Shown: positions 1 to 64,000 of the stretch, piece by piece
Layout: each line of letters starts with the position of its first letter
Numbering within the stretch: position 1 is the stretch's first letter
Source: Thermoanaerobaculia bacterium
Lineage (GTDB): Bacteria; Acidobacteriota; Thermoanaerobaculia; Gp7-AA8
Reading direction: 5' to 3'
DNA: 64,000 bases
NCBI GenBank assembly: GCA_017883205.1
Contig: JADGNZ010000026.1
Location: 1 to 64,000, forward strand
Notes under the pieces: generated by a model
The model's database searches: none
What the model was told of the DNA's origin: nothing
What the model saw: the letters and a program-made list of their open reading frames with translations, nothing else
Translations under genes and position numbers: made by a program

Positions 1-143
1 CTTCGCTCCGAAGGTACAGCTGCGTCTCACGACGAGCCCTCTTCTTAACGATCGATGAAGGAGCGTAGAACGGTGCAGGAGCACCTATAAGGATGACACC
101 GTTCGTGAGGTAGCGATCCTCTGCACAATTGAGAAACGTCTAC
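1..143. other. no recognisable feature
   Basis: I see no convincing reading frame, RNA gene or repeat here. It lies downstream of the minus-strand MazG-like gene and could hold the end of a feature that starts outside the window. Confidence 0.3.
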
Positions 144-458
144 CTACTTCCTCGTCCAGCGATCCGCGTCGCGCACGCGGTATTTCGTCATCGCCGCGGC
201 GAAGGCGTCATCGAGATCAATGTCGAGAGAATTCGCGAGGCAGACGGCGACGAAGATCAGATCGCATAGCTCATCGGCAACCTCGCCTGTCGGCTCGCCG
301 CTCTTCGGCTTCTTGAATCCGGCCTGATGGCTCAGCGCGCGCGCCAGCTCCCCCAACTCCTCGGTCATGCGCGCCAGCATCGAAAGCGGCGGGAAGTAGC
401 CTTCCTTGAATTGAGAGATGTAGTCGTCGACTTCCTTCTGGATCGGCGCGAAGCTCAT
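144..458 (-). CDS. MazG-like nucleotide pyrophosphohydrolase
   Basis: A small all-alpha NTP pyrophosphohydrolase of 104 residues, about the length of single-domain MazG-like proteins. The two acidic metal-binding motifs of the family are visible: EELGE at residues 33-37 and ADELCD at 61-66, the ExxE / ExxD pair that binds Mg2+. Such proteins hydrolyse (d)NTPs to monophosphate and pyrophosphate in the cytoplasm, often as house-cleaning enzymes; the substrate here is unknown. It is the most downstream gene of a minus-strand group with the TonB-C and cyclic-nucleotide genes, separated from them by 16 bp. Confidence 0.85.
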   Translation of the reverse strand: MSFAPIQKEVDDYISQFKEGYFPPLSMLARMTEELGELARALSHQAGFKKPKSGEPTGEVADELCDLIFVAVCLANSLDIDLDDAFAAAMTKYRVRDADRWTRK

Positions 459-474
459 GGCGGAAGTGTATCGG

Positions 475-837
475 TCACTTTGCCTTCACGGTCACATTGA
501 ATGCGCCGGTGACCGGCTTGCCTGAGTTGCTGATGGCGGGCCGGAACTTCCATTGCCGGACTGCAACGAGGGCGGCGCGGTCGAACTCAGGGTCAAGACC
601 GCGGAGAATGCGCGCCGCACAGACGCGGCCGTTCGGATCGATGATCAGCTCGATGATGGCAATGCCGTGCAGATGCCGGCGCTCCGCAACCTCGCGGTAG
701 GGCTGGTCGACACGTGTTAGAAGCTGCGGCGCGTCGCGGCAGCATCCGACGCGGCCAATCGGTCCGGCCGGGCAGCCGGGCGGAGCAGCCGTCGATGTGA
801 TGACAGCGAAGAGAAACGCGGCGATCACCGGTTGCAC
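475..837 (-). CDS. exported TonB C-terminal domain protein
   Basis: A 120-residue protein with an N-terminal hydrophobic signal segment (residues 4-18) and a TonB_C fold over roughly residues 55-118. The landmark GRVCAARIL followed by ALVAVRQWKFRPA is the usual beta-beta-alpha-beta signature. It lacks the proline-rich periplasm-spanning part of true TonB, so it is a short stand-alone periplasmic domain, common in this group of bacteria. The start is GTG inside the 3' end of the cyclic-nucleotide-domain gene (13-bp overlap), which implies translational coupling. Three cysteines lie just after the signal segment. The specific role is unknown. Confidence 0.7.
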   Translation of the reverse strand: MQPVIAAFLFAVITSTAAPPGCPAGPIGRVGCCRDAPQLLTRVDQPYREVAERRHLHGIAIIELIIDPNGRVCAARILRGLDPEFDRAALVAVRQWKFRPAISNSGKPVTGAFNVTVKAK

Positions 838-1367
838 ATGGCGTACGCCTCGCGGAACGTCGCGTTCTCGACGAGGTTGCGGTTGATCTCGAAGTAGCTG
901 CTGACGACGTCGTTGGTTTGCAGCAGACGACGGCGCAATTCGACAGCGATGGCGCGCCAGAATTTGCTGGCGGCGGCAGGATGCTCCTGGAGAAACTGCG
1001 CCAGTGAGTGCATCGGCATCGACAAGACCTCGGTCTCGGCAACCGCACGGAGCGTGGCGGAAGCGACGCCGTCCTCGATGATCGAAAGCTCGCCAAACGT
1101 CTGACCGGCAACGAGATCGCAGAGCGAGACTTCGCTGTCGCCGACGCGGCGTGACACGCGGATACGGCCGCTGCGCAGCACGTGCAGAGCGCGATTGGCG
1201 TTCCCTTCCTCGAGGATTGCGTCCCCTTCCGCGAACCGGCTCATGACCATCGATTGCGTAACCGCAGCCAGCTCTTCTTCGTCAAACTCGAGAAACAACA
1301 TCACGCTGCGAATAAAAGTTGACTCTTCCACGAAATCTCCCGTCGATTCTGGGTATAATGTCGCCAC
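825..1367 (-). CDS. cyclic nucleotide-binding domain protein
   Basis: A 180-residue single CNB-domain protein (Crp/cNMP fold). The beta-roll shows GDAILEEGN and LHVLRSGRIRVSRR, and the phosphate-binding cassette region reads TFGELSIIEDG around residues 89-100. The canonical cassette Arg is not obvious, so ligand binding is uncertain. There is no DNA-binding helix-turn-helix: the C-terminus is a helical tail. It is the first gene of the group with the TonB-C gene and starts divergently from the AraC-type regulator. Confidence 0.75.
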   Translation of the reverse strand: MATLYPESTGDFVEESTFIRSVMLFLEFDEEELAAVTQSMVMSRFAEGDAILEEGNANRALHVLRSGRIRVSRRVGDSEVSLCDLVAGQTFGELSIIEDGVASATLRAVAETEVLSMPMHSLAQFLQEHPAAASKFWRAIAVELRRRLLQTNDVVSSYFEINRNLVENATFREAYAMCNR

Positions 1368-1453
1368 ACTTAAATCGATTAATAGCCGGAACCGAGTTGC
1401 TGGACCGCAAGGGTACAGCGGCTCGACCGGCGCATCAACGAGGGAGGGCCGCG

Positions 1454-1825
1454 ATGGATGGCCTCTTACGCAATTTGATCAAGACGGTTCGCCGCCGCAT
1501 GAAAGCAGATGAAGAGCTTACGGTCGAAGCAGTGACCAAGGAGCTCGGGTACACGAGGCAGTATGTCTCCGGCCGCTTCCATCGCATGACCGGCCGCTTG
1601 CTGAGCCACTTCCTGAAAGAGAAGAGGCTGGAGAAAGCGGCGCGTCTGCTGAAGACCGGAAACATGCGGGTGTCGCAGATCGCCCGCCGCTGCGGCTTCG
1701 ACTCGGAGAACTACTTCCGGCAGCAGTTCCGGGAGCGCTTCGGCATGTCGCCGCGTCAGTTCCGCGCAAACGGCACGCTGCGGGCTCTGTCGGATCGGCC
1801 GCTCGTGCAAGCGCAGATCGCGTGA
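1454..1825 (+). CDS. AraC-family HTH regulator (short)
   Basis: A DNA-binding protein of 123 residues consisting almost only of the AraC/XylS double helix-turn-helix. Helix 3 region LTVEAVTKELGYTRQYVSGRF and the second HTH MRVSQIARRCGFDSENYF are clear, followed by the family signature FGMSPRQFR. An open frame extends upstream to 1319, but I chose the ATG at 1454: it has a GGGAGG Shine-Dalgarno at 1442-1447 and avoids overlapping the divergent gene. There is no ligand-binding domain, so activity may depend on expression level or a partner. Targets are unknown; the divergent CNB gene is a candidate. Confidence 0.8.
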   Translation: MDGLLRNLIKTVRRRMKADEELTVEAVTKELGYTRQYVSGRFHRMTGRLLSHFLKEKRLEKAARLLKTGNMRVSQIARRCGFDSENYFRQQFRERFGMSPRQFRANGTLRALSDRPLVQAQIA

Positions 1826-1842
1826 GGTGAGGGAGCCGGTTG

Positions 1843-1952
1843 TGGGGGGTCGGAGAAGTATCCGGCTGCGCATCGATTCTCTGCTAGGACTGCCATCGCC
1901 AGTCCTAGCTTTTCTCCGACTCCCGACCCCCGGCTCCCGACTCCCGCGCCTC
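1843..1952. repeat. family E palindromic repeat
   Basis: An inverted repeat with GGGTCGGAG-type left arm and GACTCCCGACCCCCGG-type right arm; each arm is itself a short tandem repeat of GGGAGTCGG / GGGTCGGGAG. It overlaps the C-terminal codons of the glycosyltransferase-like gene, which therefore ends in a repeat-encoded tail. Other copies lie at 6631-6770, 47160-47220, 48180-48228 and 55198-55392. Confidence 0.7.
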
Positions 1953-2531
1953 ATGATCGTAGCCTGCCTCGATCCAGAGGTAGCGCAGCGTGTTCCGATC
2001 GAAAGCGCGGGTGACAAGCGCGTGATGCACGAAAAGCAGCAAGCGGCGAAGCAGCGAATGCGGCACGCCGTTCTTCGCGAGGTAGTCGCGATGCGCGTCC
2101 GTCGAGTCGAAGGTCATCGAGCGCAGCACGTTGTTCAGACGCACGACGGTGCCCTGCACGCCGAGGTCGCCGCGGCGCAGAAGGTGTCGTCGATGAAACA
2201 GGCGCAGCTCGCCGTCATCAACGCCGATGCGCAATGGTTTCCCGGCGTACATCGGCACGGAGCGGATGCGAAATCCCCATGCGGTTTGCGCGCGCATCGC
2301 CGCGGCGATCTCACCGGCGATCGCCTCATCGACCACCTCGCGCTCGCGCACGATGAGCAGCCAGTCGTCCGATGCGGCGTCGACGGCGCGATTCAATTCC
2401 GCGCGATGCTTCGTCAGCGGATCGGTGAACGGCACATCGAGAACAAGCTGCTCGAGGTGCTCCAGATGCGGCGTGAGTGCCGCGAGCTCGCCCTCGTGGA
2501 CGTGCCCGAGCGTGATCACGCCGAGGCGCAT
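1905..2531 (-). CDS. glycosyltransferase family 2-like protein
   Basis: A 208-residue protein resembling the middle of family 2 glycosyltransferases of the KdtX/WaaE type. The stretch HRAELNRAVDAASDDWLLIV matches their RN-A-ASGDW-L pattern, and GELRLFHRR matches the later arm. The usual N-terminal nucleotide-binding strand and the DxD are weak (VREREV takes the DADE position), so catalysis is doubtful. The last 14 residues (ARESGAGGRESEKS) are encoded by a family E repeat. The start lies 2 bp after the ymdB stop, so the two are probably cotranscribed. Confidence 0.5.
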   Translation of the reverse strand: MRLGVITLGHVHEGELAALTPHLEHLEQLVLDVPFTDPLTKHRAELNRAVDAASDDWLLIVREREVVDEAIAGEIAAAMRAQTAWGFRIRSVPMYAGKPLRIGVDDGELRLFHRRHLLRRGDLGVQGTVVRLNNVLRSMTFDSTDAHRDYLAKNGVPHSLLRRLLLFVHHALVTRAFDRNTLRYLWIEAGYDHEARESGAGGRESEKS

Positions 2532-2533
2532 GG

Positions 2534-3322
2534 CTACTCCTCGACTCTCTCTTGAATCCGGACGATACTCGACGCGCGGCCGGTCGTCTCGTCGACTTCG
2601 ATCATCGCTCCCGTCAGGCGGATATCGCGCTTGGCCACTTCCAGCTTCTTCGGTGTGTTCATCAGGAAGCGGTAGAGCACCTCCTCCGGGCGGAAGCCGA
2701 TGATCGAGTCATACGCACCTGTCATTCCGACATCGGTCTGAAACGCCGTACCCATCGGCAGTATCCGCTCGTCCGCGGTCGGAACATGCGTGTGCGTGCC
2801 GACGACGACGGAGGCGCGGCCGTCGAGATGCCGTCCCATGGCCTGCTTCTCCGAGGTGGCCTCGCAGTGAATGTCGACGACGATCACTTTCGCTGCGTCG
2901 CCGATCTCTTTCAGCTCTCGTTCGATCACGTAAAACGGGTTGTCGCACGGCGGCATGAAGACGTTGCCCATGACTTGCACGACCGCCACGTTGACGCCCG
3001 CCGCTGTCTGCCGGATCACGCGTCCCTTGCCCGGATTGGCCTGCGGATAGTTCGCCGGCCGGATCACGTGCTCGTAGTGATCGTAGTTTTCGACGAAGTC
3101 CTTCTTGTCCCAGATGTGATTGCCGGAGGTGTAGGCCTGAATCGGCAGCTCGCTCAACTCGTGCATGATCGCCTCGGTCACACCAAACCCGCCCGCGGCG
3201 TTCTCGATGTTGACGATCGTGAAGTCGATCTTCTCGCGATCAACCACGTGATTCAGTTTCTGATGGAGTGCCTTCCGGCCCGGCTGGCCGACGACGTCGC
3301 CGATGTAGAGGATGCGGATCAT
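2534..3322 (-). CDS. ymdB: YmdB-family metallophosphoesterase
   Basis: A 262-residue TIGR00282/YmdB calcineurin-like phosphoesterase, full length for the family. The N-terminus MIRILYIGDVVGQPGR carries the first metal ligand, then NIENAAGGFG, TSGNHIWD, VDIHCEATSE and VGTHTHVPTADE give the remaining His/Asp/Asn ligands. YmdB hydrolyses 2',3'-cAMP in Bacillus and affects RNase Y-dependent mRNA levels. It lies directly downstream of rny, the typical neighbourhood, separated only by a 70-bp gap filled by a palindrome. Confidence 0.93.
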   Translation of the reverse strand: MIRILYIGDVVGQPGRKALHQKLNHVVDREKIDFTIVNIENAAGGFGVTEAIMHELSELPIQAYTSGNHIWDKKDFVENYDHYEHVIRPANYPQANPGKGRVIRQTAAGVNVAVVQVMGNVFMPPCDNPFYVIERELKEIGDAAKVIVVDIHCEATSEKQAMGRHLDGRASVVVGTHTHVPTADERILPMGTAFQTDVGMTGAYDSIIGFRPEEVLYRFLMNTPKKLEVAKRDIRLTGAMIEVDETTGRASSIVRIQERVEE

Positions 3323-3329
3323 TTTTTGG

Positions 3330-3385
3330 GTTTGTAGGTTGCTGGGTTGCTACGGTCTTACAAAGCAACCGAGCAACCCAGAACC
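3330..3385. repeat. family H palindrome (GGTTGCTGGGTTGCT)
   Basis: A palindrome between rny and ymdB. The left arm GTTGCTGGGTTGCTACGG faces GCAACCGAGCAACCCAG, so both arms consist of a repeated GGTTGCT unit. It could form a hairpin in the rny-ymdB transcript. A partial relative lies at 56307-56345. Confidence 0.7.
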
Positions 3386-3392
3386 CTCACAA

Positions 3393-4964
3393 CTACTTCG
3401 CGTAATCCACCGCTCTCATTTCGCGAATCACAGTCACCTTGATCTGACCTGGATACTGCAATTCCGCTTCGATCTTGCGGGCAACATCCTTCGACAGCCA
3501 GATCGACTGCTCGTCGGAGATCTTCTCCGCGTTGACGATGATGCGAAGCTCGCGCCCAGCCTGGATGGCGAAGCTCTTGGAGACGCCCTCCATCGAGTTG
3601 GCGATCCCTTCGAGACGCTCGAGGCGATGCACGTAGTTCTCGAGAATCTCACGGCGTGCACCCGGCCGCGCCGCGGACAGCGCGTCGGCGGCGTTCACCA
3701 GCACGGCTTCGACCGTCGTCGGATCGTAATCGCCGTGGTGGCACTCCATCGCGTGAATGATCTCGCGCTTCTCGCCGTACTTCTCGAGCACCTGGCGTCC
3801 GAGCTCGAGATGCGTCCCTTCCATCTCGCGGTCGATCGACTTGCCGATGTCGTGCAGCAATCCGCCGCGCTTTGCGATCGTGTCATTCACACCCAGCTCG
3901 ACGGCCATGAGTGCCGCCAACTGCGCCACTTCGAGTGAGTGCATCAGCACGTTCTGTCCGTACGACGTGCGATAACGAAGCCTGCCGAGGAGCCGGAGAA
4001 CCTCGGGATGAATATCGGTGATGCCGAGCGAGAAGGCCGCGGCCTCCCCTTCCTCGAACAGCTTTTGATCGAGCTCCTGGCGAACCTTCTCGACCAACTC
4101 CTCGATGCGCGCCGGATGGATACGGCCATCCTGCATGAGGCGCTCGAGCGAGATGCGCGCGATCTCGCGGCGAATCGGATCGAAGCCGGAGAGGATTACC
4201 GCTTCCGGCGTGTCGTCGACGATCAGATCGACGCCGGTGGCCAGCTCGAGCGCGCGGATGTTGCGTCCTTCGCGGCCGATGATGCGCCCCTTCATATCTT
4301 CGCTGGGGAGATCGACAACGGAGACGGTGTTCTCGGCGACGTAGTCGGAGGCCATGCGCTGGATGGCCATGCCGAGGATCTTGCGTGCCTTGAGGTTACC
4401 GTGCTCGTTTGCCTCGGTCTCGATGCGCTTGATGATCTGGGCCGCGTCGAGCTTGGCCTCGTTCTCGATGCCGCGAATCAGCTCGCGCTTGGCCTCGTCG
4501 GTGGTCAGGCCCGCGACCTGTTCGAGCTTGTGGCGCTGCGCCTCGATCAACTCGCCGAGCTCTCCTTCGCGTTGTTCGAGAGTTTTCTCGCGACCATCGA
4601 TGGCGCGGTCGCGTTTCTCGACCTCGGCCATGCGCGCGTCGAGCTGCTGCGTTTTCTTGTCGAGGTTCTCTTCCTTCTGCTGCAGGCGCTTCTCGCTGGT
4701 TTTCAGCTCGTCGTTGCGCTGCTGCGACTTGCGGTCGAAGTCCGACCGCATCTGCAGAAGTTTTTCCTTGACCTCGAGGTCGGCTTCCTTGCTCTTCGAC
4801 TCGGCGGCCTTGCGGGCATCATCGAGGATGCGGTCGGCGTTCCGGCGTGCTTCGTCGATTTGCGCGACGCCGCGCTTGCGGTAAACGGCTGCCCAAAGAG
4901 CGGCGAGCACGACTGCGCCCGCAACGCCGATGAGCACTGCAATCACATATCCATTGATATTCAA
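3393..4964 (-). CDS. rny: ribonuclease Y
   Basis: The membrane-anchored endoribonuclease that initiates mRNA decay; 523 residues, the usual length. There is an N-terminal membrane helix at residues 5-27, a long Lys/Glu-rich coiled coil at about 33-170, and a KH domain with [15 protein letters not shown]. The HD phosphohydrolase domain has LLHDIGK at 369-375 (metal-binding H371-D372), followed by the family C-terminus. The start is TTG at 4962-4964, four bases after a GGGAGG Shine-Dalgarno that is itself buried in a hairpin. The gene is followed by ymdB and preceded by the 6S RNA candidate and zapA. Confidence 0.95.
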
Positions 4965-4968
4965 ACTG

Positions 4969-4987
4969 CCTCCCCTGTTCCGGGAGG
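4969..4987 (-). promoter_or_regulatory. hairpin sequestering the rny ribosome-binding site
   Basis: In the minus-strand transcript, CCTCCC is separated by a 7-base loop from GGGAGG. The 3' arm is the Shine-Dalgarno of rny, so the stem would mask it. A perfect 6-bp GC-rich stem directly over the ribosome-binding site suggests control of translation, but its role is inference. Confidence 0.55.
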
Positions 4988-5045
4988 CTTGCGCGCTTCT
5001 CTCGCCAGGAAATTTCGGAGAACCCCGCCTGAGCCGTGTGTTGGA

Positions 5046-5180
5046 TTCTTACTTGAACCTGCAGAAACAGGTTGGGCGCTCTACCCGTGCCGTTTTGGCT
5101 ACCGTCTCCATATTCCGAATGTTGCCACTCGGAAGGACGGCGTGCACGCGACCCGAAGACGCGAGCACCCGAAGTAAGAA
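5046..5180 (-). ncRNA. ssrS: 6S RNA candidate
   Basis: The spacer between zapA and rny folds, on the minus strand, into a long rod typical of 6S RNA, the RNA that binds the sigma70 holoenzyme. A closing helix TTCTTACTT / AAGTAAGAA is followed by GGGTGCTC / GAGCGCCC, with a side hairpin AACCTG-TTTCTG-CAGGTT on the 3' strand. Then comes a large internal bubble of about 20 nt per side. The terminal stem is CCGTC / GACGG and TTCCGA / TCGGAA. Location downstream of zapA is the classic ssrS position. At about 135 nt it is shorter than the E. coli RNA, so the ends may lie further out. Confidence 0.6.
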
Positions 5181-5260
5181 AAAAGCATCGGTTCAAGAGT
5201 TAGATCGTTCATCACGAACTCTGCAGGGACTCCGAAAACTGCCTGTCTTCAAACTGAGGC

Positions 5261-5554
5261 TCAGGTGATGATCTTCCCGAGCCGCTCCGACATTTCCTCT
5301 GTTTTCTCGATCCAGATACCGACCGCGTTGTCGCGCTCTTTCCGGAATCGGGAAAACTCATCGGCGATATTGAGAGCCGCCAGGATGGCGATTTTCATGG
5401 GATCGACCGTAGCGACCTGCGCTGCGACCTCGCGCATCCTGGAATCGACGAACCGCGCAAGCTCCGTTAAATAGTTCGGGTCTCCCTCCCCACGAACGTT
5501 GTACGTCTGACCAAAGATCTCGACCGTAGTCGTCGAGTCGTATTCACCGTTCAT
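5261..5554 (-). CDS. zapA: cell division protein ZapA
   Basis: A 97-residue ZapA family protein that bundles FtsZ filaments at the division ring. The N-terminal beta region TTTVEIFGQTYNVRGEGDP is followed by the YLTELARFVDSRM helix and the long C-terminal coiled-coil helix. The length is normal. It heads the minus-strand locus zapA - 6S RNA - rny - ymdB. An extended -10 promoter lies about 30 bp upstream. Confidence 0.9.
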   Translation of the reverse strand: MNGEYDSTTTVEIFGQTYNVRGEGDPNYLTELARFVDSRMREVAAQVATVDPMKIAILAALNIADEFSRFRKERDNAVGIWIEKTEEMSERLGKIIT

Positions 5555-5583
5555 CGGAAAAATTTACCTTAGAACAAGCGAGG

Positions 5584-5592
5584 ATTATAGCA
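5584..5592 (-). promoter_or_regulatory. extended -10 promoter of zapA
   Basis: Read on the minus strand the sequence is TGCTATAAT: a perfect TATAAT with the TGn extension, 30 bp before the zapA start. No good -35 hexamer is seen, as is usual for extended -10 promoters. Confidence 0.55.
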
Positions 5593-5618
5593 GCAGACGG
5601 ATGCGCGTGCGATTCTCC

Positions 5619-5676
5619 TTCGCGTTCTTCGCGGCTTCGCGTGACACCAGTTCACGCGAAGCCGCGAAGACGCGAA
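5619..5676. repeat. family A' palindrome (CGCGAAGCCGCGAAG)
   Basis: Arms TTCGCGTTCTTCGCGGCTTC and its near-complement flank a short GACACCAG loop. Each arm repeats a TTCGCG core. A related copy lies at 44468-44517. Confidence 0.75.
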
Positions 5677-5740
5677 GTCCCCGGCAGCAACGGTCAAAGA
5701 GGATTGGGATCAGCAGACCAAAGTATCAAGGGACTGTTCA

Positions 5741-5781
5741 TTGACTTACGCTCAATTACCGCCTAAGTTAGTCATGCGACT
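5741..5781 (+). promoter_or_regulatory. candidate promoter and operator of the imu operon
   Basis: TTGACT at 5741-5746 is followed 17 bp later by a weak -10 TAAGTT at 5764-5769. Two short dyads overlap it: TTGA-N7-TCAA (5741-5755) and AGTC-N4-GACT (5770-5781). The mutasome operon is normally LexA-controlled, and either dyad could be the SOS box. The LexA motif of this organism is unknown. Confidence 0.35.
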
Positions 5782-5786
5782 CCCCC

Positions 5787-6776
5787 ATGGCCGTACACGC
5801 TCGTACTCTCGACTCGCAGTTTCAGCTCCTCCAAACCTCAATCCCAACCCCAGCAAGCACTCCACGAGTGGTGGAGTCGGCCCTCCGCCCCCTCCCCGAT
5901 CCACCTCCCGTCCTGCCCGGCGAACATGACGCCATCCGCAACCTGCGCGCGAGCCTCGAAGCGTCGATCGCGTCGAAGCTGACCAGTGGCTCGGAGCTGG
6001 TTCGCGCGCTGGCCCGCCAGCGACGCGAAGAGATCCTCCCCACGACGATCGAACCGCTCGATGCGCTCCTCGGCGGCGGATTGGCTCGCGGGAAGATGAC
6101 CGAGATCGCCGGCCGCGGAACGCGCTTCTCGATCGTCATCGCCGCGCTTGCCGCCGCCACCAGCATCGGTGAAGCAGCGGCACTCATCGACGCCGGCGAT
6201 TGCTTCGATCCGCAACTCGCGGAAGCAGCCGGCGTCGATCTGCGGCGGCTCCTCTGGGCCCGTCCACGCACGATGAAACAGATGGTGACGGCCGCGGAGA
6301 TGCTCGGCGCCACCGGCTTCCAGCTCGTCATCATTGATAGTGGGACACATCGTCCGCCCGGCCGGCGCGTGCCCGACGCCGCGTGGGTCCGTCTGGCCCG
6401 CGTCGCCGAATCGCACGGCGCGACGATCCTCGTCTCCGCCCCCTACGCCCTCACCGGCACAACCTCGGAAGCAATGATCCTCGCGTACGCAGCGCACGCA
6501 CGATGGCTGGGCCGCGGCAACGCCCCGCGCGTTCTGGCCGGAATCGAGACGCGCCTGAAACTGGAGAAGCATCGTCGCTTGCGGCCGGGACAGAGTGTCT
6601 CGGTGTTCTTTCGGTGTGAGGAGGCGATACGCGGGAGTCGGAAGTCGGGGGTCGGGAGTCGGATACAAAATCCGAATACATCCTCGCCCTCCGCTTCACA
6701 AATTCAAGGTCGCGATCCGTTCAAAGCTTTCTCCGACACCCGACTCCCGAAAACCGACACCCGCAAAGCCTCATGA
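5787..6776 (+). CDS. imuA: ImuA, RecA-like mutasome protein
   Basis: First gene of the SOS mutasome operon. The 329-residue protein has a RecA/SulA-like core with LDALLGGGLARGKMTEIAG at residues 91-109, where RecA-like proteins carry the Walker A loop. The loop here is GRGTRFS and lacks the GKT lysine, so ATP binding is doubtful; many ImuA proteins are degenerate in this way. Walker B-like LVIIDSG follows. Residues from about 282 to the end are encoded by a family E palindrome and are not part of the fold. The stop overlaps the imuB start (ATGA), so coupling is maintained at the repeat edge. Confidence 0.8.
   Translation: MAVHARTLDSQFQLLQTSIPTPASTPRVVESALRPLPDPPPVLPGEHDAIRNLRASLEASIASKLTSGSELVRALARQRREEILPTTIEPLDALLGGGLARGKMTEIAGRGTRFSIVIAALAAATSIGEAAALIDAGDCFDPQLAEAAGVDLRRLLWARPRTMKQMVTAAEMLGATGFQLVIIDSGTHRPPGRRVPDAAWVRLARVAESHGATILVSAPYALTGTTSEAMILAYAAHARWLGRGNAPRVLAGIETRLKLEKHRRLRPGQSVSVFFRCEEAIRGSRKSGVGSRIQNPNTSSPSASQIQGRDPFKAFSDTRLPKTDTRKAS
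6631..6770. repeat. family E palindrome inside the imuA 3' end
   Basis: Left arm of GGGAGTCGG / GGGGTCGGGAGTCGG type, loop of about 70 bp, right arm CCGACACCCGACTCCCG. It lies wholly within the imuA frame and ends 2 bp before the imuB start codon, so it encodes the last ~47 residues of ImuA. Confidence 0.75.
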
Positions 6777-8419
6777 CCCGCTTAGCTTGCTTCTACGTTC
6801 CGATGTTTGCGCTGGCGGCACGGCTGCGCAGCGAGCCCGATCTGCTCCACGAAGCGGTCGGCATCGTCGAAGGGAACGGGAACAATGCACACATCGTCGC
6901 CGCCACGAGACGCGCGCGGCAGAAAGGCATCCACGCGGGACTCTCGCTGACGCAGGCTCGCTCGCTCCTGCCAAAGTTGATCGCCCGCGGCCGTGACGCC
7001 GAATGCGAGCGCACCGCGCAGGAAGCGCTGCTCGAAGTCGCCGAGTCATTCTCGCCACGCGTCGAAGACGCCGGTGAAGGGGTCGTCTTTCTCGATGTGA
7101 CAGGGATGGAGAGGCATTTTGCTGATGTGGGGAGTGACGTAGGTCGGACTCTCCAGTCCGACATCGCGAGCAGTCGGACTAGAGAGTCCGACCTACGTTC
7201 CCAATCCCCCGAGACCCGCCTCGCCCGCGCAGCAATCCGCGCATGCGAAGCGGTCTCGCTGCCGGCGCGCGTCGGCATTGCGGCGAGCAAGCTGGCGGCG
7301 CGCGTGGCGGCGGAGTTGCCGAAGTCGCCGAATGTTGTCGCGGCCGGCGAAGAAGGGACGTTTCTCGCGCCGCTTCCGCTCACGCGTCTTTCGCCGGAGC
7401 TCGAAGCGGCGGCAATGCTGCAGCGTTTCGGGCTCTCATCGATCGGCGACCTGGCCCGGCTCCCGGAAAGCGAGATCGCCAGCCGGCTCGGCGAAGTCGG
7501 GCGCGAGCTTCACTGGGCCGCGCGCGGCATCGATCCGCGGCCCCTCATGTCTCGCGCGCTTCCGCCGGAGTTTCGCGAAGGGATGGAGCTGGAATGGCCG
7601 CTCGTCGCCCTCGAGCCGTTTCTCTTCATCGCCAACGCCGCGCTCGATCGCCTCGCCAAGCGGATGGAGATCCAGGGCTTCGCTTGCAAGCGGCTCGAAT
7701 TCACGCTGACGCTCGATCCCGACGGCTACGACGCTCGCGGTATCGACCTCCCTGCACCGACGCGCGACGTCAAGACGATGCTGACACTGATGCGCCTCGA
7801 TCTCGAGAAGACCCCGCCCGGCGCACCGGTGGTCGGCTTCTCCTTCGTCGCCCACCCTGACAGGCCCCGCCGTGCGCAGCTCTCGCTATTCGGTCCGGCT
7901 GCGATGTCGCCGGAGAAGTTGGCCACCACGATCGCCAAGCTCGTCGCACTCCTCGGCGACGGCCGCGTCGGCATGCCGATGACGGTCGATGGCCATCTCC
8001 CCGAACGTTTTGCCATCAGCGATTTCGATCCTCCCCCACCGCCTGATGTCCGGCGCAAACCGTCGCGTGCGCGCGGCCTGCTCGCTGTCCGCACATTTCG
8101 TCCTCCCATCGCGATCGAAGTGACAACGCGCGAGACGTCGGATAAAGAAACCCAGATCGCCTCAATCCGCACCATCGCCAACTCCCACCCCCCACTCCCC
8201 ACTCCCCACTCCCCGAAACGCGTTGAAGTCGGCGCCACGATCGAGATCGCCGGCACGGTGCGCATTTGCTCCGGCCCATGGCGTGTGGAGGAAGGATGGT
8301 GGAGCGACCGTCCCGATGTCCGCGAGTACTGGGATGTCGAGCTCGAGCGCGGAGGCGTCTATCGACTCTTCCGCGGTATGGCCGAGGATTGGTTCGTTGA
8401 TGCGCGATACGAAATGTAG
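6773..8419 (+). CDS. imuB: ImuB, Y-family polymerase-like protein
   Basis: The 548-residue Y-family polymerase homologue that recruits DnaE2 to the clamp in ImuA/ImuB/DnaE2 mutagenesis. The N-terminus MTRLACFYVPMFALAARL matches ImuB, which lacks the first catalytic carboxylates. GIHAGLSLTQARSLLP, VVFLDVTGMERHF, the HhH region LSSIGDLARLPESEIASRLG and the little-finger part follow. Two stretches are repeat-derived insertions: about residues 122-142 (family D palindrome) and a PPLPTPHSP stretch near residue 470 (family F). Both lie in loops, so the fold could tolerate them. The start overlaps the imuA stop. Confidence 0.88.
   Translation: MTRLACFYVPMFALAARLRSEPDLLHEAVGIVEGNGNNAHIVAATRRARQKGIHAGLSLTQARSLLPKLIARGRDAECERTAQEALLEVAESFSPRVEDAGEGVVFLDVTGMERHFADVGSDVGRTLQSDIASSRTRESDLRSQSPETRLARAAIRACEAVSLPARVGIAASKLAARVAAELPKSPNVVAAGEEGTFLAPLPLTRLSPELEAAAMLQRFGLSSIGDLARLPESEIASRLGEVGRELHWAARGIDPRPLMSRALPPEFREGMELEWPLVALEPFLFIANAALDRLAKRMEIQGFACKRLEFTLTLDPDGYDARGIDLPAPTRDVKTMLTLMRLDLEKTPPGAPVVGFSFVAHPDRPRRAQLSLFGPAAMSPEKLATTIAKLVALLGDGRVGMPMTVDGHLPERFAISDFDPPPPPDVRRKPSRARGLLAVRTFRPPIAIEVTTRETSDKETQIASIRTIANSHPPLPTPHSPKRVEVGATIEIAGTVRICSGPWRVEEGWWSDRPDVREYWDVELERGGVYRLFRGMAEDWFVDARYEM
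7137..7198. repeat. family D palindrome inside imuB
   Basis: ACGTAGGTCGGACTCTCC-type left arm, short loop, then GAGAGTCCGACCTACGT. It is in frame within imuB and adds about 20 residues. Full copies lie at 36968-37049 and several at 47262-47403. Confidence 0.85.
8178..8216. repeat. family F tandem repeat (CCCCACTCCCCACTCC) in imuB
   Basis: A short direct repeat of CCCCACT units in frame in the C-terminal part of imuB. Related G-rich or C-rich runs occur at 32939-32970, 33689-33722 and 47123-47150. Confidence 0.6.
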
Positions 8420-8428
8420 TGACTGAGT

Positions 8429-8504
8429 GATCCGCAGATGACGCAGATGAGCGCAGATAAAGGCGGCAACCGGCATCTGCGCCTATCTGCGTCATCTGCG
8501 GATC
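8429..8504. repeat. family C palindrome carrying the dnaE2 start
   Basis: GATCCGCAGATGACGCAGAT and its complement form a near-perfect palindrome, each arm repeating a GCAGATGA unit. It spans the imuB-dnaE2 junction and contains the only ATG codons in frame upstream of the conserved part of dnaE2. Confidence 0.85.
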
Positions 8505-11500
8505 AAAAGAAAGCACGGCCATACGCAGAGCTGCGATCGGCTAGCGCGTTTTCCTTTCTCGACGGTGCGAGTCTTCCCGAGGATTTGATTCACAACGCCG
8601 CGCAAAAAAATATCCCGGCGATGGCGCTCATCGACACGAACGGCGTCTACGGTGCGCCGCGGTTTTACGGGGCGGCGAAGAAGGCGGGGGTGCGCGCGAT
8701 CGTCGGCGCCGAGGTCGTGCTCGGGAACGAGCAGCAAAAGCCGGGACTGACCCTCACGCGCATGGACGCCGCGCGCTCGAATGCGCGCGAAACGCGGCTC
8801 ACGCTTCTCGTCGAAAGCCATACCGGCTACCGCAATCTCTGCAAGCTCCTCACTGCCGGCGCGCTCGACCGCCCGAAGGCACAAGCGCGATTCACGTGGG
8901 ATCTCATCGCGCAGCACGCCGAGGGTCTTCATTGCATCACCGGCGGCGATGAAGGACCGCTGGCGCATGCGCTGGCGAAGAGTGGTGTCGACGATGCTGA
9001 AAAACTGCTGCACAAGATCAGTGGCATCTTCAAAGGGCGCACGCACATCGAGCTGCAGCGCCATCATCGGCGCGACGAAGAGCATCGCAACATCGTCCTC
9101 GTCGATCTTGCCCGCCGCTTTCACCTCCCGCTCATCGCCACGAACGGCGTTCGCTATGCAAGTGCTGCGGACAAAGAGCTGCACGACGTCCTCACCTGCA
9201 TCCGGGAAGGAAAGCATGTCGACAGCGCCGGCCGGCTCCTCGGCGTGAACCGCGAGCGCTTCATCAAAGGTGCGGATGAGATGGCCGTGCTCTTCGCCGA
9301 TCTCCCCGAGGCGCTCGATGGTGCCTGGAAACTCGCCAATACGCTCGACTTCACGCTGGCCAACCTCGGCTACCAATTCCCTGAGTACCCAGTGCCCAAC
9401 GGCGAGTCGCCCATGTCGTTCCTTCGCAAGATCGCATGGAACGGCGCGACCACGCGCTTTCGTCCGCTGACCGCCAAAGCACAGGCGCAGATCGAAAAGG
9501 AGCTGGCTACGATCGAGAAACTCGACCTGGCCGGCTACTTCCTCATCGTCTGGGACATCGTGCAGTTCTGTCAGCGCGAGAAGATTCTCGTGCAGGGACG
9601 CGGCTCGGCGGCCAACAGCGCGGTCTGTTACGCGCTCGGCATCACCGCAGTCGATCCGGTTTCGATGGAGCTGCTGTTCGAGCGTTTTCTATCCGAGGAG
9701 CGGGGCGAGTGGCCGGACATCGATCTCGATCTGCCGTCGGGCGATCAACGCGAGCGCGTCATCCAGCACGTTTACCAAACGTACGGCGTGTACGGCTCGG
9801 CCATGACCGCGAACGTCATCACGTATCGCGACCGCTCCTCGGCGCGCGAGGTCGGCAAAGCGCTCGGCTTCTCGCTCGAACAGGCCGACAAACTCTCCAA
9901 GACGCTCGGCACATGGAACTTCGGCGAGATCCGCGAGCGGATGGAGTCGATGCCGCAGGAGCTCGCCGGAGCAGGCTTCGACCCGACCGATCTGCGCGTG
10001 CAGCACTTCATGCGTCTTCAACTGCAGATCCAGAATCTGCCGCGTCACCTCGGCCAACACTCAGGCGGCATGGTGATGGCCCGCGGCCGTCTCGATGAAG
10101 TCGTGCCGCTCGAGCCGGCAGCCATGCCCGGCCGCGTCGTCATTCAGTGGGACAAAGACGACTGCGCGGACCTCGGCATCATCAAAGTCGACCTCCTCGG
10201 CCTCGGCATGCTTGCAGCGATCGAAGAAATGCTCCCGCTCATCCGCACGAACGAAGGCATCGATGTCGACCTCGCGCATCTGCCACAGGACGACAAGCGC
10301 GTCTACAAGATGCTCAACGAAGCGGATACGGTGGGCATGTTTCAGGTCGAGAGCCGCGCGCAGATGGCGTCGCTGCCGCGCAATGCACCGGCGAAGTTTT
10401 ACGACATCGTCGTTCAGGTGGCCATCATCCGTCCCGGCCCGATCGTCGGCGGCATGGTCAAACCATTCTTCGACCGCCGTCAGGGCAAAGCGCCGCTCGA
10501 GTATCCGCACCCGTGTCTCGAACCGATCCTCCGCCGAACGCTCGGCGTGCCGTTGTTTCAAGAGCAACTTCTCCGCATCGCCATGGTGGCCGCCGACTTC
10601 ACCGGCGGCGAGGCAGAAGAGTTGCGCCGCGCCATGGGCTTCAAACGATCGATGGAGCGGATGGGCGAGATCAAAAAGCGGCTGCGCTCGGGCATGACAA
10701 AGAACGGCATCGATCTGCCGGCGCAGGATCAGATCGTGAAGTCGATCACGTCGTTTGCGTTGTACGGCTTCCCCGAATCGCACGCGGCCAGCTTCGCGCT
10801 GATCGCTTACGCCAGCGCGTACCTGAAAGCGCATCATCCTGCCGCGTTCTACACCGCGCTGATGAACGCGTGGCCGATGGGCTTCTATCATCCCGCAACG
10901 CTGATCAAGGATGCAGAGCGCCACGGAGTGACGGTGCTGCCGATCGATGTGAACCACTCCGGCTGGCATTGCCGCTGGGAGCGCGGCGCGGTCCGCCTCG
11001 GCATGAAGTTCGTGAAGGGATTACGAGAGTCGGCGGCGCGATCGATCGAAGCGTCTTCCCCATTTAGAAACGCCGACGATCTTGCGCGCCGGGCGATGCT
11101 GCGCGACGATCAACTCACCAAGCTCGCCTTCGCCGGCGCCCTCGCCTCCCTCGGCCTCAAACGCCGCGCGTCACTCTGGCAGGCAGCACAGGCAGCGAAG
11201 GCGGCGGGCGAGCTATTCGAAGGCGTTGCGCCGTCCTCAACGGAATCCCCTCTCGATGAGATGGCGCCGGGCGAGGAGACGCTCGCCGACTACGCGGCGA
11301 TGGATCTGACGACGGGCCTTCACCTGCTATCGCACTTCCGTCCGCAACTGGCACGCGATGGCGTCTTCACCGCAAAGCAACTGACGAAACTGGCGAATGG
11401 AAGACGCGTCGCCACCGCCGGCGCAGTCATCGTCCGTCAGCGTCCGGGAACCGCAAAGGGATTCGTTTTCCTGACGCTCGAAGATGAAACCGGTATCTCA

Positions 11501-11674
11501 CAAGCGATCGTGAAGCCTGCTCTCTTCCGCGATCATCGCGCGCTCATCGTCGGTTCGCCGGGCCTGATCGTCGAAGGCGTACTGCAGAACGAGGATGGCC
11601 AGTGCTCCGTGCGCGCGGACAAATTCTGGTCGCTGGACGGAATCGGCGAAATGGCGAGCCACGACTTCCATTGA
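8438..11674 (+). CDS. dnaE2: error-prone DNA polymerase DnaE2 (ImuC)
   Basis: The catalytic subunit of the SOS mutasome: a C-family polymerase alpha of 1078 residues, normal for DnaE2. PHP domain, then the palm with PDIDLDLPSGDQRERV (catalytic aspartates) near residue 427, QGRGSAANS upstream, FQEQLLRIAM and the AMGFKRSMERMG finger, then a C-terminal OB fold. In the PHP region the usual ELHCHS metal motif reads ELRSAS, so the exonuclease/PHP site is lost. The ATG start lies inside a family C palindrome; the first ~27 residues are repeat-encoded before the conserved YAEL. The start is 18 bp after imuB. Confidence 0.93.
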   Translation: MTQMSADKGGNRHLRLSASSADQKKARPYAELRSASAFSFLDGASLPEDLIHNAAQKNIPAMALIDTNGVYGAPRFYGAAKKAGVRAIVGAEVVLGNEQQKPGLTLTRMDAARSNARETRLTLLVESHTGYRNLCKLLTAGALDRPKAQARFTWDLIAQHAEGLHCITGGDEGPLAHALAKSGVDDAEKLLHKISGIFKGRTHIELQRHHRRDEEHRNIVLVDLARRFHLPLIATNGVRYASAADKELHDVLTCIREGKHVDSAGRLLGVNRERFIKGADEMAVLFADLPEALDGAWKLANTLDFTLANLGYQFPEYPVPNGESPMSFLRKIAWNGATTRFRPLTAKAQAQIEKELATIEKLDLAGYFLIVWDIVQFCQREKILVQGRGSAANSAVCYALGITAVDPVSMELLFERFLSEERGEWPDIDLDLPSGDQRERVIQHVYQTYGVYGSAMTANVITYRDRSSAREVGKALGFSLEQADKLSKTLGTWNFGEIRERMESMPQELAGAGFDPTDLRVQHFMRLQLQIQNLPRHLGQHSGGMVMARGRLDEVVPLEPAAMPGRVVIQWDKDDCADLGIIKVDLLGLGMLAAIEEMLPLIRTNEGIDVDLAHLPQDDKRVYKMLNEADTVGMFQVESRAQMASLPRNAPAKFYDIVVQVAIIRPGPIVGGMVKPFFDRRQGKAPLEYPHPCLEPILRRTLGVPLFQEQLLRIAMVAADFTGGEAEELRRAMGFKRSMERMGEIKKRLRSGMTKNGIDLPAQDQIVKSITSFALYGFPESHAASFALIAYASAYLKAHHPAAFYTALMNAWPMGFYHPATLIKDAERHGVTVLPIDVNHSGWHCRWERGAVRLGMKFVKGLRESAARSIEASSPFRNADDLARRAMLRDDQLTKLAFAGALASLGLKRRASLWQAAQAAKAAGELFEGVAPSSTESPLDEMAPGEETLADYAAMDLTTGLHLLSHFRPQLARDGVFTAKQLTKLANGRRVATAGAVIVRQRPGTAKGFVFLTLEDETGISQAIVKPALFRDHRALIVGSPGLIVEGVLQNEDGQCSVRADKFWSLDGIGEMASHDFH

Positions 11675-11714
11675 ATACGGCTCACTCCTTCTTGCCACCT
11701 CGCAGCCATTCGAG

Positions 11715-12060
11715 ACTGCTCCGATGACCATGTCTGCCCCGGTCTCGGCGCGGCAACGGAGAAGCTTCGGGATTTCGCTGGGAAGGTGCTGCCCATCGGC
11801 ATCGACGCCAATGACGCTGTCGAAGCCGTAACCGAGCGCCCATGAGAATCCCGTCTTCATGGCCCCTCCTTTGCCGCGCCGCTGACGGTGCCGCAACACG
11901 AAGGCTCTTGCGCGGCGGCGGCGCTCGCCGTGCGGTCAATCGAACCGTCATCGACGACGACGACAACATCTTTGATCTCGCTCCTGCAGGCGCGAACGAC
12001 CGCCTCGATCGTACGCTCCGCATTCAGGGCCGGAATCACTACCGCAAATCGTTCGCTCAC
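11715..12060 (-). pseudogene. broken family 2 glycosyltransferase
   Basis: Two frames together give the N-terminal part of a DPM1-type glycosyltransferase. Frame one (from 12060) reads FAVVIPALNAERTIEAV and VVVDDGSIDRT. Near 11890 the match shifts frame and continues as VLRHRQRRGKGGAMKTGF then VIGVDADGQHLP and GADMVIGA. After that homology stops, close to the end of dnaE2. The gene is therefore both frameshifted and truncated: about 115 of the expected 220 or more residues survive. The DxD (DAD) is intact. A sequencing error could explain the frameshift but not the truncation. Confidence 0.7.
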
Positions 12061-12115
12061 AGCCCCTCGACAACGCAGGGCGGCGAGCAGATTTCTGTCT
12101 GCTCGCCGCCGATGC

Positions 12116-15100
12116 TCATGGACGGAGTTTCATCGTCGGATCGCCGAAGAGGATCCACGACTTGCGAACGTCGGGATCGGTAGCGGCGAATTTCGCTCGC
12201 GTAACGGCATCGCCGAGCGAGAGATTGACATCCGTGCGGAACAGTTGCTGGAACAGTGCGCGGCCCATCAAAGCCTGCTGATCCGGCTGGGTCAATGTCG
12301 ATGACGCCCACACTGCGACCGCTCCGCCATTCGGTGCCTTCAGCAACGCCTCGGCGAGGCTTTCCGAGAAGACATCGTGGAAGTAACCATTCAGGCAGTT
12401 CAACGTGATCACCACCGGAAGCTTGCTCCCATTGGTCAATGCGCTGGCGTCGGAAGAGACGAACACGTTCTCTGCCCACATCTCGATCGAAGCGTGACCG
12501 ATATACGTGGTGATCAATGAGCCGTTGTTCATTGCATTGACGACGTCGGAGTGCGCCGAGCTCGTCGTCGAGAAGTCGATGGTCTGGCTGGTTATCGAAG
12601 CCGGCATCAGCTTCGCCAGCGACTTTGCGACACCGACGAAGTCGAAGTCCACCGGCGCGTCGGCTACAAAGAGCGCACTCTTCGACCATGCACCACTCGG
12701 TGTTCCTCTCGATGTGATCTTGCCGATTACAAGCGACGCCTCGTCGGGAGTGCGAACCGGAATACGGCCAATAGGGATGTCAGCGATGCCGTCTCCATTG
12801 ATGTCCGAGAACCAGTCATCGGACGCCGTCTTCTGATAAGTCGTCGCTACGAGCTTCGTCGGCACGTAGTCGACCGACCCAAAACCGAAGTAGTCGCGCG
12901 GATCGATGCTGGCATCGCCGAGGAGCAACCCAGCAGAGGGGGTACGCTTCCAGCTCGCCGCCAGTTTGAAAAACGAACGAATCGCTTCCGGGGAGCGAAT
13001 ACCAAAATTGAACTCATCGTAGAGGTCTACCACATCGACGATCGTTGTCGCGGTTCCCTGAGCGTCTCGAACTGCCTTCAATTTCGCCGCTGCGGTAGTG
13101 AACAATTTGTTGCTGATAATGTAGAAGTCCGCAGGGCCTTTCGCACCGTTGCTGTTCCCGTTGGTATCGCTCAATGAGGACGGTGTATTGATGGCCAGCT
13201 CTGCCGGTGTGAGCAGCCGGGTATTGTCGAAGGCAAGAACGGTACGCGCGTTTCCGGCCAGGGTCGTGAACTTTGCTGCGAAGCCGCCTTGCGGATCGGC
13301 GGACACGGCCGTTTGAAGCTCCGTTGGGTGCTGCGAATCTGTAATGTCGAAAGCGCGGACCGCATTGGTACCGAAGCCGCCGATCGTCACCGCTCTTCCG
13401 CCAGGCAGATTGACGTCGAGTGCGCCATTGTCTGCTCGTAGAAGGTGCTGATAGGTGAGCTTCGCCTTGACGATCAGACTGACGTCATCATCGCCATTCA
13501 GTGAGGTGAGCGCGAAATTATTCACGCCTGCAGTCAGCCATGACTGCGGGAATTGGAACGTGAACGCGCGTTGCTCCGTCTTCTCGAGCGTCGCGGTGCC
13601 GATGCTGTGCCCATTGATCGCAACATCAATGCGGTGCGACATGTTGAGACCGCCCTGAATCAGAACGTATAGCGAGGCATTGCCTCCGTACGAGGTGTCC
13701 AGGTTGCTGACAGTCATTGGCTCGGTTGTGGTCCAGCTCCCGATTACCTGGCCAAAGAAGTTTCCTTCGTCGCCGTTGGTGGTCAGCCCGGCGAAGAAGA
13801 GACTTCGTTCGGTTCGCTGGCCTACGAAGGGGACACTTCCTGTGATCGGGTCGCCGCCCTTGACCTTTGAGACTGTTACGTTCTTCTCGCTGCCATTCTT
13901 CGGCCGGAGCCAGTACGTGCGAGCACCCGTTGAGATGGAGTCGAGGGGATAACCGTAAAACTCGATCGCATCATTCGCGTCGAACTTGCCGTCACCACCG
14001 TCATCGACAATGATCGACTGCTCCATACCCATCATGTAGAGCGAAAGGTGAAGATCTGATCCCGGATCGAAGCCCGCAGCCGCCATCGCCGCGCGCGTCA
14101 ACCGGTACCAGCCTTCCTGTGTTACGAAAATCTTCAGGCCGCTGTCGGCCGCAAGATCGAGTTGCTGCTTGTATTGCGCTGCGGTAGCGGCCTCCAGAGC
14201 GGTAGTGTGAGCAGCGCCGAAGCCATCAGGTGAAGTGAACACCTCACCATTTGCACCGAGACCCGGAAGTGGCGTCGTGTTGGGATCACCGACTGTCACG
14301 CCAGGAATCGGCGAAACCGGTCCATGCATCGTGTGTTTTCCGGCCGTATCGACATCCTCCAGCCAGTACTGCGCGAATGTGCCCGAGTCGAGCTTGTCGT
14401 CATACCGATAGTCGTGGCCAGCCTCGGAGTCGTTTTCCTTCGACTGCAGGGCCGTTCCGGCGATGAGGTGTTTATTGATTTTAGTCTGCTGCCCGCCAAT
14501 ATCCCTATAGAGATTGAAACCGAGGTTGTCGGATTCGAAGCTCGTCTGCCACGTAATGCGGACCTTCTTGTTGTCCTGCGTCACAGTGAAGTCGCGGAGA
14601 CGAACGAGCGTGACCGCGAGGACCGTCGTGTTGGCGGTAGATGAGTTGTTTCCCGGAACCGGATCGGGCTGCGTTGCCGTCACGGTGGCCGTGTTTGGGA
14701 TTACCCCAGTCACGGACGTCCGGACGATGAGGTCGACGAATTGCGAGTTGCCGACTGCCAATGTGCCCAGAGAGCAGGTGATCGTTGTTGTGCCGCTGCA
14801 GGTTCCAATACTCGGGTTCACGGAGACAAGAGTCATGCTTGCCGGCAACGTGTCGCTGACTTGTACGGTGGTCGCTATCGCTGGCCCGTTGTTGGTAACC
14901 GTCAGGCGATAGGTAACGAGTTGGCCGACGCCCACAGGATCAGGGGAATCCGTTTTGACGATGGCGACATCGGCGTTTGTGCGCGCCGTTACCAGTGTCG
15001 TCGCCGTGGCCGAGTCGTTGGGCGCGATGCTATTGGTCGAGGTCGTGCTGATCGTCGCCGTAGTGGTGAGCGTCGTGCCCGAAGCCGTGCCGTTGTTCAC

Positions 15101-18100
15101 TTGAACCACCGGATTGAACGTTGCGCTTGCGCCGGAGGCCAGAGATGCGATTGTGCAGGTGATCGTGCCGCCGGAGCCAACGGCGGGCGGAGTGCAGGCC
15201 CAGCCCCCGGGCACGACGAGCGATTGGAAGTTCGTCCCGGCCGGCAGCGGAATCGTCACGATGATGTTCGCGGCGGCCGCCGGTCCGTTGTTTGTGGCCA
15301 CCGCTGTGTAGCTGTAGTTCTGGCCCGGCTGGACGGGATCGGTACTGTCGGTGAGTGTGATGCCTACATCGCCACCGTTCACCACCGTGGAGGTGATGCT
15401 GGTAGCGTTGTTGGGCAGGTAGGAATCGGGGGCTGTGGTAGCGACGCTCGGCGATGCGGTGATCGAGGTACCGCCTGCGGTGCCCGCATTCACTTTCAAC
15501 GTCAATGGCATACTTACGCTTGCCCCGGACGCCATCGTCGGCCCACTGCAGCTGATCGTTCCAGTTCCACCGATTGCGGGTTGCGTTGGGCACGACCATC
15601 CGGCGGGAGGTGTGATGCCTTGGAACGTCGTGTTCGGCGGCGTCGTGATTGTGTAGCTTGGGCTGGTCGCATTCTCCGACCCATTGTTCGTGATGACCTG
15701 GGTATAGACGATGTTCCCACCAGCCACCGGATAATTCGTGTTCTGTGCGATCGTGATCGCCAGATCCGCATAGTAGCCAGGTCCGGCCTTAACGAGGGCA
15801 GTAGCAGTCGCTTGATTGTTCGACGGGTTGGAATCGGGCGTGTTGCTCGAGACCGAGTTCGTTTCCGACAATACATAGCCCGGAGGGACGTTCACGTCGA
15901 TCGTGGTTACGAGCGAGAAGTTCGCCGTGGCGCCGTTTGCGAGCGTAGGGGTTGTGCAAATGATCGTCCCTATGGAGCCGACCGCCGGGGATGCAGGAAC
16001 GCACGTCCAGCCTGCGGGAATGCTCATCGAGGCGAATGTCGTGCTGGCAGGAATCGGCATCATGTAGACGACGCCGTCGGCCGGGCTGGGACCGTTGTTC
16101 GTAACGGTTTGCGTGAAGGTAACGTTATTACCTGTTGTCTGCACGCCGGGGCTGGCTACATTCGTGACCGCCAGATCGGCGATCGCGCATGTCGCACCAT
16201 CGCCGCCGGGCAGAACGTTGTTGCCCGTGATCATCTCCACGACCCCGATCGTGCCGGGCTGCGCGCCATAGTGATCGTTGGCTGTCGTCGTCAATCCATT
16301 CGAGCCGCCGGAGACGTCCGTCGAGGCTCCAGCGGACGACAGAAGGATGTACCCGCCGCCACCGCCGCCTCCAGGTCCGTGACGCTCGCCGGGGCTTCCG
16401 GCTGGCGCTGTGGTCAGCCATGTATTGCCGCCGTTTCCTCCCTTGGCCTGAACCGTCAGGCCGGAGAGGGTTCCCATCTGCGTCGTCACGAGCACCGATC
16501 CGCCTGCGCCGCCGCCACCCGCACCATCACGGCCGGTGTTGTAGGCGTTCAATCCGTTTGCGGTCAGAGTGGCCGTGCCGGTGGCATTCAGGGCGCGGAT
16601 GATGATGATTCCGCCGCCATTGGCGCCGCTGCTGTAGTAGCCATTCGCGCCGGCTTCCGTGTCCGCCCAATCGCCGGCCACATTCACCCGGCAGGTAGGC
16701 GGAGCAACGCATGTCTCGGCCGACGCATTATTGGTAGTGCCCGCACCGCCGCCACCACCCAGGTCGATGCGCGTGAGACGCGGGGAAATCGGGCCTCCGC
16801 CCTGGCCGCCGGACGGGCAATTGCAATTCCAGCCGTTGCCTCCCGCGCCGCCCGAACCACCGTTCGCGCCGCCGCCGCCGCCGCTGTTGTCGTCATTCGC
16901 CGGAGGGTCGCCGTCTGTCGAGCCGCCGCCAGCGCTTCCCGGCGCGCCTCGGCCATAACTGCCGGCGACGTAACCTTCAACTCCCGTGTTGAGCGGCGCG
17001 TTTCCTGACGTCGGAGCTCCGATCGTCGCGCCGTGCTGATACACGTAGTGCGGCGTTCCGCTGATGCCTTCACCCTTCGATCCATTCGTCGTCAGCGTCG
17101 ACAACGTACGGAAATCGGTGGATGCCAGACCGGCAGTGGCATCGCCCGTCAGGACACGTCCCCCACCGCCTCGGAATCCCATGCCGTCAACGGAGACTGT
17201 GGCACCACCCATGGTCACCGTACCGCTGACGTCGATCGCCAGAACGCCGCCGGTCGCGCCGTTCCAGGCAAGCGCAGTCAGTGTCGAGGTCAGTGTCGCA
17301 GTCGTGTATTGCGGAACACGGATGATCTGGTACGTGCGCTGTCCCTGGGTAGTGGTACTGGCGAACGGCTGGTTGGTGTAGCTATAAAGGAGGCCACCTC
17401 CGGCGCCGCCGCCGGTGAAGGTGAACGCGCCTGCCGCGCCCGTGACCGTGTTGGTCGCGACCACGTACTCCCATCGTCCCGCGTTGTTGAGGCTCGTCGC
17501 AGCACCGCTGCCGGTTCCGGTGGCTCTCGTCGAGCCCGTGCCTTCACCGTAGGTTTCATCATTGGTGGTATCGAATGCCGCATCCTGCATCTGCATGACG
17601 ATGACGAGATCACCGGCATTGATGTTGATCCCTGCTGCACCTGCGGCACGCGCACCAACGTTGAACGTGGTAGCGCCGGTGGCGACACTGGTCGTGCTTC
17701 CCGGCCAGTAATCATTCTTGATTCCCGTGAGGGTTCCGCCCGCACCATCCTTGCCAGGATTCGCGCAGATCTTTCCTTCGGCGAGTGTACGGACAGTCTC
17801 CGAGGAGGTCGGCGTTGCCCCGCCGGTGTAAGTGAGCGTGGCAACGTTCGCGACCGTACCCGCCGTGGTGGGTACCACGGTGATCGTGAAGGAAGCAGAG
17901 GTCGCGCCGGCGGCCAGCGCGCCGACGTTACAGGTCACCGGACCTGTACCCGTGCAGCCGGTCTGCGAAACGAACGTGCTACCGGCGGGGATCGCATCCG
18001 TGATCGTCACGCCGGCGACTGCCGCGGCGCTGTAGTTGGTCGCACTGAGCGTGTAGGTAACGGTGTCTCCGGTCTTGACGACGTCCGCGGACGCAGTCTT

Positions 18101-19516
18101 CGTTAGAACGACCGGAACCATATGCAGAGGCACAGCCGTGATCGCGAAGCCCATGCTGGCGGGTCCCGCCTCGCTCCAGAACATCGTCGTGTTCGCGTAT
18201 CCGCGGGAGCCGCTGCTGGTTCCGTAGAAATTGACGCCCGCGTGAAGAACTTCCCAGCGCTTGTCCTGGGTCGGCCCCGGATCGAGCGCAACGTTCGTGT
18301 TGTACGCCACCGCGTCGACGACATAGTCGTACGCGGAATTCGTGACGGCGACGGAGGGCTCCGTGCCGGCGCCAGCGTATAGGTTCTGCGCCGTGGCGAC
18401 AGTTCCCGTCGGCGTGTTCTGGTCAACGTTGCTGAAGGATTGAGCGCCCGCCGCAACGGTGAGCGACGTTCCGCCCGCGTTCGTGACATTGACGGTGACC
18501 GTGCTGGTCCCGCTGTTGGGGGACTTCAAGCCCCATAGCTCTGAGCGCACTGTGTTGGTGGAGCGGGAGATGCCTCCGAGAAATGTCATCGCTTGCGCGC
18601 CATACGTCACGCTGCCGACCGCCTTGGCAACACCAGCGGTGCTCATCGTCACTTCAACGACAAGGTAGCGGTTCGCCGCCGTAGTCGTGGTGTGGTTCCA
18701 GGTCACGACGACCGGATTCGCAGTGGAGACGACTGCGGCCGCTACGCTGCTGGCCGCATCAAAGAGAATCTGCGGATTGGCCGGGTGCAGCGGTATGGCT
18801 ACGGCAGCCCACGTCGCCGAGGCGCCAGCCGTCCACGACATGACCGCGTTGGTAGAACCGGTCTCGATGCTTCCCGCGCCGGAAAAGGACGCGCTGACGA
18901 CGTTGAAAGGGTTGGTCTGTCCGGCTCCGGCCGTCAATGTGGCATTCGTGTTCAAGGCCACCGCGTCCACGACGTAATCGAAGGGCGAACTGGCGACTGT
19001 GACCGAAGGAGTCGTGTTCGTGTTAGTGGCCGCGACCGCCGTACCCGGCGCCGAGGTCTGGAAAACATTGGTGAACGACTTCGCTCCCGCAATGACGACG
19101 GTGCTCTGCCCTCCGGCATTGGAGACGGAGACGGTAATCTGGTGCGTACCGGCAGCCGGGCCAGCCAGACCCCACAACTCCGCACGATCGATGGTGTTCG
19201 TAGTGCTCGTCGAGGAGCCGAGGAAGGTCATCGGCACTGTCGGCCCACCGGCCTCCGTGCCGTACGTCACGCCGGTTACCACCTGCGAATTACCACCGTT
19301 CCTGTCGATGGCAACGCTGACCACGATGTAGGGTTTCTTGGCCGAACCGACTGTGTGATTCCAGGAAACCGTGACCGGTGCGCCAGTCGAGGTCGTGGCT
19401 GCCGCGACAGAAGCCGCGTCAAACACCACCTGCGCCGCGGCCGGCGAGGCGGCCGCGATTGCAAACGCCACCGGGACGATGACCGACCGGACAAAGCGAA
19501 ACGAAGATGCCTTCAT
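12116..19516 (-). CDS. giant secreted DUF11-repeat protein with C25 peptidase domain
   Basis: A secreted 2466-residue protein. It has a signal peptide (residues 1-29, ending ASPAAAQ), and two similar N-terminal beta modules with AVPLH ends. One DUF11 repeat (KTASADVVKTGDTVTYTLS) precedes a Gly/Asn-rich beta-helix-like section (about 600-1000), and several more DUF11 repeats follow. The C-terminal ~345 residues are a gingipain-type C25 cysteine peptidase with GHASIEMW (His about 2341) and TLNCLNGYF (Cys about 2374) as the catalytic pair. No sorting domain follows the peptidase. An AAGGAG Shine-Dalgarno precedes the ATG. It probably acts at the cell surface or outside. Confidence 0.85.
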   Translation of the reverse strand: MKASSFRFVRSVIVPVAFAIAAASPAAAQVVFDAASVAAATTSTGAPVTVSWNHTVGSAKKPYIVVSVAIDRNGGNSQVVTGVTYGTEAGGPTVPMTFLGSSTSTTNTIDRAELWGLAGPAAGTHQITVSVSNAGGQSTVVIAGAKSFTNVFQTSAPGTAVAATNTNTTPSVTVASSPFDYVVDAVALNTNATLTAGAGQTNPFNVVSASFSGAGSIETGSTNAVMSWTAGASATWAAVAIPLHPANPQILFDAASSVAAAVVSTANPVVVTWNHTTTTAANRYLVVEVTMSTAGVAKAVGSVTYGAQAMTFLGGISRSTNTVRSELWGLKSPNSGTSTVTVNVTNAGGTSLTVAAGAQSFSNVDQNTPTGTVATAQNLYAGAGTEPSVAVTNSAYDYVVDAVAYNTNVALDPGPTQDKRWEVLHAGVNFYGTSSGSRGYANTTMFWSEAGPASMGFAITAVPLHMVPVVLTKTASADVVKTGDTVTYTLSATNYSAAAVAGVTITDAIPAGSTFVSQTGCTGTGPVTCNVGALAAGATSASFTITVVPTTAGTVANVATLTYTGGATPTSSETVRTLAEGKICANPGKDGAGGTLTGIKNDYWPGSTTSVATGATTFNVGARAAGAAGININAGDLVIVMQMQDAAFDTTNDETYGEGTGSTRATGTGSGAATSLNNAGRWEYVVATNTVTGAAGAFTFTGGGAGGGLLYSYTNQPFASTTTQGQRTYQIIRVPQYTTATLTSTLTALAWNGATGGVLAIDVSGTVTMGGATVSVDGMGFRGGGGRVLTGDATAGLASTDFRTLSTLTTNGSKGEGISGTPHYVYQHGATIGAPTSGNAPLNTGVEGYVAGSYGRGAPGSAGGGSTDGDPPANDDNSGGGGGANGGSGGAGGNGWNCNCPSGGQGGGPISPRLTRIDLGGGGGAGTTNNASAETCVAPPTCRVNVAGDWADTEAGANGYYSSGANGGGIIIIRALNATGTATLTANGLNAYNTGRDGAGGGGAGGSVLVTTQMGTLSGLTVQAKGGNGGNTWLTTAPAGSPGERHGPGGGGGGGYILLSSAGASTDVSGGSNGLTTTANDHYGAQPGTIGVVEMITGNNVLPGGDGATCAIADLAVTNVASPGVQTTGNNVTFTQTVTNNGPSPADGVVYMMPIPASTTFASMSIPAGWTCVPASPAVGSIGTIICTTPTLANGATANFSLVTTIDVNVPPGYVLSETNSVSSNTPDSNPSNNQATATALVKAGPGYYADLAITIAQNTNYPVAGGNIVYTQVITNNGSENATSPSYTITTPPNTTFQGITPPAGWSCPTQPAIGGTGTISCSGPTMASGASVSMPLTLKVNAGTAGGTSITASPSVATTAPDSYLPNNATSITSTVVNGGDVGITLTDSTDPVQPGQNYSYTAVATNNGPAAAANIIVTIPLPAGTNFQSLVVPGGWACTPPAVGSGGTITCTIASLASGASATFNPVVQVNNGTASGTTLTTTATISTTSTNSIAPNDSATATTLVTARTNADVAIVKTDSPDPVGVGQLVTYRLTVTNNGPAIATTVQVSDTLPASMTLVSVNPSIGTCSGTTTITCSLGTLAVGNSQFVDLIVRTSVTGVIPNTATVTATQPDPVPGNNSSTANTTVLAVTLVRLRDFTVTQDNKKVRITWQTSFESDNLGFNLYRDIGGQQTKINKHLIAGTALQSKENDSEAGHDYRYDDKLDSGTFAQYWLEDVDTAGKHTMHGPVSPIPGVTVGDPNTTPLPGLGANGEVFTSPDGFGAAHTTALEAATAAQYKQQLDLAADSGLKIFVTQEGWYRLTRAAMAAAGFDPGSDLHLSLYMMGMEQSIIVDDGGDGKFDANDAIEFYGYPLDSISTGARTYWLRPKNGSEKNVTVSKVKGGDPITGSVPFVGQRTERSLFFAGLTTNGDEGNFFGQVIGSWTTTEPMTVSNLDTSYGGNASLYVLIQGGLNMSHRIDVAINGHSIGTATLEKTEQRAFTFQFPQSWLTAGVNNFALTSLNGDDDVSLIVKAKLTYQHLLRADNGALDVNLPGGRAVTIGGFGTNAVRAFDITDSQHPTELQTAVSADPQGGFAAKFTTLAGNARTVLAFDNTRLLTPAELAINTPSSLSDTNGNSNGAKGPADFYIISNKLFTTAAAKLKAVRDAQGTATTIVDVVDLYDEFNFGIRSPEAIRSFFKLAASWKRTPSAGLLLGDASIDPRDYFGFGSVDYVPTKLVATTYQKTASDDWFSDINGDGIADIPIGRIPVRTPDEASLVIGKITSRGTPSGAWSKSALFVADAPVDFDFVGVAKSLAKLMPASITSQTIDFSTTSSAHSDVVNAMNNGSLITTYIGHASIEMWAENVFVSSDASALTNGSKLPVVITLNCLNGYFHDVFSESLAEALLKAPNGGAVAVWASSTLTQPDQQALMGRALFQQLFRTDVNLSLGDAVTRAKFAATDPDVRKSWILFGDPTMKLRP

Positions 19517-19625
19517 GCTTGGGCTCCTTGAGGCTCCGAGCCTTACCTACGAAAATGCAATGGCTCAGCACGGCTGAGCAAAACGTCGCCAAGGGCGATG
19601 TGTTCTGCATCCATTCTCAGGATCT
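19517..19625 (-). promoter_or_regulatory. structured leader of the C25 protein gene
   Basis: The minus-strand leader contains two adjacent perfect hairpins, TCGCC-CTT-GGCGA and GCTCAGC-CGT-GCTGAGC, then GGCTC-GGAGCC immediately before the Shine-Dalgarno. No known riboswitch class fits. Confidence 0.35.
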
Positions 19626-19776
19626 GCTTCGGACGATTCTACACGGTTGTTAGGTTATTAGGGGTACCGTAGCAAATACATGTAGCCGACCGCAAAAATT
19701 GCGTCAGCGCCGCGATATTTCGGTCAGCCCGACGTGACGCGAATCACTATCGTCGGCAGGCGCACAATTGGATGTC

Positions 19777-20187
19777 CTACAGCAGAGGCTGTTGATGGAT
19801 CACCGATCGCAACCGACGAAAGAACGTCGTCACATAGAATATTATTTTCAGCAATCCGCGCGGGGCTCTCCAACCATTCACGCGGTGCTGCGCCACCAGA
19901 CGTCCGAGTACGTTTTCAGCCGCAAACTGCGCATCCGCCAGGAGCGAATTGTCGCCTCGGGTCACGATGCCACGGGGGCCGATACGAGCGATCCGATGCA
20001 ACGTCAGACCGCGAACCGTCCTCGCCAGAACGACGTCTCCATGCCTCAACGAGGAGAGGGCACATGGCTCGATCTCGACCATGTCGCCGCTCCGGATCGT
20101 CGGATACATACTGTCGCCTTCCGCGCGGAACCGAGCGCACTGACCCGAAGCCAGGAGCTCGCGCAGCGTCGTCTCGAACGTGTTCAC
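19777..20187 (-). CDS. S24/S26-family peptidase of the RiPP cluster
   Basis: A 136-residue signal-peptidase-fold protein. The nucleophile motif GDSMYPTIRSGD places Ser at residue 26, followed by HGDVVLAR and TLHRI (His 64), then TRGDN. The catalytic Lys of bacterial SPase I is not seen; a His in the LHRI position is the arrangement of the ER/archaeal type. A hydrophobic stretch near the C-terminus (LLKIIFYVTTFF) could anchor it in the membrane. It overlaps the kinase gene by 4 bp. The natural inference is that it cleaves the leader of the neighbouring precursor or of exported products; not shown. Confidence 0.75.
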   Translation of the reverse strand: MNTFETTLRELLASGQCARFRAEGDSMYPTIRSGDMVEIEPCALSSLRHGDVVLARTVRGLTLHRIARIGPRGIVTRGDNSLLADAQFAAENVLGRLVAQHRVNGWRAPRGLLKIIFYVTTFFRRLRSVIHQQPLL

Positions 20188-21062
20188 GCTGCGCTCCGGA
20201 TGCAGTCGATGACGGTGCGGTCCGGCACGAACCGCAGCGCGCGCACCGGCACCTCCGCCACGAGCCGATCGAGGATCCCGAGCGTGGCCGCCAGCGCCTC
20301 GGCGTCATAAAACGGCGGAAATGCGCAGCTGAACAGTCTGGCCGCAGCCTCGGCTGGTGCCACCTCGAGGAGCTCCGTCCGTCTGCTCTGCACAAGGAGG
20401 TGAATCGCCGCCAGTGGCGCAGACGCCGGCGAGGAGAGCTCGGCCTCGCCATGCCATGGCGTCCCGAACATCCGCCACTCGCCGTCGATGAAGCGAACGA
20501 TGACCCGATCGTCACTGACGATCTCGTAATCGCCCTCGGCCAGCCAGACGCGCGCGGTCGTCGACTTTCCGGCGCCGGACTGGCCCACGAAGAGCTGCCC
20601 CCGCCCGTCGCGGTCGATGATGCCGCAGCTATGAAGCTCGACGCCGCGCCCGCGTCCGAGGAGGTGCGCGACGATCACTTCGTCGAGCGGATAGTCGAGA
20701 GGATGCATCTCGTCGTTGAAGGTCTCGCGGCGAACGAGAATGCTGGCCTGCGAAAGATCATTGCTGAATAGCGCCACCTTGTAGGGAACAGCGCCAAAGA
20801 TCTCGCTGTGGCAGTCGATGCGGAAGCCATCATCGGCTGCGTAGGCGCGCCAGACAGCCCCCGAATCAAAGAGCAACTTGCCGGGAGCAGGCAGCGGCGC
20901 ATTCATCGGCTCGATGACGATGTCCATGTCGATGGGTCCATCGTCCGGCGCGATCGCGAAGCGGCTCATCGTTGGAGACAGCGGCCGGCGCAACGATTCA
21001 TCCGCATAACGAACGCGCAGAGTAAGACCTGCGATGCGGATGAGCTCAGATCGAGACAGCAT
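20184..21062 (-). CDS. HPr kinase-like protein of the RiPP cluster
   Basis: A 292-residue protein with the HprK/PEPCK-type C-terminal fold. The Walker A loop GQSGAGKST is at residues 160-168 and VSDDR at 182-186. The N-terminal half resembles other HPr-kinase-related proteins of PqqD/radical-SAM peptide clusters rather than true HPr kinase. The ATG at 21062 begins 7 bp after the precursor stop; an open frame upstream of it is only the shadow of the precursor gene. It may phosphorylate the peptide or a partner, or use ATP in export; this is inference from position. Confidence 0.75.
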   Translation of the reverse strand: MLSRSELIRIAGLTLRVRYADESLRRPLSPTMSRFAIAPDDGPIDMDIVIEPMNAPLPAPGKLLFDSGAVWRAYAADDGFRIDCHSEIFGAVPYKVALFSNDLSQASILVRRETFNDEMHPLDYPLDEVIVAHLLGRGRGVELHSCGIIDRDGRGQLFVGQSGAGKSTTARVWLAEGDYEIVSDDRVIVRFIDGEWRMFGTPWHGEAELSSPASAPLAAIHLLVQSRRTELLEVAPAEAAARLFSCAFPPFYDAEALAATLGILDRLVAEVPVRALRFVPDRTVIDCIRSAA

Positions 21063-21069
21063 CAAAGCT

Positions 21070-21240
21070 CTACGAACCCGCGGTCTGGCAGGCAAAACCG
21101 CCGCGGCAACCGCCGCCGCTGACCCCGGCCGATGCGTTTGTCTTGCAGAAGCCGAGGACTGCCTCTTCCGGACGGAGAGGAAAGCGCTTCGCCTCCGGCT
21201 TCTCATAGCGCTTCTTCGCGTTGCTTTCCTGTTTTTCCAT
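21070..21240 (-). CDS. RiPP precursor peptide (56 aa, three Cys)
   Basis: A 56-residue peptide too short for standard ORF calling. It starts with ATG after a GAGGAG Shine-Dalgarno with 6-base spacing. The leader is charged: MEKQESNAKKRYEKPEAK, then FPLRPEEAVLG (residues 20-30). The core is Gly- and Cys-rich: FCKTNASAGVSGGG, then CRGGFACQTAGS, with Cys at 32, 45 and 51. The KRYEKPE...LRPEEAVLG pattern is the kind of leader seen in putative radical-SAM-modified peptides. It lies 15 bp after the radical SAM gene and just before the kinase and peptidase genes, in the same direction. The modification could be Cys sulfur-to-alpha-carbon or other links; unknown. Confidence 0.8.
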   Translation of the reverse strand: MEKQESNAKKRYEKPEAKRFPLRPEEAVLGFCKTNASAGVSGGGCRGGFACQTAGS

Positions 21241-21255
21241 TTCGTTCTCCTCGAT

Positions 21256-22533
21256 TCAAAAAGCGGATACGCCAACGGTCGAACAACTGCCACATCCGCC
21301 GGTACCACAACCGGCCGCTGCCTCGTCGGACGGAGGCGGAATGGCGGCAATGCGGTCGGCTTCACCCGACTTGAGCGCTTCCGCGGCCTCGTAAACACGA
21401 TCGTGACCAATGCCGCCGAGGCAGTATTCGCACTCGCCGTGCGGCCGGACTGGAATGTCGAGCGTCATCGCCCGCAAATGCGCAACCTCGCAAAGGAAGT
21501 CGACAGGCGACTCGGCGTCACCATTCTCCAGCTCGCCGTTCGCGGCGCACATCCCGCACATCGACTTCAGCCCGCAGCCGGTGCACTTCGTCGGACGCGT
21601 GATCTTCCGCGAACGAACGCCGCGGATGTAGTCCTGCCAGCCTTCCTTGAAGTTGCCGTCGCGAACGTTGTAGGAATCCTGATGCGACAACACGCAGATG
21701 GAGAGTTCGCCGTAAGGATCGACAGCAAACGAGCTGATCCCGCCTCCGCAGTCGTAGAGCGGCTTCTTCGACGTGTCCTCGTAAACCGGCTGCGCGTGCT
21801 CCTTCGCCAGCCGCTTCCACTCCGATACATGCTCGGGATCATCGAGATCCAGCGCCACGATCTCCGACGGTGTAAGCCGCACGGCGAGCGGACTGGCCGA
21901 GCAATCGATGCGCGGGTTGATCATCGCGTCGAACTTGAACGGAATGCCGCGGTCCTCCGCCATCTGCCGCATCATCGGGATCTCGTGTTTGTTGATCGAG
22001 ACCGCGACCGTCTTGAGCTTCAGCGGGAGGTTTCGCTCGAGCAGCAGGTCGATCCCGCGCATGCACAAGTCGTAAGAGCCGGGAATCTGTGTCAGCTTCT
22101 CGTAGGTCTCGCGCGTGGCGCCGTAGAGTGTGATCTCCATGATGAACGGCGGGTGCTGCGCCAGGAAATCGGCAATCCGCTCGGTGATCATCGTCCCGTT
22201 CGTAAAGAGCGTGATGAGGAATCCCTTGCTCTTGGCGTAGGTGTAGATCTCGAGGAAATCGCGGCGCGCGAAAATCTCGCCACCGGTGAAGAGCAGCCAG
22301 AGGCAGCCCTGCTCTGCCAGATCGTCCAGCAGGCGCTTGTGCTCGGCGAGCGAGAGCTCGCGCACGCGCGCGGCGATGTCGTTCATCGGCAGATTGTTGT
22401 AGCAGTGCGAGCACGCCAGTGGGCAGCGGTTCGTCACCTCGATCGTGCCGTTGAGCGGCACGCGCGTGACCGCTCCTTCCTGGTGAACGATCAGGCTGAA
22501 GTCGCCGTACGTGCCTGTTTCGATCGCAGTCAT
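21256..22533 (-). CDS. radical SAM/SPASM peptide maturase
   Basis: A 425-residue radical SAM enzyme. The SAM-cluster motif CPLACSHC gives Cys 37, 41 and 44, followed by FTGGEIFARRDF. The SPASM domain supplies auxiliary cluster cysteines: YDCGGG, SICVLS, CTGCGLKSMCGMC and a later FLCEV and CEYC. The extreme C-terminus is unusual: CGTGGCGSCSTVGVSAF, Gly/Cys-rich and reminiscent of the precursor core. Its ATG overlaps the PqqD stop (ATGA). It presumably modifies the 56-residue peptide encoded immediately downstream, guided by the PqqD protein. Confidence 0.92.
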   Translation of the reverse strand: MTAIETGTYGDFSLIVHQEGAVTRVPLNGTIEVTNRCPLACSHCYNNLPMNDIAARVRELSLAEHKRLLDDLAEQGCLWLLFTGGEIFARRDFLEIYTYAKSKGFLITLFTNGTMITERIADFLAQHPPFIMEITLYGATRETYEKLTQIPGSYDLCMRGIDLLLERNLPLKLKTVAVSINKHEIPMMRQMAEDRGIPFKFDAMINPRIDCSASPLAVRLTPSEIVALDLDDPEHVSEWKRLAKEHAQPVYEDTSKKPLYDCGGGISSFAVDPYGELSICVLSHQDSYNVRDGNFKEGWQDYIRGVRSRKITRPTKCTGCGLKSMCGMCAANGELENGDAESPVDFLCEVAHLRAMTLDIPVRPHGECEYCLGGIGHDRVYEAAEALKSGEADRIAAIPPPSDEAAAGCGTGGCGSCSTVGVSAF

Positions 22534-22826
22534 TCACCCACCCTCCCCACTTCGCCGATGAGGTCCGCCGCTTCGAGCGAGCCCAGCAGCTCGCTCAGGT
22601 CGCGATGCGCAACCTCGGCATCGACATCATACTCGCGGCATATCGTGTCGACGACCGAGTCGTTGTCGCGCCCGTCGAGCAGCGACCAGATCCGCGCTGC
22701 CACCGGCGTGAAGACGTACACCGAGTCGAGATCGCCCACGCGATTGCGGATCGGGACCAGAATGCTTTCGTTCCCTACCTGTCGCAGAGCAAACTCCCCG
22801 CGGTGCTTGAACACGCGCTTATCCAT
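22530..22826 (-). CDS. PqqD-family RiPP recognition element
   Basis: A PqqD-like peptide chaperone of 98 residues that binds precursor leaders and presents them to the radical SAM enzyme. The family pattern is clear: ILVPIRNRVGDLDSVYVFTPVAA, then IWSLLDGRDNDSVVDTIC and a C-terminal helix. I took the ATG at 22826; an in-frame GTG at 22847 is the alternative. No Shine-Dalgarno precedes the ATG; a TACAAA -10-like hexamer lies right before it, so the mRNA may be leaderless. It is the first gene of the RiPP operon. Confidence 0.88.
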   Translation of the reverse strand: MDKRVFKHRGEFALRQVGNESILVPIRNRVGDLDSVYVFTPVAARIWSLLDGRDNDSVVDTICREYDVDAEVAHRDLSELLGSLEAADLIGEVGRVGE

Positions 22827-22940
22827 GATCGAATTTGTATGAGGCACCCGGCACCATTGTCACATGACGATGTGACGCAGGCAACCCGGGCTCCTAAAGG
22901 CCGTAATCTCTCCATGATGCGGGTTATTTGACCCGGCGTC

Positions 22941-22946
22941 TACAAT
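22941..22946 (+). promoter_or_regulatory. -10 box TACAAT of the AI-2E permease gene
   Basis: TACAAT ends only 8 bases before the ATG at 22955, so transcription would begin at or near the start codon. No Shine-Dalgarno is present. This is the signature of a leaderless mRNA. Confidence 0.45.
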
Positions 22947-22954
22947 CAAAACCG

Positions 22955-24046
22955 ATGAGTCCGAATCCATTCCCTGTCGTCACGTCTGCGTCGCCCGATG
23001 CAGACGAAGCGCCACCCATCGCTCCTAGGCCACGTCCGTCGAACGAAGAAATCGCGGCATGGCTGCTGTTCGGCGCGTTGATCGCCTACGTCCTCGTCTG
23101 GCATCTCGTGCCTGCGGTCGTCGGTGGCCTCGTCCTTTATCTCGTTCTCGACCGCCTCTCGCAATCGTTCTCGCGGCGGATGCCGGGAGCGGCAGCACGG
23201 CCGCTGGCTCTGATCCTCGTCACGCTCGTTGGCGGCGGCGTCATCTTCGGCGTGGTGGCACTGCTCGTCTCCTACCTGCGCCATCATGTCGACAACCTTC
23301 CCGCCATGATGACCAGGATGGCCGACATCCTTCAATCGACACGCGCCTGGCTTGGCGACTACGGCGAGCAACTCATCCCCGAAGTACTGACCGACGCGGA
23401 CACGTTCAAGGCCACACTTGCCGTCTGGCTCAAGGAGCACGCCGAAACCCTCAAGCTCGCCGGAAGTACAGTCAGTTTTGGCTTCGTCCATCTGTTCATG
23501 GGGATGCTGCTGGCCGTCATGGTCTTCTTCCGGCACGTCACCCATCACACGGGCCGCGCGCCCGGAACGCTCAGCGAGATGCTGGAGCAGAAAGTCGTCC
23601 GTTTCACGCGTGCCTTCGCGCAGATTGCCACCGCGCAGGTGAAGATCTCGGTCCTGAATACAGCGTTGACCGGGCTCTATCTGCTCGTCGTGCTTCCGCT
23701 GTTCGGACAGCACATTCCGTTCGCGACGACGATCGTCTTCGTGACCTTCGTCTGCGGCTTGATCCCAGTCCTCGGCAATCTCATCTCGAACTCGGTGATC
23801 GTCATTCTCTCGCTCGGCATTTCGCCCGGCACCGCCGCCGCCTCTCTGCTGTTTCTCATCATCATTCACAAGCTCGAGTACCTGACGAACTCGCGCATCG
23901 TCGGCAGCCAGACCGACTCGCAGGCGTGGGAGATCCTGTTGGCCATCCTCATCGGCGAGACCGCGTTCGGCATCGGAGGCGTCGTGATGGCGCCGATTCT
24001 CTACGCGTTCGTCAAGCGCGAGCTGCGCGAGCGCGGCCTGGTCTAG
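22955..24046 (+). CDS. AI-2E family transporter
   Basis: A polytopic membrane protein of 363 residues in the AI-2E/PerM family. Two hydrophobic hairpins occur near the N-terminus (WLLFGALIAYVLVWHLVPAV and LALILVTLVGGGVIFGVVAL), followed by a long soluble section. Further helices follow, including ATTIVFVTFVCGLIPVLGNL, whose GLIPVLGN-type motif is typical. The family includes transporters of small signals and of ions; the substrate here cannot be told. The annotated ATG follows a TACAAT box. Confidence 0.88.
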   Translation: MSPNPFPVVTSASPDADEAPPIAPRPRPSNEEIAAWLLFGALIAYVLVWHLVPAVVGGLVLYLVLDRLSQSFSRRMPGAAARPLALILVTLVGGGVIFGVVALLVSYLRHHVDNLPAMMTRMADILQSTRAWLGDYGEQLIPEVLTDADTFKATLAVWLKEHAETLKLAGSTVSFGFVHLFMGMLLAVMVFFRHVTHHTGRAPGTLSEMLEQKVVRFTRAFAQIATAQVKISVLNTALTGLYLLVVLPLFGQHIPFATTIVFVTFVCGLIPVLGNLISNSVIVILSLGISPGTAAASLLFLIIIHKLEYLTNSRIVGSQTDSQAWEILLAILIGETAFGIGGVVMAPILYAFVKRELRERGLV

Positions 24047-24546
24047 CGCGACTCGCGTTTGAGGCTCTCGATCACGCGAATCAAATCCTGGTAGCTGGAT
24101 TCGGTGAGAGCGCCATGGCCGCGCCAAACGACCGCTCCCGATCGTTGCACGAGGATGACGTAGGCCTGATCGTCAGAGCCGCTGGCAGCGAGCGCGCGCC
24201 GCCACGAATCAACGCTCTCCGTCACGATCAGAAATCGCTTCTGCCGCGTTGGCGCGATGCCGGACTTCATCTGGCTGATGATCATGCCGCGCAGAAATCC
24301 GGGCACCCCGTCGAGAATCGATACTTCGTAGATCGCTGCTTTCGGTGAAACGCGTGGATCGTCACGAAGACGATGAGCCCACGTCTCCGTCTGCGCACGC
24401 GACGCTTTCGTGAAACCAGCCACGAGTACCGCCGCATCGCCGATATCCTGAGGCAAGACGACTTTCTCTCCTGATAGCGTCTGCGTGGTCACCGACGACA
24501 GCGTTGCCGACGCAGTAGCGGCAAGAAAGACGAGTGTGGCTAGCAT
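24043..24546 (-). CDS. exported ATP10-like / thioredoxin-fold protein
   Basis: A 167-residue protein with a signal peptide (MLATLVFLAATASA). After it, the pattern VLVAGFTKASRAQTETW, GVPGFLRGMI, LIVTESV and VILVQRSGAVVWRGHG resembles the ATP10-type thioredoxin-like fold used in assembly proteins. There are no Cys pairs, so it is not a redox thioredoxin. It converges with the AI-2E gene with a 4-bp overlap. The function is unknown; family assignment is tentative. An upstream frame exists, but the ATG at 24546 fits the signal peptide. Confidence 0.5.
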   Translation of the reverse strand: MLATLVFLAATASATLSSVTTQTLSGEKVVLPQDIGDAAVLVAGFTKASRAQTETWAHRLRDDPRVSPKAAIYEVSILDGVPGFLRGMIISQMKSGIAPTRQKRFLIVTESVDSWRRALAASGSDDQAYVILVQRSGAVVWRGHGALTESSYQDLIRVIESLKRESR

Positions 24547-24699
24547 GCGGAGAACTACGGCGCCGTCTCGCGAAAGGTTGCGGCAATTTCCGAACGTCGT
24601 CGGGGTCGCCGTGTTGAGCTGCATCACAAAAGGCCCGGCTCCGATGCCGTATCTTCCGCACCTCTCTCTCACACAACACACAACCGGAGGTCATCGAGC

Positions 24700-25563
24700 A
24701 TGCATCGTTTCCGCTCTTCCCTGGGTTTCTTCATCCTGATGCTCATCGTTCCCGCACTCGCCGCCACCGCCAGCGTCACCGGCTCGCTCACCGCGAACGG
24801 CAAGACCGTCGCGCTCAAACACGCCTACGCGCAAACGCGCAAAGATCCATTCGACAAGACGAAGTCCGTCACGGTAGTCATCGTCACCGATCAGGAGCTC
24901 TCACCCGCCGCCGCATCCGACGAGATGGAATTGATGCAGGCGCAGGACAAGCAACAGCTCAGCGGATTCACCGCCACGATCGACGCCAGCAAACAGGTCA
25001 TCAGCGCCACCGTCTTCAGCCCCGCATTCAAGAAGATGAAGCAGTTCTCCGGCGTCGGCATGCAGAAAGCCGAGCTGACGGCGATGACGTCGACGCGCAT
25101 CGTCGGCACCATCTCCATGGCCAAGCCTGACGATTTCTTCGATGAGAAATATCAGTACAACGCCACGTTCGATCTCCCCATCGGCAAACCGGCCGGGCCG
25201 CCTCTGCCACCTGTGCTCAAAGGAACGCCGCTTCCGGCCGGCGGCGGCGAGCCGGGCAAGGCATACGCGGTCTACCTCAAGAATTTCGCCGCCGGCGACA
25301 TGAAAGCCGTCATTGGCAGCTTCTGCGCCGCCCGCGCAAAAGAGGCATCAGCGGATCCCGATTTCAAGAAGCTCTTTCCCATGCTGCAGGCGATGCAGCC
25401 CACCGGCATCAAAGTCACCGGCGGCGCCTCCGATGGCACCCACGCCACCCTCCTCGCCACCGGCAAAGACGGCGACAACGTCTCCAACGGCACGATCACA
25501 ATGGTCCGCGAGAACGGCGCGTGGAAGGTGGAGAAAGAGGGTTGGAAGTCGCAGAGCGAGTAG
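24700..25563 (+). CDS. exported protein of unknown function
   Basis: A 287-residue exported protein. The signal peptide runs to about residue 24 (LMLIVPALAATASV), and CCGGAGG precedes the ATG. The first half is a beta-rich domain with VALKHAYAQTRKDPFDKTKSV and a DKQQLSGFTATID segment. A proline-rich linker (PAGPPLPPVLKG) leads to a second domain of the type EYLKNFAAGDMKAV, similar to small lumazine/SnoaL-like secreted domains. I cannot name a family with confidence. It is divergent from the ATP10-like gene. Confidence 0.65.
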   Translation: MHRFRSSLGFFILMLIVPALAATASVTGSLTANGKTVALKHAYAQTRKDPFDKTKSVTVVIVTDQELSPAAASDEMELMQAQDKQQLSGFTATIDASKQVISATVFSPAFKKMKQFSGVGMQKAELTAMTSTRIVGTISMAKPDDFFDEKYQYNATFDLPIGKPAGPPLPPVLKGTPLPAGGGEPGKAYAVYLKNFAAGDMKAVIGSFCAARAKEASADPDFKKLFPMLQAMQPTGIKVTGGASDGTHATLLATGKDGDNVSNGTITMVRENGAWKVEKEGWKSQSE

Positions 25564-25600
25564 CGCGGTTGCTACGTTGCTCCGCGGGTATCTGAACACA

Positions 25601-25658
25601 ACCACAGAGGCCCAGAGAACACGGAGGTTTCTCTGTGACCTCTGTGCCTCTGTGGTGA
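25601..25658. repeat. family B palindrome (CCACAGAGGC)
   Basis: ACCACAGAGGCCCAGAGAAC and its complement GTGACCTCTGTGCCTCTGTG form a palindrome whose arms repeat a CACAGAG core. Copies also lie at 51624-51688 and 52961-53093. Confidence 0.85.
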
Positions 25659-25673
25659 CCCGTTTCCCAACCC

Positions 25674-26261
25674 CTACCGCGAATCGATCTTCGCAGCCAG
25701 CACGAAATCCGCCCGCGTCAGTCCATCGACTTTGTGTGTCCAGATCGTGATCCGCACTTTGCCCCACGCCAGGTAAATATCCGGATGATGTCCCTCGGCC
25801 TCCGCGATCGCACCGACTTGGTTCGTGAACGCCAGCGCCTGCGCAAAATCGGGAAACGTGAATTCCTTTTCCAGATGATGCTCTTCGACGACGCGCCATC
25901 CGCCGCCGAGTGATGTTGCAAGCGCCTCCAGCTCCGCCCCCTTCACCGGAGGCTCGCCGCCGGTGCACGGAATGCACATCTCGTCCGCCAGCGACGAGCG
26001 CGATGCCGGCGCGCTGGAATCGCGGACGTAGGCCGCAAACGCACCCGCGGTAACGCGATGCCGGAAGGCTTCCACACCGTCCACATAGATCACTGGCACA
26101 TCATCCGTAAGCCTCGCGCGCAGCGCCGCGTCGGTATCGATATCGGTCACCGTTACCGTGACCGGAAGCTGGTGCAACGCGATCGATTCGCGGACAGCGG
26201 CATAGGCCTTCTCGCATAGCGGACAGTCGGCGCGCGTATAAAACGTCACTTCATGGTTCAT
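25674..26261 (-). CDS. glutaredoxin-like / pterin-carbinolamine dehydratase fusion
   Basis: A 195-residue two-domain protein. Residues 1-80 are a glutaredoxin-like DUF836 domain with the redox motif ADCPLCEKAY and VPVIYVDG. Residues 95-195 are pterin-4a-carbinolamine dehydratase: CIPCTGGEPP, then WRVVEEHHLEKEF and EGHHPDIYLAWGKVRITIWTH, with the family's active-site histidines. PCD recycles the tetrahydrobiopterin carbinolamine; the thioredoxin-fold half could reduce a protein or small thiol. I chose the ATG at 26261 because the open frame upstream overlaps the divergent SDR gene. The fusion is unusual. Confidence 0.85.
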   Translation of the reverse strand: MNHEVTFYTRADCPLCEKAYAAVRESIALHQLPVTVTVTDIDTDAALRARLTDDVPVIYVDGVEAFRHRVTAGAFAAYVRDSSAPASRSSLADEMCIPCTGGEPPVKGAELEALATSLGGGWRVVEEHHLEKEFTFPDFAQALAFTNQVGAIAEAEGHHPDIYLAWGKVRITIWTHKVDGLTRADFVLAAKIDSR

Positions 26262-26289
26262 CGCATAAACTCCGAGACGAGGATACCTG

Positions 26290-27075
26290 ATGAACACAAA
26301 TCCGAAGACGTCCCTCGATCTGACAGGCAAAGTCGTCGTCATCACCGGCGGCTCGCGCGGTATAGGAGCCGAGACTGCAAGAAGCATGGCCGCGGCGGGG
26401 GGACACGTGATCATCAACTACCGGCGTAGCGAAGCCGAGGCGAATGCGCTGGTCGGGGAGATCGGCGGAAACGCGGTCGCAATCCAGGCTGACGTCGCCG
26501 ATCCGGCAGCGCTCGAGACGATGATCGACGACATCGTCGCCCGCTTCGGCGCGATCGATGTGCTCGTCAACAACGCGGCAGTGTTCGAGTACAACCCGTT
26601 CGACGGTGACGACTACGCTGCCTGGCAACAAGGCTGGCGCCGGACGTTCGATCTGAATGTCTTCGCCGCCGCGAATGCCGCGTGGCTGGCCATGCGCGCG
26701 ATGCGAAAGGCGACATCGCGCAGCAGCGCCGGAAAGATCATCAACGTCGCCTCGCGCGCTGCCTTTCGCGGCGAGACCGAATTCGCCGACTACGGTGCTT
26801 CGAAGGCGGCGCTCGTCAACCTCACCCGCTCGATCGCGCGCGCATGCGCGAAGGACAACATCATCGCCAGTTGCGTGGCGCCGGGATTCATCGAGACCGA
26901 GATGGCAAAGCCGGAACTGGAAAAGAATCGCGAGGAGATCCTCCGCCAGATCCCCCTCGGCCGCGTCGGCAGCACCGCCGACGTCGCCAACGTCATCCTC
27001 TTCCTCGCCTCCCCAATGGCCGACTATCTCAACGGCGTCACGATCGACATCAACGGCGGTTCGTGGTTCCAATGA
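26290..27075 (+). CDS. short-chain dehydrogenase/reductase (FabG-like)
   Basis: A 261-residue classical SDR. The NAD(P)-binding motif ITGGSRGIGAETA is at residues 18-30, VNNAA is the NNAG equivalent, and the catalytic Ser/Tyr/Lys sit in NVASRAAFRGETEFADYGAS followed by K. The C-terminal ISN-like end is ITINGGSW-type (TIDINGGSW). It resembles 3-oxoacyl-ACP reductases, but the substrate is unknown. It diverges from the glutaredoxin/PCD gene with only 28 bp between the starts. Confidence 0.88.
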   Translation: MNTNPKTSLDLTGKVVVITGGSRGIGAETARSMAAAGGHVIINYRRSEAEANALVGEIGGNAVAIQADVADPAALETMIDDIVARFGAIDVLVNNAAVFEYNPFDGDDYAAWQQGWRRTFDLNVFAAANAAWLAMRAMRKATSRSSAGKIINVASRAAFRGETEFADYGASKAALVNLTRSIARACAKDNIIASCVAPGFIETEMAKPELEKNREEILRQIPLGRVGSTADVANVILFLASPMADYLNGVTIDINGGSWFQ

Positions 27076-27093
27076 GGCGTACGCCTGGAAATC

Positions 27094-27126
27094 GATACGT
27101 ACCCGCACGGTGTTAGCATACGTATC
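27094..27126 (+). promoter_or_regulatory. inverted-repeat operator of the VapBC-type operon
   Basis: GATACGTA at 27094-27101 and TACGTATC at 27119-27126 form perfect 8-bp arms 17 bp apart. The right arm abuts the antitoxin ATG and is part of the palindrome ATACGTAT. This is the spot where antitoxins bind to repress their own operon. Confidence 0.65.
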
Positions 27127-27354
27127 ATGCCGAAGCTGACTTTGAGCGTCGATGAGAAGGTGGTACGCGGCGCAAAGCGTTATGCCGCGGCGCAGAAGAC
27201 GTCTGTCTCGCAGCTTGTCGAGCGCTACCTGGCGTTGCTCTCGGAGCCAGGTGATGTCGCATCGGAACCGCCGGTGTTGAAACTCCTTCGCGGCTCCGCT
27301 CGCGGAGGATCCGCGGAAGCACATCGCCGCCATCTCTCCCGGAAATACCGGTGA
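27127..27354 (+). CDS. ribbon-helix-helix antitoxin of a PIN toxin
   Basis: A 75-residue protein. The N-terminal MPKLTLSVDEKVVRGAKRYAA and TSVSQLVERYLALL form a ribbon-helix-helix DNA-binding fold; the C-terminal tail is Gly/Arg-rich and probably wraps the toxin. It overlaps the PIN gene (start GTG at 27351) by 4 bp, the usual toxin-antitoxin coupling. An operator-like inverted repeat sits immediately upstream. Confidence 0.8.
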   Translation: MPKLTLSVDEKVVRGAKRYAAAQKTSVSQLVERYLALLSEPGDVASEPPVLKLLRGSARGGSAEAHRRHLSRKYR

Positions 27355-27767
27355 AGACTCTCCTGCTCGATCTGAACGTGATTCTGGACGTGATCCTGGA
27401 TCGAAAGCCTGATGCCGATGCCGCCGCCGCACTTTGGCGTGCAATTGAAGCCGGTCACGGACGCGGCCTCATTCCAGCTCACGGGATCACCACGATCTTC
27501 TACTTGATCGAGAAGGCTCGTGGCGCAGCCTTCGCCCGGCAAGGCGTCGAGCGCCTGATCAGCGTCTTTGGCGTCGCGCCCGTCAATGAGACTGTGGTGC
27601 GCCGGGCACTGGCACTCGCGTGGCGAGATTTCGAAGACGCCGTCTGCGCTGCGGCAGCCGAGTCCAGTGGTTGTGAAGTCATCGTAACCCGCGACCCGAG
27701 CGACTTTCCCGACGCGCCACTTCCCGTGGTTGATCCCATCGCCGCCCTAAGCTGGCTGAAGGCCTGA
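27351..27767 (+). CDS. PIN-domain toxin, VapC type
   Basis: A 138-residue PIN ribonuclease. The acidic residues are in LLLDLNVILDVIL (Asp near residue 6), an inner Glu in the ITTIFYLIEKARG helix, and DFEDAVCAAAAE plus VTRDPSDF near the C-terminus. This DxN-type start and the RD-DF end are typical of VapC. It would cleave tRNA or rRNA when freed from the antitoxin; the target is unknown. The start is GTG. Confidence 0.85.
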   Translation: MKTLLLDLNVILDVILDRKPDADAAAALWRAIEAGHGRGLIPAHGITTIFYLIEKARGAAFARQGVERLISVFGVAPVNETVVRRALALAWRDFEDAVCAAAAESSGCEVIVTRDPSDFPDAPLPVVDPIAALSWLKA

Positions 27768-27769
27768 GC

Positions 27770-28003
27770 ATGAAAACAATTGCGATCTCCATTGATGAGC
27801 CAACACTTGCCGCCCTTGACCGGCTTGCACAGAAGGGGCGCATACGGCGGAAGCGCTCAGAGTTGGTGAGAGAAGCGCTAGTTGAATTCCTGGCCCGGCG
27901 CGAGATGCTCGAGCAAGAATCGATGGAGAGGGCAGTGATCGCGAAACACCGAGGGCGGTTGGCCCGTCGGGCAAACTCCATGGTGGCGGAACAGGCACCT
28001 TAG
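27770..28003 (+). CDS. second ribbon-helix-helix protein (orphan antitoxin)
   Basis: A 77-residue CopG-type protein: MKTIAISIDEPTLAALDRL and RSELVREALVEFLARRE form a ribbon-helix-helix. It starts 2 bp after the PIN toxin stop, so it is probably in the same operon. Such proteins normally precede a MazF toxin, but none follows. It may cross-regulate the PIN module or be a remnant of another one. Confidence 0.75.
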   Translation: MKTIAISIDEPTLAALDRLAQKGRIRRKRSELVREALVEFLARREMLEQESMERAVIAKHRGRLARRANSMVAEQAP

Positions 28004-28076
28004 TCTTGATCTGATCACCTAATCACGCGCCGGCGATCTGCTCGATAGGTCCGGGGTGATTCCAAATATGCCAGAT

Positions 28077-28146
28077 GCTTTTCACGCGGAGACGCGGAGA
28101 TCGCGGAGCTTTTTTCGCCGCTTCTCCGCGTCTCCGCGTGAAAAGC
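28077..28146. repeat. family A palindrome (CACGCGGAGACGCGG)
   Basis: GCTTTTCACGCGGAGACGCG and its complement flank a short A/T-rich loop. Arms are tandem GACGCGGA units. Copies lie at 33000-33060, 52994-53067 and 56597-56676. Confidence 0.85.
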
Positions 28147-28156
28147 TTTTGGTTTC

Positions 28157-29284
28157 TCAATCACTCACGCGTCGGAACAACCGCAACACTCCCCGCACAC
28201 CGCGCCAGAGGTACAGCACCGGCAACAGCGCGACCGGCGCGGTCGGGAAGCTCTGCCGCATGAACGCCGCCGGAGGGAACGCCAGTTCGCGCAACCGGCG
28301 CATGCGTGCGCGCCAGGTGAGCGCTTTCAGATCGCCGCTGAGGAGCGCAGCGCGGGTGCGGGAGCGATCGAGGAAGGCGGCCGAGGGCTCATTGCGAAGA
28401 CGCTCGTCGTCACGAAGCCAGTCGGCTGCCCGGTCGTGCGACGTGCGCGCGAACCAATCCTCGGCCAGTGCAATCGAGCGCTCGCAGATCGTGACGAGAC
28501 GGCGTTCCGCGGCCAGGCGCCAGAACGCGGCATGCTCCTCCCGCGACATCCGCTCGCGCAGGAGATGAATGTCGCAGAGCCAGATCAAGCGCTCGTTGTC
28601 GTGATGATGCGCCACACGATGCAGGCAGGCCAGCAGGAGCGAGTCGCCGTGCGATGGCGCAAGCGCGTGCGCACTGATGCGAGGTACTCCGATGGCGCGG
28701 CGGAGGAGCTCGTCGAAAGGCAACGCGTCGCGGACCACCGGCGAGTTCGTCACATCCCAGTGCACGTCGTACACATGGCCCTCGCGGCGGAACGACTGCT
28801 GCCGCACGGCCAGCGAGTCGCCGCTCGTGAGGTGCGATTCGTAGCCGAGCTGGAGCATCAGCGCACGCACCGCCTCGCAATCCTCCTCCGCGATCAGCAA
28901 GTCGGTATCCCCTCGGGGACGCAGTTCCGGCGCGTCGTACACGTCATACGCGAGACCGGTTCCTTTGATGATGAGAACGCGGATCCCGCGGGGTGCGAAG
29001 GTATCGAGAAGTGAGCGAACATCGGCCAGACGCAATGTCTCCGCCGCGAAGGCGTGAATCGCCATCCCGCGCAGAGCTGCGAGAACCGGCCATGCCTCCC
29101 CCGCTGCGGAAAGCCGCGCGTAAACGAGCGGCCCGATGCCATGCTGATCGAGCGCTTCCAGCAGTTTCGCGGCGTCGTTGCTTGATGCCTCGGGCGGCCA
29201 CGGCGCAGCCTCGCCGCGCAACAGTGCGCGCAGCGGTGTCTGAAGGGAGAGAGGAATCGGCGGCGGATCGGGAACGTCGGCCAT
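28157..29284 (-). CDS. nucleotidyltransferase-fold protein (NTP_transf_5)
   Basis: A 375-residue protein with the PF14907-type nucleotidyltransferase core. The sequence RGIRVLIIKGTGLAYDVY then RPRGDTDLLIAEED shows the GDTDLLI metal-binding pattern (D-x-D). The C-terminal half is helical, with a HHDNERLIWLCDIHLL stretch common in this family. Such proteins are frequent near surface-polysaccharide and RiPP loci, but a substrate is not known. The start is the ATG at 29284 (a TTG at 29317 is possible). It lies between a family A palindrome and the divergent small membrane gene. Confidence 0.75.
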   Translation of the reverse strand: MADVPDPPPIPLSLQTPLRALLRGEAAPWPPEASSNDAAKLLEALDQHGIGPLVYARLSAAGEAWPVLAALRGMAIHAFAAETLRLADVRSLLDTFAPRGIRVLIIKGTGLAYDVYDAPELRPRGDTDLLIAEEDCEAVRALMLQLGYESHLTSGDSLAVRQQSFRREGHVYDVHWDVTNSPVVRDALPFDELLRRAIGVPRISAHALAPSHGDSLLLACLHRVAHHHDNERLIWLCDIHLLRERMSREEHAAFWRLAAERRLVTICERSIALAEDWFARTSHDRAADWLRDDERLRNEPSAAFLDRSRTRAALLSGDLKALTWRARMRRLRELAFPPAAFMRQSFPTAPVALLPVLYLWRGVRGVLRLFRRVSD

Positions 29285-29376
29285 CGGTGCGTCTGCCAAC
29301 CTCGGCTGCCGCCGCAATAGTTCACGAGTGCAGCTCGGAAGTGCGGCCTGGAGTTTGCTACTTCATCGATCCGAGT

Positions 29377-29562
29377 ATGTCCTCGATCGTCGTCCTTCTC
29401 ATTGCCGCCCTTGCGGTCATCGTTGCCATCGGCCTCGCCTACGTTCCCCTGAGTCTGCTCGTCGCGCACATGGCCCGAAACCTCCGCGAGTTCATCCAGC
29501 GCCAGCGCGAACGGCGCCTGGTGCATCGCGAAACGCCTGATCGCCGCAAAGTCGCGCCGTGA
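29377..29562 (+). CDS. small single-pass membrane protein
   Basis: A 61-residue protein with one strong membrane helix at residues 4-30 (IVVLLIAALAVIVAIGLAYV) and a very basic C-terminal tail. It has no homology I recognise. The start ATG is at 29377; an upstream extension in the same frame overlaps the nucleotidyltransferase gene and is a shadow. Confidence 0.5.
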   Translation: MSSIVVLLIAALAVIVAIGLAYVPLSLLVAHMARNLREFIQRQRERRLVHRETPDRRKVAP

Positions 29563-29815
29563 AGTCGCGAGGGAGTGCGCGCGTCTAGCGTGCGGCCGGC
29601 GGGCGTCCTCGCCCGTCGGTGAGAGTGCGAAGGAATCGTAGAGGGATTTCGCGAGCAGCATGAGAATCACGCCTGCAGATGAATCCCAGCAGCAGCGGTC
29701 GATCTCGCGGGGTCACTTCCTCATGATCAGCGACCGCAAAAGGAGGTTCGCGGGCCACACGAGAATAACGCCGAGGCGGGACGCCTCGACGCCGCAGGCG
29801 AGACGCCTGCACTCC
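29563..29815. repeat. repeat-rich spacer with family K inverted repeats
   Basis: No gene is seen. It contains GGCGGGCGTCCTCGCCCG near 29599 and a GGCGGGACGCCTCG / GCAGGCGAGACGCCTGC pair at about 29776-29812, both palindromes with tandem arms, close in style to the element at 54262-54322. Confidence 0.5.
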
Positions 29816-30451
29816 TTACCGCTTTGCTGCCACTGCTTTCTCGACGGCCGCCTTCAACTTTGCGTCGTTGGGCATGACCGCGCCGATCTGCCGCCAGACG
29901 ATCTTGCCGTCGCGGCCGATGAGTAGCGACGTCGGCAGCACCGTCGTCTGCAACATCGTGGCGATGCGTCCCTCGGGGTCGACGGCGATCGGGTACGTGA
30001 TCTTCTGTTCGGCGACGAACGTTTTCACCGCAGCCGCGTCGCCCTCGTCGACGCTGACTCCAATCACCTTCAGGCCGTTTGCCGCGTATTGATTCTGCAG
30101 CGCCTGCAACTCCGGCGTTTCGAAGCGGCAGGGCCCGCACCACGTGGCCCAGACGTTGAGGAAGACGACGTTGCCCTTTTCGGCGGCGAGGTTGAGCGGC
30201 TTGCCGTCGAGATAGGCCGCGGCGTACGACGGCATCGGATCGCCGACTTCGGTACGCGCCGATTCCGGTTCGGCGCCTGCGGTGTTTACAGCCGTCTGCG
30301 ACTTCGCCCCGGGTGTCTTCGATTTCGCCGCGGACTGCGTGGTTCCGGTAACGGGAGTCTCGGTTTTCGTGCACGCCAGCGTGCCGGCGATGCAGAGCGT
30401 GGTGAGCAGGGTCAATGTCGACTGCAGGGTTCGTTTCATCATCATGTTCAT
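29816..30451 (-). CDS. TlpA-type thiol-disulfide oxidoreductase lipoprotein
   Basis: A 211-residue periplasmic thioredoxin. The signal peptide ends in AGTLAC (a plausible lipobox, Cys 27). A low-complexity Thr/Ala/Pro linker precedes the TlpA/ResA domain with NVWATWCGPCRF (redox CGPC). GVSVDEGD, then cis-Pro region VLPTSLLIGRDG complete it. It would reduce cytochrome or secreted protein disulfides. Its ATG overlaps the stop of the BNR gene (ATGA), placing it in an operon with the BNR protein and the AhpD-like selenoprotein. Confidence 0.88.
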   Translation of the reverse strand: MNMMMKRTLQSTLTLLTTLCIAGTLACTKTETPVTGTTQSAAKSKTPGAKSQTAVNTAGAEPESARTEVGDPMPSYAAAYLDGKPLNLAAEKGNVVFLNVWATWCGPCRFETPELQALQNQYAANGLKVIGVSVDEGDAAAVKTFVAEQKITYPIAVDPEGRIATMLQTTVLPTSLLIGRDGKIVWRQIGAVMPNDAKLKAAVEKAVAAKR

Positions 30452-31596
30452 CGTATGCGAGTGTCCATTGTGGCTAGTTGAATTCCGTCGTCGCCGCTCC
30501 ATGCGGCGAGAATGTTCTCGTTTGAAATCGCGATGCGGGGGAAGCCGACGGTCATGCCCTTGCCGAGCGTTTCCGGCATGCTCAGCTCTCCTGACGCACT
30601 GACGCGGCGGGCCATGACCTTCGAGAGAACGCCTCCTCTTTCGACCCAGGTCACCATCGCGGAGGTGCCGTCGCCGAGGAGGACGAGGTCGACGCGGCCG
30701 GCATCGTGCTCAGCGCCCGCGCGGATGGGCGCGCCGAACGTCACGCCGCCATCGCGCGAGAACGCGACATTGACGACCTGCTTGCCGTTCGCCGCGCTGA
30801 ACCACGCCACCGCCACGTTGCTGCCGCGCGCGTCGATGCGCGGACCGTTCACCGGACATCCTTTGATCAGCCAGCCGTCGGCATGCACAGGCGTGCTGTG
30901 CGCACTCGCCTGCGGCGGCGCCACGACAATGTCGCGGATCTCTTTCTCCGAGCGGTCCCGGTAAGCGAGAAGCGGTCCGCGGGACGTCATCGCCATCGAT
31001 GTCTGGCAGCAATCGCAGACGCGGCTGTCGACGAGCACTTCGTCCGTCAGCGATCCTGCTGCCGTCATCGTGGCCGCGCGAAGCTGCGTATCTCCTTCAC
31101 CTTCGTGCGCGCTGGCGCGGCCGTCGAGCCATGCGATGCGCGCGGTTCCGTTGGCGAGCGGGAGGATCGACACGAAACCGAACTCACGCTCCATCACCGG
31201 ATGCGGCGTCACCGGCTTGCTCCACGTCGCGCCGCCGTCGGACGATCGCGCCAGGAGGATCTGCGCGCCCTCCTCACCCACGCCCTCGCGCCACTGCGCA
31301 GTGACCGCGCGGCCGGAGACGGCGATCGATGGGTAGTCCGCTCGGTTATCCAGCACGCGGCCGTGAGCAACGACCGCGGCCTTCGACCATTTCGCGCCGT
31401 CGTAGTGCGCGAAGTTGAACGACTTCGTGCGGCGATCGAACCACGAGACGTCGAACCCGCCGCTGCCACCGGCAACGACATACGGCGCCGACGTCGTATG
31501 CCCGAACGGAAACGCCACAGATGCCACCGGCATCGACGGACGCACCGGCGCGACGCTGAGGAGCAGCAGAGCGGAGAGGGCGATCAGCGATCTCAT
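30448..31596 (-). CDS. exported BNR/Asp-box beta-propeller protein
   Basis: A 382-residue exported protein (signal peptide residues 1-20). Asp-box motifs of sialidase-like propellers are visible: ARSSDGGATWSKP, SRDGGVTFGAPI and related repeats. A VCDCCQTSMAM Cys cluster sits mid-protein. Catalytic sialidase residues are not evident, so it is probably a binding or structural propeller. It overlaps the TlpA gene by 4 bp downstream and the selenoprotein gene by 4 bp upstream, so the three are translationally coupled. Confidence 0.75.
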   Translation of the reverse strand: MRSLIALSALLLLSVAPVRPSMPVASVAFPFGHTTSAPYVVAGGSGGFDVSWFDRRTKSFNFAHYDGAKWSKAAVVAHGRVLDNRADYPSIAVSGRAVTAQWREGVGEEGAQILLARSSDGGATWSKPVTPHPVMEREFGFVSILPLANGTARIAWLDGRASAHEGEGDTQLRAATMTAAGSLTDEVLVDSRVCDCCQTSMAMTSRGPLLAYRDRSEKEIRDIVVAPPQASAHSTPVHADGWLIKGCPVNGPRIDARGSNVAVAWFSAANGKQVVNVAFSRDGGVTFGAPIRAGAEHDAGRVDLVLLGDGTSAMVTWVERGGVLSKVMARRVSASGELSMPETLGKGMTVGFPRIAISNENILAAWSGDDGIQLATMDTRIR

Positions 31597-32132
31597 AGTC
31601 CCTCTCCCGGCTTGGTTGGCTCCATCTGCAGAGCATCGTTCACGCGGTTGAAGTAGTTGAACAGACCTGCCATCGCTGAGATCTCGACGATCTCTCCTTC
31701 ATCGTAGTGTTGCCGCAACCGCTCGAACATCGCGTCGTCCACGCCGTGCGCGTCGATCGTTAGCTGCTTCGCGTACGCCAGCGCGGCCTTTTCCTTTTCG
31801 TCAAACGGTCCGTTCTCGAAATCGAGCAGTGCCTGCATCTGGGCTTCCTCCGCTCCGTGCCGCGCAGCCTGCGCGGTGTGCGAGCGGTTTCAGTATTCAC
31901 ATCGGTTGAGCCGCGAGACGAGCGTGGCCACGAGCTCTTTGGTGCGGACGGAGACCGTGCCGCTGTTCGTGACGGCGTCCATGTGCGCCATCATCGTCTT
32001 CAGAATCTCGGGCCGGTGCGCGTAGACGCGGAACATATTCGGCACGTTGCCGCGCGCCGCGCCGATCTGCCGGAACTTCTCGCGGACCTCGTCCGTGACC
32101 TGATCTTTCGTGAGCTTTGTGAGCCGCGCCAT
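31593..32132 (-). CDS. AhpD/CMD-family selenoprotein (in-frame UGA as Sec)
   Basis: A 179-residue carboxymuconolactone-decarboxylase/AhpD-like protein interrupted by one in-frame TGA at 31890-31892 (codon 81). Read through, the active site is RCEYU-NRSH (C78, U81, H85), the exact CxxCxxxH pattern of AhpD with Sec in the second Cys position. The frame then continues as HTAQAARHGAEEAQ and the usual CMD helices to the stop at 31593. A SECIS-like hairpin follows the TGA. The start ATG at 32132 has a GGGAGA site. The stop overlaps the BNR start. Ordinary annotation would give two broken genes at 31593-31838 and 31890-32177. Confidence 0.8.
31850..31887 (-). promoter_or_regulatory. SECIS-like hairpin
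   Basis: Beginning three bases after the TGA, the mRNA folds as CCGCTC / GAGCGG (outer stem) and CCGCGC / GCGCGG (inner stem) closing the loop AGGCT. The loop begins 19 nt after the UGA, close to the 17 nt of E. coli fdhF, whose apical GC-AGGUCU-GC it resembles. Confidence 0.7.
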
Positions 32133-32144
32133 CGATTCTCCCGG

Positions 32145-32174
32145 AAACAAAACGCCCCGCGTTGCCGCGGGGCG
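32145..32174 (-). terminator. rho-independent terminator of rplY
   Basis: CGCCCCGC-GGCAAC-GCGGGGCG followed by TTTTGTTT on the minus strand. It ends 13 bp before the selenoprotein start codon, so that operon must begin with read-through or its own promoter inside this element. Confidence 0.75.
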
Positions 32175-32204
32175 CAATCGTAAGCGAATTGATGACGATC
32201 GAAG

Positions 32205-32864
32205 TTACTCTTTGGTCTCGGTCTCGGGCTTGCCCTTCTTGATGACCTCGGGCTCGCCCACAACCGGCTCGGCCACCGCAGCGACTTCCGCAACGACCTC
32301 GGCGCGCGGCGACGTCACACCGACGATGACGCGCTGGACGTCTTCGGACACCTTCACACCCTCGGGAAGCTGGAGGTCGGAGACGCGAACCTGCTCGTGT
32401 CCGCCGAGGTTGGTGATGTCGACGTCGATCTTGTCGGGGATGGCGCTGGGGAGACACTCGACGTGAAGCTCGCGGATCTGCCAGTCGAGGATGCCGCCCT
32501 CTTTCACGCCGATGGAGTTACCGATGATGTTGACCGGAACGGTAACGCGGACGACTTCGTCCATCACGACGCGCACGAAATCGATGTGCGTCATGCGGCG
32601 CGAGATCGGATCCATCTGCATGTCCTTGATCATGGCGTGGCGCTGCTGATCGGTGCCGGACATTTTGAGGAGGAAGATGGATCGGATGCCGTGATCGCTC
32701 TTCTGAATCAGGTCTGAGACAGCCTTGCGCTCGACGGTGATTGCCACCGGTTCTTTGTGACCACCATAGACAACGGCCGGGATCTTGCCGTCCTGGCGCA
32801 ACTTCTTCGCGTACTCTTTTCCAGAGCGTTCGCGACGGGAAACTTCCAACGTGACCTCAGCCAT
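32205..32864 (-). CDS. rplY: ribosomal protein bL25 (CTC form)
   Basis: A 219-residue long-form bL25/CTC protein: the 5S-binding N-terminal domain (residues 1-95, SGKEYAKKLRQDGKIPAVVYG and HIDFVRV) plus the beta C-terminal domain ending in an acidic, Ala/Glu/Lys-rich tail. It binds 5S rRNA in the large subunit. A strong terminator follows. In many bacteria it follows prs; here a plus-strand exported gene and the 21-bp array separate the two. Confidence 0.94.
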   Translation of the reverse strand: MAEVTLEVSRRERSGKEYAKKLRQDGKIPAVVYGGHKEPVAITVERKAVSDLIQKSDHGIRSIFLLKMSGTDQQRHAMIKDMQMDPISRRMTHIDFVRVVMDEVVRVTVPVNIIGNSIGVKEGGILDWQIRELHVECLPSAIPDKIDVDITNLGGHEQVRVSDLQLPEGVKVSEDVQRVIVGVTSPRAEVVAEVAAVAEPVVGEPEVIKKGKPETETKE

Positions 32865-32938
32865 GATGCAGAAACTCCTTTTTCGGTAGAGACAACGAAA
32901 CGATCTTAAGTCCCTGCGGTATCAGGGTTATTCCTTGG

Positions 32939-32970
32939 GGGGTGGGGAGTGGGGCGTGGGGGGTGGGAGA
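32939..32970. repeat. family F repeat (GGGGTGGGGAGTGG)
   Basis: A G-rich tandem run, GGGGTGGGGAGTGGGGCGTG. Copies are at 8178-8216, 33689-33722 and 47123-47150. Confidence 0.55.
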
Positions 32971-32999
32971 AACGGCCAGGGCGACCTCCTTCTTTGGGT

Positions 33000-33060
33000 T
33001 TCACGCGGGGAGGCGGAGAGCGCGGAGGCTTATCTCCGCGTCCTCCGCGCCTCCGCGTGA
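33000..33060. repeat. family A palindrome
   Basis: TCACGCGGGGAGGCGGAGAG against CTCCGCGCCTCCGCGTGA, separated by a short loop. It is the element directly before the 21-bp array. Confidence 0.8.
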
Positions 33061-33091
33061 CCATCTTCTATCTCTTGCGAGAAACCCTGAC

Positions 33092-33478
33092 TCTCATGCA
33101 TGAGACCCCCTCGTCTCATGCGTGAGACTCCGAGTCTCATGCGTGAAACCCCGAGTCTCATGCGTGAAACTCCGAGTCTCATGCGTGAAACTCCGAGTCT
33201 CATGCGTGAAACTCCGAGTCTCATGCGTGAAGCTCCGAGTCTCATGCGTGAAACTCCGAGTCTCATGCATGAAACCCCCGAGTCTCATGAATGAAACTCC
33301 GAGTCTCATGAATGAAGCTCCGAGTCTCATGCATGAAGCTCCGAGTCTCATGAATGAAACTCCGAGTCTCATGAATGAAACTCCGAGTCTCATGCATGAA
33401 GCTCCGAGTCTCATGAATGAAACTCCGAGTCTCATGAATGAACCTCCGAGTCTCATGAATGACGCTCCGAGTCTCATG
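33092..33478. repeat. 21-bp tandem array 1 (CTCATGMRTGAAACTCC)
   Basis: About 18 copies of a 21-bp unit starting CTCATGMRTGAAACTCC and ending GAGT, with two 22-bp copies. Copies fall in blocks: GCG-type first, then GCA/GAA-type mixed. Internal dyads are TCATGCATGA and ACTCCGAGT. It lies between rplY and the exported gene at 33776, and encodes open seven-residue-repeat frames on both strands that I do not regard as genes. There are no spacers, so it is not a CRISPR. Confidence 0.9.
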
Positions 33479-33775
33479 ACACCAGATCAGCCTGGAGAGA
33501 TGGAAGCATGCGTAACTACATTCAGGCTCAGTAACTTCCAAGCATTGAACAAGGTACAGATGCCGTCGAGACTGCGGAATGGTGGCCGGAGTCGGATGTA
33601 AGCAGAGTTGAGCGTTAGTCACTCAAGTGAGGAGTGCGGGAATCGGAGAGAAGGCGGCAAACCCTCGCATCTTGCCATGCTGGCATCGCTCCCACCCCCC
33701 ACCCCCCACACCCACCCAAGCAACCTCGGCCACACCTCCCGCGTCATAACATCAAACGATCAACGGAGGATCAGC
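33479..33775. other. non-coding region with family F repeat
   Basis: No gene is seen. It holds a small TCACTCAAGTGA palindrome near 33619-33630 and a CCCACCCCCC-type family F run at 33689-33722. The Shine-Dalgarno GGAGGA of the next gene is at its end. Confidence 0.5.
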
Positions 33776-34378
33776 ATGGCCAGACGTCATTTCGCGTTCG
33801 CAGCAGCCGTCGCTTTCATCGCGTTCACCGCATTCGCGCAGCGGCAACCGATGCGTCCCAATCAACGGACGAACCGTCCGGCAGCGCCGGGGCTCGAAAG
33901 TGCCGCAGACAACATCAAAGAGTGGGCGCGGATTCGAACGGCGGACGGGATGCGCGTCTGCCACTTTCAGGCGGTGCTCAACACCTTCATCCAGGTCGAC
34001 AACGCCATGGATCCGATGCAACCGAACGTGTCGGCATCCAAGGCGGCGGATCTACTCGAGGCTGCGGGCAGGATGGTACCGACCGACAACGATCCCATCT
34101 CCTTCCAGCTAAGGTCTCTGATGATCACGGCGAGACAGATCTTCGATCCGCACGTCTCACCCAACATCCCTGCGCAACGCGAGAGGTTTCATCGCGAAGT
34201 GCTCGAGCCGGCTGCGCGGATCGTGACACCCGAGGTCATTGCGTTCGTGGAGAGAGCACAGCAGATCGACGTCGCGCTGCAGGCGGTGGCGCAAGCGCAG
34301 TCGGAGATGTCGGCGCTCGTCGTTCACGCCATCCACGGCGACTGCGGCACCGCCGGGAAGGACTCACATTTCGAATAG
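33776..34378 (+). CDS. exported protein of unknown function
   Basis: A 200-residue exported protein. The signal peptide spans residues 1-21 (FAAAVAFIAFTAFAQ), preceded by GGAGGA. The rest is mainly helical with few landmarks: ADNIKEWARIRTADGMRVCHF, then LEPAARIVTPEVIAFVERAQQ. No family is recognised. The stop overlaps the prs stop region (15 bp, convergent). Confidence 0.65.
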   Translation: MARRHFAFAAAVAFIAFTAFAQRQPMRPNQRTNRPAAPGLESAADNIKEWARIRTADGMRVCHFQAVLNTFIQVDNAMDPMQPNVSASKAADLLEAAGRMVPTDNDPISFQLRSLMITARQIFDPHVSPNIPAQRERFHREVLEPAARIVTPEVIAFVERAQQIDVALQAVAQAQSEMSALVVHAIHGDCGTAGKDSHFE

Positions 34379-35308
34379 CGAGCTGACCGAATCTTCGTCG
34401 TGAATGCGCTTGATGGCCTGCGCCAGAAGATCGCCGATCGACAGCGTCGTAATCTTCGGGCACTCCGCCTGCCGGTCGGCCATCGGCATGCTGTTCGTGG
34501 CGATGACCTGTTTGAGCTGCGAGTTGTTGATGCGCGTGATCGCCGGGCCGGAAAGCACCGCATGCGTGCACGACGCCGAGATCGAGCGCGCCCCTTTTGC
34601 CAGCAGCGCGTCGGACGAGTGGATGAGCGTCCCACCCGTGTCGATGATGTCGTCGACGATGACCACGTTCCGATCCTCGACATCGCCGATGATGTTCATC
34701 ACCTCGGTCTGATTGGCGCCGGTACGCCGCTTGTCGATGATGGCCAGCGTGGCGCCGAGCCGTTTCGCGTATGCACGCGCGCGCTCGACGCCGCCAGCGT
34801 CGGGCGAGACGATCGTCAGATCTTCGAGCCCGAGGTCGCGGAGATGCCGGACGATGACGGGAGCGGCGAAAAGGTGATCGACCGGGATGTTGAAAAAGCC
34901 CTGGATCTGCGAAGCGTGCAGATCGAGCGTCAGCACCCGGTCGGCGCCCGCCGCGGTGATCAGATCAGCGACGAGCTTCGACGTGATCGGCACGCGCGGC
35001 TTGTCTTTGCGGTCCTGACGCGCGTAACCGTAGTACGGCAGCACGGCCGTCACGCGGCTGGCCGAGGAGCGCTTGAATGCATCGAGCATGATCAAGAGCT
35101 CCATCAGATTGTCGTTCACCGGCGGCGACGTCGGCTGGATCACGAAGACGTCGGCACCGCGGACGTTCTCGTCGATCTGCACGTAGTTCTCGCCGTCGGA
35201 GAAGCTGTAGAGCGACACGTGCCCCGGATGAATCCCGAGAATCGCGCAAATTTCCTGCGCGAGCCCTGGATGGGCGCGGCCGGTGAAGATCTTGAGGGGG
35301 CCGTACAA
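34364..35308 (-). CDS. prs: ribose-phosphate pyrophosphokinase
   Basis: A 314-residue PRPP synthetase that makes PRPP from ribose 5-phosphate and ATP for nucleotide, His and Trp synthesis. Key motifs: FSDGENYVQIDENVRGADVF, PYYGYARQDRKDKPR, the ribose/PRPP region DLHASQIQGFF, and VIVDDIIDTGGTL (PRPP loop). The start is TTG at 35308. The length is normal. Confidence 0.96.
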   Translation of the reverse strand: MYGPLKIFTGRAHPGLAQEICAILGIHPGHVSLYSFSDGENYVQIDENVRGADVFVIQPTSPPVNDNLMELLIMLDAFKRSSASRVTAVLPYYGYARQDRKDKPRVPITSKLVADLITAAGADRVLTLDLHASQIQGFFNIPVDHLFAAPVIVRHLRDLGLEDLTIVSPDAGGVERARAYAKRLGATLAIIDKRRTGANQTEVMNIIGDVEDRNVVIVDDIIDTGGTLIHSSDALLAKGARSISASCTHAVLSGPAITRINNSQLKQVIATNSMPMADRQAECPKITTLSIGDLLAQAIKRIHDEDSVSSLFEM

Positions 35309-35333
35309 GCGCCGCGATTATACCGATTCGACG

Positions 35334-35492
35334 GAATTGACAATTGACAATGGACAATGGACAACGATTCGAGGCGTTGATCGGGGCGGAGATGCGACGC
35401 CGACCGGTGACTGACACCTGATCCCTGACCTCCCGATCTCACCTCCGATCGTTCCCCTCGGCATCGTTGTCCATTGTCAATTGTCAATTCCA
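35334..35492. repeat. family G palindrome (GACAATTGACAATGGAC)
   Basis: GAATTGACAATTGACAATGG and its complement CCATTGTCAATTGTCAATTC flank about 80 bp. Each arm is a tandem of ATTGACA / ATGGACA units. Confidence 0.85.
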
Positions 35493-35552
35493 CGTTGACG
35501 ATCCCGACCGCGGAATGCCAAAAACTACGCTACCGTTAGCGGACTCGAAATC

Positions 35553-36956
35553 ATGAGAGGAACTCACGGGTGGGCAGAAGTGTCGCGCGAGCGCAAGCGC
35601 GAGATCATCGATTCCATCGTCGCCAACAAGCCGACGAAGGGCCCTGTCCACGCCGAGCTCGACCTCACCGACCGCTGCAACGTGGCCTGCTACTTCTGCA
35701 ACCAGCAGGACCTGCGGACCAAAGAGCAGATCCCCATCCAGAAGACGACTGAGCTGATCGATGAGATGGCGGAGAACGGACTGCGATCGGTCCGGCTCTC
35801 CGGCGGCGGCGATCCGCTCTTTCACCGCGAGATCAACGACGTCCTCACCCACCTCGCCTCCCGCAACATCGTCGTCGACAACGTGACCACGAACGGCGTC
35901 GCGCTCAACCGCGACATCGCCAGCTTCCTGGTCGCCAACAAAGGGCGCGAGGTGATCTTCTCGCTCAACGCCGTCGATGCCGCCGATTACGCCCGCATGA
36001 TGAAGGTGAAGCCGGCGCTGTTCGACAAGGTGATCGAGAACATCAAGACGCTCGTCGAAGTGCGCGGCGATTCGATCTATCCCTCGATCGTGACGCAGTT
36101 CCTCATCGACCGCGACAACGTCACGCGCATGGTCGAGATGTACGACCTGGCCCGATCCCTCGGCGTCGACCGCATCGCCGTGAACGCGGTGCTCGAGATC
36201 CCGCGCGAGCGCATCGACCGCGAGCTGCTTCTGCGTCCCGAGGATGCCGAGCTCGCCGAGCCGTTCGTGGAAGAGCTGCTGCGCAAGGACGCCGACGCCG
36301 GACTCCTCCAGATCGACTTCGCCGTCTGGGGCTGGAACAAGATGATGAAGCGCGTCCGCGATCGCGCCGGTATCCAGCCCACGAACATGTATCCGGTCGC
36401 GCCGTCGTTCAAAGACCGCAACGACGGCTGCTTCTTCGCCTGGTACACAGCCGCCATCACCGGCAACGGCGACATCCGCCCCTGCTGCCTCCTCCTCAAC
36501 CCCGACGTCCCGCCCCTCGGCAACGTTCACGAGGCGTCGATCACCGAGCATTGGCGCGGCCCGATGTTCGAAAAGATGCGCGACGAGATGCGCGAGATCC
36601 TGCTCCGCGGTGGGAAGGTCGACTACGACCCGAAACGCTTCCAGGTCCTGAAAGAGGTCTGCGTCAAGCCCGGCCTCTGCTGGCTGAAAAACATGTACTT
36701 CAAGTTCGACGAGGAGTTCTACGCCGAGCTCGATGCCAAGCTGGAGGTCGTGCGTAAAAAGGAAGTGCGCTGGATCGGCACACCGAAACAGGTCAAACGC
36801 CGCGCCGACGTCTTCCTCTACGATCATCCAAAGGTTCGGGAACTGATCGGCGGCCAGCGCTGGCGCCGAACGTACGACTGGCTCCGCGACTCCTCCCGCC
36901 CGCTGCGCGTGGCCCTGAAACGCCGCCTGCACATCAACCTCACCGACGCCGCTTGA
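35553..36956 (+). CDS. radical SAM/SPASM protein
   Basis: A 467-residue radical SAM enzyme. CNVACYFC (Cys about 42-49) binds the SAM cluster, RLSGGGDPL is the GGE-type motif, and SPASM-type cysteines follow: CFFAW, IRPCCLL and KPGLC. The C-terminal ~90 residues are basic (RRADVFLYDH, LRVALKRRLHI). The substrate could be a peptide, sugar or quinone; the neighbours (a second radical SAM and a glycosyltransferase) suggest a surface polysaccharide or modified-peptide pathway. Confidence 0.85.
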   Translation: MRGTHGWAEVSRERKREIIDSIVANKPTKGPVHAELDLTDRCNVACYFCNQQDLRTKEQIPIQKTTELIDEMAENGLRSVRLSGGGDPLFHREINDVLTHLASRNIVVDNVTTNGVALNRDIASFLVANKGREVIFSLNAVDAADYARMMKVKPALFDKVIENIKTLVEVRGDSIYPSIVTQFLIDRDNVTRMVEMYDLARSLGVDRIAVNAVLEIPRERIDRELLLRPEDAELAEPFVEELLRKDADAGLLQIDFAVWGWNKMMKRVRDRAGIQPTNMYPVAPSFKDRNDGCFFAWYTAAITGNGDIRPCCLLLNPDVPPLGNVHEASITEHWRGPMFEKMRDEMREILLRGGKVDYDPKRFQVLKEVCVKPGLCWLKNMYFKFDEEFYAELDAKLEVVRKKEVRWIGTPKQVKRRADVFLYDHPKVRELIGGQRWRRTYDWLRDSSRPLRVALKRRLHINLTDAA

Positions 36957-36967
36957 ACGATCGTGCC

Positions 36968-37049
36968 TGAACGTAGGTCGGACTCTCCAGTCCGACTCCG
37001 TATGGTCCGGAAACAGAACCGTCGGACTGGAGAGTCCGACCTACGTTCA
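36968..37049. repeat. family D palindrome (GTAGGTCGGACTCTCC)
   Basis: TGAACGTAGGTCGGACTCTC and its near-exact complement flank a 24-bp loop. It lies directly before the tRNA promoter. Confidence 0.85.
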
Positions 37050-37070
37050 ACACCTCCCTGAAATCACACG

Positions 37071-37099
37071 TTGCCGCGCCGCGTTGCGCACCATACAAT
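37071..37099 (+). promoter_or_regulatory. promoter of tRNA-Arg
   Basis: TTGCCG at 37071-37076, 17-bp spacer, TACAAT at 37094-37099, 20 bp before the tRNA. Confidence 0.6.
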
Positions 37100-37119
37100 C
37101 CGCCACGCTTCCACCGTGC

Positions 37120-37196
37120 GCGCCCTTAGCTCAGCTGGATAGAGCGACAGCCTCCGGAGCTGTAGGTCGCAGGTTCGAATCCTGCAGGGCGCACCA
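37120..37196 (+). tRNA. tRNA-Arg(CCG)
   Basis: A complete cloverleaf: acceptor GCGCCCT/AGGGCGC, D-arm with AGCTCAGCTGGATAGAGC, anticodon loop CTCCGGA (anticodon CCG at 37154-37156), T-arm GCAGGTTCGAATCCTGC and encoded CCA. Confidence 0.97.
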
Positions 37197-37280
37197 AATC
37201 CGAAATCCAATCCGGTTCGATGTGAGCCGAGCACAGCACGGCGCTGGACGATTCGCAGCGCCGGCGCGTATCCCGTACGC

Positions 37281-38450
37281 ATGCGGAACCCTCTGCGCAA
37301 CCTCTCGCGGTTCTTCTCCCGCGCAGAAACGGCCGACGCAGACTTCCCTGCATCGCTCGATGTGCCGGGCGCCGAGTACGACGTTCTTGCACAAAAGCTC
37401 GAGTGGAAGCGCCATCCGGAAGAGACGGGACGCTATCTGAATGTCTTCATCGAGCAGAACAACACCTGCAACCTGAAATGCAGGATGTGCGGCTTCAGCG
37501 ACTCACGGGTGGCCGCTGTTCCTCGCTACCACATGCCGGCAACGCTGTTCGAAACCATCGCCAGGCAGATCTTTCCGGCCACCAACTACCTGCACATGTC
37601 GCTGATGACGGAGCCGTTCATGACGGCCGGCTTCCCCGACCGCCTCATGCTCGTCCGCCAGTACGGCGTCCCCTACTCGCGTGTCGTCACGAACGGAACT
37701 CTCCTTACCGAGGCGACGATTGAGAAAATCATCGACTCTCAGATCACATCGCTCACCATTTCGATCGACGGCGGCACGAAGGAGATCTTCGAAGAAATCC
37801 GGACCGGCGCGCGCTTCGAAACGGTGCTGGCGAACATCGAGTTATTCAAGGAGTTGCGAGCCAGACGCGGGACAACGCTCCCGCATCTCCAGATCAATCA
37901 TGTCCTCATGGAACGGAATGTCGGTCACTTCGAGGAGCTCCTGTCGCTTCTTGATTCGATTCGTCCGGAACAGATCGACGTACGCACCATCGAGCCGATG
38001 ACCTATGTGACGGGTCTGGAGAGCAGGGACGAAGCGTTTTACGAGAAGGTGCGCAGGGTGCGTCCTCTCTACGCGGACTACTGCCGCCGGAATCACATCG
38101 AGGACTGCGGTTTCATTCGCGACCAGGCCGGCGTCATCGATCTCATGAATGCATCCGGCCAGCGGATGACCTGCCAGCGTCCGTGGGACACGCTGGCGAT
38201 CCACGCGAATGGCGACGTGCACCCCTGTATGTCGTGGACCAGACCCCCGACCGGCAATCTGGCCCGCCAGTCGTTTGAAGAAATCTGGCACGGAGAGAGC
38301 CTCGAACAACTACGACGAGAGTTCGAGATCGCCCAGCCTGGGATCGATTGTCAGCACTGCACGATCAAGAAAACCGTTTCGGCCGGCATCTACGACGACT
38401 TCTTCTTCAATATGGTCAACAAGAGTGAAGCGTGGGCGCGTCCTGAATGA
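37281..38450 (+). CDS. radical SAM/SPASM protein
   Basis: A 389-residue radical SAM enzyme. NNTCNLKCRMCGF carries the CxxxCxxC motif (about residues 57-64), followed by MSLMTEPFMTAGF and TISIDGGTKEIFE. C-terminal SPASM cysteines are in MTCQRPWD, HPCMSWT, and IDCQHCTIKK. It overlaps the glycosyltransferase gene by 4 bp (ATGA). The substrate is unknown; the tight coupling suggests that both act on the same surface product. The gene begins 84 bp after the tRNA. Confidence 0.85.
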   Translation: MRNPLRNLSRFFSRAETADADFPASLDVPGAEYDVLAQKLEWKRHPEETGRYLNVFIEQNNTCNLKCRMCGFSDSRVAAVPRYHMPATLFETIARQIFPATNYLHMSLMTEPFMTAGFPDRLMLVRQYGVPYSRVVTNGTLLTEATIEKIIDSQITSLTISIDGGTKEIFEEIRTGARFETVLANIELFKELRARRGTTLPHLQINHVLMERNVGHFEELLSLLDSIRPEQIDVRTIEPMTYVTGLESRDEAFYEKVRRVRPLYADYCRRNHIEDCGFIRDQAGVIDLMNASGQRMTCQRPWDTLAIHANGDVHPCMSWTRPPTGNLARQSFEEIWHGESLEQLRREFEIAQPGIDCQHCTIKKTVSAGIYDDFFFNMVNKSEAWARPE

Positions 38451-39589
38451 GCGATGACGCGAACCAGGCGGTCACCGGAGACATGGCGGCGGAGATGGAC
38501 GTCATCATCGTCCACTGCCACGCCGCAGCATCGGTCCGGGAGGCAGTGGCGGCGCTGCAGCTCGACGCGGGCGGAACGAATATTCGCCTGAACATTGTCA
38601 TTGCCGACAATGGCAGTACTCCCGAAGAACGAGTCCTGCTTCAATCGCTGGACATCCACTACCTCGATTCAGGCAGAAACGCGGGATACGCCGGCGCGGT
38701 GAATATCGCCTTCCCTGCAACCAGCTCCGATGTCGTCATCCTGATGAATGAGGACGTTATCGTTCTTCCGGGCTGTCTGCGGGCACTCTACACAGCCCTG
38801 ATGTCCGGTGCTTCCGTAGCCGGCCCGCAGTTCTATTGGGATCGCGATTGCACATTCGCCCTGCCGTGCACCGAAGAACGGACGCGGCACAATGAGCGAT
38901 TGAAGGTTGCCGGGAAACGAAATCTGACCCAACTGAGACGCGCGCGCACCGCGTGGCGGGAGCATGCCCGACGTCACTGGCGCACGACCGGCTCGCTAGC
39001 CACAACCGCGCTCAGTGGCGCGCTTCTGGCCTTTCGGCGAGATACCTGGACCGCAATCGGACCATTCGACGAAGGGTTCCCGCTCTATTTTGAAGAGGAT
39101 GACTGGCTGATTCGCGCCGCCCGCGCAGACCTTCTGTGTCTATACGTACCATCCGCAAGGGCGATTCACCTCCACAATTCGAATCTGGCGCACGAGCCCG
39201 AGCGCGTTCAATGGGAGGCCGAGTCGTTTCGCCGGTTTGGAGATCGCTACTATGGCGAGCGATTCATGCGGCGTTTGTCTCTCGCGGCCAAACGTGAGCG
39301 TGTCGCCATGGATTGGCCCGACCTTGCCACAGACAGAGACGGCGCCATTGGCCTCGACATCTCCGCATACGATGCCCGGCCGCTCTGGATCGAATTGACG
39401 CCAAGCCCACTAGGTTTTCCAGCGGCAACGACGCGCATCTCTGATCCGAGGACCGAGCTCTGGCATTTGCCGCCGCTGAGAGGCCTGGAGTTTCTGGAGA
39501 CGTTTTATCTTCAACTCGTCGATGACGCCGGACGCGAGCTTTGTGGCTGTCGCGTTCAGAGAACCTGGCCTCATCACCGAACGATGTAG
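38447..39589 (+). CDS. family 2 glycosyltransferase (WbbL-like)
   Basis: A 380-residue GT2 protein like rhamnosyltransferases. MDVIIVHCHAAASVREAV is the first strand, VIADNGSTPEERVLL and LDSGRNAGYAGAVNIA are the nucleotide-sugar region, LMNEDVIVLPG is the DxD equivalent (NED), and SGALLAFRRDTWTAIGPFDE then YFEEDDWLIRA the acceptor side. It would add a sugar to a lipid-linked glycan at the membrane. The C-terminal ~100 residues are extra. Its 3' end overlaps the M28 remnant. Confidence 0.88.
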   Translation: MSDDANQAVTGDMAAEMDVIIVHCHAAASVREAVAALQLDAGGTNIRLNIVIADNGSTPEERVLLQSLDIHYLDSGRNAGYAGAVNIAFPATSSDVVILMNEDVIVLPGCLRALYTALMSGASVAGPQFYWDRDCTFALPCTEERTRHNERLKVAGKRNLTQLRRARTAWREHARRHWRTTGSLATTALSGALLAFRRDTWTAIGPFDEGFPLYFEEDDWLIRAARADLLCLYVPSARAIHLHNSNLAHEPERVQWEAESFRRFGDRYYGERFMRRLSLAAKRERVAMDWPDLATDRDGAIGLDISAYDARPLWIELTPSPLGFPAATTRISDPRTELWHLPPLRGLEFLETFYLQLVDDAGRELCGCRVQRTWPHHRTM

Positions 39590-39772
39590 TTGAACACGCC
39601 ATCGACGACGCGAGCCAGCTTCTCGTAGTCAAGCGTGTCGGATGTATCCCGGCTCCTCATTGTGAACGCGGCCAGCTCAATCGGCCTTCGCGCCGCGCGA
39701 ACGCCGAGCAGTCTCGCCAACTCCGGGAGACCCGCTGTTCCGCTGGCGTTGTCGCCGGCACCCGCCGCACCG
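39574..39772 (-). pseudogene. remnant of a second M28 peptidase gene
   Basis: On the minus strand the pieces GDNASGTAGLPELARLLGVR and DTSDTLDYEKLARVVDGVF match the middle and the C-terminus of the intact M28 peptidase at 40900-41883, but everything between them is deleted. It is diverged in sequence, so it comes from a paralogue or a related gene, not a recent copy. The remnant runs into the 3' end of the glycosyltransferase gene on one side and into the fragment at 39774 on the other. Confidence 0.75.
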
Positions 39773-39773
39773 G

Positions 39774-39886
39774 GCCGCCCCTACACGCTCGTGCTCGCCA
39801 AGCGTGAAGCGCTGTTCGAGCGCGAGGCGGCGCGACAGAAACAGCGGCTGAAGGACCTTGAATGGCTGAAGCGGGCGCTATCCTAG
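39774..39886 (+). pseudogene. 3' fragment of a gene that precedes Uma2
   Basis: The frame ends as YTLVLAKREALFEREAARQK and LKDLEWLKRALS, a helical C-terminus with no start of its own: its 5' side joins the M28 remnant. Its stop overlaps the region just before the Uma2 start. I infer that a recombination event cut off the front of a small gene that normally precedes Uma2. Confidence 0.5.
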
Positions 39887-39891
39887 GCCTG

Positions 39892-40462
39892 ATGATAGCC
39901 CCTCCGCCGCAGTCCCATCACGATTACACGTTCGGGGACTACCTCGTGATCGAGCGCGACAGTGAGGTCAAGCACGAATTCGATGCGGGCGAGATCCTGG
40001 CGAGGTCCGGCGAAACGGCGCGGCACAGCGCACTCGCAGCGAAGATCGTCGTCGCACTCGGAACGACACGCCCTCCCGGCTGCACCGTGTTTCAATCCGA
40101 TATGCGCGTGCGCGTCGTTGCTACCGGCCGCGCAACGTATCCCGACGTCTCGATGGTCTGTGGACCAATCGAATACGACCCTGAGGACCCCGCGCGCACC
40201 ACGATCACGAATCCGGTGCTTCTCGTCGAAGTCCTCTCGGTCACGACCGAGAAAGGCGATCGCGGCAACAAGTGGATGCACTACCAGCGCATCTCGTCGC
40301 TTCAGGAGTACGTCCTGGTGAGCCAGGAGGCCCGTGTCGAGATCTTCCGCCGCACGCCCTCGGGCAACGTGGGAGTACTTCGAAGTCCGAGAAGGGACCG
40401 TTCGACTGTCCTCCGGGCCCACACTCGATCTCGCAGTGCTGTACGCCGATCTTCCGCTTTGA
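39892..40462 (+). pseudogene. Uma2-family protein, frameshifted
   Basis: An Uma2 (DUF820, PD-(D/E)XK-like) protein. In the first frame it reads YTFGDYLVIERDSEVKHEF, ATYPDVSMVCGP, NPVLLVEVLSVTTEKGDRGN and YQRISSLQEYVLVSQ. Near 40368 the frame breaks, and in the next frame the expected family ending continues as WEYFEVREGTVRLSSG and LDLAVLYADLPL to a stop at 40460-40462. A single-base change restores a complete protein, so this is a recent mutation or a sequencing error. The function of Uma2 is unknown. Confidence 0.75.
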
Positions 40463-40465
40463 ATC

Positions 40466-40515
40466 GCTGCCCGACGCCGCTTTGATCGCAGGTTCGAATC
40501 CTGCGGGCGGCACCA
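40466..40515 (+). other. partial tRNA copy
   Basis: It contains a T-arm (GCAGGTTCGAATCCTGC) plus acceptor strand GGGCGGC and CCA. GCTGCCC upstream could pair with the acceptor strand, with D- and anticodon arms missing. It shares 19 bp with the 3' end of the tRNA-Arg gene. This could be an attachment-site scar or a decayed tRNA. Confidence 0.55.
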
Positions 40516-40545
40516 AGCTTCAGCGCGCTGTAAGCTAGTAGTGAA

Positions 40546-40899
40546 ATGAGCAGAATCGCTCTCGGGCTGAAAATTGATGCTGGAGCACGCGCCGCGCTCG
40601 AGAACCTGAGTAAGGTCGACGGCCGCCCAGTCAATCAGTTGGTAGATGAGGCCATCAAGAGCTACCTCAGTCGTCGGGTTCCAAAAGGATCCAGTTTGGA
40701 AGCTAACCTTGCGGCACTTCGAGAGTATCGAAAGCTGGATCCAGGGTTCGAGCGTGCACTAGACGCGCTCGTGGAAGCCGAAGCAACCCTTGAAGACCCG
40801 CTTGAAGGTGAGCCGATTATCGGGGACTTCATCGACGGGCGGTTCGAGCCAGCAGGACCCGTTCAAAGCAAGATCCGAGAGCTTCTCGATGCTGACTGA
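40546..40899 (+). CDS. ribbon-helix-helix-type antitoxin-like protein
   Basis: A 117-residue protein whose N-terminus (IALGLKIDAGARAALENLS, then GRPVNQLVDEAIKSYLSRR) is a ribbon-helix-helix DNA-binding fold. The C-terminal half is acidic and could bind a toxin, but no toxin gene follows: the next gene is on the other strand. It is probably an orphan antitoxin of the region's decayed modules. Confidence 0.65.
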   Translation: MSRIALGLKIDAGARAALENLSKVDGRPVNQLVDEAIKSYLSRRVPKGSSLEANLAALREYRKLDPGFERALDALVEAEATLEDPLEGEPIIGDFIDGRFEPAGPVQSKIRELLDAD

Positions 40900-41883
40900 T
40901 CACCCGGACCATCCTCGCACGGCGTTGAACACGCCATCGACGACGCGAGCCATCCTCTCGTAGTCGAGCGTGGCGGACGTGTCTCGTTTCGTGTGGTAGT
41001 TCGGATTCCGGAGATAGGCGGTGTCGGTGACCATCACGGCTCGCCAGCCTCGGGACCAGTAGTTGCGCTGGTCGGATGCGTCCAACATTTCACGCGGGCC
41101 GGTGAAGCTGTAGACGTCGACGCCGCCAGCGCCGCGCATGGCCGCCTTCACATCGCGTGCGAGCTCACGATCGGGCCATCCGCCGGTCACTGCCACAAAG
41201 TCGCCTTTGCTCGGGTACATCATTCCCAGCAGAGGTGACGACCACGTTTGCTCTCCATGAAAGTAGCCGATCATCTCCAGGCAGATCATTCCGGCGACTC
41301 CGGTATGGGATCGTTGCAGTTGCGCGGCGTGCACGGCGCTACCCATTCTTTCCGATCCGAAAAAGGGTGGCTCCTCGGTTGTGAACGCGACCAGCTCGAC
41401 CGGCTTTCGCGGCGCGCGAACGCCGAGCAGTCTCGCCAACTCCAGGAGACCCGCCGTTCCGCTGGCGTTATCGTCCGCGCCCGGCAGATCGCCCGTCGAC
41501 GTGAACGCATCGTAGTGCGCCCCTACGATGAGTTTGTCACCCGCATTCGGTCCGAAGTCGGCGATGACGTTTCGATAGGTTCTCCCTCGATCGGTGAAGG
41601 TTTGCTCGGAGACTCGGGCGCCCGCTTCACGGAAACGTTCCCCGATGTAAGCGGCTGCGCGATCGAGATTCTCCGGCTGATCCGCACCACGCGGGCGCAC
41701 CGTCGTCGTGAAGAACTCGACGTGCCGTCTCAAGACATCGGCAGAGGATCTGGGTCCTGGCGGGTACGCCAGGCTGCGAGTACTTGGCTGCCGGACAACT
41801 GCAGCTAACAGGATAAGGATCAAAATTACGCTGATCGCGAGCGCGATCAGGACGCGCCGCAACGACCGCAGGAGTCCGTTCAT
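40900..41883 (-). CDS. M28-family metallopeptidase, membrane-anchored
   Basis: A 327-residue Zn peptidase. An N-terminal membrane helix (residues 10-29) is followed by the peptidase with VGAHYDAF (His/Asp ligands), GADDNASGTAG (Asp) and FTTEEPPFFGS (Glu, catalytic base) and a GSERMGS stretch. It is probably an outer or periplasmic aminopeptidase. The last residues (DTSATLDYERMARVVDGVF) are shared with the remnant at 39574. A small membrane gene lies upstream in the same direction. Confidence 0.87.
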   Translation of the reverse strand: MNGLLRSLRRVLIALAISVILILILLAAVVRQPSTRSLAYPPGPRSSADVLRRHVEFFTTTVRPRGADQPENLDRAAAYIGERFREAGARVSEQTFTDRGRTYRNVIADFGPNAGDKLIVGAHYDAFTSTGDLPGADDNASGTAGLLELARLLGVRAPRKPVELVAFTTEEPPFFGSERMGSAVHAAQLQRSHTGVAGMICLEMIGYFHGEQTWSSPLLGMMYPSKGDFVAVTGGWPDRELARDVKAAMRGAGGVDVYSFTGPREMLDASDQRNYWSRGWRAVMVTDTAYLRNPNYHTKRDTSATLDYERMARVVDGVFNAVRGWSG

Positions 41884-41973
41884 CTTGCTAATGAGACGTA
41901 CGGTGCCGTCGTATGGTTACCTGTCGACTCCTGGCGATAGTGATTCTCCGGACAGGCGGGGCGTGTCGCCAGG

Positions 41974-42135
41974 TCACGGCCCCCCGCGCTCCGCGATCCA
42001 CGTGACGAGCGCGCCGATCCCAATTCCTGCTGCGAATCCCCAGACCATGTCGTTCGCGTCTTTTCCGAATACGTGGAACGCGGCGAGGGCGGCGGCCAGT
42101 AGTGCCAGGCCGAACATCAGAGGGGCTTTGCGCAT
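41974..42135 (-). CDS. small membrane protein (53 aa)
   Basis: A short gene missed by length cut-offs. The ATG follows directly on the TAA of the VWA gene (TAAATG). It reads MRKAPLMFGLALLAAALAAF, a loop with FGKDANDM, then GFAAGIGIGALVTWIAERGG: two membrane helices. No family is known. The position suggests cotranslation with the VWA gene. Confidence 0.6.
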   Translation of the reverse strand: MRKAPLMFGLALLAAALAAFHVFGKDANDMVWGFAAGIGIGALVTWIAERGGP

Positions 42136-44409
42136 TTATCGTTTTCCTTTCGCTGCGATGGTACGCAAATCTCCGACCACGACGCCGTCGACGCTGATCT
42201 CCGCGTTTGGCTGTTCGTCGCGAGGAAGGCCGGCGATCGTGAAGAGGTAGGTGCCGTTGACGCGGGTGTCGGTCGGGCCGGTGAGCTTGCCGGACTTCGT
42301 GATCAGTCTCGCGGTCACTCTCGACTCGTAGCCAGGGCCGAGGGCGTTGCCGAATTGGTCGCGGGGGACGACGGCGATTTGTACGCTCTGTCGATCGGCG
42401 GAACGTGTCGTTTGAATCTCGGTCTTGGCGGGGTCGGCTTTGACGGCGACCAACTGTTCGACGCGCTCTTCGCGATGGACCTGACCGGTGCGGGGATCGT
42501 CCCAGTCGAGGATGGCTTCGAATGCGTACTGGCCGGGGATCGTGGCCGGATCAAGCGCGACCGAGTAGAAGCCGCGTCCCTCTTCCTTCAGCGTGACTAC
42601 TTCCGCGTCGGACGGAAGGATCCGGGCGAGCGCCGCCCGCGGCAGTGCCGCCACCTTGTTGTCATACGGCGTCTTCACATCGCCGAACTGGCCTCGCTTC
42701 GAAGTCTCGGTGAACTCGCGCAGCAGCGAGCCGAGGGCTGCTTTCGGTCGCTGCACTTGAACGCGGAGCGCGCCGTCCGGCAGGCGTGTCAGCGGCTTCC
42801 CGCCGTATGACACTTCGGCGCGCAGCGTCATCTTGTCGCCGCTCTTCGGGTGCGGCGGGTTGAGCGACAACCGGTAATCGAGATGCCGTTCGAGGAAGAA
42901 GACGTTCAGCGAGTACGGGACATCGGCTTTTGTATCGGCTTTCTGCGAGCGCTTGACGCGCACACTCCAGGCGCCGGGTTGGCCAGGCGGGATGTCGAAC
43001 GTCTGGATCGAGGCCTGCGGCAGTGTTCGTGATGATGCAGGCGTCGCTGGTGACGACGCGCCCGGCGGGAACACTTCGAGATCGAGCGCGTTGCTCAGCG
43101 GCGGAGTCCATTGCAGTGAGAAGACGACGCGCCGCGCCGAGTTGTCGACGATTACTCTCTGCAGCGGTCCGGGTCCCGGGCCGGTCAACGTCGCGCGGCG
43201 CCGCGCCGCCAGCGACGCTGTGTTTCCTTTCAGGATGCTCACCAGCGTCAGCGCGAAGTCGTCGAACAGGGTCGTGGCGTTGACGCTGATATACGAGCGG
43301 CCCGACGTCTCGAACGCGATGTTGCGCAGAAGATCCTCATCGACGGATGCCGGTGTGCCGAACCCGATGGTCAGGATCGGAATGAATCGCTTGCGCAGTT
43401 CCTGCGGCAGTCCAGCAACGGGCAAGAGTCCGAGGAATCCGCTTCCTGTCGGCTGGATCAGCGGCGCCGTGTTCTGCATTCCGTCGGTGACGACGACGAA
43501 GGTGGCGTCGTGCGCAGGGTCGGCCACCCACTGCTGCATTCCGGCGTTGATGCCAGCTCCGATCGATGTCGAACTGCCCGGAGTCAGCGAGTTGACATCG
43601 TTGATGACGGGATTCCATCCCGCACTTCGCCGCACGAAGAAGTTGGCGGGAGCATCGGCGCCGGCGAGCGCCTGCGCTACGGCCGACGAATCGAAGAAAA
43701 CGAGTCCGATGCGGTCACCCGACCAGTCGCCGCCGTCCGCCGTCGGCTGATCGAGCATCTGCCAGTTGCCGACGAACGCATCGACGGCAGACTTCAGGAT
43801 CTGTACTTTCGTTGTCAGGTTGCCGGCGCCGACGTCCGGTGGGAGATCGTTCATGCTGCCCGACTTGTCGAGCACGAGCACGACGTCGAGCGGCAGCCTC
43901 CCGCGAACGAGTGCATTGAGTGCCGGAGCGACGTTGTCTGCCATCGGCGTGATCGTCGCCACGGTATCGGCAACGCGCTTCGACACTTTCGAGCACTCCA
44001 CCATCGGCGAGCCGACGACGAACGATGACATCGCGTAGTCGACGACATCCTGCGGACCGGAGAAGCGCAACGGGATGTTCTTCGGCGTCGCGTTCGCGCC
44101 GGCGCAGAAGTCCGCGCCGAAGTTCGATTTCGGAACGTAGGTGATGAGCACGTGATTGCCGGCCGTCGCGGTGAAGGAGACGCTGTCGCCAGCGACGGTC
44201 GCCGTGTCGCCGACGTTCAGCGTCGCGGCACCATTGACGACGAGTTGCGAGCCGGCAGGAGCGGCATTGAGGCCGAGCACGATCCGAACCTCTCCGATCT
44301 CCTGCGAGGCATCGAAGCGCTGCGGAATGTTCAGGATGAAGCTCTCGCTGGCGAATGCCGCCGCCGAAAAGAGTGCAGACGCGAAGAGAACAGCAACCGC
44401 TCGTTTCAT
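42136..44409 (-). CDS. exported VWA-domain protein
   Basis: A 757-residue exported protein (signal peptide residues 1-20, MKRAVAVLFASALFSAAAFA). The VWA domain has a MIDAS motif LDKSGSMNDLPP, followed by VTDGMQN and other metal/loop residues. The remaining C-terminal part carries beta modules of bacterial surface proteins (LSLNPPHPKSGDKMTLRAEV, IQIAVVPRDQFGN-type). It probably binds partners at the cell surface through metal coordination. It is followed directly by the small membrane gene. Confidence 0.75.
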   Translation of the reverse strand: MKRAVAVLFASALFSAAAFASESFILNIPQRFDASQEIGEVRIVLGLNAAPAGSQLVVNGAATLNVGDTATVAGDSVSFTATAGNHVLITYVPKSNFGADFCAGANATPKNIPLRFSGPQDVVDYAMSSFVVGSPMVECSKVSKRVADTVATITPMADNVAPALNALVRGRLPLDVVLVLDKSGSMNDLPPDVGAGNLTTKVQILKSAVDAFVGNWQMLDQPTADGGDWSGDRIGLVFFDSSAVAQALAGADAPANFFVRRSAGWNPVINDVNSLTPGSSTSIGAGINAGMQQWVADPAHDATFVVVTDGMQNTAPLIQPTGSGFLGLLPVAGLPQELRKRFIPILTIGFGTPASVDEDLLRNIAFETSGRSYISVNATTLFDDFALTLVSILKGNTASLAARRRATLTGPGPGPLQRVIVDNSARRVVFSLQWTPPLSNALDLEVFPPGASSPATPASSRTLPQASIQTFDIPPGQPGAWSVRVKRSQKADTKADVPYSLNVFFLERHLDYRLSLNPPHPKSGDKMTLRAEVSYGGKPLTRLPDGALRVQVQRPKAALGSLLREFTETSKRGQFGDVKTPYDNKVAALPRAALARILPSDAEVVTLKEEGRGFYSVALDPATIPGQYAFEAILDWDDPRTGQVHREERVEQLVAVKADPAKTEIQTTRSADRQSVQIAVVPRDQFGNALGPGYESRVTARLITKSGKLTGPTDTRVNGTYLFTIAGLPRDEQPNAEISVDGVVVGDLRTIAAKGKR

Positions 44410-44467
44410 GGTGTCGCCCGTCCAGGTTGGAAGGAAGGATTCAACCATGAGCGGCGGGATCTGTCAC

Positions 44468-44517
44468 TTCGCGTCTTCGCGTGCGATCCGTCACGCGAAG
44501 CCGCGAAGAACGCGAAG
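44468..44517. repeat. family A' palindrome
   Basis: CTTCGCGTCTTCGCGTG and CACGCGAAGCCGCGAAG arms between the VWA and M1 genes. Confidence 0.7.
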
Positions 44518-44523
44518 GAGGCC

Positions 44524-47106
44524 TTACTTTGTCACCCCTATCGCACTATCGAACGACGCCTGCTGCGCCGATTTGAACGCGATACAGCTATCGATCTGCT
44601 CCAGTCCTCGGCGCAACGAACGCTCGCCGGAACCGGCAGGATGCGTGGCGAAGAAGGCCTGCACTTCCTGCTTCATGGCGGGATCGCAGAAGGTCCCGAC
44701 CGAGCCGGTGATGGCCCCGATGGCGGTCGGGATCTTCTTGTTCAACATCTCCCAATGCGACTGCGCGGCGCTCCACGCAATCTGCTTCGCGGCGGGGTTA
44801 AAGAACAATTCCGAGGCCATGTTCGGAAGATCCTGGGAACGAAGTTGATCGCTGTAGATGAAATCGACGGCCCGGGCGATGAGCTTCGGATCGCGGAAGC
44901 GCGGAATCAGTTGGCGATAACGCGCGGCAACCTCAGGCGTCGGTGCGCTCTTCATGTGAGCGAGCACCTGATCGAACAATGCCTCGTCGCCGTTGATCGC
45001 AGCGATCGTTAGCGCCCGGTCGGCAATCCCGGCATCGACCGACGATGGATCGTTCATGTACTGCTGCGCGACCCGTCGTGCTCCCGCGATTACCTCGGGA
45101 TCCGCACCTTGAACACCGAGGATGCTCAGAACCGTGGCGCGCATGATGCGCTGCTCCGGAGTCTCCCCGTCCGGCGCCTCCCACGTCACCGGCGCGAATC
45201 CACGCATCGTGTCGCGCACATACGCCTGCCACGCAGCGCGATTGCGGTCGTCCGTGAGCGTGCTGTCGAGGTAGCCGAGGTTCCCGGCGACGTGAGAGAC
45301 AAGCGTGCGTTCCGCGGGGCGCGGCAGGGCGCGTGCCAGCGACAGATAGTCCGAGACGTCTTCGCGCATGTTGCGCACCAGCAGCCACTCGTTGCCCTGA
45401 AACGAGATCTGCTCGGAGGGCGGCATCTCGCCAACATGCCCGCGCAACGCGCCGCGCATCGACGGCGAATAGTCGGTGACGAAATAGCCGGCGCCGTTGC
45501 GGCTGAGATAAAGCGGCCGCTCGCAGAAGGCGAGCGTGAAGGCGTCGGCCGGCTTGGCGATGATCCGGCACGGCGACGCTGCGGCTGCACCGGCTTCATG
45601 TCCGCAAACTGGAATCGTCCACGACTGCGGCACAGGAGTGGCCAATTGCGTCAGCATCCGTTCCTGCGAGATGGTCACAGTCCGCGTGCCGTCCGGTCCG
45701 CACGATTCCGATGCGTGCAGCAGCGGCGCGCCGGTCTGATCGACGAACGATTTCATCACGGCATCGAAGGGCTGCTTCGTCGACGCCGTCATCGTTCCCC
45801 ACCAATCCTCGGCAGCCGCATTCCCGTACGAAAACTTCTTCAGGTAGGCGCGGATGCCGTCGCGGAACGTCTCCTCCCCTACCCAGGCCTCTTCCATTCG
45901 CAGAACCGCGGCGGTCTTGCCGTACGCGATGCCGTCGAAGAGCGCGTTGATCTCGTTGCGCGTCTCCGCTTTCTGGCGGATCGGGCGCGTCGTGCGCGTT
46001 GAGTCGATGCTGAGCGCGTTGAGCGTGCCGCCGACCTGATCGAGGTCGACGCGCCACTCCGGATGCCAGGCCATGAGCGGCTTTGGCGCCATGAACGTGG
46101 CGAAGCCCTCATTGAGCCAGATGTCGTCCCACCACTTCATCGTGACGAGATCGCCGAACCATTGATGCGCGATCTCATGAGCGATGACGCTGGCCACGCC
46201 GCGCTTGCGCTCGATTGACGCGTTTTTGTCGTCGAGCAGCAACGCCGTCTCGCGGAAGGTGATCGCGCCCGCGTTCTCCATCGCTCCCGCCTCGAAGTCG
46301 GGAATGCCGATCAGATCGAGTTTCCCGAACGGGTACTTGATGCCGTAGTACTTGTCATAGAACGACACCGCCGCCTCGGCAGCCGAGAGCGCGAACTTGC
46401 CGAGGTCCTGCATGCCGGGGACGGAGCAAACGCGGATCGGGATGTCGTCGACGCCGCCAGTGACGCATTGAAAATCGCCGACGAGCATGGCCACGAGATA
46501 CGTCGACAGCTTCGTCGTCGTGCGGAAACGAATGGCGTGTTTGCCGGTGCCTGCCGGCGTGTCCGAGGCAATCGGACCGTTCGAGATCGCGGTGTCGCCG
46601 TCGTCGACAACGAGCGTGATGTCGAACGTCGCCTTCATCGCCGGCTCGTCGAATGAGGGAAACGCGCGGCGTGCGTCGGTCGCTTCGAATTGCGTGACCG
46701 CGTAATTGCGCCGCGGCGTCTTGCTCAGGTAGAGACCGCGCAGTTGCTCGCTCAGCGCACCGTTGAAACTGATGCGCATCGACGCCTTGCCCGGGGGCAC
46801 GGTCTGCCCGAACTTGAGCGACGCCATCTCGTTCGGCACATCAAACGTGATCTCGGTCGGCGTCAGCAGCTTGCTTCCGCTGGCGACAACAACGTCGTGC
46901 AACTCGAGCCCGACGCTGTTGAACGTGATCGTATCGACCGGCTCCTTGATATCGACGTCGATCGTCTCCTGCCCGCTGAACTTCGCCGCGGCAAGATCAG
47001 GCGTGATGCTGATCGCGTAATGATCGGGGATGACGCTCTTCGGCAGACGGGCAGCGGCGAGCGGGAGGGCGGCGAGAAAGATGACGGCAACGAGAAGGCG
47101 GCGCAT
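44524..47106 (-). CDS. M1-family aminopeptidase, exported
   Basis: An 860-residue gluzincin aminopeptidase with a signal peptide (residues 1-18). GAMENAGAITF substrate motif, HEIAHQWFGDLVTMKWW zinc site and the downstream Glu in NEGFATFM are intact, so it is probably active. The ERAP1-like C-terminal helical domain follows. It acts on peptides outside the cytoplasm and may serve scavenging together with the nearby M28 peptidase. Confidence 0.93.
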   Translation of the reverse strand: MRRLLVAVIFLAALPLAAARLPKSVIPDHYAISITPDLAAAKFSGQETIDVDIKEPVDTITFNSVGLELHDVVVASGSKLLTPTEITFDVPNEMASLKFGQTVPPGKASMRISFNGALSEQLRGLYLSKTPRRNYAVTQFEATDARRAFPSFDEPAMKATFDITLVVDDGDTAISNGPIASDTPAGTGKHAIRFRTTTKLSTYLVAMLVGDFQCVTGGVDDIPIRVCSVPGMQDLGKFALSAAEAAVSFYDKYYGIKYPFGKLDLIGIPDFEAGAMENAGAITFRETALLLDDKNASIERKRGVASVIAHEIAHQWFGDLVTMKWWDDIWLNEGFATFMAPKPLMAWHPEWRVDLDQVGGTLNALSIDSTRTTRPIRQKAETRNEINALFDGIAYGKTAAVLRMEEAWVGEETFRDGIRAYLKKFSYGNAAAEDWWGTMTASTKQPFDAVMKSFVDQTGAPLLHASESCGPDGTRTVTISQERMLTQLATPVPQSWTIPVCGHEAGAAAASPCRIIAKPADAFTLAFCERPLYLSRNGAGYFVTDYSPSMRGALRGHVGEMPPSEQISFQGNEWLLVRNMREDVSDYLSLARALPRPAERTLVSHVAGNLGYLDSTLTDDRNRAAWQAYVRDTMRGFAPVTWEAPDGETPEQRIMRATVLSILGVQGADPEVIAGARRVAQQYMNDPSSVDAGIADRALTIAAINGDEALFDQVLAHMKSAPTPEVAARYRQLIPRFRDPKLIARAVDFIYSDQLRSQDLPNMASELFFNPAAKQIAWSAAQSHWEMLNKKIPTAIGAITGSVGTFCDPAMKQEVQAFFATHPAGSGERSLRRGLEQIDSCIAFKSAQQASFDSAIGVTK

Positions 47107-47540
47107 GTTTGTAGGATAGCAGGGGGTGGGGTGTGGGGAGTGGGGGTGGGAGCGTGCGGCAGTCGGGGGTACGGGGGTCGGGAGTCGGAGCGATCCTTAC
47201 GGCGGGGGTCAGGGGTACGGGGTCGGAGCGATCGCATTCGACGCCACACTCCCCCCTTGCACGAGGTCGGACTCTCTAGTCCAACTTTCGCCGGCCTTAC
47301 GTAGGTCGGACTCTCTAGTCCGACGTTCGCGGGCTTTACGTAGGTCGGACTCTCTAGTCTCGACGTTCGCGGGCTGTCGGACTGGAGAGTCCGACCTACG
47401 TTTCCGTCATGTCGTGCGTTCCAATCGAGCGCCGAGGGGAAGTACTCCAGGAAAAGGAAGAGGTGTGGCAGGGAGGTACACCAAACCTGTGAGAAATGCC
47501 GAAGCAGCCGGATTTGTCGTGGCAACACGGCGGACAAACG
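47107..47540. repeat. repeat cluster: families F, E and D
   Basis: No gene is seen. Family F GGGGTGGGG runs lie at 47123-47150, family E GGGTCGGGAGTCGG at 47160-47220, then family D units TAGGTCGGACTCTCTAGTCC repeated three times in direct orientation at about 47262-47365, followed by one inverted GGACTGGAGAGTCCGACC copy ending at 47403. Confidence 0.8.
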
Positions 47541-48145
47541 CGATTTGTCATCGGACAAACGCGACGGACACCAGTCGAACGCGACAGAACGCGGTCAAAC
47601 GCGGCAGGACGCTAGTCAAACGCGACAGAGCGCCGGTCAAACGCGACAGAGCGCCGGTCAAACGCGGCAGAACGCTGGTCAAGCGCGACAGCACGCCGGT
47701 CAAGCGCGACAGCGCGCCGGTCAAACGCGACAGCACGCCGGTCAAACACGGCAGGACGCTGGTCAAACGCGACAGCACGCCGGTCAAACGCGGCAGGACG
47801 CCGGTCAAACGCGACAGAACGCCGGTCAAGCGCGACAGAACGCTGGTCAAGCGCGACAGGACGCCGGTCAAACGCGGTAGGACGGCGGTCAAACGCGACA
47901 GAACGGCGGTCAAACGCGACAGAACAGCGGTCAAACGCGACAGAACGGCGGTCAAACGCGACAGAACGGCGGTCAAACGCGACAGAACGGCGGTCAAACG
48001 CGACAGAACGCCGGTCAATCGCGACAGAACGCTGGTCAAGCGCGACAGGACGGCGGTCCAAGCGCGACAGGACAACGCTCAAACGCGACAACACGGGGGT
48101 CAAGCGCGACAGGACGGCGGTCAAACGCGACAAATCGGCGGATAA
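47541..48145. repeat. 21-bp tandem array 2 (GTCAAACGCGACAGAACG)
   Basis: About 27 copies of a 21-bp unit starting GTCAAACGCGACAGAACG and ending SCG, with sub-variants (AAGC, GGCAG, AGCAC) in blocks and a homogeneous stretch of GACAGAACGGCG-type copies around 47880-48000. The first two units are diverged and carry a GACAAACGCGATTTGTC dyad. Open frames in both strands are an effect of the 21-bp period. There are no spacers and no gene. Confidence 0.92.
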
Positions 48146-48179
48146 CCGTGATCGTCCGACGGCTTGTCGGGACCATGCC

Positions 48180-48228
48180 GGATTCCTCCGACTCCCGACC
48201 CCCGAATCCCGACTCCCGCATCAGGCAC
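48180..48228. repeat. family E repeat
   Basis: CCGACTCCCGACCCCCGAAT and a CCGACTCCCGCATC tail, before the debranching enzyme gene. Confidence 0.6.
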
Positions 48229-48251
48229 AAGTTCGGCAAACCTCGCTGCTG

Positions 48252-50291
48252 ATGGAAAACATCCCGATCCAGCTTGGCTGGAAACGCGGGGACCCTGTCC
48301 TCGACATGCTTTCGCACGAGTGGCTCGTCACCAACGCCCTCGGCGGGTACGCCTCCGGCTCGATCGGCGGCGCGAACACGCGGCGCTTTCATGGGTTCCT
48401 CATCGCCGCCCTCCCCGCTCCGGCCGGACGGACGATGATGTTCAATCACCTCGAGGAGATCCTCGAAGGTCCTGACGATCTCTGCTGGAAGCTCAGCGGC
48501 GACGAGTACGGCGGACGCGATGCCGCGCTTCCCGAGGAGGGAGCGCTGGAGGAGTTCGCGATCGAGAACGGCAAGCCTGTCTGGCGTTTCGAGAAGGACG
48601 GCATCCGCATCGAGAAGCGCGTTCTGATGCCTCACCTGCAGAACACCTCCTACATCGTCTACCGGCTGATCGAAGGACCGCCCGGGCTGCGGCTCCGGCT
48701 GCGTCCCTCGCTTCATTTTCGTCCGCACGAAGGACTGCTGACGGCGCAGTTGTCCGACAAGTGGAATGTCGCGATCAATGAGAAGGGATGTGAGATCGAG
48801 CTGACCGATGGCAACAGCTATCCGCCGCTTCGTCTCCTGCTCTTCGGTACGAAGGCGCATCTAGAGCAGAACGTGCGAACGTTCGAGCATGTGCTCTATC
48901 GGATCGAAAAGAGCCGGGGCTACGAGCACGAAGGTCCGCTGTGGAGCCCGGGCGTGATTCACGCGGACCTCACGGTCGGCACCGACTGCGGCATCGTCGC
49001 CTCAACGGACGATTGGAGGGTTTTGAAAGCGCTGCCGTACGCCGAGGCGCTGGCGGCGGAGAACCAGCGCGTGGCGCGGCTACTCACGATCTCCGGCCAG
49101 GGCGCGGATCATTTCGCTGCGTCGCTCGTTCTAGCCGCGGATCAGTTCATCATCAATCCCGCCACGCGCGTCGCCGATGAAGCTCGGGTGCATGCCTCCG
49201 GTGACGAGCCTCGCACTGTGATCGCCGGCTACCACTGGTTCACCGACTGGGGCCGCGACACGATGATCAGTCTGGAAGGGCTGACGTTGTCGACGGGACG
49301 CAACCGCGAGGCCGGCAACATCCTGCGCACGTTTGCGGCTTACATCCGCGACGGACTGATTCCGAACCTGTTTCCCGAAGGCGCACACGCCGGGCTGTAT
49401 CACACGGCCGACGCCACGCTCTGGTTCTTCCACGCCGTCTGGCGTTACGCCGTCGCGACGAGCGACCGCGAGACCGTGCGCATGCTCATCCCCAAGCTCC
49501 TCGACATCGTCGATCACCATCTCCGAGGCACGCTCTTCAACATCCACGTCGATCCCGCCGACGGACTTCTCGCTCAGGGTCAGGAGGGATATCAACTCAC
49601 CTGGATGGACGCGAAGGTCGGCGACTGGGTCGTCACGCCGCGCCGCGGCAAGGCGGTGGAGATCAACGCGCTCTGGTACAACGCGCTCCGCATTCTCGAA
49701 GCGCTGCTGCAGCGGGAAGGCGATAACGCCAACGCCGGGATGATCGACGAACACGCCAACCGCGCCCGCATGTCCTTCAACGCGCGCTTCTGGTACGAAG
49801 AAGGTCAATATCTTTACGATGTCGTCGATGCCGAGGGCGGCGGCCCCGACACCTCTCTCCGCCCGAATCAGATCTTCGCGCTCTCGCTCGACTACCCCGT
49901 TCTCGATGAGAGCCGCTGGCGCCGAGTCGTCGATGTGGTGAAGGACGAGTTGCTCACGCCCGTCGGCCTGCGTTCATTGTCCCGAGGGAATCCTGATTAC
50001 AAGAAAACGTACGACGGCGATCTCCGCGCCCGCGATGCCGCGTATCACCAGGGCACTGTCTGGGCCTGGCTGATCGGCCCCTTCATCGATGCGTGGCTGA
50101 GGGTGCATCCGCGCGATACCGCCGGCGCACTGGCCTTCCTCGACGGTTTCCGCGCCGAGCTGCGAGCCGCCTGCATCGGTACGATCAGCGAAGTCTTCGA
50201 CGCCGAGGAGCCGTTCAATCCGCGCGGCTGCGTGGCGCAGGCGTGGAGTGTGGCCGAGGTGCTGCGGGCGTTGCGAAAAGTTAGAGAATAG
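48252..50291 (+). CDS. glycogen debranching enzyme (archaeal/bacterial GDE type)
   Basis: A 679-residue amylo-alpha-1,6-glucosidase-family enzyme. The N-terminal GDE domain begins WLVTNALGGYASGSIGGANT; the C-terminal glucosidase domain shows WFTDWGRDTMISLEGL, LWYNALRI and YHQGTVWAWLIGPFIDAW, the usual (alpha/alpha)6 barrel with its acidic residues. It removes alpha-1,6 branches of glycogen in the cytoplasm. The 3' end overlaps the diguanylate cyclase gene by 11 bp (convergent). Confidence 0.92.
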   Translation: MENIPIQLGWKRGDPVLDMLSHEWLVTNALGGYASGSIGGANTRRFHGFLIAALPAPAGRTMMFNHLEEILEGPDDLCWKLSGDEYGGRDAALPEEGALEEFAIENGKPVWRFEKDGIRIEKRVLMPHLQNTSYIVYRLIEGPPGLRLRLRPSLHFRPHEGLLTAQLSDKWNVAINEKGCEIELTDGNSYPPLRLLLFGTKAHLEQNVRTFEHVLYRIEKSRGYEHEGPLWSPGVIHADLTVGTDCGIVASTDDWRVLKALPYAEALAAENQRVARLLTISGQGADHFAASLVLAADQFIINPATRVADEARVHASGDEPRTVIAGYHWFTDWGRDTMISLEGLTLSTGRNREAGNILRTFAAYIRDGLIPNLFPEGAHAGLYHTADATLWFFHAVWRYAVATSDRETVRMLIPKLLDIVDHHLRGTLFNIHVDPADGLLAQGQEGYQLTWMDAKVGDWVVTPRRGKAVEINALWYNALRILEALLQREGDNANAGMIDEHANRARMSFNARFWYEEGQYLYDVVDAEGGGPDTSLRPNQIFALSLDYPVLDESRWRRVVDVVKDELLTPVGLRSLSRGNPDYKKTYDGDLRARDAAYHQGTVWAWLIGPFIDAWLRVHPRDTAGALAFLDGFRAELRAACIGTISEVFDAEEPFNPRGCVAQAWSVAEVLRALRKVRE

Positions 50292-51579
50292 CCTCGCGGC
50301 TGCTCTCTACGCCCACCAACGCCACCCCCACCGCATCCTTCGTCGTCGACTTGACGCGGTACATGGCGGCGTCGGCCTGGCGGATGAGGTCGTCCTTGGT
50401 GAGACCGTGCGTCGGGTACGTGGCGATGCCGAAGCTGGCGCTGATGGCGATGTCGATATCGTCGGAGAGGTGGAACGGCGCGGTCATCATGGCCCGCCGC
50501 ACGCGGTGCGCGACGGCGACGGCCTGCTCCTGGTCGGTCTGCGGAAGGATGATGCAGAACTCGTCGCCGCCGAAACGGACGACTTTGTCGATGCCGCGCA
50601 CGGCGGCGAGGATGCGCTTGGCCACTTCCTGCAGCGTGCGCGATCCGGCAAGGTGTCCGTGCGCATTGTTGACGGTCTTGAGATCGTCGAGATCGAGAAA
50701 GATGATGCTGCAGGTCGCGGCGTAGCGGCGCGCGCGCTCGATCTCCTCGTCGAGATAGGAGTCGAAAAAGCGGCGGTTGTAGGCCTTCGTCAGGTCATCA
50801 CGCATGGCCAGATCGCGGCTGCGCGTGAGCTGATAGATGTTGCTGAGGACTGAACCGACCGACCGGAGATAGCGGGTCACGTTCGCGGCACCGTCCTCGT
50901 CGTAGGCGTCGTCCGGATCGAGCGTTACTCGAATGACTCCGATGAGATCGTGCTGCGCCTGCATCGGCATGACGATCATGCCGGCGTCGCGGTCGGCGGC
51001 GAACGACGTGCCGGAAGAGAGCGCGCGCTGCAGAAGGCCCGGCGGAATGCCGGGCAGAAACTCTCCTGTCTCGCGCACCTTCGGATCGCAGCTGTAGCTG
51101 ACGACATAGCGCTCGATGCGCGGGTCGTGCAGAAAGAGCGCACCGCGTGTGAGCCCCAGCATGTCGAGCACGGTCCGCGTGATGCGCTCGGAGACGGCCG
51201 CGGCGTCCGAGATCGTCATCAGCTCCTGGATCTGCGTCAGGTACGCGACCTCGGCCTCCAATCCCGCGGCATGGATGATGGTGCTGGCGAGCTCGGCGGC
51301 GACGGCCAGCGTGTCTTCCGGGTGCGCGAGGAATGCAGCCCGCGGAACGCGGATGTCACCTTCCCGCCGCGCCTCGGACGCCCCATCATCGTCGAACAGA
51401 ATGCGGACGAGACTCTTGCGTGGCGGCTCAGGAAGGAGCGAGTGCGAATCGATATCGATGATCGCGACGCGGCAGCGGTCGCGCTCGGCACCGTCGGCGA
51501 ACGAACGCGCCGGACAGAGCCCGCGAAGGGTAGCGATGAGCTCCGCCCCGCCATAAACGCCGATCGGTTGCTCGATCAT
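50281..51579 (-). CDS. GAF-GGDEF diguanylate cyclase
   Basis: A 432-residue signalling enzyme. The N-terminal ~120 residues look like a degenerate receiver domain (VAIIDIDSHSLLPE). A GAF domain covers about 130-255 (RITRTVLDMLGLTRGALFL). The C-terminal GGDEF domain has DDLTKAYNRRFFD, IIFLDLDDLKTVNNAHGHLAG and RFGGDEFC, and the inhibitory RxxD site (RGID) five residues before GGDEF. It should make cyclic-di-GMP under product inhibition. The gene is convergent with the debranching enzyme gene. Confidence 0.92.
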   Translation of the reverse strand: MIEQPIGVYGGAELIATLRGLCPARSFADGAERDRCRVAIIDIDSHSLLPEPPRKSLVRILFDDDGASEARREGDIRVPRAAFLAHPEDTLAVAAELASTIIHAAGLEAEVAYLTQIQELMTISDAAAVSERITRTVLDMLGLTRGALFLHDPRIERYVVSYSCDPKVRETGEFLPGIPPGLLQRALSSGTSFAADRDAGMIVMPMQAQHDLIGVIRVTLDPDDAYDEDGAANVTRYLRSVGSVLSNIYQLTRSRDLAMRDDLTKAYNRRFFDSYLDEEIERARRYAATCSIIFLDLDDLKTVNNAHGHLAGSRTLQEVAKRILAAVRGIDKVVRFGGDEFCIILPQTDQEQAVAVAHRVRRAMMTAPFHLSDDIDIAISASFGIATYPTHGLTKDDLIRQADAAMYRVKSTTKDAVGVALVGVESSREAIL

Positions 51580-51623
51580 CGGCCTGCTAGATTAGTCGAT
51601 TCCGGGTTTGGAGGTTCGTTTGC

Positions 51624-51688
51624 ACCACAGAGACGCAGAGGACACAGAGGTGAACCGCTCACTCTGTGCTCTCAGTGCCTCGGTGGTA
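51624..51688. repeat. family B palindrome carrying the DUF4442 stop codon
   Basis: CACCACAGAGACGCAGAGGA and CTCAGTGCCTCGGTGGT arms. The stop of the DUF4442 gene (51672-51674) lies in the right arm, which encodes its last PPRH residues. Confidence 0.75.
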
Positions 51689-52163
51689 GAGGGTTTTGCG
51701 CTTTCACCGACAGCGTCATCTCGAACTGCGCCACCGGCTCGTCGCCGAGTTTCTTCGGCACGCGCGCGGTGACGTGAACCGTCGTCTCTTCGCGCTCCCC
51801 GCTGGCGACAGCGCGGTGGACGAGCGCCTGAATCGCTTCCCCATCTTCGCAGACGAAGTGGACGTCATCCTCGGGGCGTTTGAGAAACTCGGCGCGCACC
51901 GCCTTGAAGACGAAGGACAGCCGCACCTTCATCGCCGACATCAGATGAAAGCAGATCAAGCCGCCGGCGACGTCGGCGCCGATGCAGAGCGCGCCGAAGT
52001 ACATCGACTTCAGGTGATTCTTCGTTCGCCAGTTCAGCGGGATGCGCACTTCGCAGCGGCGCTCATTGACTTCGAGCACAGATGGTTTCGTGAAGTAGAG
52101 GAGAAAAACGTGGCGAAAGGCCCAGAGCCGGACGCCGGCAGTCGCTTTGAAGTCGCGGGTCAT
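51672..52163 (-). CDS. DUF4442 hotdog-fold protein
   Basis: A 163-residue protein of the DUF4442 hotdog family (thioesterase-like). The helix LKSMYFGALCIGADVAGGL is the hotdog core, and EVRIPLNWRTKNH its strand. Its final residues come from the family B palindrome, and the start overlaps the SDR gene (ATGA). It could act on acyl thioesters; substrate unknown. Confidence 0.75.
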   Translation of the reverse strand: MTRDFKATAGVRLWAFRHVFLLYFTKPSVLEVNERRCEVRIPLNWRTKNHLKSMYFGALCIGADVAGGLICFHLMSAMKVRLSFVFKAVRAEFLKRPEDDVHFVCEDGEAIQALVHRAVASGEREETTVHVTARVPKKLGDEPVAQFEMTLSVKAQNPLPPRH

Positions 52164-52930
52164 CGCCTCACCTTCTCCGGTTCGATCTTGCGCCGCGCGT
52201 AGGGCGACGTCGCGCGCTCCCACAACGCGTCCGGGATCAGGCGGCCGAACCGCATCAAGAGCGACATCGGGCGCGGGAACTCGACCACGCGTTTGCCGCG
52301 CTCCAATCCGTCCGCGATGATGCGCGTGGCATCGTCGACCTTCATCAGGAACGGCATCTTGAACCGGTTCTTCTCCGTCATCGCCGTCTCGATGTAGCCG
52401 GGATTGATCGTCGTCACGCCGACGTCGTACTGCAAGAGATCGATGCGGCTGGCCTCGAGGAATGCCTGCATCGCCGCTTTCGTCGCGGAGTAGACCGACG
52501 TCGCGGGCAGGCCGCGCAGTCCAGCAATCGAGGCGACGCCGGCGAAGCGGCCAGAACGGCGCTCGACCATCGACGGGATGACGGCATCGAAGAGATTGAA
52601 CATGCCGAGGACGTTGACGCGGACCATGAGCTCCGCGTCGGCGAGGATGAACTTCGCGGCGTGGGAGGGAACGCCTATTCCGGCGTTGGCGACAGCGAGA
52701 TCGAACGGTCCGCCGAGCGCTTCCTCTCCTCTTTTCACGGCCTCGCGCACCGCGGCCGCATCAGTCACATCGCACGGCAAGGCGATCGATTTCGTTGGCA
52801 GCTCGCTGGCGAGCGCATCGAGTAGATCCGCGCGGCGGGCGAGCAACGCAATTGTCCAGCCGCGACGGGCCAGTTCGCGCGCAAGGGCAGCGCCGATTCC
52901 GCTGGATGCACCGGTGATGATTGCTCTCAC
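52160..52930 (-). CDS. short-chain dehydrogenase/reductase
   Basis: A 256-residue SDR. ITGASSGIGAALA at residues 5-17 binds NAD(P), DLAVANAGIGV is the NNAG region, and SIAGLRGLPATSVYSATKAA gives catalytic Ser, Tyr and Lys. The C-terminal region is like those of DltE/YciK-type lipid oxidoreductases. It is operonic with the DUF4442 gene, and a lipid or acyl substrate is an inference from that link. Confidence 0.88.
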   Translation of the reverse strand: MRAIITGASSGIGAALARELARRGWTIALLARRADLLDALASELPTKSIALPCDVTDAAAVREAVKRGEEALGGPFDLAVANAGIGVPSHAAKFILADAELMVRVNVLGMFNLFDAVIPSMVERRSGRFAGVASIAGLRGLPATSVYSATKAAMQAFLEASRIDLLQYDVGVTTINPGYIETAMTEKNRFKMPFLMKVDDATRIIADGLERGKRVVEFPRPMSLLMRFGRLIPDALWERATSPYARRKIEPEKVRR

Positions 52931-52960
52931 GGGTGGAGTGTATCGTGTGACGACAGATCA

Positions 52961-53093
52961 CCACAGAGACGCAGAGGACACTGAGAAGGCGAGAACCGTT
53001 TCACGCGGAGACGCGGAGAGCGCGGAGAGAAGCTGCCGCGTCCTCCGCGTCTCCGCGTGAAACGGTTTCTCTGTGTCCTCTGAGCCTCTGTGG
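52961..53093. repeat. nested palindromes: family A inside family B
   Basis: The outer arms CCACAGAGACGCAGAGGACA and TGTGTCCTCTGAGCCTCTGT belong to family B. Between them a full family A palindrome (CGTTTCACGCGGAGACGCGG and complement, 52994-53067) is inserted. The arrangement shows that one element jumped or was copied into the loop of another. Confidence 0.85.
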
Positions 53094-53094
53094 T

Positions 53095-54180
53095 TCAAAC
53101 AGAGCGAACAAAGTCAACGCGCTTCGCCCGCGTCGCGCCCGAGTCGAACGCGTAGTACTTGTGATCGCCTAGTTGCTCGCGGATGAACGTCTCCATGCCG
53201 GCGATGGCGGCATCGAGCCCTCGAGGCGGTTTGCCGAACGGCTTCACAGCGATGCGATCCCCATCAAACTCCCAGATACCGTGCAAGACCCCGCCGGCGA
53301 CGATGGCGTTGTGGTGGAGCATCTGGGCATCCTTCGCGGGGACGGCCTTGCCTCCTGTGTCCATCACCTCGGCGTCATCGTCTTCGACAAATGGCTCGAG
53401 TCCGCGATGGAGGCCGAAGAGGTTGTCGCGGAACGGGAGCAGAAGGATCTCGTCATCGCGGCGCGCCGGTTGCGTGCGAACGTCTTCGATGCGTAGCGGT
53501 CCGACAGCCTCCTTTGCGGCCCGCTTGCCGATACCGGCCCACCAGGCGAAGTCGTCGATCGAGGCGGGAGCGGCCCACGTTAGATACCGCTGCGCCAGCG
53601 CCCGGTTGAGATCATCGGGCGGAGCGATGTCGATCTCTTCCGGCCAGATGCGGTAGAGATGCGTGCGCCCGTCGAGTTTCCCGTCGCTCGTCGTCCGCAG
53701 CACTCTCCCCTCGGCCTGTAGGAGCTTGAGCGCGGCGGTCAGCGTCGAGTTGATGCCGAGTCGCTTGCCTGCGTCACCGAGGTCGTCGATCGAGGTCGCG
53801 GGAAGCTCGCGTCGCAGTTGATCGGCCGTGAAAGCGTTTCCGCCGATCGCTTTGATGACCTTCTTGGCAAGTGCCTCGATGACACGCCGCTCGACAGGCA
53901 GCTTTCGCAAGCGCTCGTCGAGCGATCGCCGGCCGGCCGCGAGGGCGACGCCGGCATCGGCGCGAGGGACGAGAAAGGCAGTGTCGCGTACGGCAGGAAG
54001 TTCGAGCACATCCAGGCGCTTGAAGCCTGCATCGTCAACATCCCGGCGACTGATCGACGGGATGCGCGCGCGAAACGCGAGATACGGTCCGGTGCCGCCG
54101 GCGCTCGGAATCCAGCCGCCACGGTCCACTACGTCGACGATCGACACGCCGGCGCGCGGTGGCAAGAGCTGACGCCCCAT
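53095..54180 (-). CDS. AlkZ-like winged-helix DNA glycosylase family protein (HTH_42)
   Basis: A protein of 361 residues in the DUF1006/HTH_42 family that includes AlkX/AlkZ crosslink glycosylases. The winged-helix segments show YLAFRARIPSISRRDV, LRRELPATSIDDLGDAGKRL, and WAGIGKRAAKEAVGPL, then ILLLPFRDNLFGLHRG. The catalytic Gln/Asp motif of AlkZ is not obvious, so activity is uncertain. I take the ATG at 54180 (GTG at 54207 is possible). Its stop lies at the edge of the nested palindrome. Confidence 0.7.
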   Translation of the reverse strand: MGRQLLPPRAGVSIVDVVDRGGWIPSAGGTGPYLAFRARIPSISRRDVDDAGFKRLDVLELPAVRDTAFLVPRADAGVALAAGRRSLDERLRKLPVERRVIEALAKKVIKAIGGNAFTADQLRRELPATSIDDLGDAGKRLGINSTLTAALKLLQAEGRVLRTTSDGKLDGRTHLYRIWPEEIDIAPPDDLNRALAQRYLTWAAPASIDDFAWWAGIGKRAAKEAVGPLRIEDVRTQPARRDDEILLLPFRDNLFGLHRGLEPFVEDDDAEVMDTGGKAVPAKDAQMLHHNAIVAGGVLHGIWEFDGDRIAVKPFGKPPRGLDAAIAGMETFIREQLGDHKYYAFDSGATRAKRVDFVRSV

Positions 54181-54261
54181 CCATTGACCTATTACTCCCG
54201 GCAGCACTTCAACTCCGGCAGCTTCATCCGATCCTCCGCGCCCTATCGATGGCCCGACTGC

Positions 54262-54322
54262 GGTGCGGCGGCGGGACGCCGCCGGGCCAGCCGCCGAGAC
54301 GGCGGCGTTCCGCCGCCGTATT
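54262..54322. repeat. family K palindrome (GGCGGCGGGACGCCGCC)
   Basis: GGCGGCGGGACGCCGCC and GGCGGCGTTCCGCCGCC arms. It is flanked by imperfect copies of the 3' end of ligD (CACTTCAACTCCGGCAG near 54206, CATTTCAACTCCGGAAG at about 54323). Confidence 0.7.
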
Positions 54323-56316
54323 CATTTCAACTCCGGAAGTTTCGCGCGATCTTCGAAGACGCGGGCGAAGAGATCACCGACTTTCGCCAGGCGCGCAGGC
54401 ATCGTGCGCAGGTTGAACTTCTTCGGGTCGAGCTTCTTCGTGACCTCTTCCCACTTCAGCGGTGCGGAGACCGGCGCGCCGTCGATGGCGCGAAGTGAGT
54501 ACGGGGCGACGATCGTCTTGCCGTACGCGTTCTGCATGCAGTCGAGGTAGAGCCTCCCCTGCCGTTTGTTCAGCGCGCGCTCCATCGTGAATTCGGGGAC
54601 CTTCGACGTCACAGCATTGCCGATAGAACAGGCGAACGCGTTCGCCTCCTCGTGCGTGTAGCCGCCGGCGAGCGGAATCAGCACGTGGATGCCGCGTTTG
54701 CCCGAAGTCTTCGGCAACGACGGAAGGTGAAGGTGATCGAGCAGTCCTCGGATGATCAGCGCGGCGTCGATCGCCTGCTCGATCCCTTTCCCTCTTGCCG
54801 GATCGAGATCGAAGACGAGCCAGTCCGGCTCTTCGAGGCTGGCGCCGCGCGAGGCCCACATGTGAATGGTCAGCACGGACATCTGGGCGAGCCAGCGCAA
54901 GGTCTCCGGGCGGTCAACCTCGAGGTGGCGAACGCTCTTGCCGGTCGTCCGAGTCGGCGTCTCGATCGAGCTCACCCACGGCGGCGCGCCGCGGCCAACG
55001 TCTTGATGAAACCACGACGGCTTGTCGATGCCGTCATTCCAATGTTCGAGCGCCAGCGGCCGGTCCCGCAGCGCGCGAAGCATCGGCTCCGTCATCGCCG
55101 CGTAATAGTCCGCAACATCCTGCTTGGTGATGCCGTCGCGGGGGTAGAGGATGCGTTCGGGATGGGTCAGGGTTACGGGGGTGGCGGGCGTCGATTGTCG
55201 GGGGTCGGGAGTCGGGGGTCGGGAGTCGGAGATAGAGGTCTTCGTTGAGGATTTCGACGATGACGTTTTTCGTGGCGAGGATTTCGTCGGCACTGGTTTT
55301 CCCTTCGCAGGGTTCTTCGACACAGGTTCCACGGTTTCCTTCTCCGACACCCGACTCCCGACACCCGACTCCCGCGCAACTGACTCCCGCACAACCTCTC
55401 CCACCTTCTTATCCTCCCGAATGCCCAGAAACGAAGGATGCCTCAGGCGGTTGTCGGCGGTCCACTCGGTGAACGCAACCTGCACGACGAACCGAGGGCG
55501 AACCCATGTGGACACGCGCTCGCGCGGCGCGTCTTTGACCAGCGACTTAGGGACGACATCCTTCGACAACTCTTCCAGCCACCAGGCGCGCTGCTTGACC
55601 GAGAAGCCGGTGCCGACTTTGCCGGCGTAGTGAAGCTCGCCGTCGGCGCCCATGACGCCGAGGTGGAGGGAGCCGATCTCGCGGGCGGAGTGGGTGGAGG
55701 GATTCCAGCCGACGACGATCAGCTCCTGCTCGTTGATCGCTTTGATCTTCAGCCATTCCTTCGAGCGGCGGCCTTCGTAGATCGACGTCCGGCGCTTGGC
55801 GATGATCCCTTCCCAACCCGACTTCTTCGCGCGTTCCAACGCAGCATCACCACCGCCTTCGAGTTGCTCGGAGACGCTGATCGACGAAGGTGCGCGGCGC
55901 AACGCCTTGACCAGCAGCGCGCGGCGTTCCTCGTAGCTGAGCTTGCGAAGGTCCTGGCCGTCGAGCCAGAGGATGTCGAAGACGACGTACAGCTCGCGGC
56001 GATCGCCTTGTTGCAAGAGCTGGAAGCGCGGCGCGCCATGCTCATCGAGGACGACGACCTCACCGTCGAGCACGACGTCGGGCAGTTTCAGTTTCGAAAG
56101 CGCGGCGGCGATGGAAGGAAAGCGGGGCGCCAGGTCGAGCCTGTTGCGGCTCCACATGGCCACGTCGCTATCGACGATTGCCGTCACGGCACGGAAGCCG
56201 TCGTACTTCAACTCGAACGCCCAGCTCTTCCCGTCGCGCGGCGGCGCTTCGGTGAGCGTCGCCAGCATGGGCGGAAAGAGTTTCTGGAGCAGCGCTTTGG
56301 GAGACTGTTGTGGCAT
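54322..56316 (-). CDS. ligD: LigD, ATP-dependent ligase-polymerase
   Basis: A 664-residue protein with domain order LIG-POL. The ligase domain (residues 15-305) has the adenylation motif AFELKYDGFRA with the nucleotidyl-lysine, then LDGEVVVLDEHG, EGIIAKRR and EWLKIKA. The primase-polymerase (residues 380-660) has VTLTHPERILYPRDG, WLVFDLDPARG (catalytic aspartates) and KTSGKRGIHVLIPL. The usual nuclease (PE) domain is absent. The linker at about 309-373 is encoded by a family E repeat pair and Lys/Ser-rich DNA. Ku is not in the window. It would seal double-strand breaks by NHEJ. Confidence 0.95.
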   Translation of the reverse strand: MPQQSPKALLQKLFPPMLATLTEAPPRDGKSWAFELKYDGFRAVTAIVDSDVAMWSRNRLDLAPRFPSIAAALSKLKLPDVVLDGEVVVLDEHGAPRFQLLQQGDRRELYVVFDILWLDGQDLRKLSYEERRALLVKALRRAPSSISVSEQLEGGGDAALERAKKSGWEGIIAKRRTSIYEGRRSKEWLKIKAINEQELIVVGWNPSTHSAREIGSLHLGVMGADGELHYAGKVGTGFSVKQRAWWLEELSKDVVPKSLVKDAPRERVSTWVRPRFVVQVAFTEWTADNRLRHPSFLGIREDKKVGEVVRESVARESGVGSRVSEKETVEPVSKNPAKGKPVPTKSSPRKTSSSKSSTKTSISDSRPPTPDPRQSTPATPVTLTHPERILYPRDGITKQDVADYYAAMTEPMLRALRDRPLALEHWNDGIDKPSWFHQDVGRGAPPWVSSIETPTRTTGKSVRHLEVDRPETLRWLAQMSVLTIHMWASRGASLEEPDWLVFDLDPARGKGIEQAIDAALIIRGLLDHLHLPSLPKTSGKRGIHVLIPLAGGYTHEEANAFACSIGNAVTSKVPEFTMERALNKRQGRLYLDCMQNAYGKTIVAPYSLRAIDGAPVSAPLKWEEVTKKLDPKKFNLRTMPARLAKVGDLFARVFEDRAKLPELK
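55198..55392. repeat. family E palindrome inside ligD linker
   Basis: GGGGTCGGGAGTCGGGGGTC and CCGACACCCGACTCCCG arms flank about 100 bp, all in frame between the ligase and polymerase domains of LigD. Confidence 0.85.
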
Positions 56317-56366
56317 GGTTGCTGGGTTGCTGAGTTTCTCGGTTGCCGGAGATGATAGGCAAACCC

Positions 56367-56597
56367 ATGTCCCGCTACGTCAAAAAATTCAAGTCCACTA
56401 CGGCACTCGGTCCGACCGAGGAGCGGGGATTCGCGCTTTGGGTTGGCTACGAGATTGACGGCGTGAGCGGCGATGTTTCAGGACTGGTGAACGTCGATGA
56501 CTGGAGCGAAGAAAGGCTGAGCGAGCTAGGTGTGACGAAGTTCACACGCGTCGAGCTCGGAGACGTCGCGATGCGTGAGAAGTTGGGGATCAGATGA
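56367..56597 (+). CDS. short protein paralogous to the one at 56685
   Basis: A 76-residue protein without a known name. It is similar to the N-terminal half of the next gene: GWEIDGVGTEIPGLILADEL there corresponds to VGYEIDGVSGDVSGLVNVDD here. The N-terminus is basic (MSRYVKKFKS), and the domain is an alpha-beta fold. The two genes converge on a family A palindrome. A function cannot be proposed. Confidence 0.6.
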   Translation: MSRYVKKFKSTTALGPTEERGFALWVGYEIDGVSGDVSGLVNVDDWSEERLSELGVTKFTRVELGDVAMREKLGIR

Positions 56598-56676
56598 AAA
56601 GCGTTTCACGCGGAGACGCGGAGAAACGCGGAGAGAATCCCTCCGTGCTCTCCGCGTCTCCGCGTGAGACGCTTTT
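56597..56676. repeat. family A palindrome
   Basis: AAAAGCGTTTCACGCGGAGA and its complement frame a 40-bp loop, between two convergent paralogues. Confidence 0.85.
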
Positions 56677-56684
56677 TCGAGCAA

Positions 56685-57134
56685 TCACAACTTTCCGACG
56701 ATCCGCAGGTAGCACTCGTCCCGCCCCACGAACTCTACGGCGCCGCGCTGCTCCCACTCCTGAAGCCGTTTGATGACGCGCGGGTGGTTGAGGTGGACGG
56801 CGTTGCCGAACATGTGCATCAGCAGCGCTTTCGGCACGGCGTCTTCACCGCGTCCGCGCAGACGGTCGATGCCGACCTGCAACGCGTCGAGCCGGAACTC
56901 GACGTCCTCATCCAGGAGTGATCCGTCCTGCGGCTGATTTGCCTCCGGGTTCATCTCCAGGAAGGTCTCGAACGGGAGATGCTTGAACTCTTTCACGCCG
57001 CGGCTGCGCAAGTCCTCTTCGGGCAGCTCGTCGGCGAGGATGAGGCCCGGGATCTCTGTCCCGACACCATCGATTTCCCATCCGATCCACTTCTGCCTGC
57101 CCAGCAACGTGATTCGCTGGATGTAGCGCGCCAT
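56685..57134 (-). CDS. protein of unknown function, paralogue of 56367
   Basis: A 149-residue protein. The N-terminal domain (MARYIQRITLLGRQKWIGWE) is homologous to the short gene at 56367; the C-terminal part has DVEFRLDALQVGIDRLRGRG and KALLMHMFGNAVHLNHPRV, perhaps a small winged helix. No family known to me. The start is the ATG at 57134. The 3' end abuts the palindrome. Confidence 0.6.
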   Translation of the reverse strand: MARYIQRITLLGRQKWIGWEIDGVGTEIPGLILADELPEEDLRSRGVKEFKHLPFETFLEMNPEANQPQDGSLLDEDVEFRLDALQVGIDRLRGRGEDAVPKALLMHMFGNAVHLNHPRVIKRLQEWEQRGAVEFVGRDECYLRIVGKL

Positions 57135-57266
57135 GACTCGTCTCTCCGCCGGCCCTTGCCAGCACACAACAGAATACACGCCCCCGCACCGGTGGTTCGA
57201 TTGTAACGAGAAGGGGCTAAAAACGGTGCTACCCTTCGCCCCTCGCGCTTCCCCTAATATTTATTC

Positions 57267-58052
57267 ATGTTCGAGACCGTCGCGCCCGAAGCGTTCCAGA
57301 CACGGAGCCAACGCATCTTCATCAGGACATTGCCGGCCTCGGTAGCCGTCCACCTGATCGCGATTGCAATGGTCATGGCCGCGCGCGTCTGGAACGTCGA
57401 CTTCCCCTCGCAGTCGCCGAAGGTGAGCGTCGCGTACAGCCTGACGCAGGTTCCCGATCCACCCCCTCCGCCGCCACCGCCGCCGAAACCGGTCGAGGTC
57501 AAACCGCGGCCATTGCGGGAGTTGGCGCCGCCGCCACCGCCGCTTGCGCCAACGCAGATCGTCGCTCCGACGATCATCCCGGAGATCATCCCCGAGGTCC
57601 TGCCGCCGCAGCCGGCGCCACCACCTCCTCCTCCGGTTGCCGCGCCAGTCGCTGTCGCCGTGAAGGGCGGCTCGCCCAACGGCGTTGTTGGCGGAAAACC
57701 GGGTGGAACTGGACGCGCACTCGGCGGCGAAGGCATCACCCTCGGCGATGACGGCCGCGTCTACGTCGACCGCAAAGTCAAAGTGCCGATGCGAGAGATC
57801 GAACACGAGTATCCGCATTATCCCGAGGCGGCGAAGAAGGCCAAGCTCGAAGGGCACAGCATCGTCCGCTATACGATCGGCAAGAACGGCCGCATCTCGG
57901 ACATCACGTTCCTCGAGAAGTCCGAATACCCGATCTTCGACGAAGAAACGCTCATGCGCGTCCAGAGCTGGCGCTATCAGCCAATGACGATCGACGGCAA
58001 GCCGGTCGAAGTCGTTCACGAGATCGAAGTCAATTACGAATACGTGCGGTAA
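57267..58052 (+). CDS. TonB-family energy transducer
   Basis: A 261-residue TonB-like protein. One membrane helix (about residues 24-39, VAVHLIAIAMVMAA), then a proline-rich rod (PPPPPPPPP with KPVEVKPRP), an Ala/Pro/Val linker, a Gly-rich stretch, and the TonB_C domain (residues 175-261: YPEAAKKAKLEGHSIVRYT and FDEETLMRVQSWRYQP). It couples the inner-membrane proton gradient to outer-membrane receptors, with ExbB/ExbD elsewhere. Confidence 0.92.
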   Translation: MFETVAPEAFQTRSQRIFIRTLPASVAVHLIAIAMVMAARVWNVDFPSQSPKVSVAYSLTQVPDPPPPPPPPPKPVEVKPRPLRELAPPPPPLAPTQIVAPTIIPEIIPEVLPPQPAPPPPPPVAAPVAVAVKGGSPNGVVGGKPGGTGRALGGEGITLGDDGRVYVDRKVKVPMREIEHEYPHYPEAAKKAKLEGHSIVRYTIGKNGRISDITFLEKSEYPIFDEETLMRVQSWRYQPMTIDGKPVEVVHEIEVNYEYVR

Positions 58053-58114
58053 GACCGAAAAGGCGTTTTCACGGTTTCTGCTCCGTTGACCCCGGCAACT
58101 GGCACGCGATCCGC

Positions 58115-58247
58115 TATCATCAATAATTGTCCCGACTCGCTCGGGAGACGCTGGCGAAGTTGGAGGCGCGCCGATAATCCCTGAGGGGTCGGCGCGCTTC
58201 GTGTTTGAGCACAAAAAAGGCCGCGACATGCGCGGCCTTTTGTTGTC
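58115..58247 (+). ncRNA. putative small RNA between tonB and metK
   Basis: A TATCAT -10-like hexamer at 58115-58120 is followed by two hairpins: TCCCGA / TCGGGA with a five-base loop, and GGCGCGCCGA / TCGGCGCGC enclosing TAATCCCTGAGGGG. Then a strong GGCCGCG-ACAT-GCGCGGCC terminator with a T-run follows. No ORF fits and no known class is recognised. Orientation is plus; the convergent metK shares the terminator. Confidence 0.5.
58216..58247. terminator. bidirectional rho-independent terminator
   Basis: AAAAAAGGCCGCGACATGCG against CGCGGCCTTTTG: a 7-8 bp GC stem flanked by A-run on the left and T-run on the right, so it can terminate both the plus-strand RNA and metK from the other side. Confidence 0.8.
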
Positions 58248-58264
58248 TTGAATGAGATCGAGGC

Positions 58265-59431
58265 TTAGACGGTCACTGTTTCGGCGACACCTGCGGCCCG
58301 GCGCAGCGTCTCCGCCTTGTCCGTCGCTTCCCAGGTGAACTCGGGCTCCGTGCGGCCGAAGTGACCGTATGCCGCGGTCTTCTTGAAGATGGGACGGCGC
58401 AGCTTGAGCGATTCGTTGATTCCCCTCGGAGTCATCAGGAAGTTCTCGCGGACGAGCTCGATGATTCGCTCCTGCGAGATCTTCTCCGTACCGAACGTGT
58501 CGACGTAAATCGACACCGGGTCGGCCACGCCGATGGCGTATGCGAGCTGCACCTCCACCTCGTCCGCCAGGCCCGACGCGACGATGTTCTTGGCGATGTA
58601 GCGCGCCATGTAGCAAGCCGAACGGTCGACCTTCGTGGGATCTTTGCCCGAGAACGCGCCGCCGCCGTGGCGTCCGCGGCCACCGTACGTGTCGACGATG
58701 ATCTTGCGGCCGGTAAGTCCGGTGTCGCCCTGCGGTCCGCCGGTCACGAAACGGCCGGTAGGGTTGATGTGAAACTTCGTCCGTTCGTCGAGAAGCTCGG
58801 GAGGAACCACGGGCCGGATGATCTTCTCGATGATGGCCTCGCTCAGATCGCCATGACCGATGCTCGGCGAATGCTGCGTGGAGACGACGATGGCCGCGGC
58901 GCGAATCGGCCGCTTTCCTTCGTACTCGATCGTGACCTGCGACTTGCCGTCGGGGCGGAGGAAGTCGAGCTCGCCCGCTTTCCGCACCTCGGACAGCCTG
59001 CGCGCCAGCTTGTGCGCAATCATGATCGGCAGCGGCATCAACTCCGGCGTCTCGCGGCAAGCGAAGCCGAACATCAGCCCCTGGTCTCCCGCACCGCCCG
59101 TGTCAACGCCCTGGGCGATGTCCGGTGACTGCGGATCGATCGAGGAGATGACCGCGCAGGTCTCACTATCGAAGCCGTACTTGGCCCGCGTGTAGCCGAT
59201 CTCTTTGATGGTGTTGCGCACGATCGACGGGAAATCGACGTACGTCTTCGTGGTGATCTCGCCGGAAATCATGGCCAGACCGGTCGTGACGAGCGTCTCG
59301 CAGGCGACACGTCCGAGCGGATCTTCCGCGAGAACGGCGTCGAGAATCGCGTCCGAGATCTGGTCCGCAATCTTGTCGGGATGGCCCTCGGTGACAGACT
59401 CCGAGGTGAACAGGGTTCTATGGATTGACAT
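58265..59431 (-). CDS. metK: S-adenosylmethionine synthase
   Basis: A 388-residue MetK forming SAM from Met and [23 protein letters not shown] (ATP), [12 protein letters not shown] and [20 protein letters not shown] motifs are intact, and the length is normal. A TTAGGAG Shine-Dalgarno precedes the ATG. I see no SAM riboswitch in the short 88-bp gap to the divergent kinase gene. The gene ends at the bidirectional terminator. Confidence 0.97.
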
Positions 59432-59518
59432 CGTGAAAAGCTCCTAATTGGATTCAGGCAATCCTAACATGGCGGCCAGATCAGAGTCAGGCGCGCAGAA
59501 TGCAAACTCATCGGCAGA

Positions 59519-61216
59519 ATGCTGAAGCCACGGAACATCGCCGCCTACCGCGATCTGCTCGTCCTCTTTACAAAATACGGCCGCAAAGACTTCCACCTCT
59601 CGTTCGATACCGACGAGATTCTGGTCAGCGACGACCCCGCCGCGGAGATCGAGCCGGACGTCGCCCGCCGCGCCGAGGCCTTCGCCAGCGCACTCAAGGG
59701 GATGGGGCCGACGTACGTCAAGTTCGGCCAAGTCCTCTCGACACGGCCCGACATCGTCCCACCCGAGTACATCGTCGCCCTCGAATCGCTGCAGGATGAT
59801 TGCGAGCCGTTCTCGTTCGCCGACGTCGAGCGAATCGTCGAAGAGGATCTGAAGGTCCGCATCTCCAAAGCCTTCGAGTCGTTCGAGTCCACTCCCCTCG
59901 CCGCCGCCTCCCTCGGCCAGGTTCATCGCGCCGTCCTGCGCGACGGTCGCGAAGTCGTCGTCAAAGTGCAGCGTCCCAACGTCCGCGAGCAGGTCAAACA
60001 CGATCTCGAGGTCTTCACCGAGATCGCGACGACAATCGAGCAGCACAGCGACATCGGCCGGAAGATGAACCTCATCGGCTCGATCGAACAAGCGCGCATC
60101 TCGCTGATGAATGAGCTGAACTACGAGCAGGAGGCGCGCAACACGGAGATCCTGCGCAAGAACCTGGCGGAGTTCCCGCAGATCTACATCCCCACCGTCA
60201 TTCACGACATGACCAGCTCACGCGTGCTGACGAGCGAGCACATACGCGGCCGCAAGGTCTCCAAGCTGACGCCGCTGCAGGTCATCGACCACGACTACGC
60301 TGACCTCGCCTCGGCGCTGACGCGGGCCTATCTCAAACAGATCTGCGTCGACGGCATCTGGCACTCCGATCCGCATCCCGGCAATGTCTTCGTGCGCGAT
60401 CTCGATGACAACCAGGCCGAGGTCGTCCTGCTCGACTTCGGGATGGTGAGCCGCGTCAGCCGCGAGTTTCAGGACGAGATCATCAAACTGCTCCTGGCCA
60501 TTTCGTCGAATCGCGGCGCTGAGGCGGCCGATGCATGCGTGCGCGTGTCAGAAGTGCAGGAGCACTTCGACGCCATGCGTTTCGTGCGCGAGATCTCGGC
60601 GCTGGTGTCAACGTTCCACGACGTCGACGTGCGGCAGATCAACATCGGACGCCTGATCTTCCACGTCATCGGCGTCGCCAACAGCAACGAGCTGAAGGTG
60701 CCGGCGGAGCTGGCCATGCTGGCCAAAACGCTGCTGCATCTCGACGGCGTCACGCGGCGGCTCGATCCGGACTACGACCCGCACACGGTGATCCGCGATT
60801 ACGCCGAGCGGCTGATGGTGCAGAAGCTCGCCCAGAAGTTCGCACCGCGCAACTTCTACCCTGCCCTGCTCGATCTCAACCAATTGATGCTCGACCTGCC
60901 GCACCGTGCACGGGAGATCATCGACCTCACCGCCGCCGGCCGGCTGGGGTTCCACCTGAATCTCACGCAGGCCGAACAGTTCCTCGCCGGCATCCACAAG
61001 ATCGCCAACCGCATCACGGTCGGCGTAATCATCGCCGCGCTGCTGATCGCCTCGTCGATGATGATGCGCGTCCCAACGCACGCGCAGCTCTTCGGCTACC
61101 CGGCCATTGCGGTGACCGGCTACCTACTCGCCGCTGTCGCTGGCGTATACCTCATCGTCTCGACTCTGATCCGCGACCGGAAGGATGAGGAGAAGGCGAA
61201 GATTCAGAGGCGCTGA
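59519..61216 (+). CDS. ABC1/UbiB-family atypical kinase
   Basis: A 565-residue ABC1 kinase. MGPTYVKFGQVLSTRPD is the family KxGQ motif, AAASLGQVHRAVL the Ala-rich loop, VKVQRPNV the lysine strand, SDPHPGNVF and LLDFGM the catalytic and metal loops, and two C-terminal membrane helices (IIAALLIASSMMM and YLLAAVAGVYLIV). UbiB proteins support quinone synthesis at the inner membrane. It is divergent from metK. Confidence 0.92.
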   Translation: MLKPRNIAAYRDLLVLFTKYGRKDFHLSFDTDEILVSDDPAAEIEPDVARRAEAFASALKGMGPTYVKFGQVLSTRPDIVPPEYIVALESLQDDCEPFSFADVERIVEEDLKVRISKAFESFESTPLAAASLGQVHRAVLRDGREVVVKVQRPNVREQVKHDLEVFTEIATTIEQHSDIGRKMNLIGSIEQARISLMNELNYEQEARNTEILRKNLAEFPQIYIPTVIHDMTSSRVLTSEHIRGRKVSKLTPLQVIDHDYADLASALTRAYLKQICVDGIWHSDPHPGNVFVRDLDDNQAEVVLLDFGMVSRVSREFQDEIIKLLLAISSNRGAEAADACVRVSEVQEHFDAMRFVREISALVSTFHDVDVRQINIGRLIFHVIGVANSNELKVPAELAMLAKTLLHLDGVTRRLDPDYDPHTVIRDYAERLMVQKLAQKFAPRNFYPALLDLNQLMLDLPHRAREIIDLTAAGRLGFHLNLTQAEQFLAGIHKIANRITVGVIIAALLIASSMMMRVPTHAQLFGYPAIAVTGYLLAAVAGVYLIVSTLIRDRKDEEKAKIQRR

Positions 61217-61237
61217 AGCGTGCGCCTGGCGGCGCAC

Positions 61238-61394
61238 GCGTTGTCGGTTGTCGGTTAGTTGCGCTTCGCGCGTTGTCCGTGCGGGTTCGAGACCGCGCGA
61301 TGCTCGACGTGCAATCTCCGGGAATTGGTTCGACAACGCGCGAAGCGCAACCATCCGACAGCCGACAACGCGCGCAGCGCAGCCATCCGAGGGT
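61238..61394. repeat. family I repeat (TTGCGCTTCGCGCGTTGTC)
   Basis: TTGTCGGTTGTCGGTTAG and TTGCGCTTCGCGCGTTGTC units, with the complementary GACAACGCGCGAAGCGCAAC near 61333 and a second, diverged GACAACGCGCGCAGCGCAGC near 61364. The arms are again tandem repeats. Confidence 0.75.
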
Positions 61395-61406
61395 ACAATC
61401 CATCTC

Positions 61407-61595
61407 ATGGACACAGCCAAGGATCAGGTCCAGAAGCTGCTCGAGACTCTTCCGGATGATTCTTCGCTGGAAGACATCCAGTACCACATCTACGTTCGCC
61501 AGAAGATCGAACAAGGGCTGGCAGACGTCGATGCTGGTCGCACCGTGCCACAAGCCGAATTGGAGAGGCGGCTGGCGAAGTGGCGCACGAAGTAG
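61407..61595 (+). CDS. antitoxin of a ParE-type module
   Basis: A 62-residue helical protein: MDTAKDQVQKLLETLPDDSS, then LEDIQYHIYVRQKIEQGLAD. It has the shape of small antitoxins that precede ParE/RelE toxins. A TACAAT -10 box at 61394-61399 lies 8 bp before the ATG, so the mRNA may be leaderless. The toxin gene overlaps its 3' end by 16 bp. Confidence 0.75.
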   Translation: MDTAKDQVQKLLETLPDDSSLEDIQYHIYVRQKIEQGLADVDAGRTVPQAELERRLAKWRTK

Positions 61596-61888
61596 AGTGG
61601 GCTGAATCGGCGACCGTTGCGCTGATTGAGCAACTCGACTTCATCAACCGCGACTCGCCAAGTTACGCGGCTTCCCTCAGTCTCAAAGCAGAAAAGGCCG
61701 CGGCTTCGCTTGATCATTTTCCGTATCGAGGCCGCGCCGTTCCCGAATACGACGATCCGACGATCCGGGAGATCCAGGTTGGCAGCTACCGCCTGATTTA
61801 CCAGGTTACAGAAGCGAAGGTTTGGATCATCGGCTTCGTACACGTGGCCCGCGACCTGGCGAGATTGCTTGAACAATCGGATGAGTGA
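61580..61888 (+). CDS. ParE/RelE-superfamily toxin
   Basis: A 102-residue toxin starting at GTG. EVEWAESATVALIEQLDFIN, the FPYRGRAVPEYDDP centre and IREIQVGSYRLIYQV with a VWIIGFVHVARDL end are the typical ParE sequence. ParE-like members poison gyrase, RelE-like members cleave mRNA; which applies here is not visible. Confidence 0.85.
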   Translation: MAHEVEWAESATVALIEQLDFINRDSPSYAASLSLKAEKAAASLDHFPYRGRAVPEYDDPTIREIQVGSYRLIYQVTEAKVWIIGFVHVARDLARLLEQSDE

Positions 61889-61925
61889 ACGCCAAGAGAC
61901 TTAGCGGGTGTAGGCGCGGCGTCCT

Positions 61926-62441
61926 TCAAAATCCTTCGAGCAGATTCGTCACCAGCGATTCCGCAAAGCGCACCGCGATCTCGTTGATGGCGCGGGTCTC
62001 CTGATCGAAAGCATCGGTCGAATCGGTGTTGACCTGGTAGTTCTCGGCGAAGCGGTACTGGTCGTTCTTCCAGAGCACTTTGTCGTCGGCCTTGTGATCG
62101 AGCAGCTCGATCTTGGCGGTGATGGAGATTTGATACTGGGTCGCCCGACCCTGGGCGTTGAAGGCGACGGGGAAGATGCCGAAGGAGTCGATCGATCCGC
62201 GCAGGATCACGTCGGCCTCGGGCGGTGTGTTGACGAGCTTCAGCCGCCCGCGCGAGACGAACTCGGCGGCGACCGACTGCGTGACGCGCTGCTCGAGCTC
62301 GACGCGCGTGGTCTTGTTCACGAAGGCCGGCACGTGGATCGTGTGCACGCTCGGCCCGAGGAGGTTGTTGGCATTGCCGACCAGCGCGTAGCCGCACGAT
62401 GTGGCCAGAACCGGCAGGAGCAGAAGTGCGAGGCGTCTCAT
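61926..62441 (-). CDS. lptE: LptE-family LPS-assembly lipoprotein
   Basis: A 171-residue lipoprotein. The signal ends in LATSC with the family CGYALVG motif at residue 16. PAFVNKTTRVELEQRVTQSV and the beta region VLWKNDQYRFAENYQV follow. LptE plugs LptD in the outer membrane during LPS export, so it indicates a diderm with LPS. It follows leuS in the same direction, the order seen in Proteobacteria as well. Confidence 0.85.
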   Translation of the reverse strand: MRRLALLLLPVLATSCGYALVGNANNLLGPSVHTIHVPAFVNKTTRVELEQRVTQSVAAEFVSRGRLKLVNTPPEADVILRGSIDSFGIFPVAFNAQGRATQYQISITAKIELLDHKADDKVLWKNDQYRFAENYQVNTDSTDAFDQETRAINEIAVRFAESLVTNLLEGF

Positions 62442-62457
62442 TCCGGGAAAGGTAACA

Positions 62458-62572
62458 CGTCACTTTCAAAATGGGGTCAGGTCTGATTTTGAAAGTGACG
62501 AACGAGGGTCCGTCTCGCGGCGCGCATTTTTGTCACTTTCAAAATCAGACCTGACCCCATTTTGAAAGTGCG
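62458..62572. repeat. family J palindrome (AATGGGGTCAGGTCTGA)
   Basis: CACTTTCAAAATGGGGTCAG then GTCTGATTTTGAAAGTGAC on the left; exact complement on the right, with a 45-bp loop. It is near-identical to a repeat widespread in other bacterial genomes. Confidence 0.9.
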
Positions 62573-62576
62573 ACGC

Positions 62577-64000
62577 CTAACCCTTGATCACGATATTCAC
62601 CAGTTTCCCGGGAACGTACACCTCTTTCACGACCTCTTTGCCGGCCAGCCACTGCTGGACCTTCCGGTTGGCGCGGATGGCGGCCAGGACGACTTCCTTC
62701 TCCGGCGGATTCGGCACTTCGACCTGCCCGCGCAGCTTGCCGTTGACCTGCACGACGATCGTCACGACATCCTCCACCATCAGCGCCGGATCGGCTTTCG
62801 GCCAATCCGAGGTGAGGATGAAGCCTTCGTTGCCAAACAGCATCCAGAGCTCTTCGGTGATGTGCGGCGCGAACGGATGGAGGAGCTTGAGCAGAGTCGT
62901 GTACGACTGGCGTAGCGTCGCCGCATCGGCATCGCCTGACGTGATCGCGTCGCCGATGGCGTTCGAAAGCTCCATCAGGCCGGAGATCGCGGTGTTGAAC
63001 TCGAAACGGTCGAAGCGGCGCGTGATGGTGTCGATCGTCTGATGCGTTTTGCGGATGAGAGCCTGCCCGCTTCCGCCTTCTGCATTCTGAGTGGCGCCGA
63101 GGATCTGCTCGCCCATGTGCCAGACGCGCCCCAGGAAACGATGCGCGCCGACGACGCCATCGTCCGACCACGCCGCTTCCTTCTCCGGCGGCGCGATGAA
63201 CAACGTGTAGACGCGCTCCGTGTCCGCGCCATATTTTTCGATCAGCTCGTCGGGCGGTACGACGTTGAAGTGCGACTTCGACATCTTGCTGATCTCGGCG
63301 ATCAGCGCGCGGCCCGTCGCTTTCTGAACCGCGTTTCCGTCGATCCACTCGACGTCGGCGATGGCAACCCACGTCCCGTGCTCGGCGTCGCGGTAGCCCT
63401 CCTTCGTGATCATTCCCTGATTGAAGAGGCGCGTGAACGGCTCTTCGTACGCCAGCAACCCCATGTCGTGCAGCGTGCGGCAGATGAAGCGTGCGTAGAG
63501 CAGGTGGAGGATGGCGTGTTCGATGCCGCCGATGTACTGATCGACCGGCAGCCAGCGGTTTGCCAGCGGCGTGTCGACGATCTTCGTGTCGTCGTGGGCG
63601 GAGATGAAGCGCGCGTAGTACCAGGAGGAGTCGACGAACGTGTCCATCGTGTCGGTCTCGCGTTTCGCCGCGCCGCCGCACTTCGGGCAGGTCGTGTTGA
63701 CGAAGCGCTCGTCCTTCGCAAGCGGATTCCCTTCGCGCCCCGTGAACGGCACGTCCAGCGGCAGTTCGACCGGCAACTGCTCCTCCGGGACCGGAACGAT
63801 GCCGTCTCGTTCGCAGTAGATCATCGGGATCGGCGTTCCCCAGTAACGCTGTCGTGAGATGAGCCAGTCGCGCAGCCGATAGCGAACCATCTTCTTGCCA
63901 ATGCCGCGGCGCTCGATCTCGTCGATGATCGTGGCGATGGCCTTCGGAGTAGGCAGTCCGTCGATGAGGCCGGAGTTGACGGCCATCGCCGAATCATCTT
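62577..64000 (-). CDS. leuS: leucyl-tRNA synthetase (partial)
   Basis: The C-terminal part of LeuRS; the gene runs beyond the window end, so the N-terminus is missing. The catalytic KMSKS loop is visible in [12 protein letters not shown], the zinc knuckle [10 protein letters not shown], and the anticodon-binding domain runs to [10 protein letters not shown] at the stop. About 475 residues lie in the window. The editing domain lies outside the window. Confidence 0.97.

Follow-up and report, generated by a model that had tools for sequence, protein, structure and literature searches.

A conserved radical SAM and kinase cassette of Acidobacteriota, probably a new RiPP family, associated with a giant exported C25 protease

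The closest described relatives of the locus presented here are phosphorylated RiPPs. Linear polyphosphorylated peptides (LPPs) are made by the lpp cluster of Paenibacillus alginolyticus (Popov et al. 2026, PMC13381572). They belong to Bacillota, are phosphorylated at Ser3, and carry the leader consensus YxxPxVLxHQxIxFETxxS, and the SipW-like peptidase LppS (S29/H68/D93) cleaves the YxxP leader with the help of an RRE (PMC13381572). Radical SAM enzymes, Acidobacteria, and gingipains go unmentioned in that paper (PMC13381572). Among lasso peptides, an HprK homologue phosphorylates the C-terminal Ser of paeninodin, and in pseudomycoidin a nucleotidyltransferase adds a hexose after phosphorylation (PMC8498205). 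Other HprK-like RiPP kinases phosphorylate Ser3 (PMC10368454; PMC13381572).

We analyzed a window of 64,000 nucleotides from a Thermoanaerobaculia genome. Five of its minus-strand genes form a cassette in which neighbors overlap or lie at most 15 bp apart, exactly as laid out in the preliminary description of this DNA. The gene for a PqqD-like RRE (22530-22826; 98 aa from its ATG, with an alternative GTG start possible at 22847) overlaps by 4 bp the gene for a radical SAM/SPASM maturase (21256-22533, 425 aa). The gene for the 56-residue precursor peptide (21070-21240) begins 15 bp past the radical SAM stop and is separated by 7 bp from an HPrK-like kinase gene (20184-21062, 292 aa), which overlaps by 4 bp the gene for a soluble peptidase of the S26/S24 type (archaeal/SipW-like; 19777-20187, 136 aa). 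We set aside a 602-aa plus-strand ORF across the cassette as an antisense frame of conserved genes. The cluster had been called complete, and its five genes stand, but position 19777 is not its end: comparative evidence assigns to it a giant exported protein encoded on the same strand (12116-19516, 2466 aa), with a signal-peptide-like N-terminus, DUF11 repeats (PF01345), and a C-terminal C25 domain (PF01364). The reading of these genes as a RiPP cluster is well backed by their conservation and order and by selection at the codon level. It was incomplete rather than wrong: it did not include the giant C25 protease, the invariant Ser at the C-terminus of the precursor, or the relation to the LPP family.

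A single scan with the radical SAM protein yielded 80 related loci, or 81 with the window. They are mostly labeled Acidobacteriota, with some Myxococcales, Nitrospirae, Deltaproteobacteria, and others, and a Chloracidobacterium record (L065) has the cassette. So do L025 and L036, titled Bordetella parapertussis (metagenome bin), a title that is probably misassigned. Iterated profile searches recovered PqqD at 78 of the 81 loci; the corresponding numbers are 74 for the peptide, 71 for the kinase, and 66 for the S26-like domain, and many of the gaps are contig ends. Of the 75 loci whose radical SAM ORF is full-length, 62 yielded all five genes, in line with the conserved gene order that the preliminary description had named as a check. 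The cassette is a real, widely conserved bacterial peptide-making gene set. At L066, a second, different cluster with radical SAM, HPrK-like, S26-like, and NTP_transf_5-like genes (318-4825) lies about 4 kb upstream of the cassette.

The precursor, earlier proposed from the window alone, is a real gene, with 74 homologous peptides from the 81 loci accompanying the same radical SAM gene. In an ORF-based search of the 75 full-length radical SAM loci it was absent only from L031 and L083, and it lies directly downstream of the radical SAM gene except at L028, L062, and L066, where it is 1.6-1.9 kb off. In the window, a Shine-Dalgarno sequence (GAGGAG) stands 6 nt ahead of the ATG. The leader (residues 1-30; 21151-21240, minus strand) contains a YxxP motif and ends LRPEEAVLG, with cleavage predicted after Gly30, and the core (residues 31-56, FCKTNASAGVSGGGCRGGFACQTAGS; 21070-21150 on the same strand, stop codon included) has three Cys; the leader ending and core agree with the preliminary description. 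That description had also named codon statistics as a check. Between the window and two congeners, pN/pS is 0.2-0.5 in frame, whereas both remaining frames of the precursor strand give values of about 1 or higher, indicating purifying selection in the precursor frame only. Pooled over 113 pairs, pN/pS is 0.26 for the leader and 0.42 for the core.

Conservation among the 74 peptides reaches from the leader to the last residue. The Tyr and Pro of YxxP, a Val, the first Cys and the Lys that follows it (core residue 3), the last Cys, and the C-terminal Ser are invariant; three Cys are present in 69 peptides, and core length varies from 23 to 29 residues. Ser occupies all 74 C-termini, compared with about 8% of ORF ends in general, and ten distant precursors also end in a hydroxyl residue (nine Ser, one Thr). 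The junction V-L-G-x-C-K is conserved, with residues -3 to -1 almost invariant and +1 variable. Signal peptidases follow a -3/-1 rule at their cleavage site, and this pattern also fits that rule. No Pfam or NCBIfam model matches the precursor, the best candidates for further copies in its own genome reach only E 0.36 or worse, and its motif was not found in the open papers searched. L139:7945-8151 encodes a peptide with weak resemblance to the precursor (WxxP, RPEEAVLLACK, Ser at the C-terminus), in a 16-kb stretch in which other cassette genes were not detected.

PqqD matches PF05402 at 54 bits, above the cut-off of 23.4, and its best NCBIfam match is the lasso PqqD-type chaperone, under that model's cut-off. 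A second PqqD match in the same genome (47.4 bits; contig C50:10418-10627, L002) lies within a 588-residue open frame. The radical SAM protein scores 68.7 bits against PF04055, above the Pfam cut-off. Across 75 homologues its CX3CX2C motif and all seven SPASM Cys are invariant, and the CxxC at 368/371 and that in the tail at 414/417 are present in 84-89% of rows. The Gly/Cys-rich C-terminal tail (GCGTGGCGSCS..., 21256-21320) is kept in most homologues and absent in several. No NCBIfam radical SAM equivalog reached its cut-off, and the same held for every model of the known PqqD-SPASM families. Scores of maturase models, given as bits against cut-off, were mycofactocin (94.5/265), PqqE (72.5/381), AlbA (59.1/850), PapB (53.6/340), and SkfB (45.3/300). 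SynChlorMet systems (ScmA-F) likewise combine PqqD-like, HprK-like (ScmC), and SPASM radical SAM proteins, and their models scored 30.7/125 (ScmC), 16.3/100 (ScmD), and 71.2/400 (ScmE). The GeoRSP and HPr-rel-A equivalogs (PqqD, radical SAM, and HprK) gave 26.3/100, 48.7/400, 17.4/35, and 16.2/200.

The kinase carries conserved GxSGAGKS/T (Walker A), SDDR, and GTPWHG motifs, and its structural model (pLDDT 95) matches PEPCK and HprK/P folds with modest TM-scores. These motifs and the predicted fold uphold the earlier HPrK-like call and carry the assignment, since the sequence score against Pfam Hpr_kinase_C (19.7 bits) is under the cut-off of 33.3. No kinase homologues were found on plasmids, and at L080 the C-terminal Ser is kept, yet no kinase gene was seen nearby. 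The peptidase matches PF00717 (Peptidase_S24) at 35 bits, above the Pfam cut-off, and TIGR02228 at 43.6 bits, under the cut-off of 51.85. Its Ser26, His64, and Asp79 are invariant in 29 sequences, and its model (pLDDT 93) has a fold matching LexA, UmuD, and signal peptidases, so that the S26-type call also stands.

Taken as a set, these proteins place the cassette nearest to the Bacillota LPP family, the closest characterized system, which has an RRE, an HprK-like kinase, and a SipW-like peptidase and lacks a radical SAM enzyme. Both have a discrete RRE, a YxxP leader, a kinase that is HprK-like in motifs and fold, and an archaeal-type peptidase with Ser, His, and Asp at similar spacing, which we predict to act as a leader peptidase. 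The LPP cluster also has an NTP transferase and an MsbA-like exporter, and NTP transferase and ABC transporter genes are adjacent to the cassette in some relatives. The cassette differs from LPP by its radical SAM enzyme, Cys core, C-terminal Ser, and giant C25 protease; its leader ends LRPEEAVLG rather than in the LPP consensus, and its core has Lys rather than Ser at residue 3. With phosphorylated lasso peptides such as paeninodin and pseudomycoidin it shares a split RRE, a YxxP-type leader, an HprK homologue, a C-terminal Ser, and, in some members, an NTP transferase (PMC8498205), but it differs in its radical SAM enzyme and Cys-rich core. We rejected a lasso peptide as the product; the B2 transglutaminase-like leader peptidase (PF13471) was not matched anywhere in the genome.

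The giant protein is the sole C25 protein in its own genome. Its domain scores 248.5 bits against PF01364 (the gingipain family), and the catalytic His and Cys are conserved in YIGHA and NCLNG motifs. Unlike in gingipain-family proteases, the domain ends a giant DUF11-type exported protein and in relatives is fused behind a cytosolic-type S26-like domain. The S26-like domain and the giant form one ORF in 45 loci; in four fused proteins, and in that of L072, Pfam confirms a C-terminal C25 domain. In nearly all fused proteins, a hydrophobic stretch and a signal-peptidase-like site (often AxAQ) lie between the two parts, such that the leader peptidase would remain in the cytosol when the giant is exported. 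The giant is adjacent in 13 further loci: a separate neighbor in nine, upstream in two, and following without an S26-like gene in two. In distant subfamilies its position is immediately upstream, either of PqqD (L129, L130, L140) or, in L135, of the radical SAM gene. Some ten loci lack a giant within reach, which puts it outside the core chemistry. The fusions suggest a functional link between the modified peptide and the secreted C25 protease. A search for literature on C25 and DUF11 in Acidobacteria found nothing, and the L025 giant has PATR repeats besides C25.

Building on the genes, conservation, and fusions observed, we consider it likely that the cassette is a RiPP operon in which the precursor is bound by the RRE, modified by the radical SAM enzyme, phosphorylated on Ser56, and cut after Gly30, and in which the pathway is coupled to the giant. 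The PqqD-like RRE would bind the precursor through the YxxP leader motif, for which lasso peptides and LPP provide precedent. The radical SAM/SPASM enzyme would then modify the Gly/Cys core, with cross-links from the conserved Cys the most likely outcome. The kinase would phosphorylate the invariant Ser56, as in paeninodin, though this site is not certain because the other HprK-like RiPP kinases mentioned above act on Ser3. By analogy with LppS, the peptidase may cut the leader after Gly30 using Ser26, His64, and Asp79, releasing a peptide of about 26 residues. In Acidobacteriota, the pathway would be coupled to the giant, with the leader peptidase and giant often made as one polyprotein whose internal signal peptide would send the giant out while the peptidase stays in the cytosol. 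The weakest step of the proposal is what happens outside the cell, where the giant most likely acts on the finished peptide by processing or displaying it, or else is under its control.

The cassette probably defines a new RiPP family, found in Acidobacteriota and other groups, that appears undescribed. Its single parts are known, and their combination was not found in the papers searched, a set to which most subscription journals did not belong. It would join radical SAM chemistry to the phospho-RiPP logic of lasso and LPP peptides, and it would be a second setting for SipW-type leader peptidases. More tentatively, it may represent a RiPP class of its own, in which radical-SAM cross-linking goes together with C-terminal (poly)phosphorylation and the leader peptidase is made as one polyprotein with the giant, which uses or ligates the finished peptide at the cell surface or is controlled by it there; we hold this larger claim possible rather than probable.

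The alternative that fares best differs from the RiPP operon only in the role of the giant, and the likelihoods we attach to the two therefore overlap. Here the giant C25 protease would have the peptide as its substrate, its inhibitor, or a tag ligated to it, with the cassette controlling or decorating that protease instead of making a free product. The 45 fusions and the independent cases of adjacency speak for it. A sample of the phylum comprising 396 genomes shows the precursor in 34, C25 in 140, and both in 24, so that C25 is enriched with the precursor (24/34 versus 140/396 overall; Fisher p about 1e-5, kinship ignored). However, many genomes with C25 giants have no precursor, and the ten or so loci noted above have the cassette with no giant close by. 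We regard this role as rather unlikely, though it is the strongest competitor. That the Lys after the first Cys is a C25 cleavage site was set aside as unlikely, as the C-K pair stays invariant even in loci that have no giant nearby.

An ordinary sactipeptide or ranthipeptide bacteriocin, with thioethers formed by the radical SAM enzyme, an exported peptide that kills competitors, and the giant as a bystander, seems to us improbable. The three conserved Cys and the distant similarity of the SPASM enzyme to SkfB, AlbA, and PapB agree with it, and the combination of radical SAM and SPASM domains with a Cys-containing core recalls these maturases and CteB. However, the leader motif, kinase, and peptidase differ from those systems, and the maturase is far under every NCBIfam cut-off. 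The core is conserved across many genera rather than diversifying, the giant is fused or adjacent in most loci in independent arrangements, and the invariant C-terminal Ser and dedicated kinase would be left unexplained. A small-molecule cofactor pathway of the PQQ/mycofactocin type, with the peptide serving as a scaffold and a short modified piece being excised from it, would account for PqqD and the SPASM enzyme and for mycofactocin being among the better maturase matches, but it is very improbable given how far that score is under its cut-off, the conservation of the whole core to its last Ser, and the lack of a role for the kinase or giant protease.

Returning to the RiPP operon, further genes may be accessory to it. 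An NTP_transf_5 nucleotidyltransferase gene (28157-29317, minus strand; start codon uncertain) lies about 5 kb upstream of the cassette and is the sole strong PF14907 match in its genome. A homologue is found at a similar distance in L020, but membership is uncertain because the gene is not adjacent. In L031, L024, L066, L083, and L097 the cassette has an NTP_transf_5 gene after it, and in L131, L133, L136, L137, and L143 NTP_transf_5-like frames lie next to the PqqD frame or overlap it. ABC transporter genes are beside the cassette in L062, L083, and L097, and no exporter was seen adjacent to it in the window.

Elsewhere in the window, genes for RecA-like (ImuA-type), IMS/ImuB-type, and DnaE2-type DNA polymerase III alpha proteins stand in a row on the plus strand (5787-11674), an arrangement resembling SOS mutagenesis genes, and large polymerase-like genes are also nearby in L021 and L022. 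A short tandem repeat tract at 33094-33601 gives rise to repetitive ORFs on both strands (MRLGASFMRLG... and its antisense).
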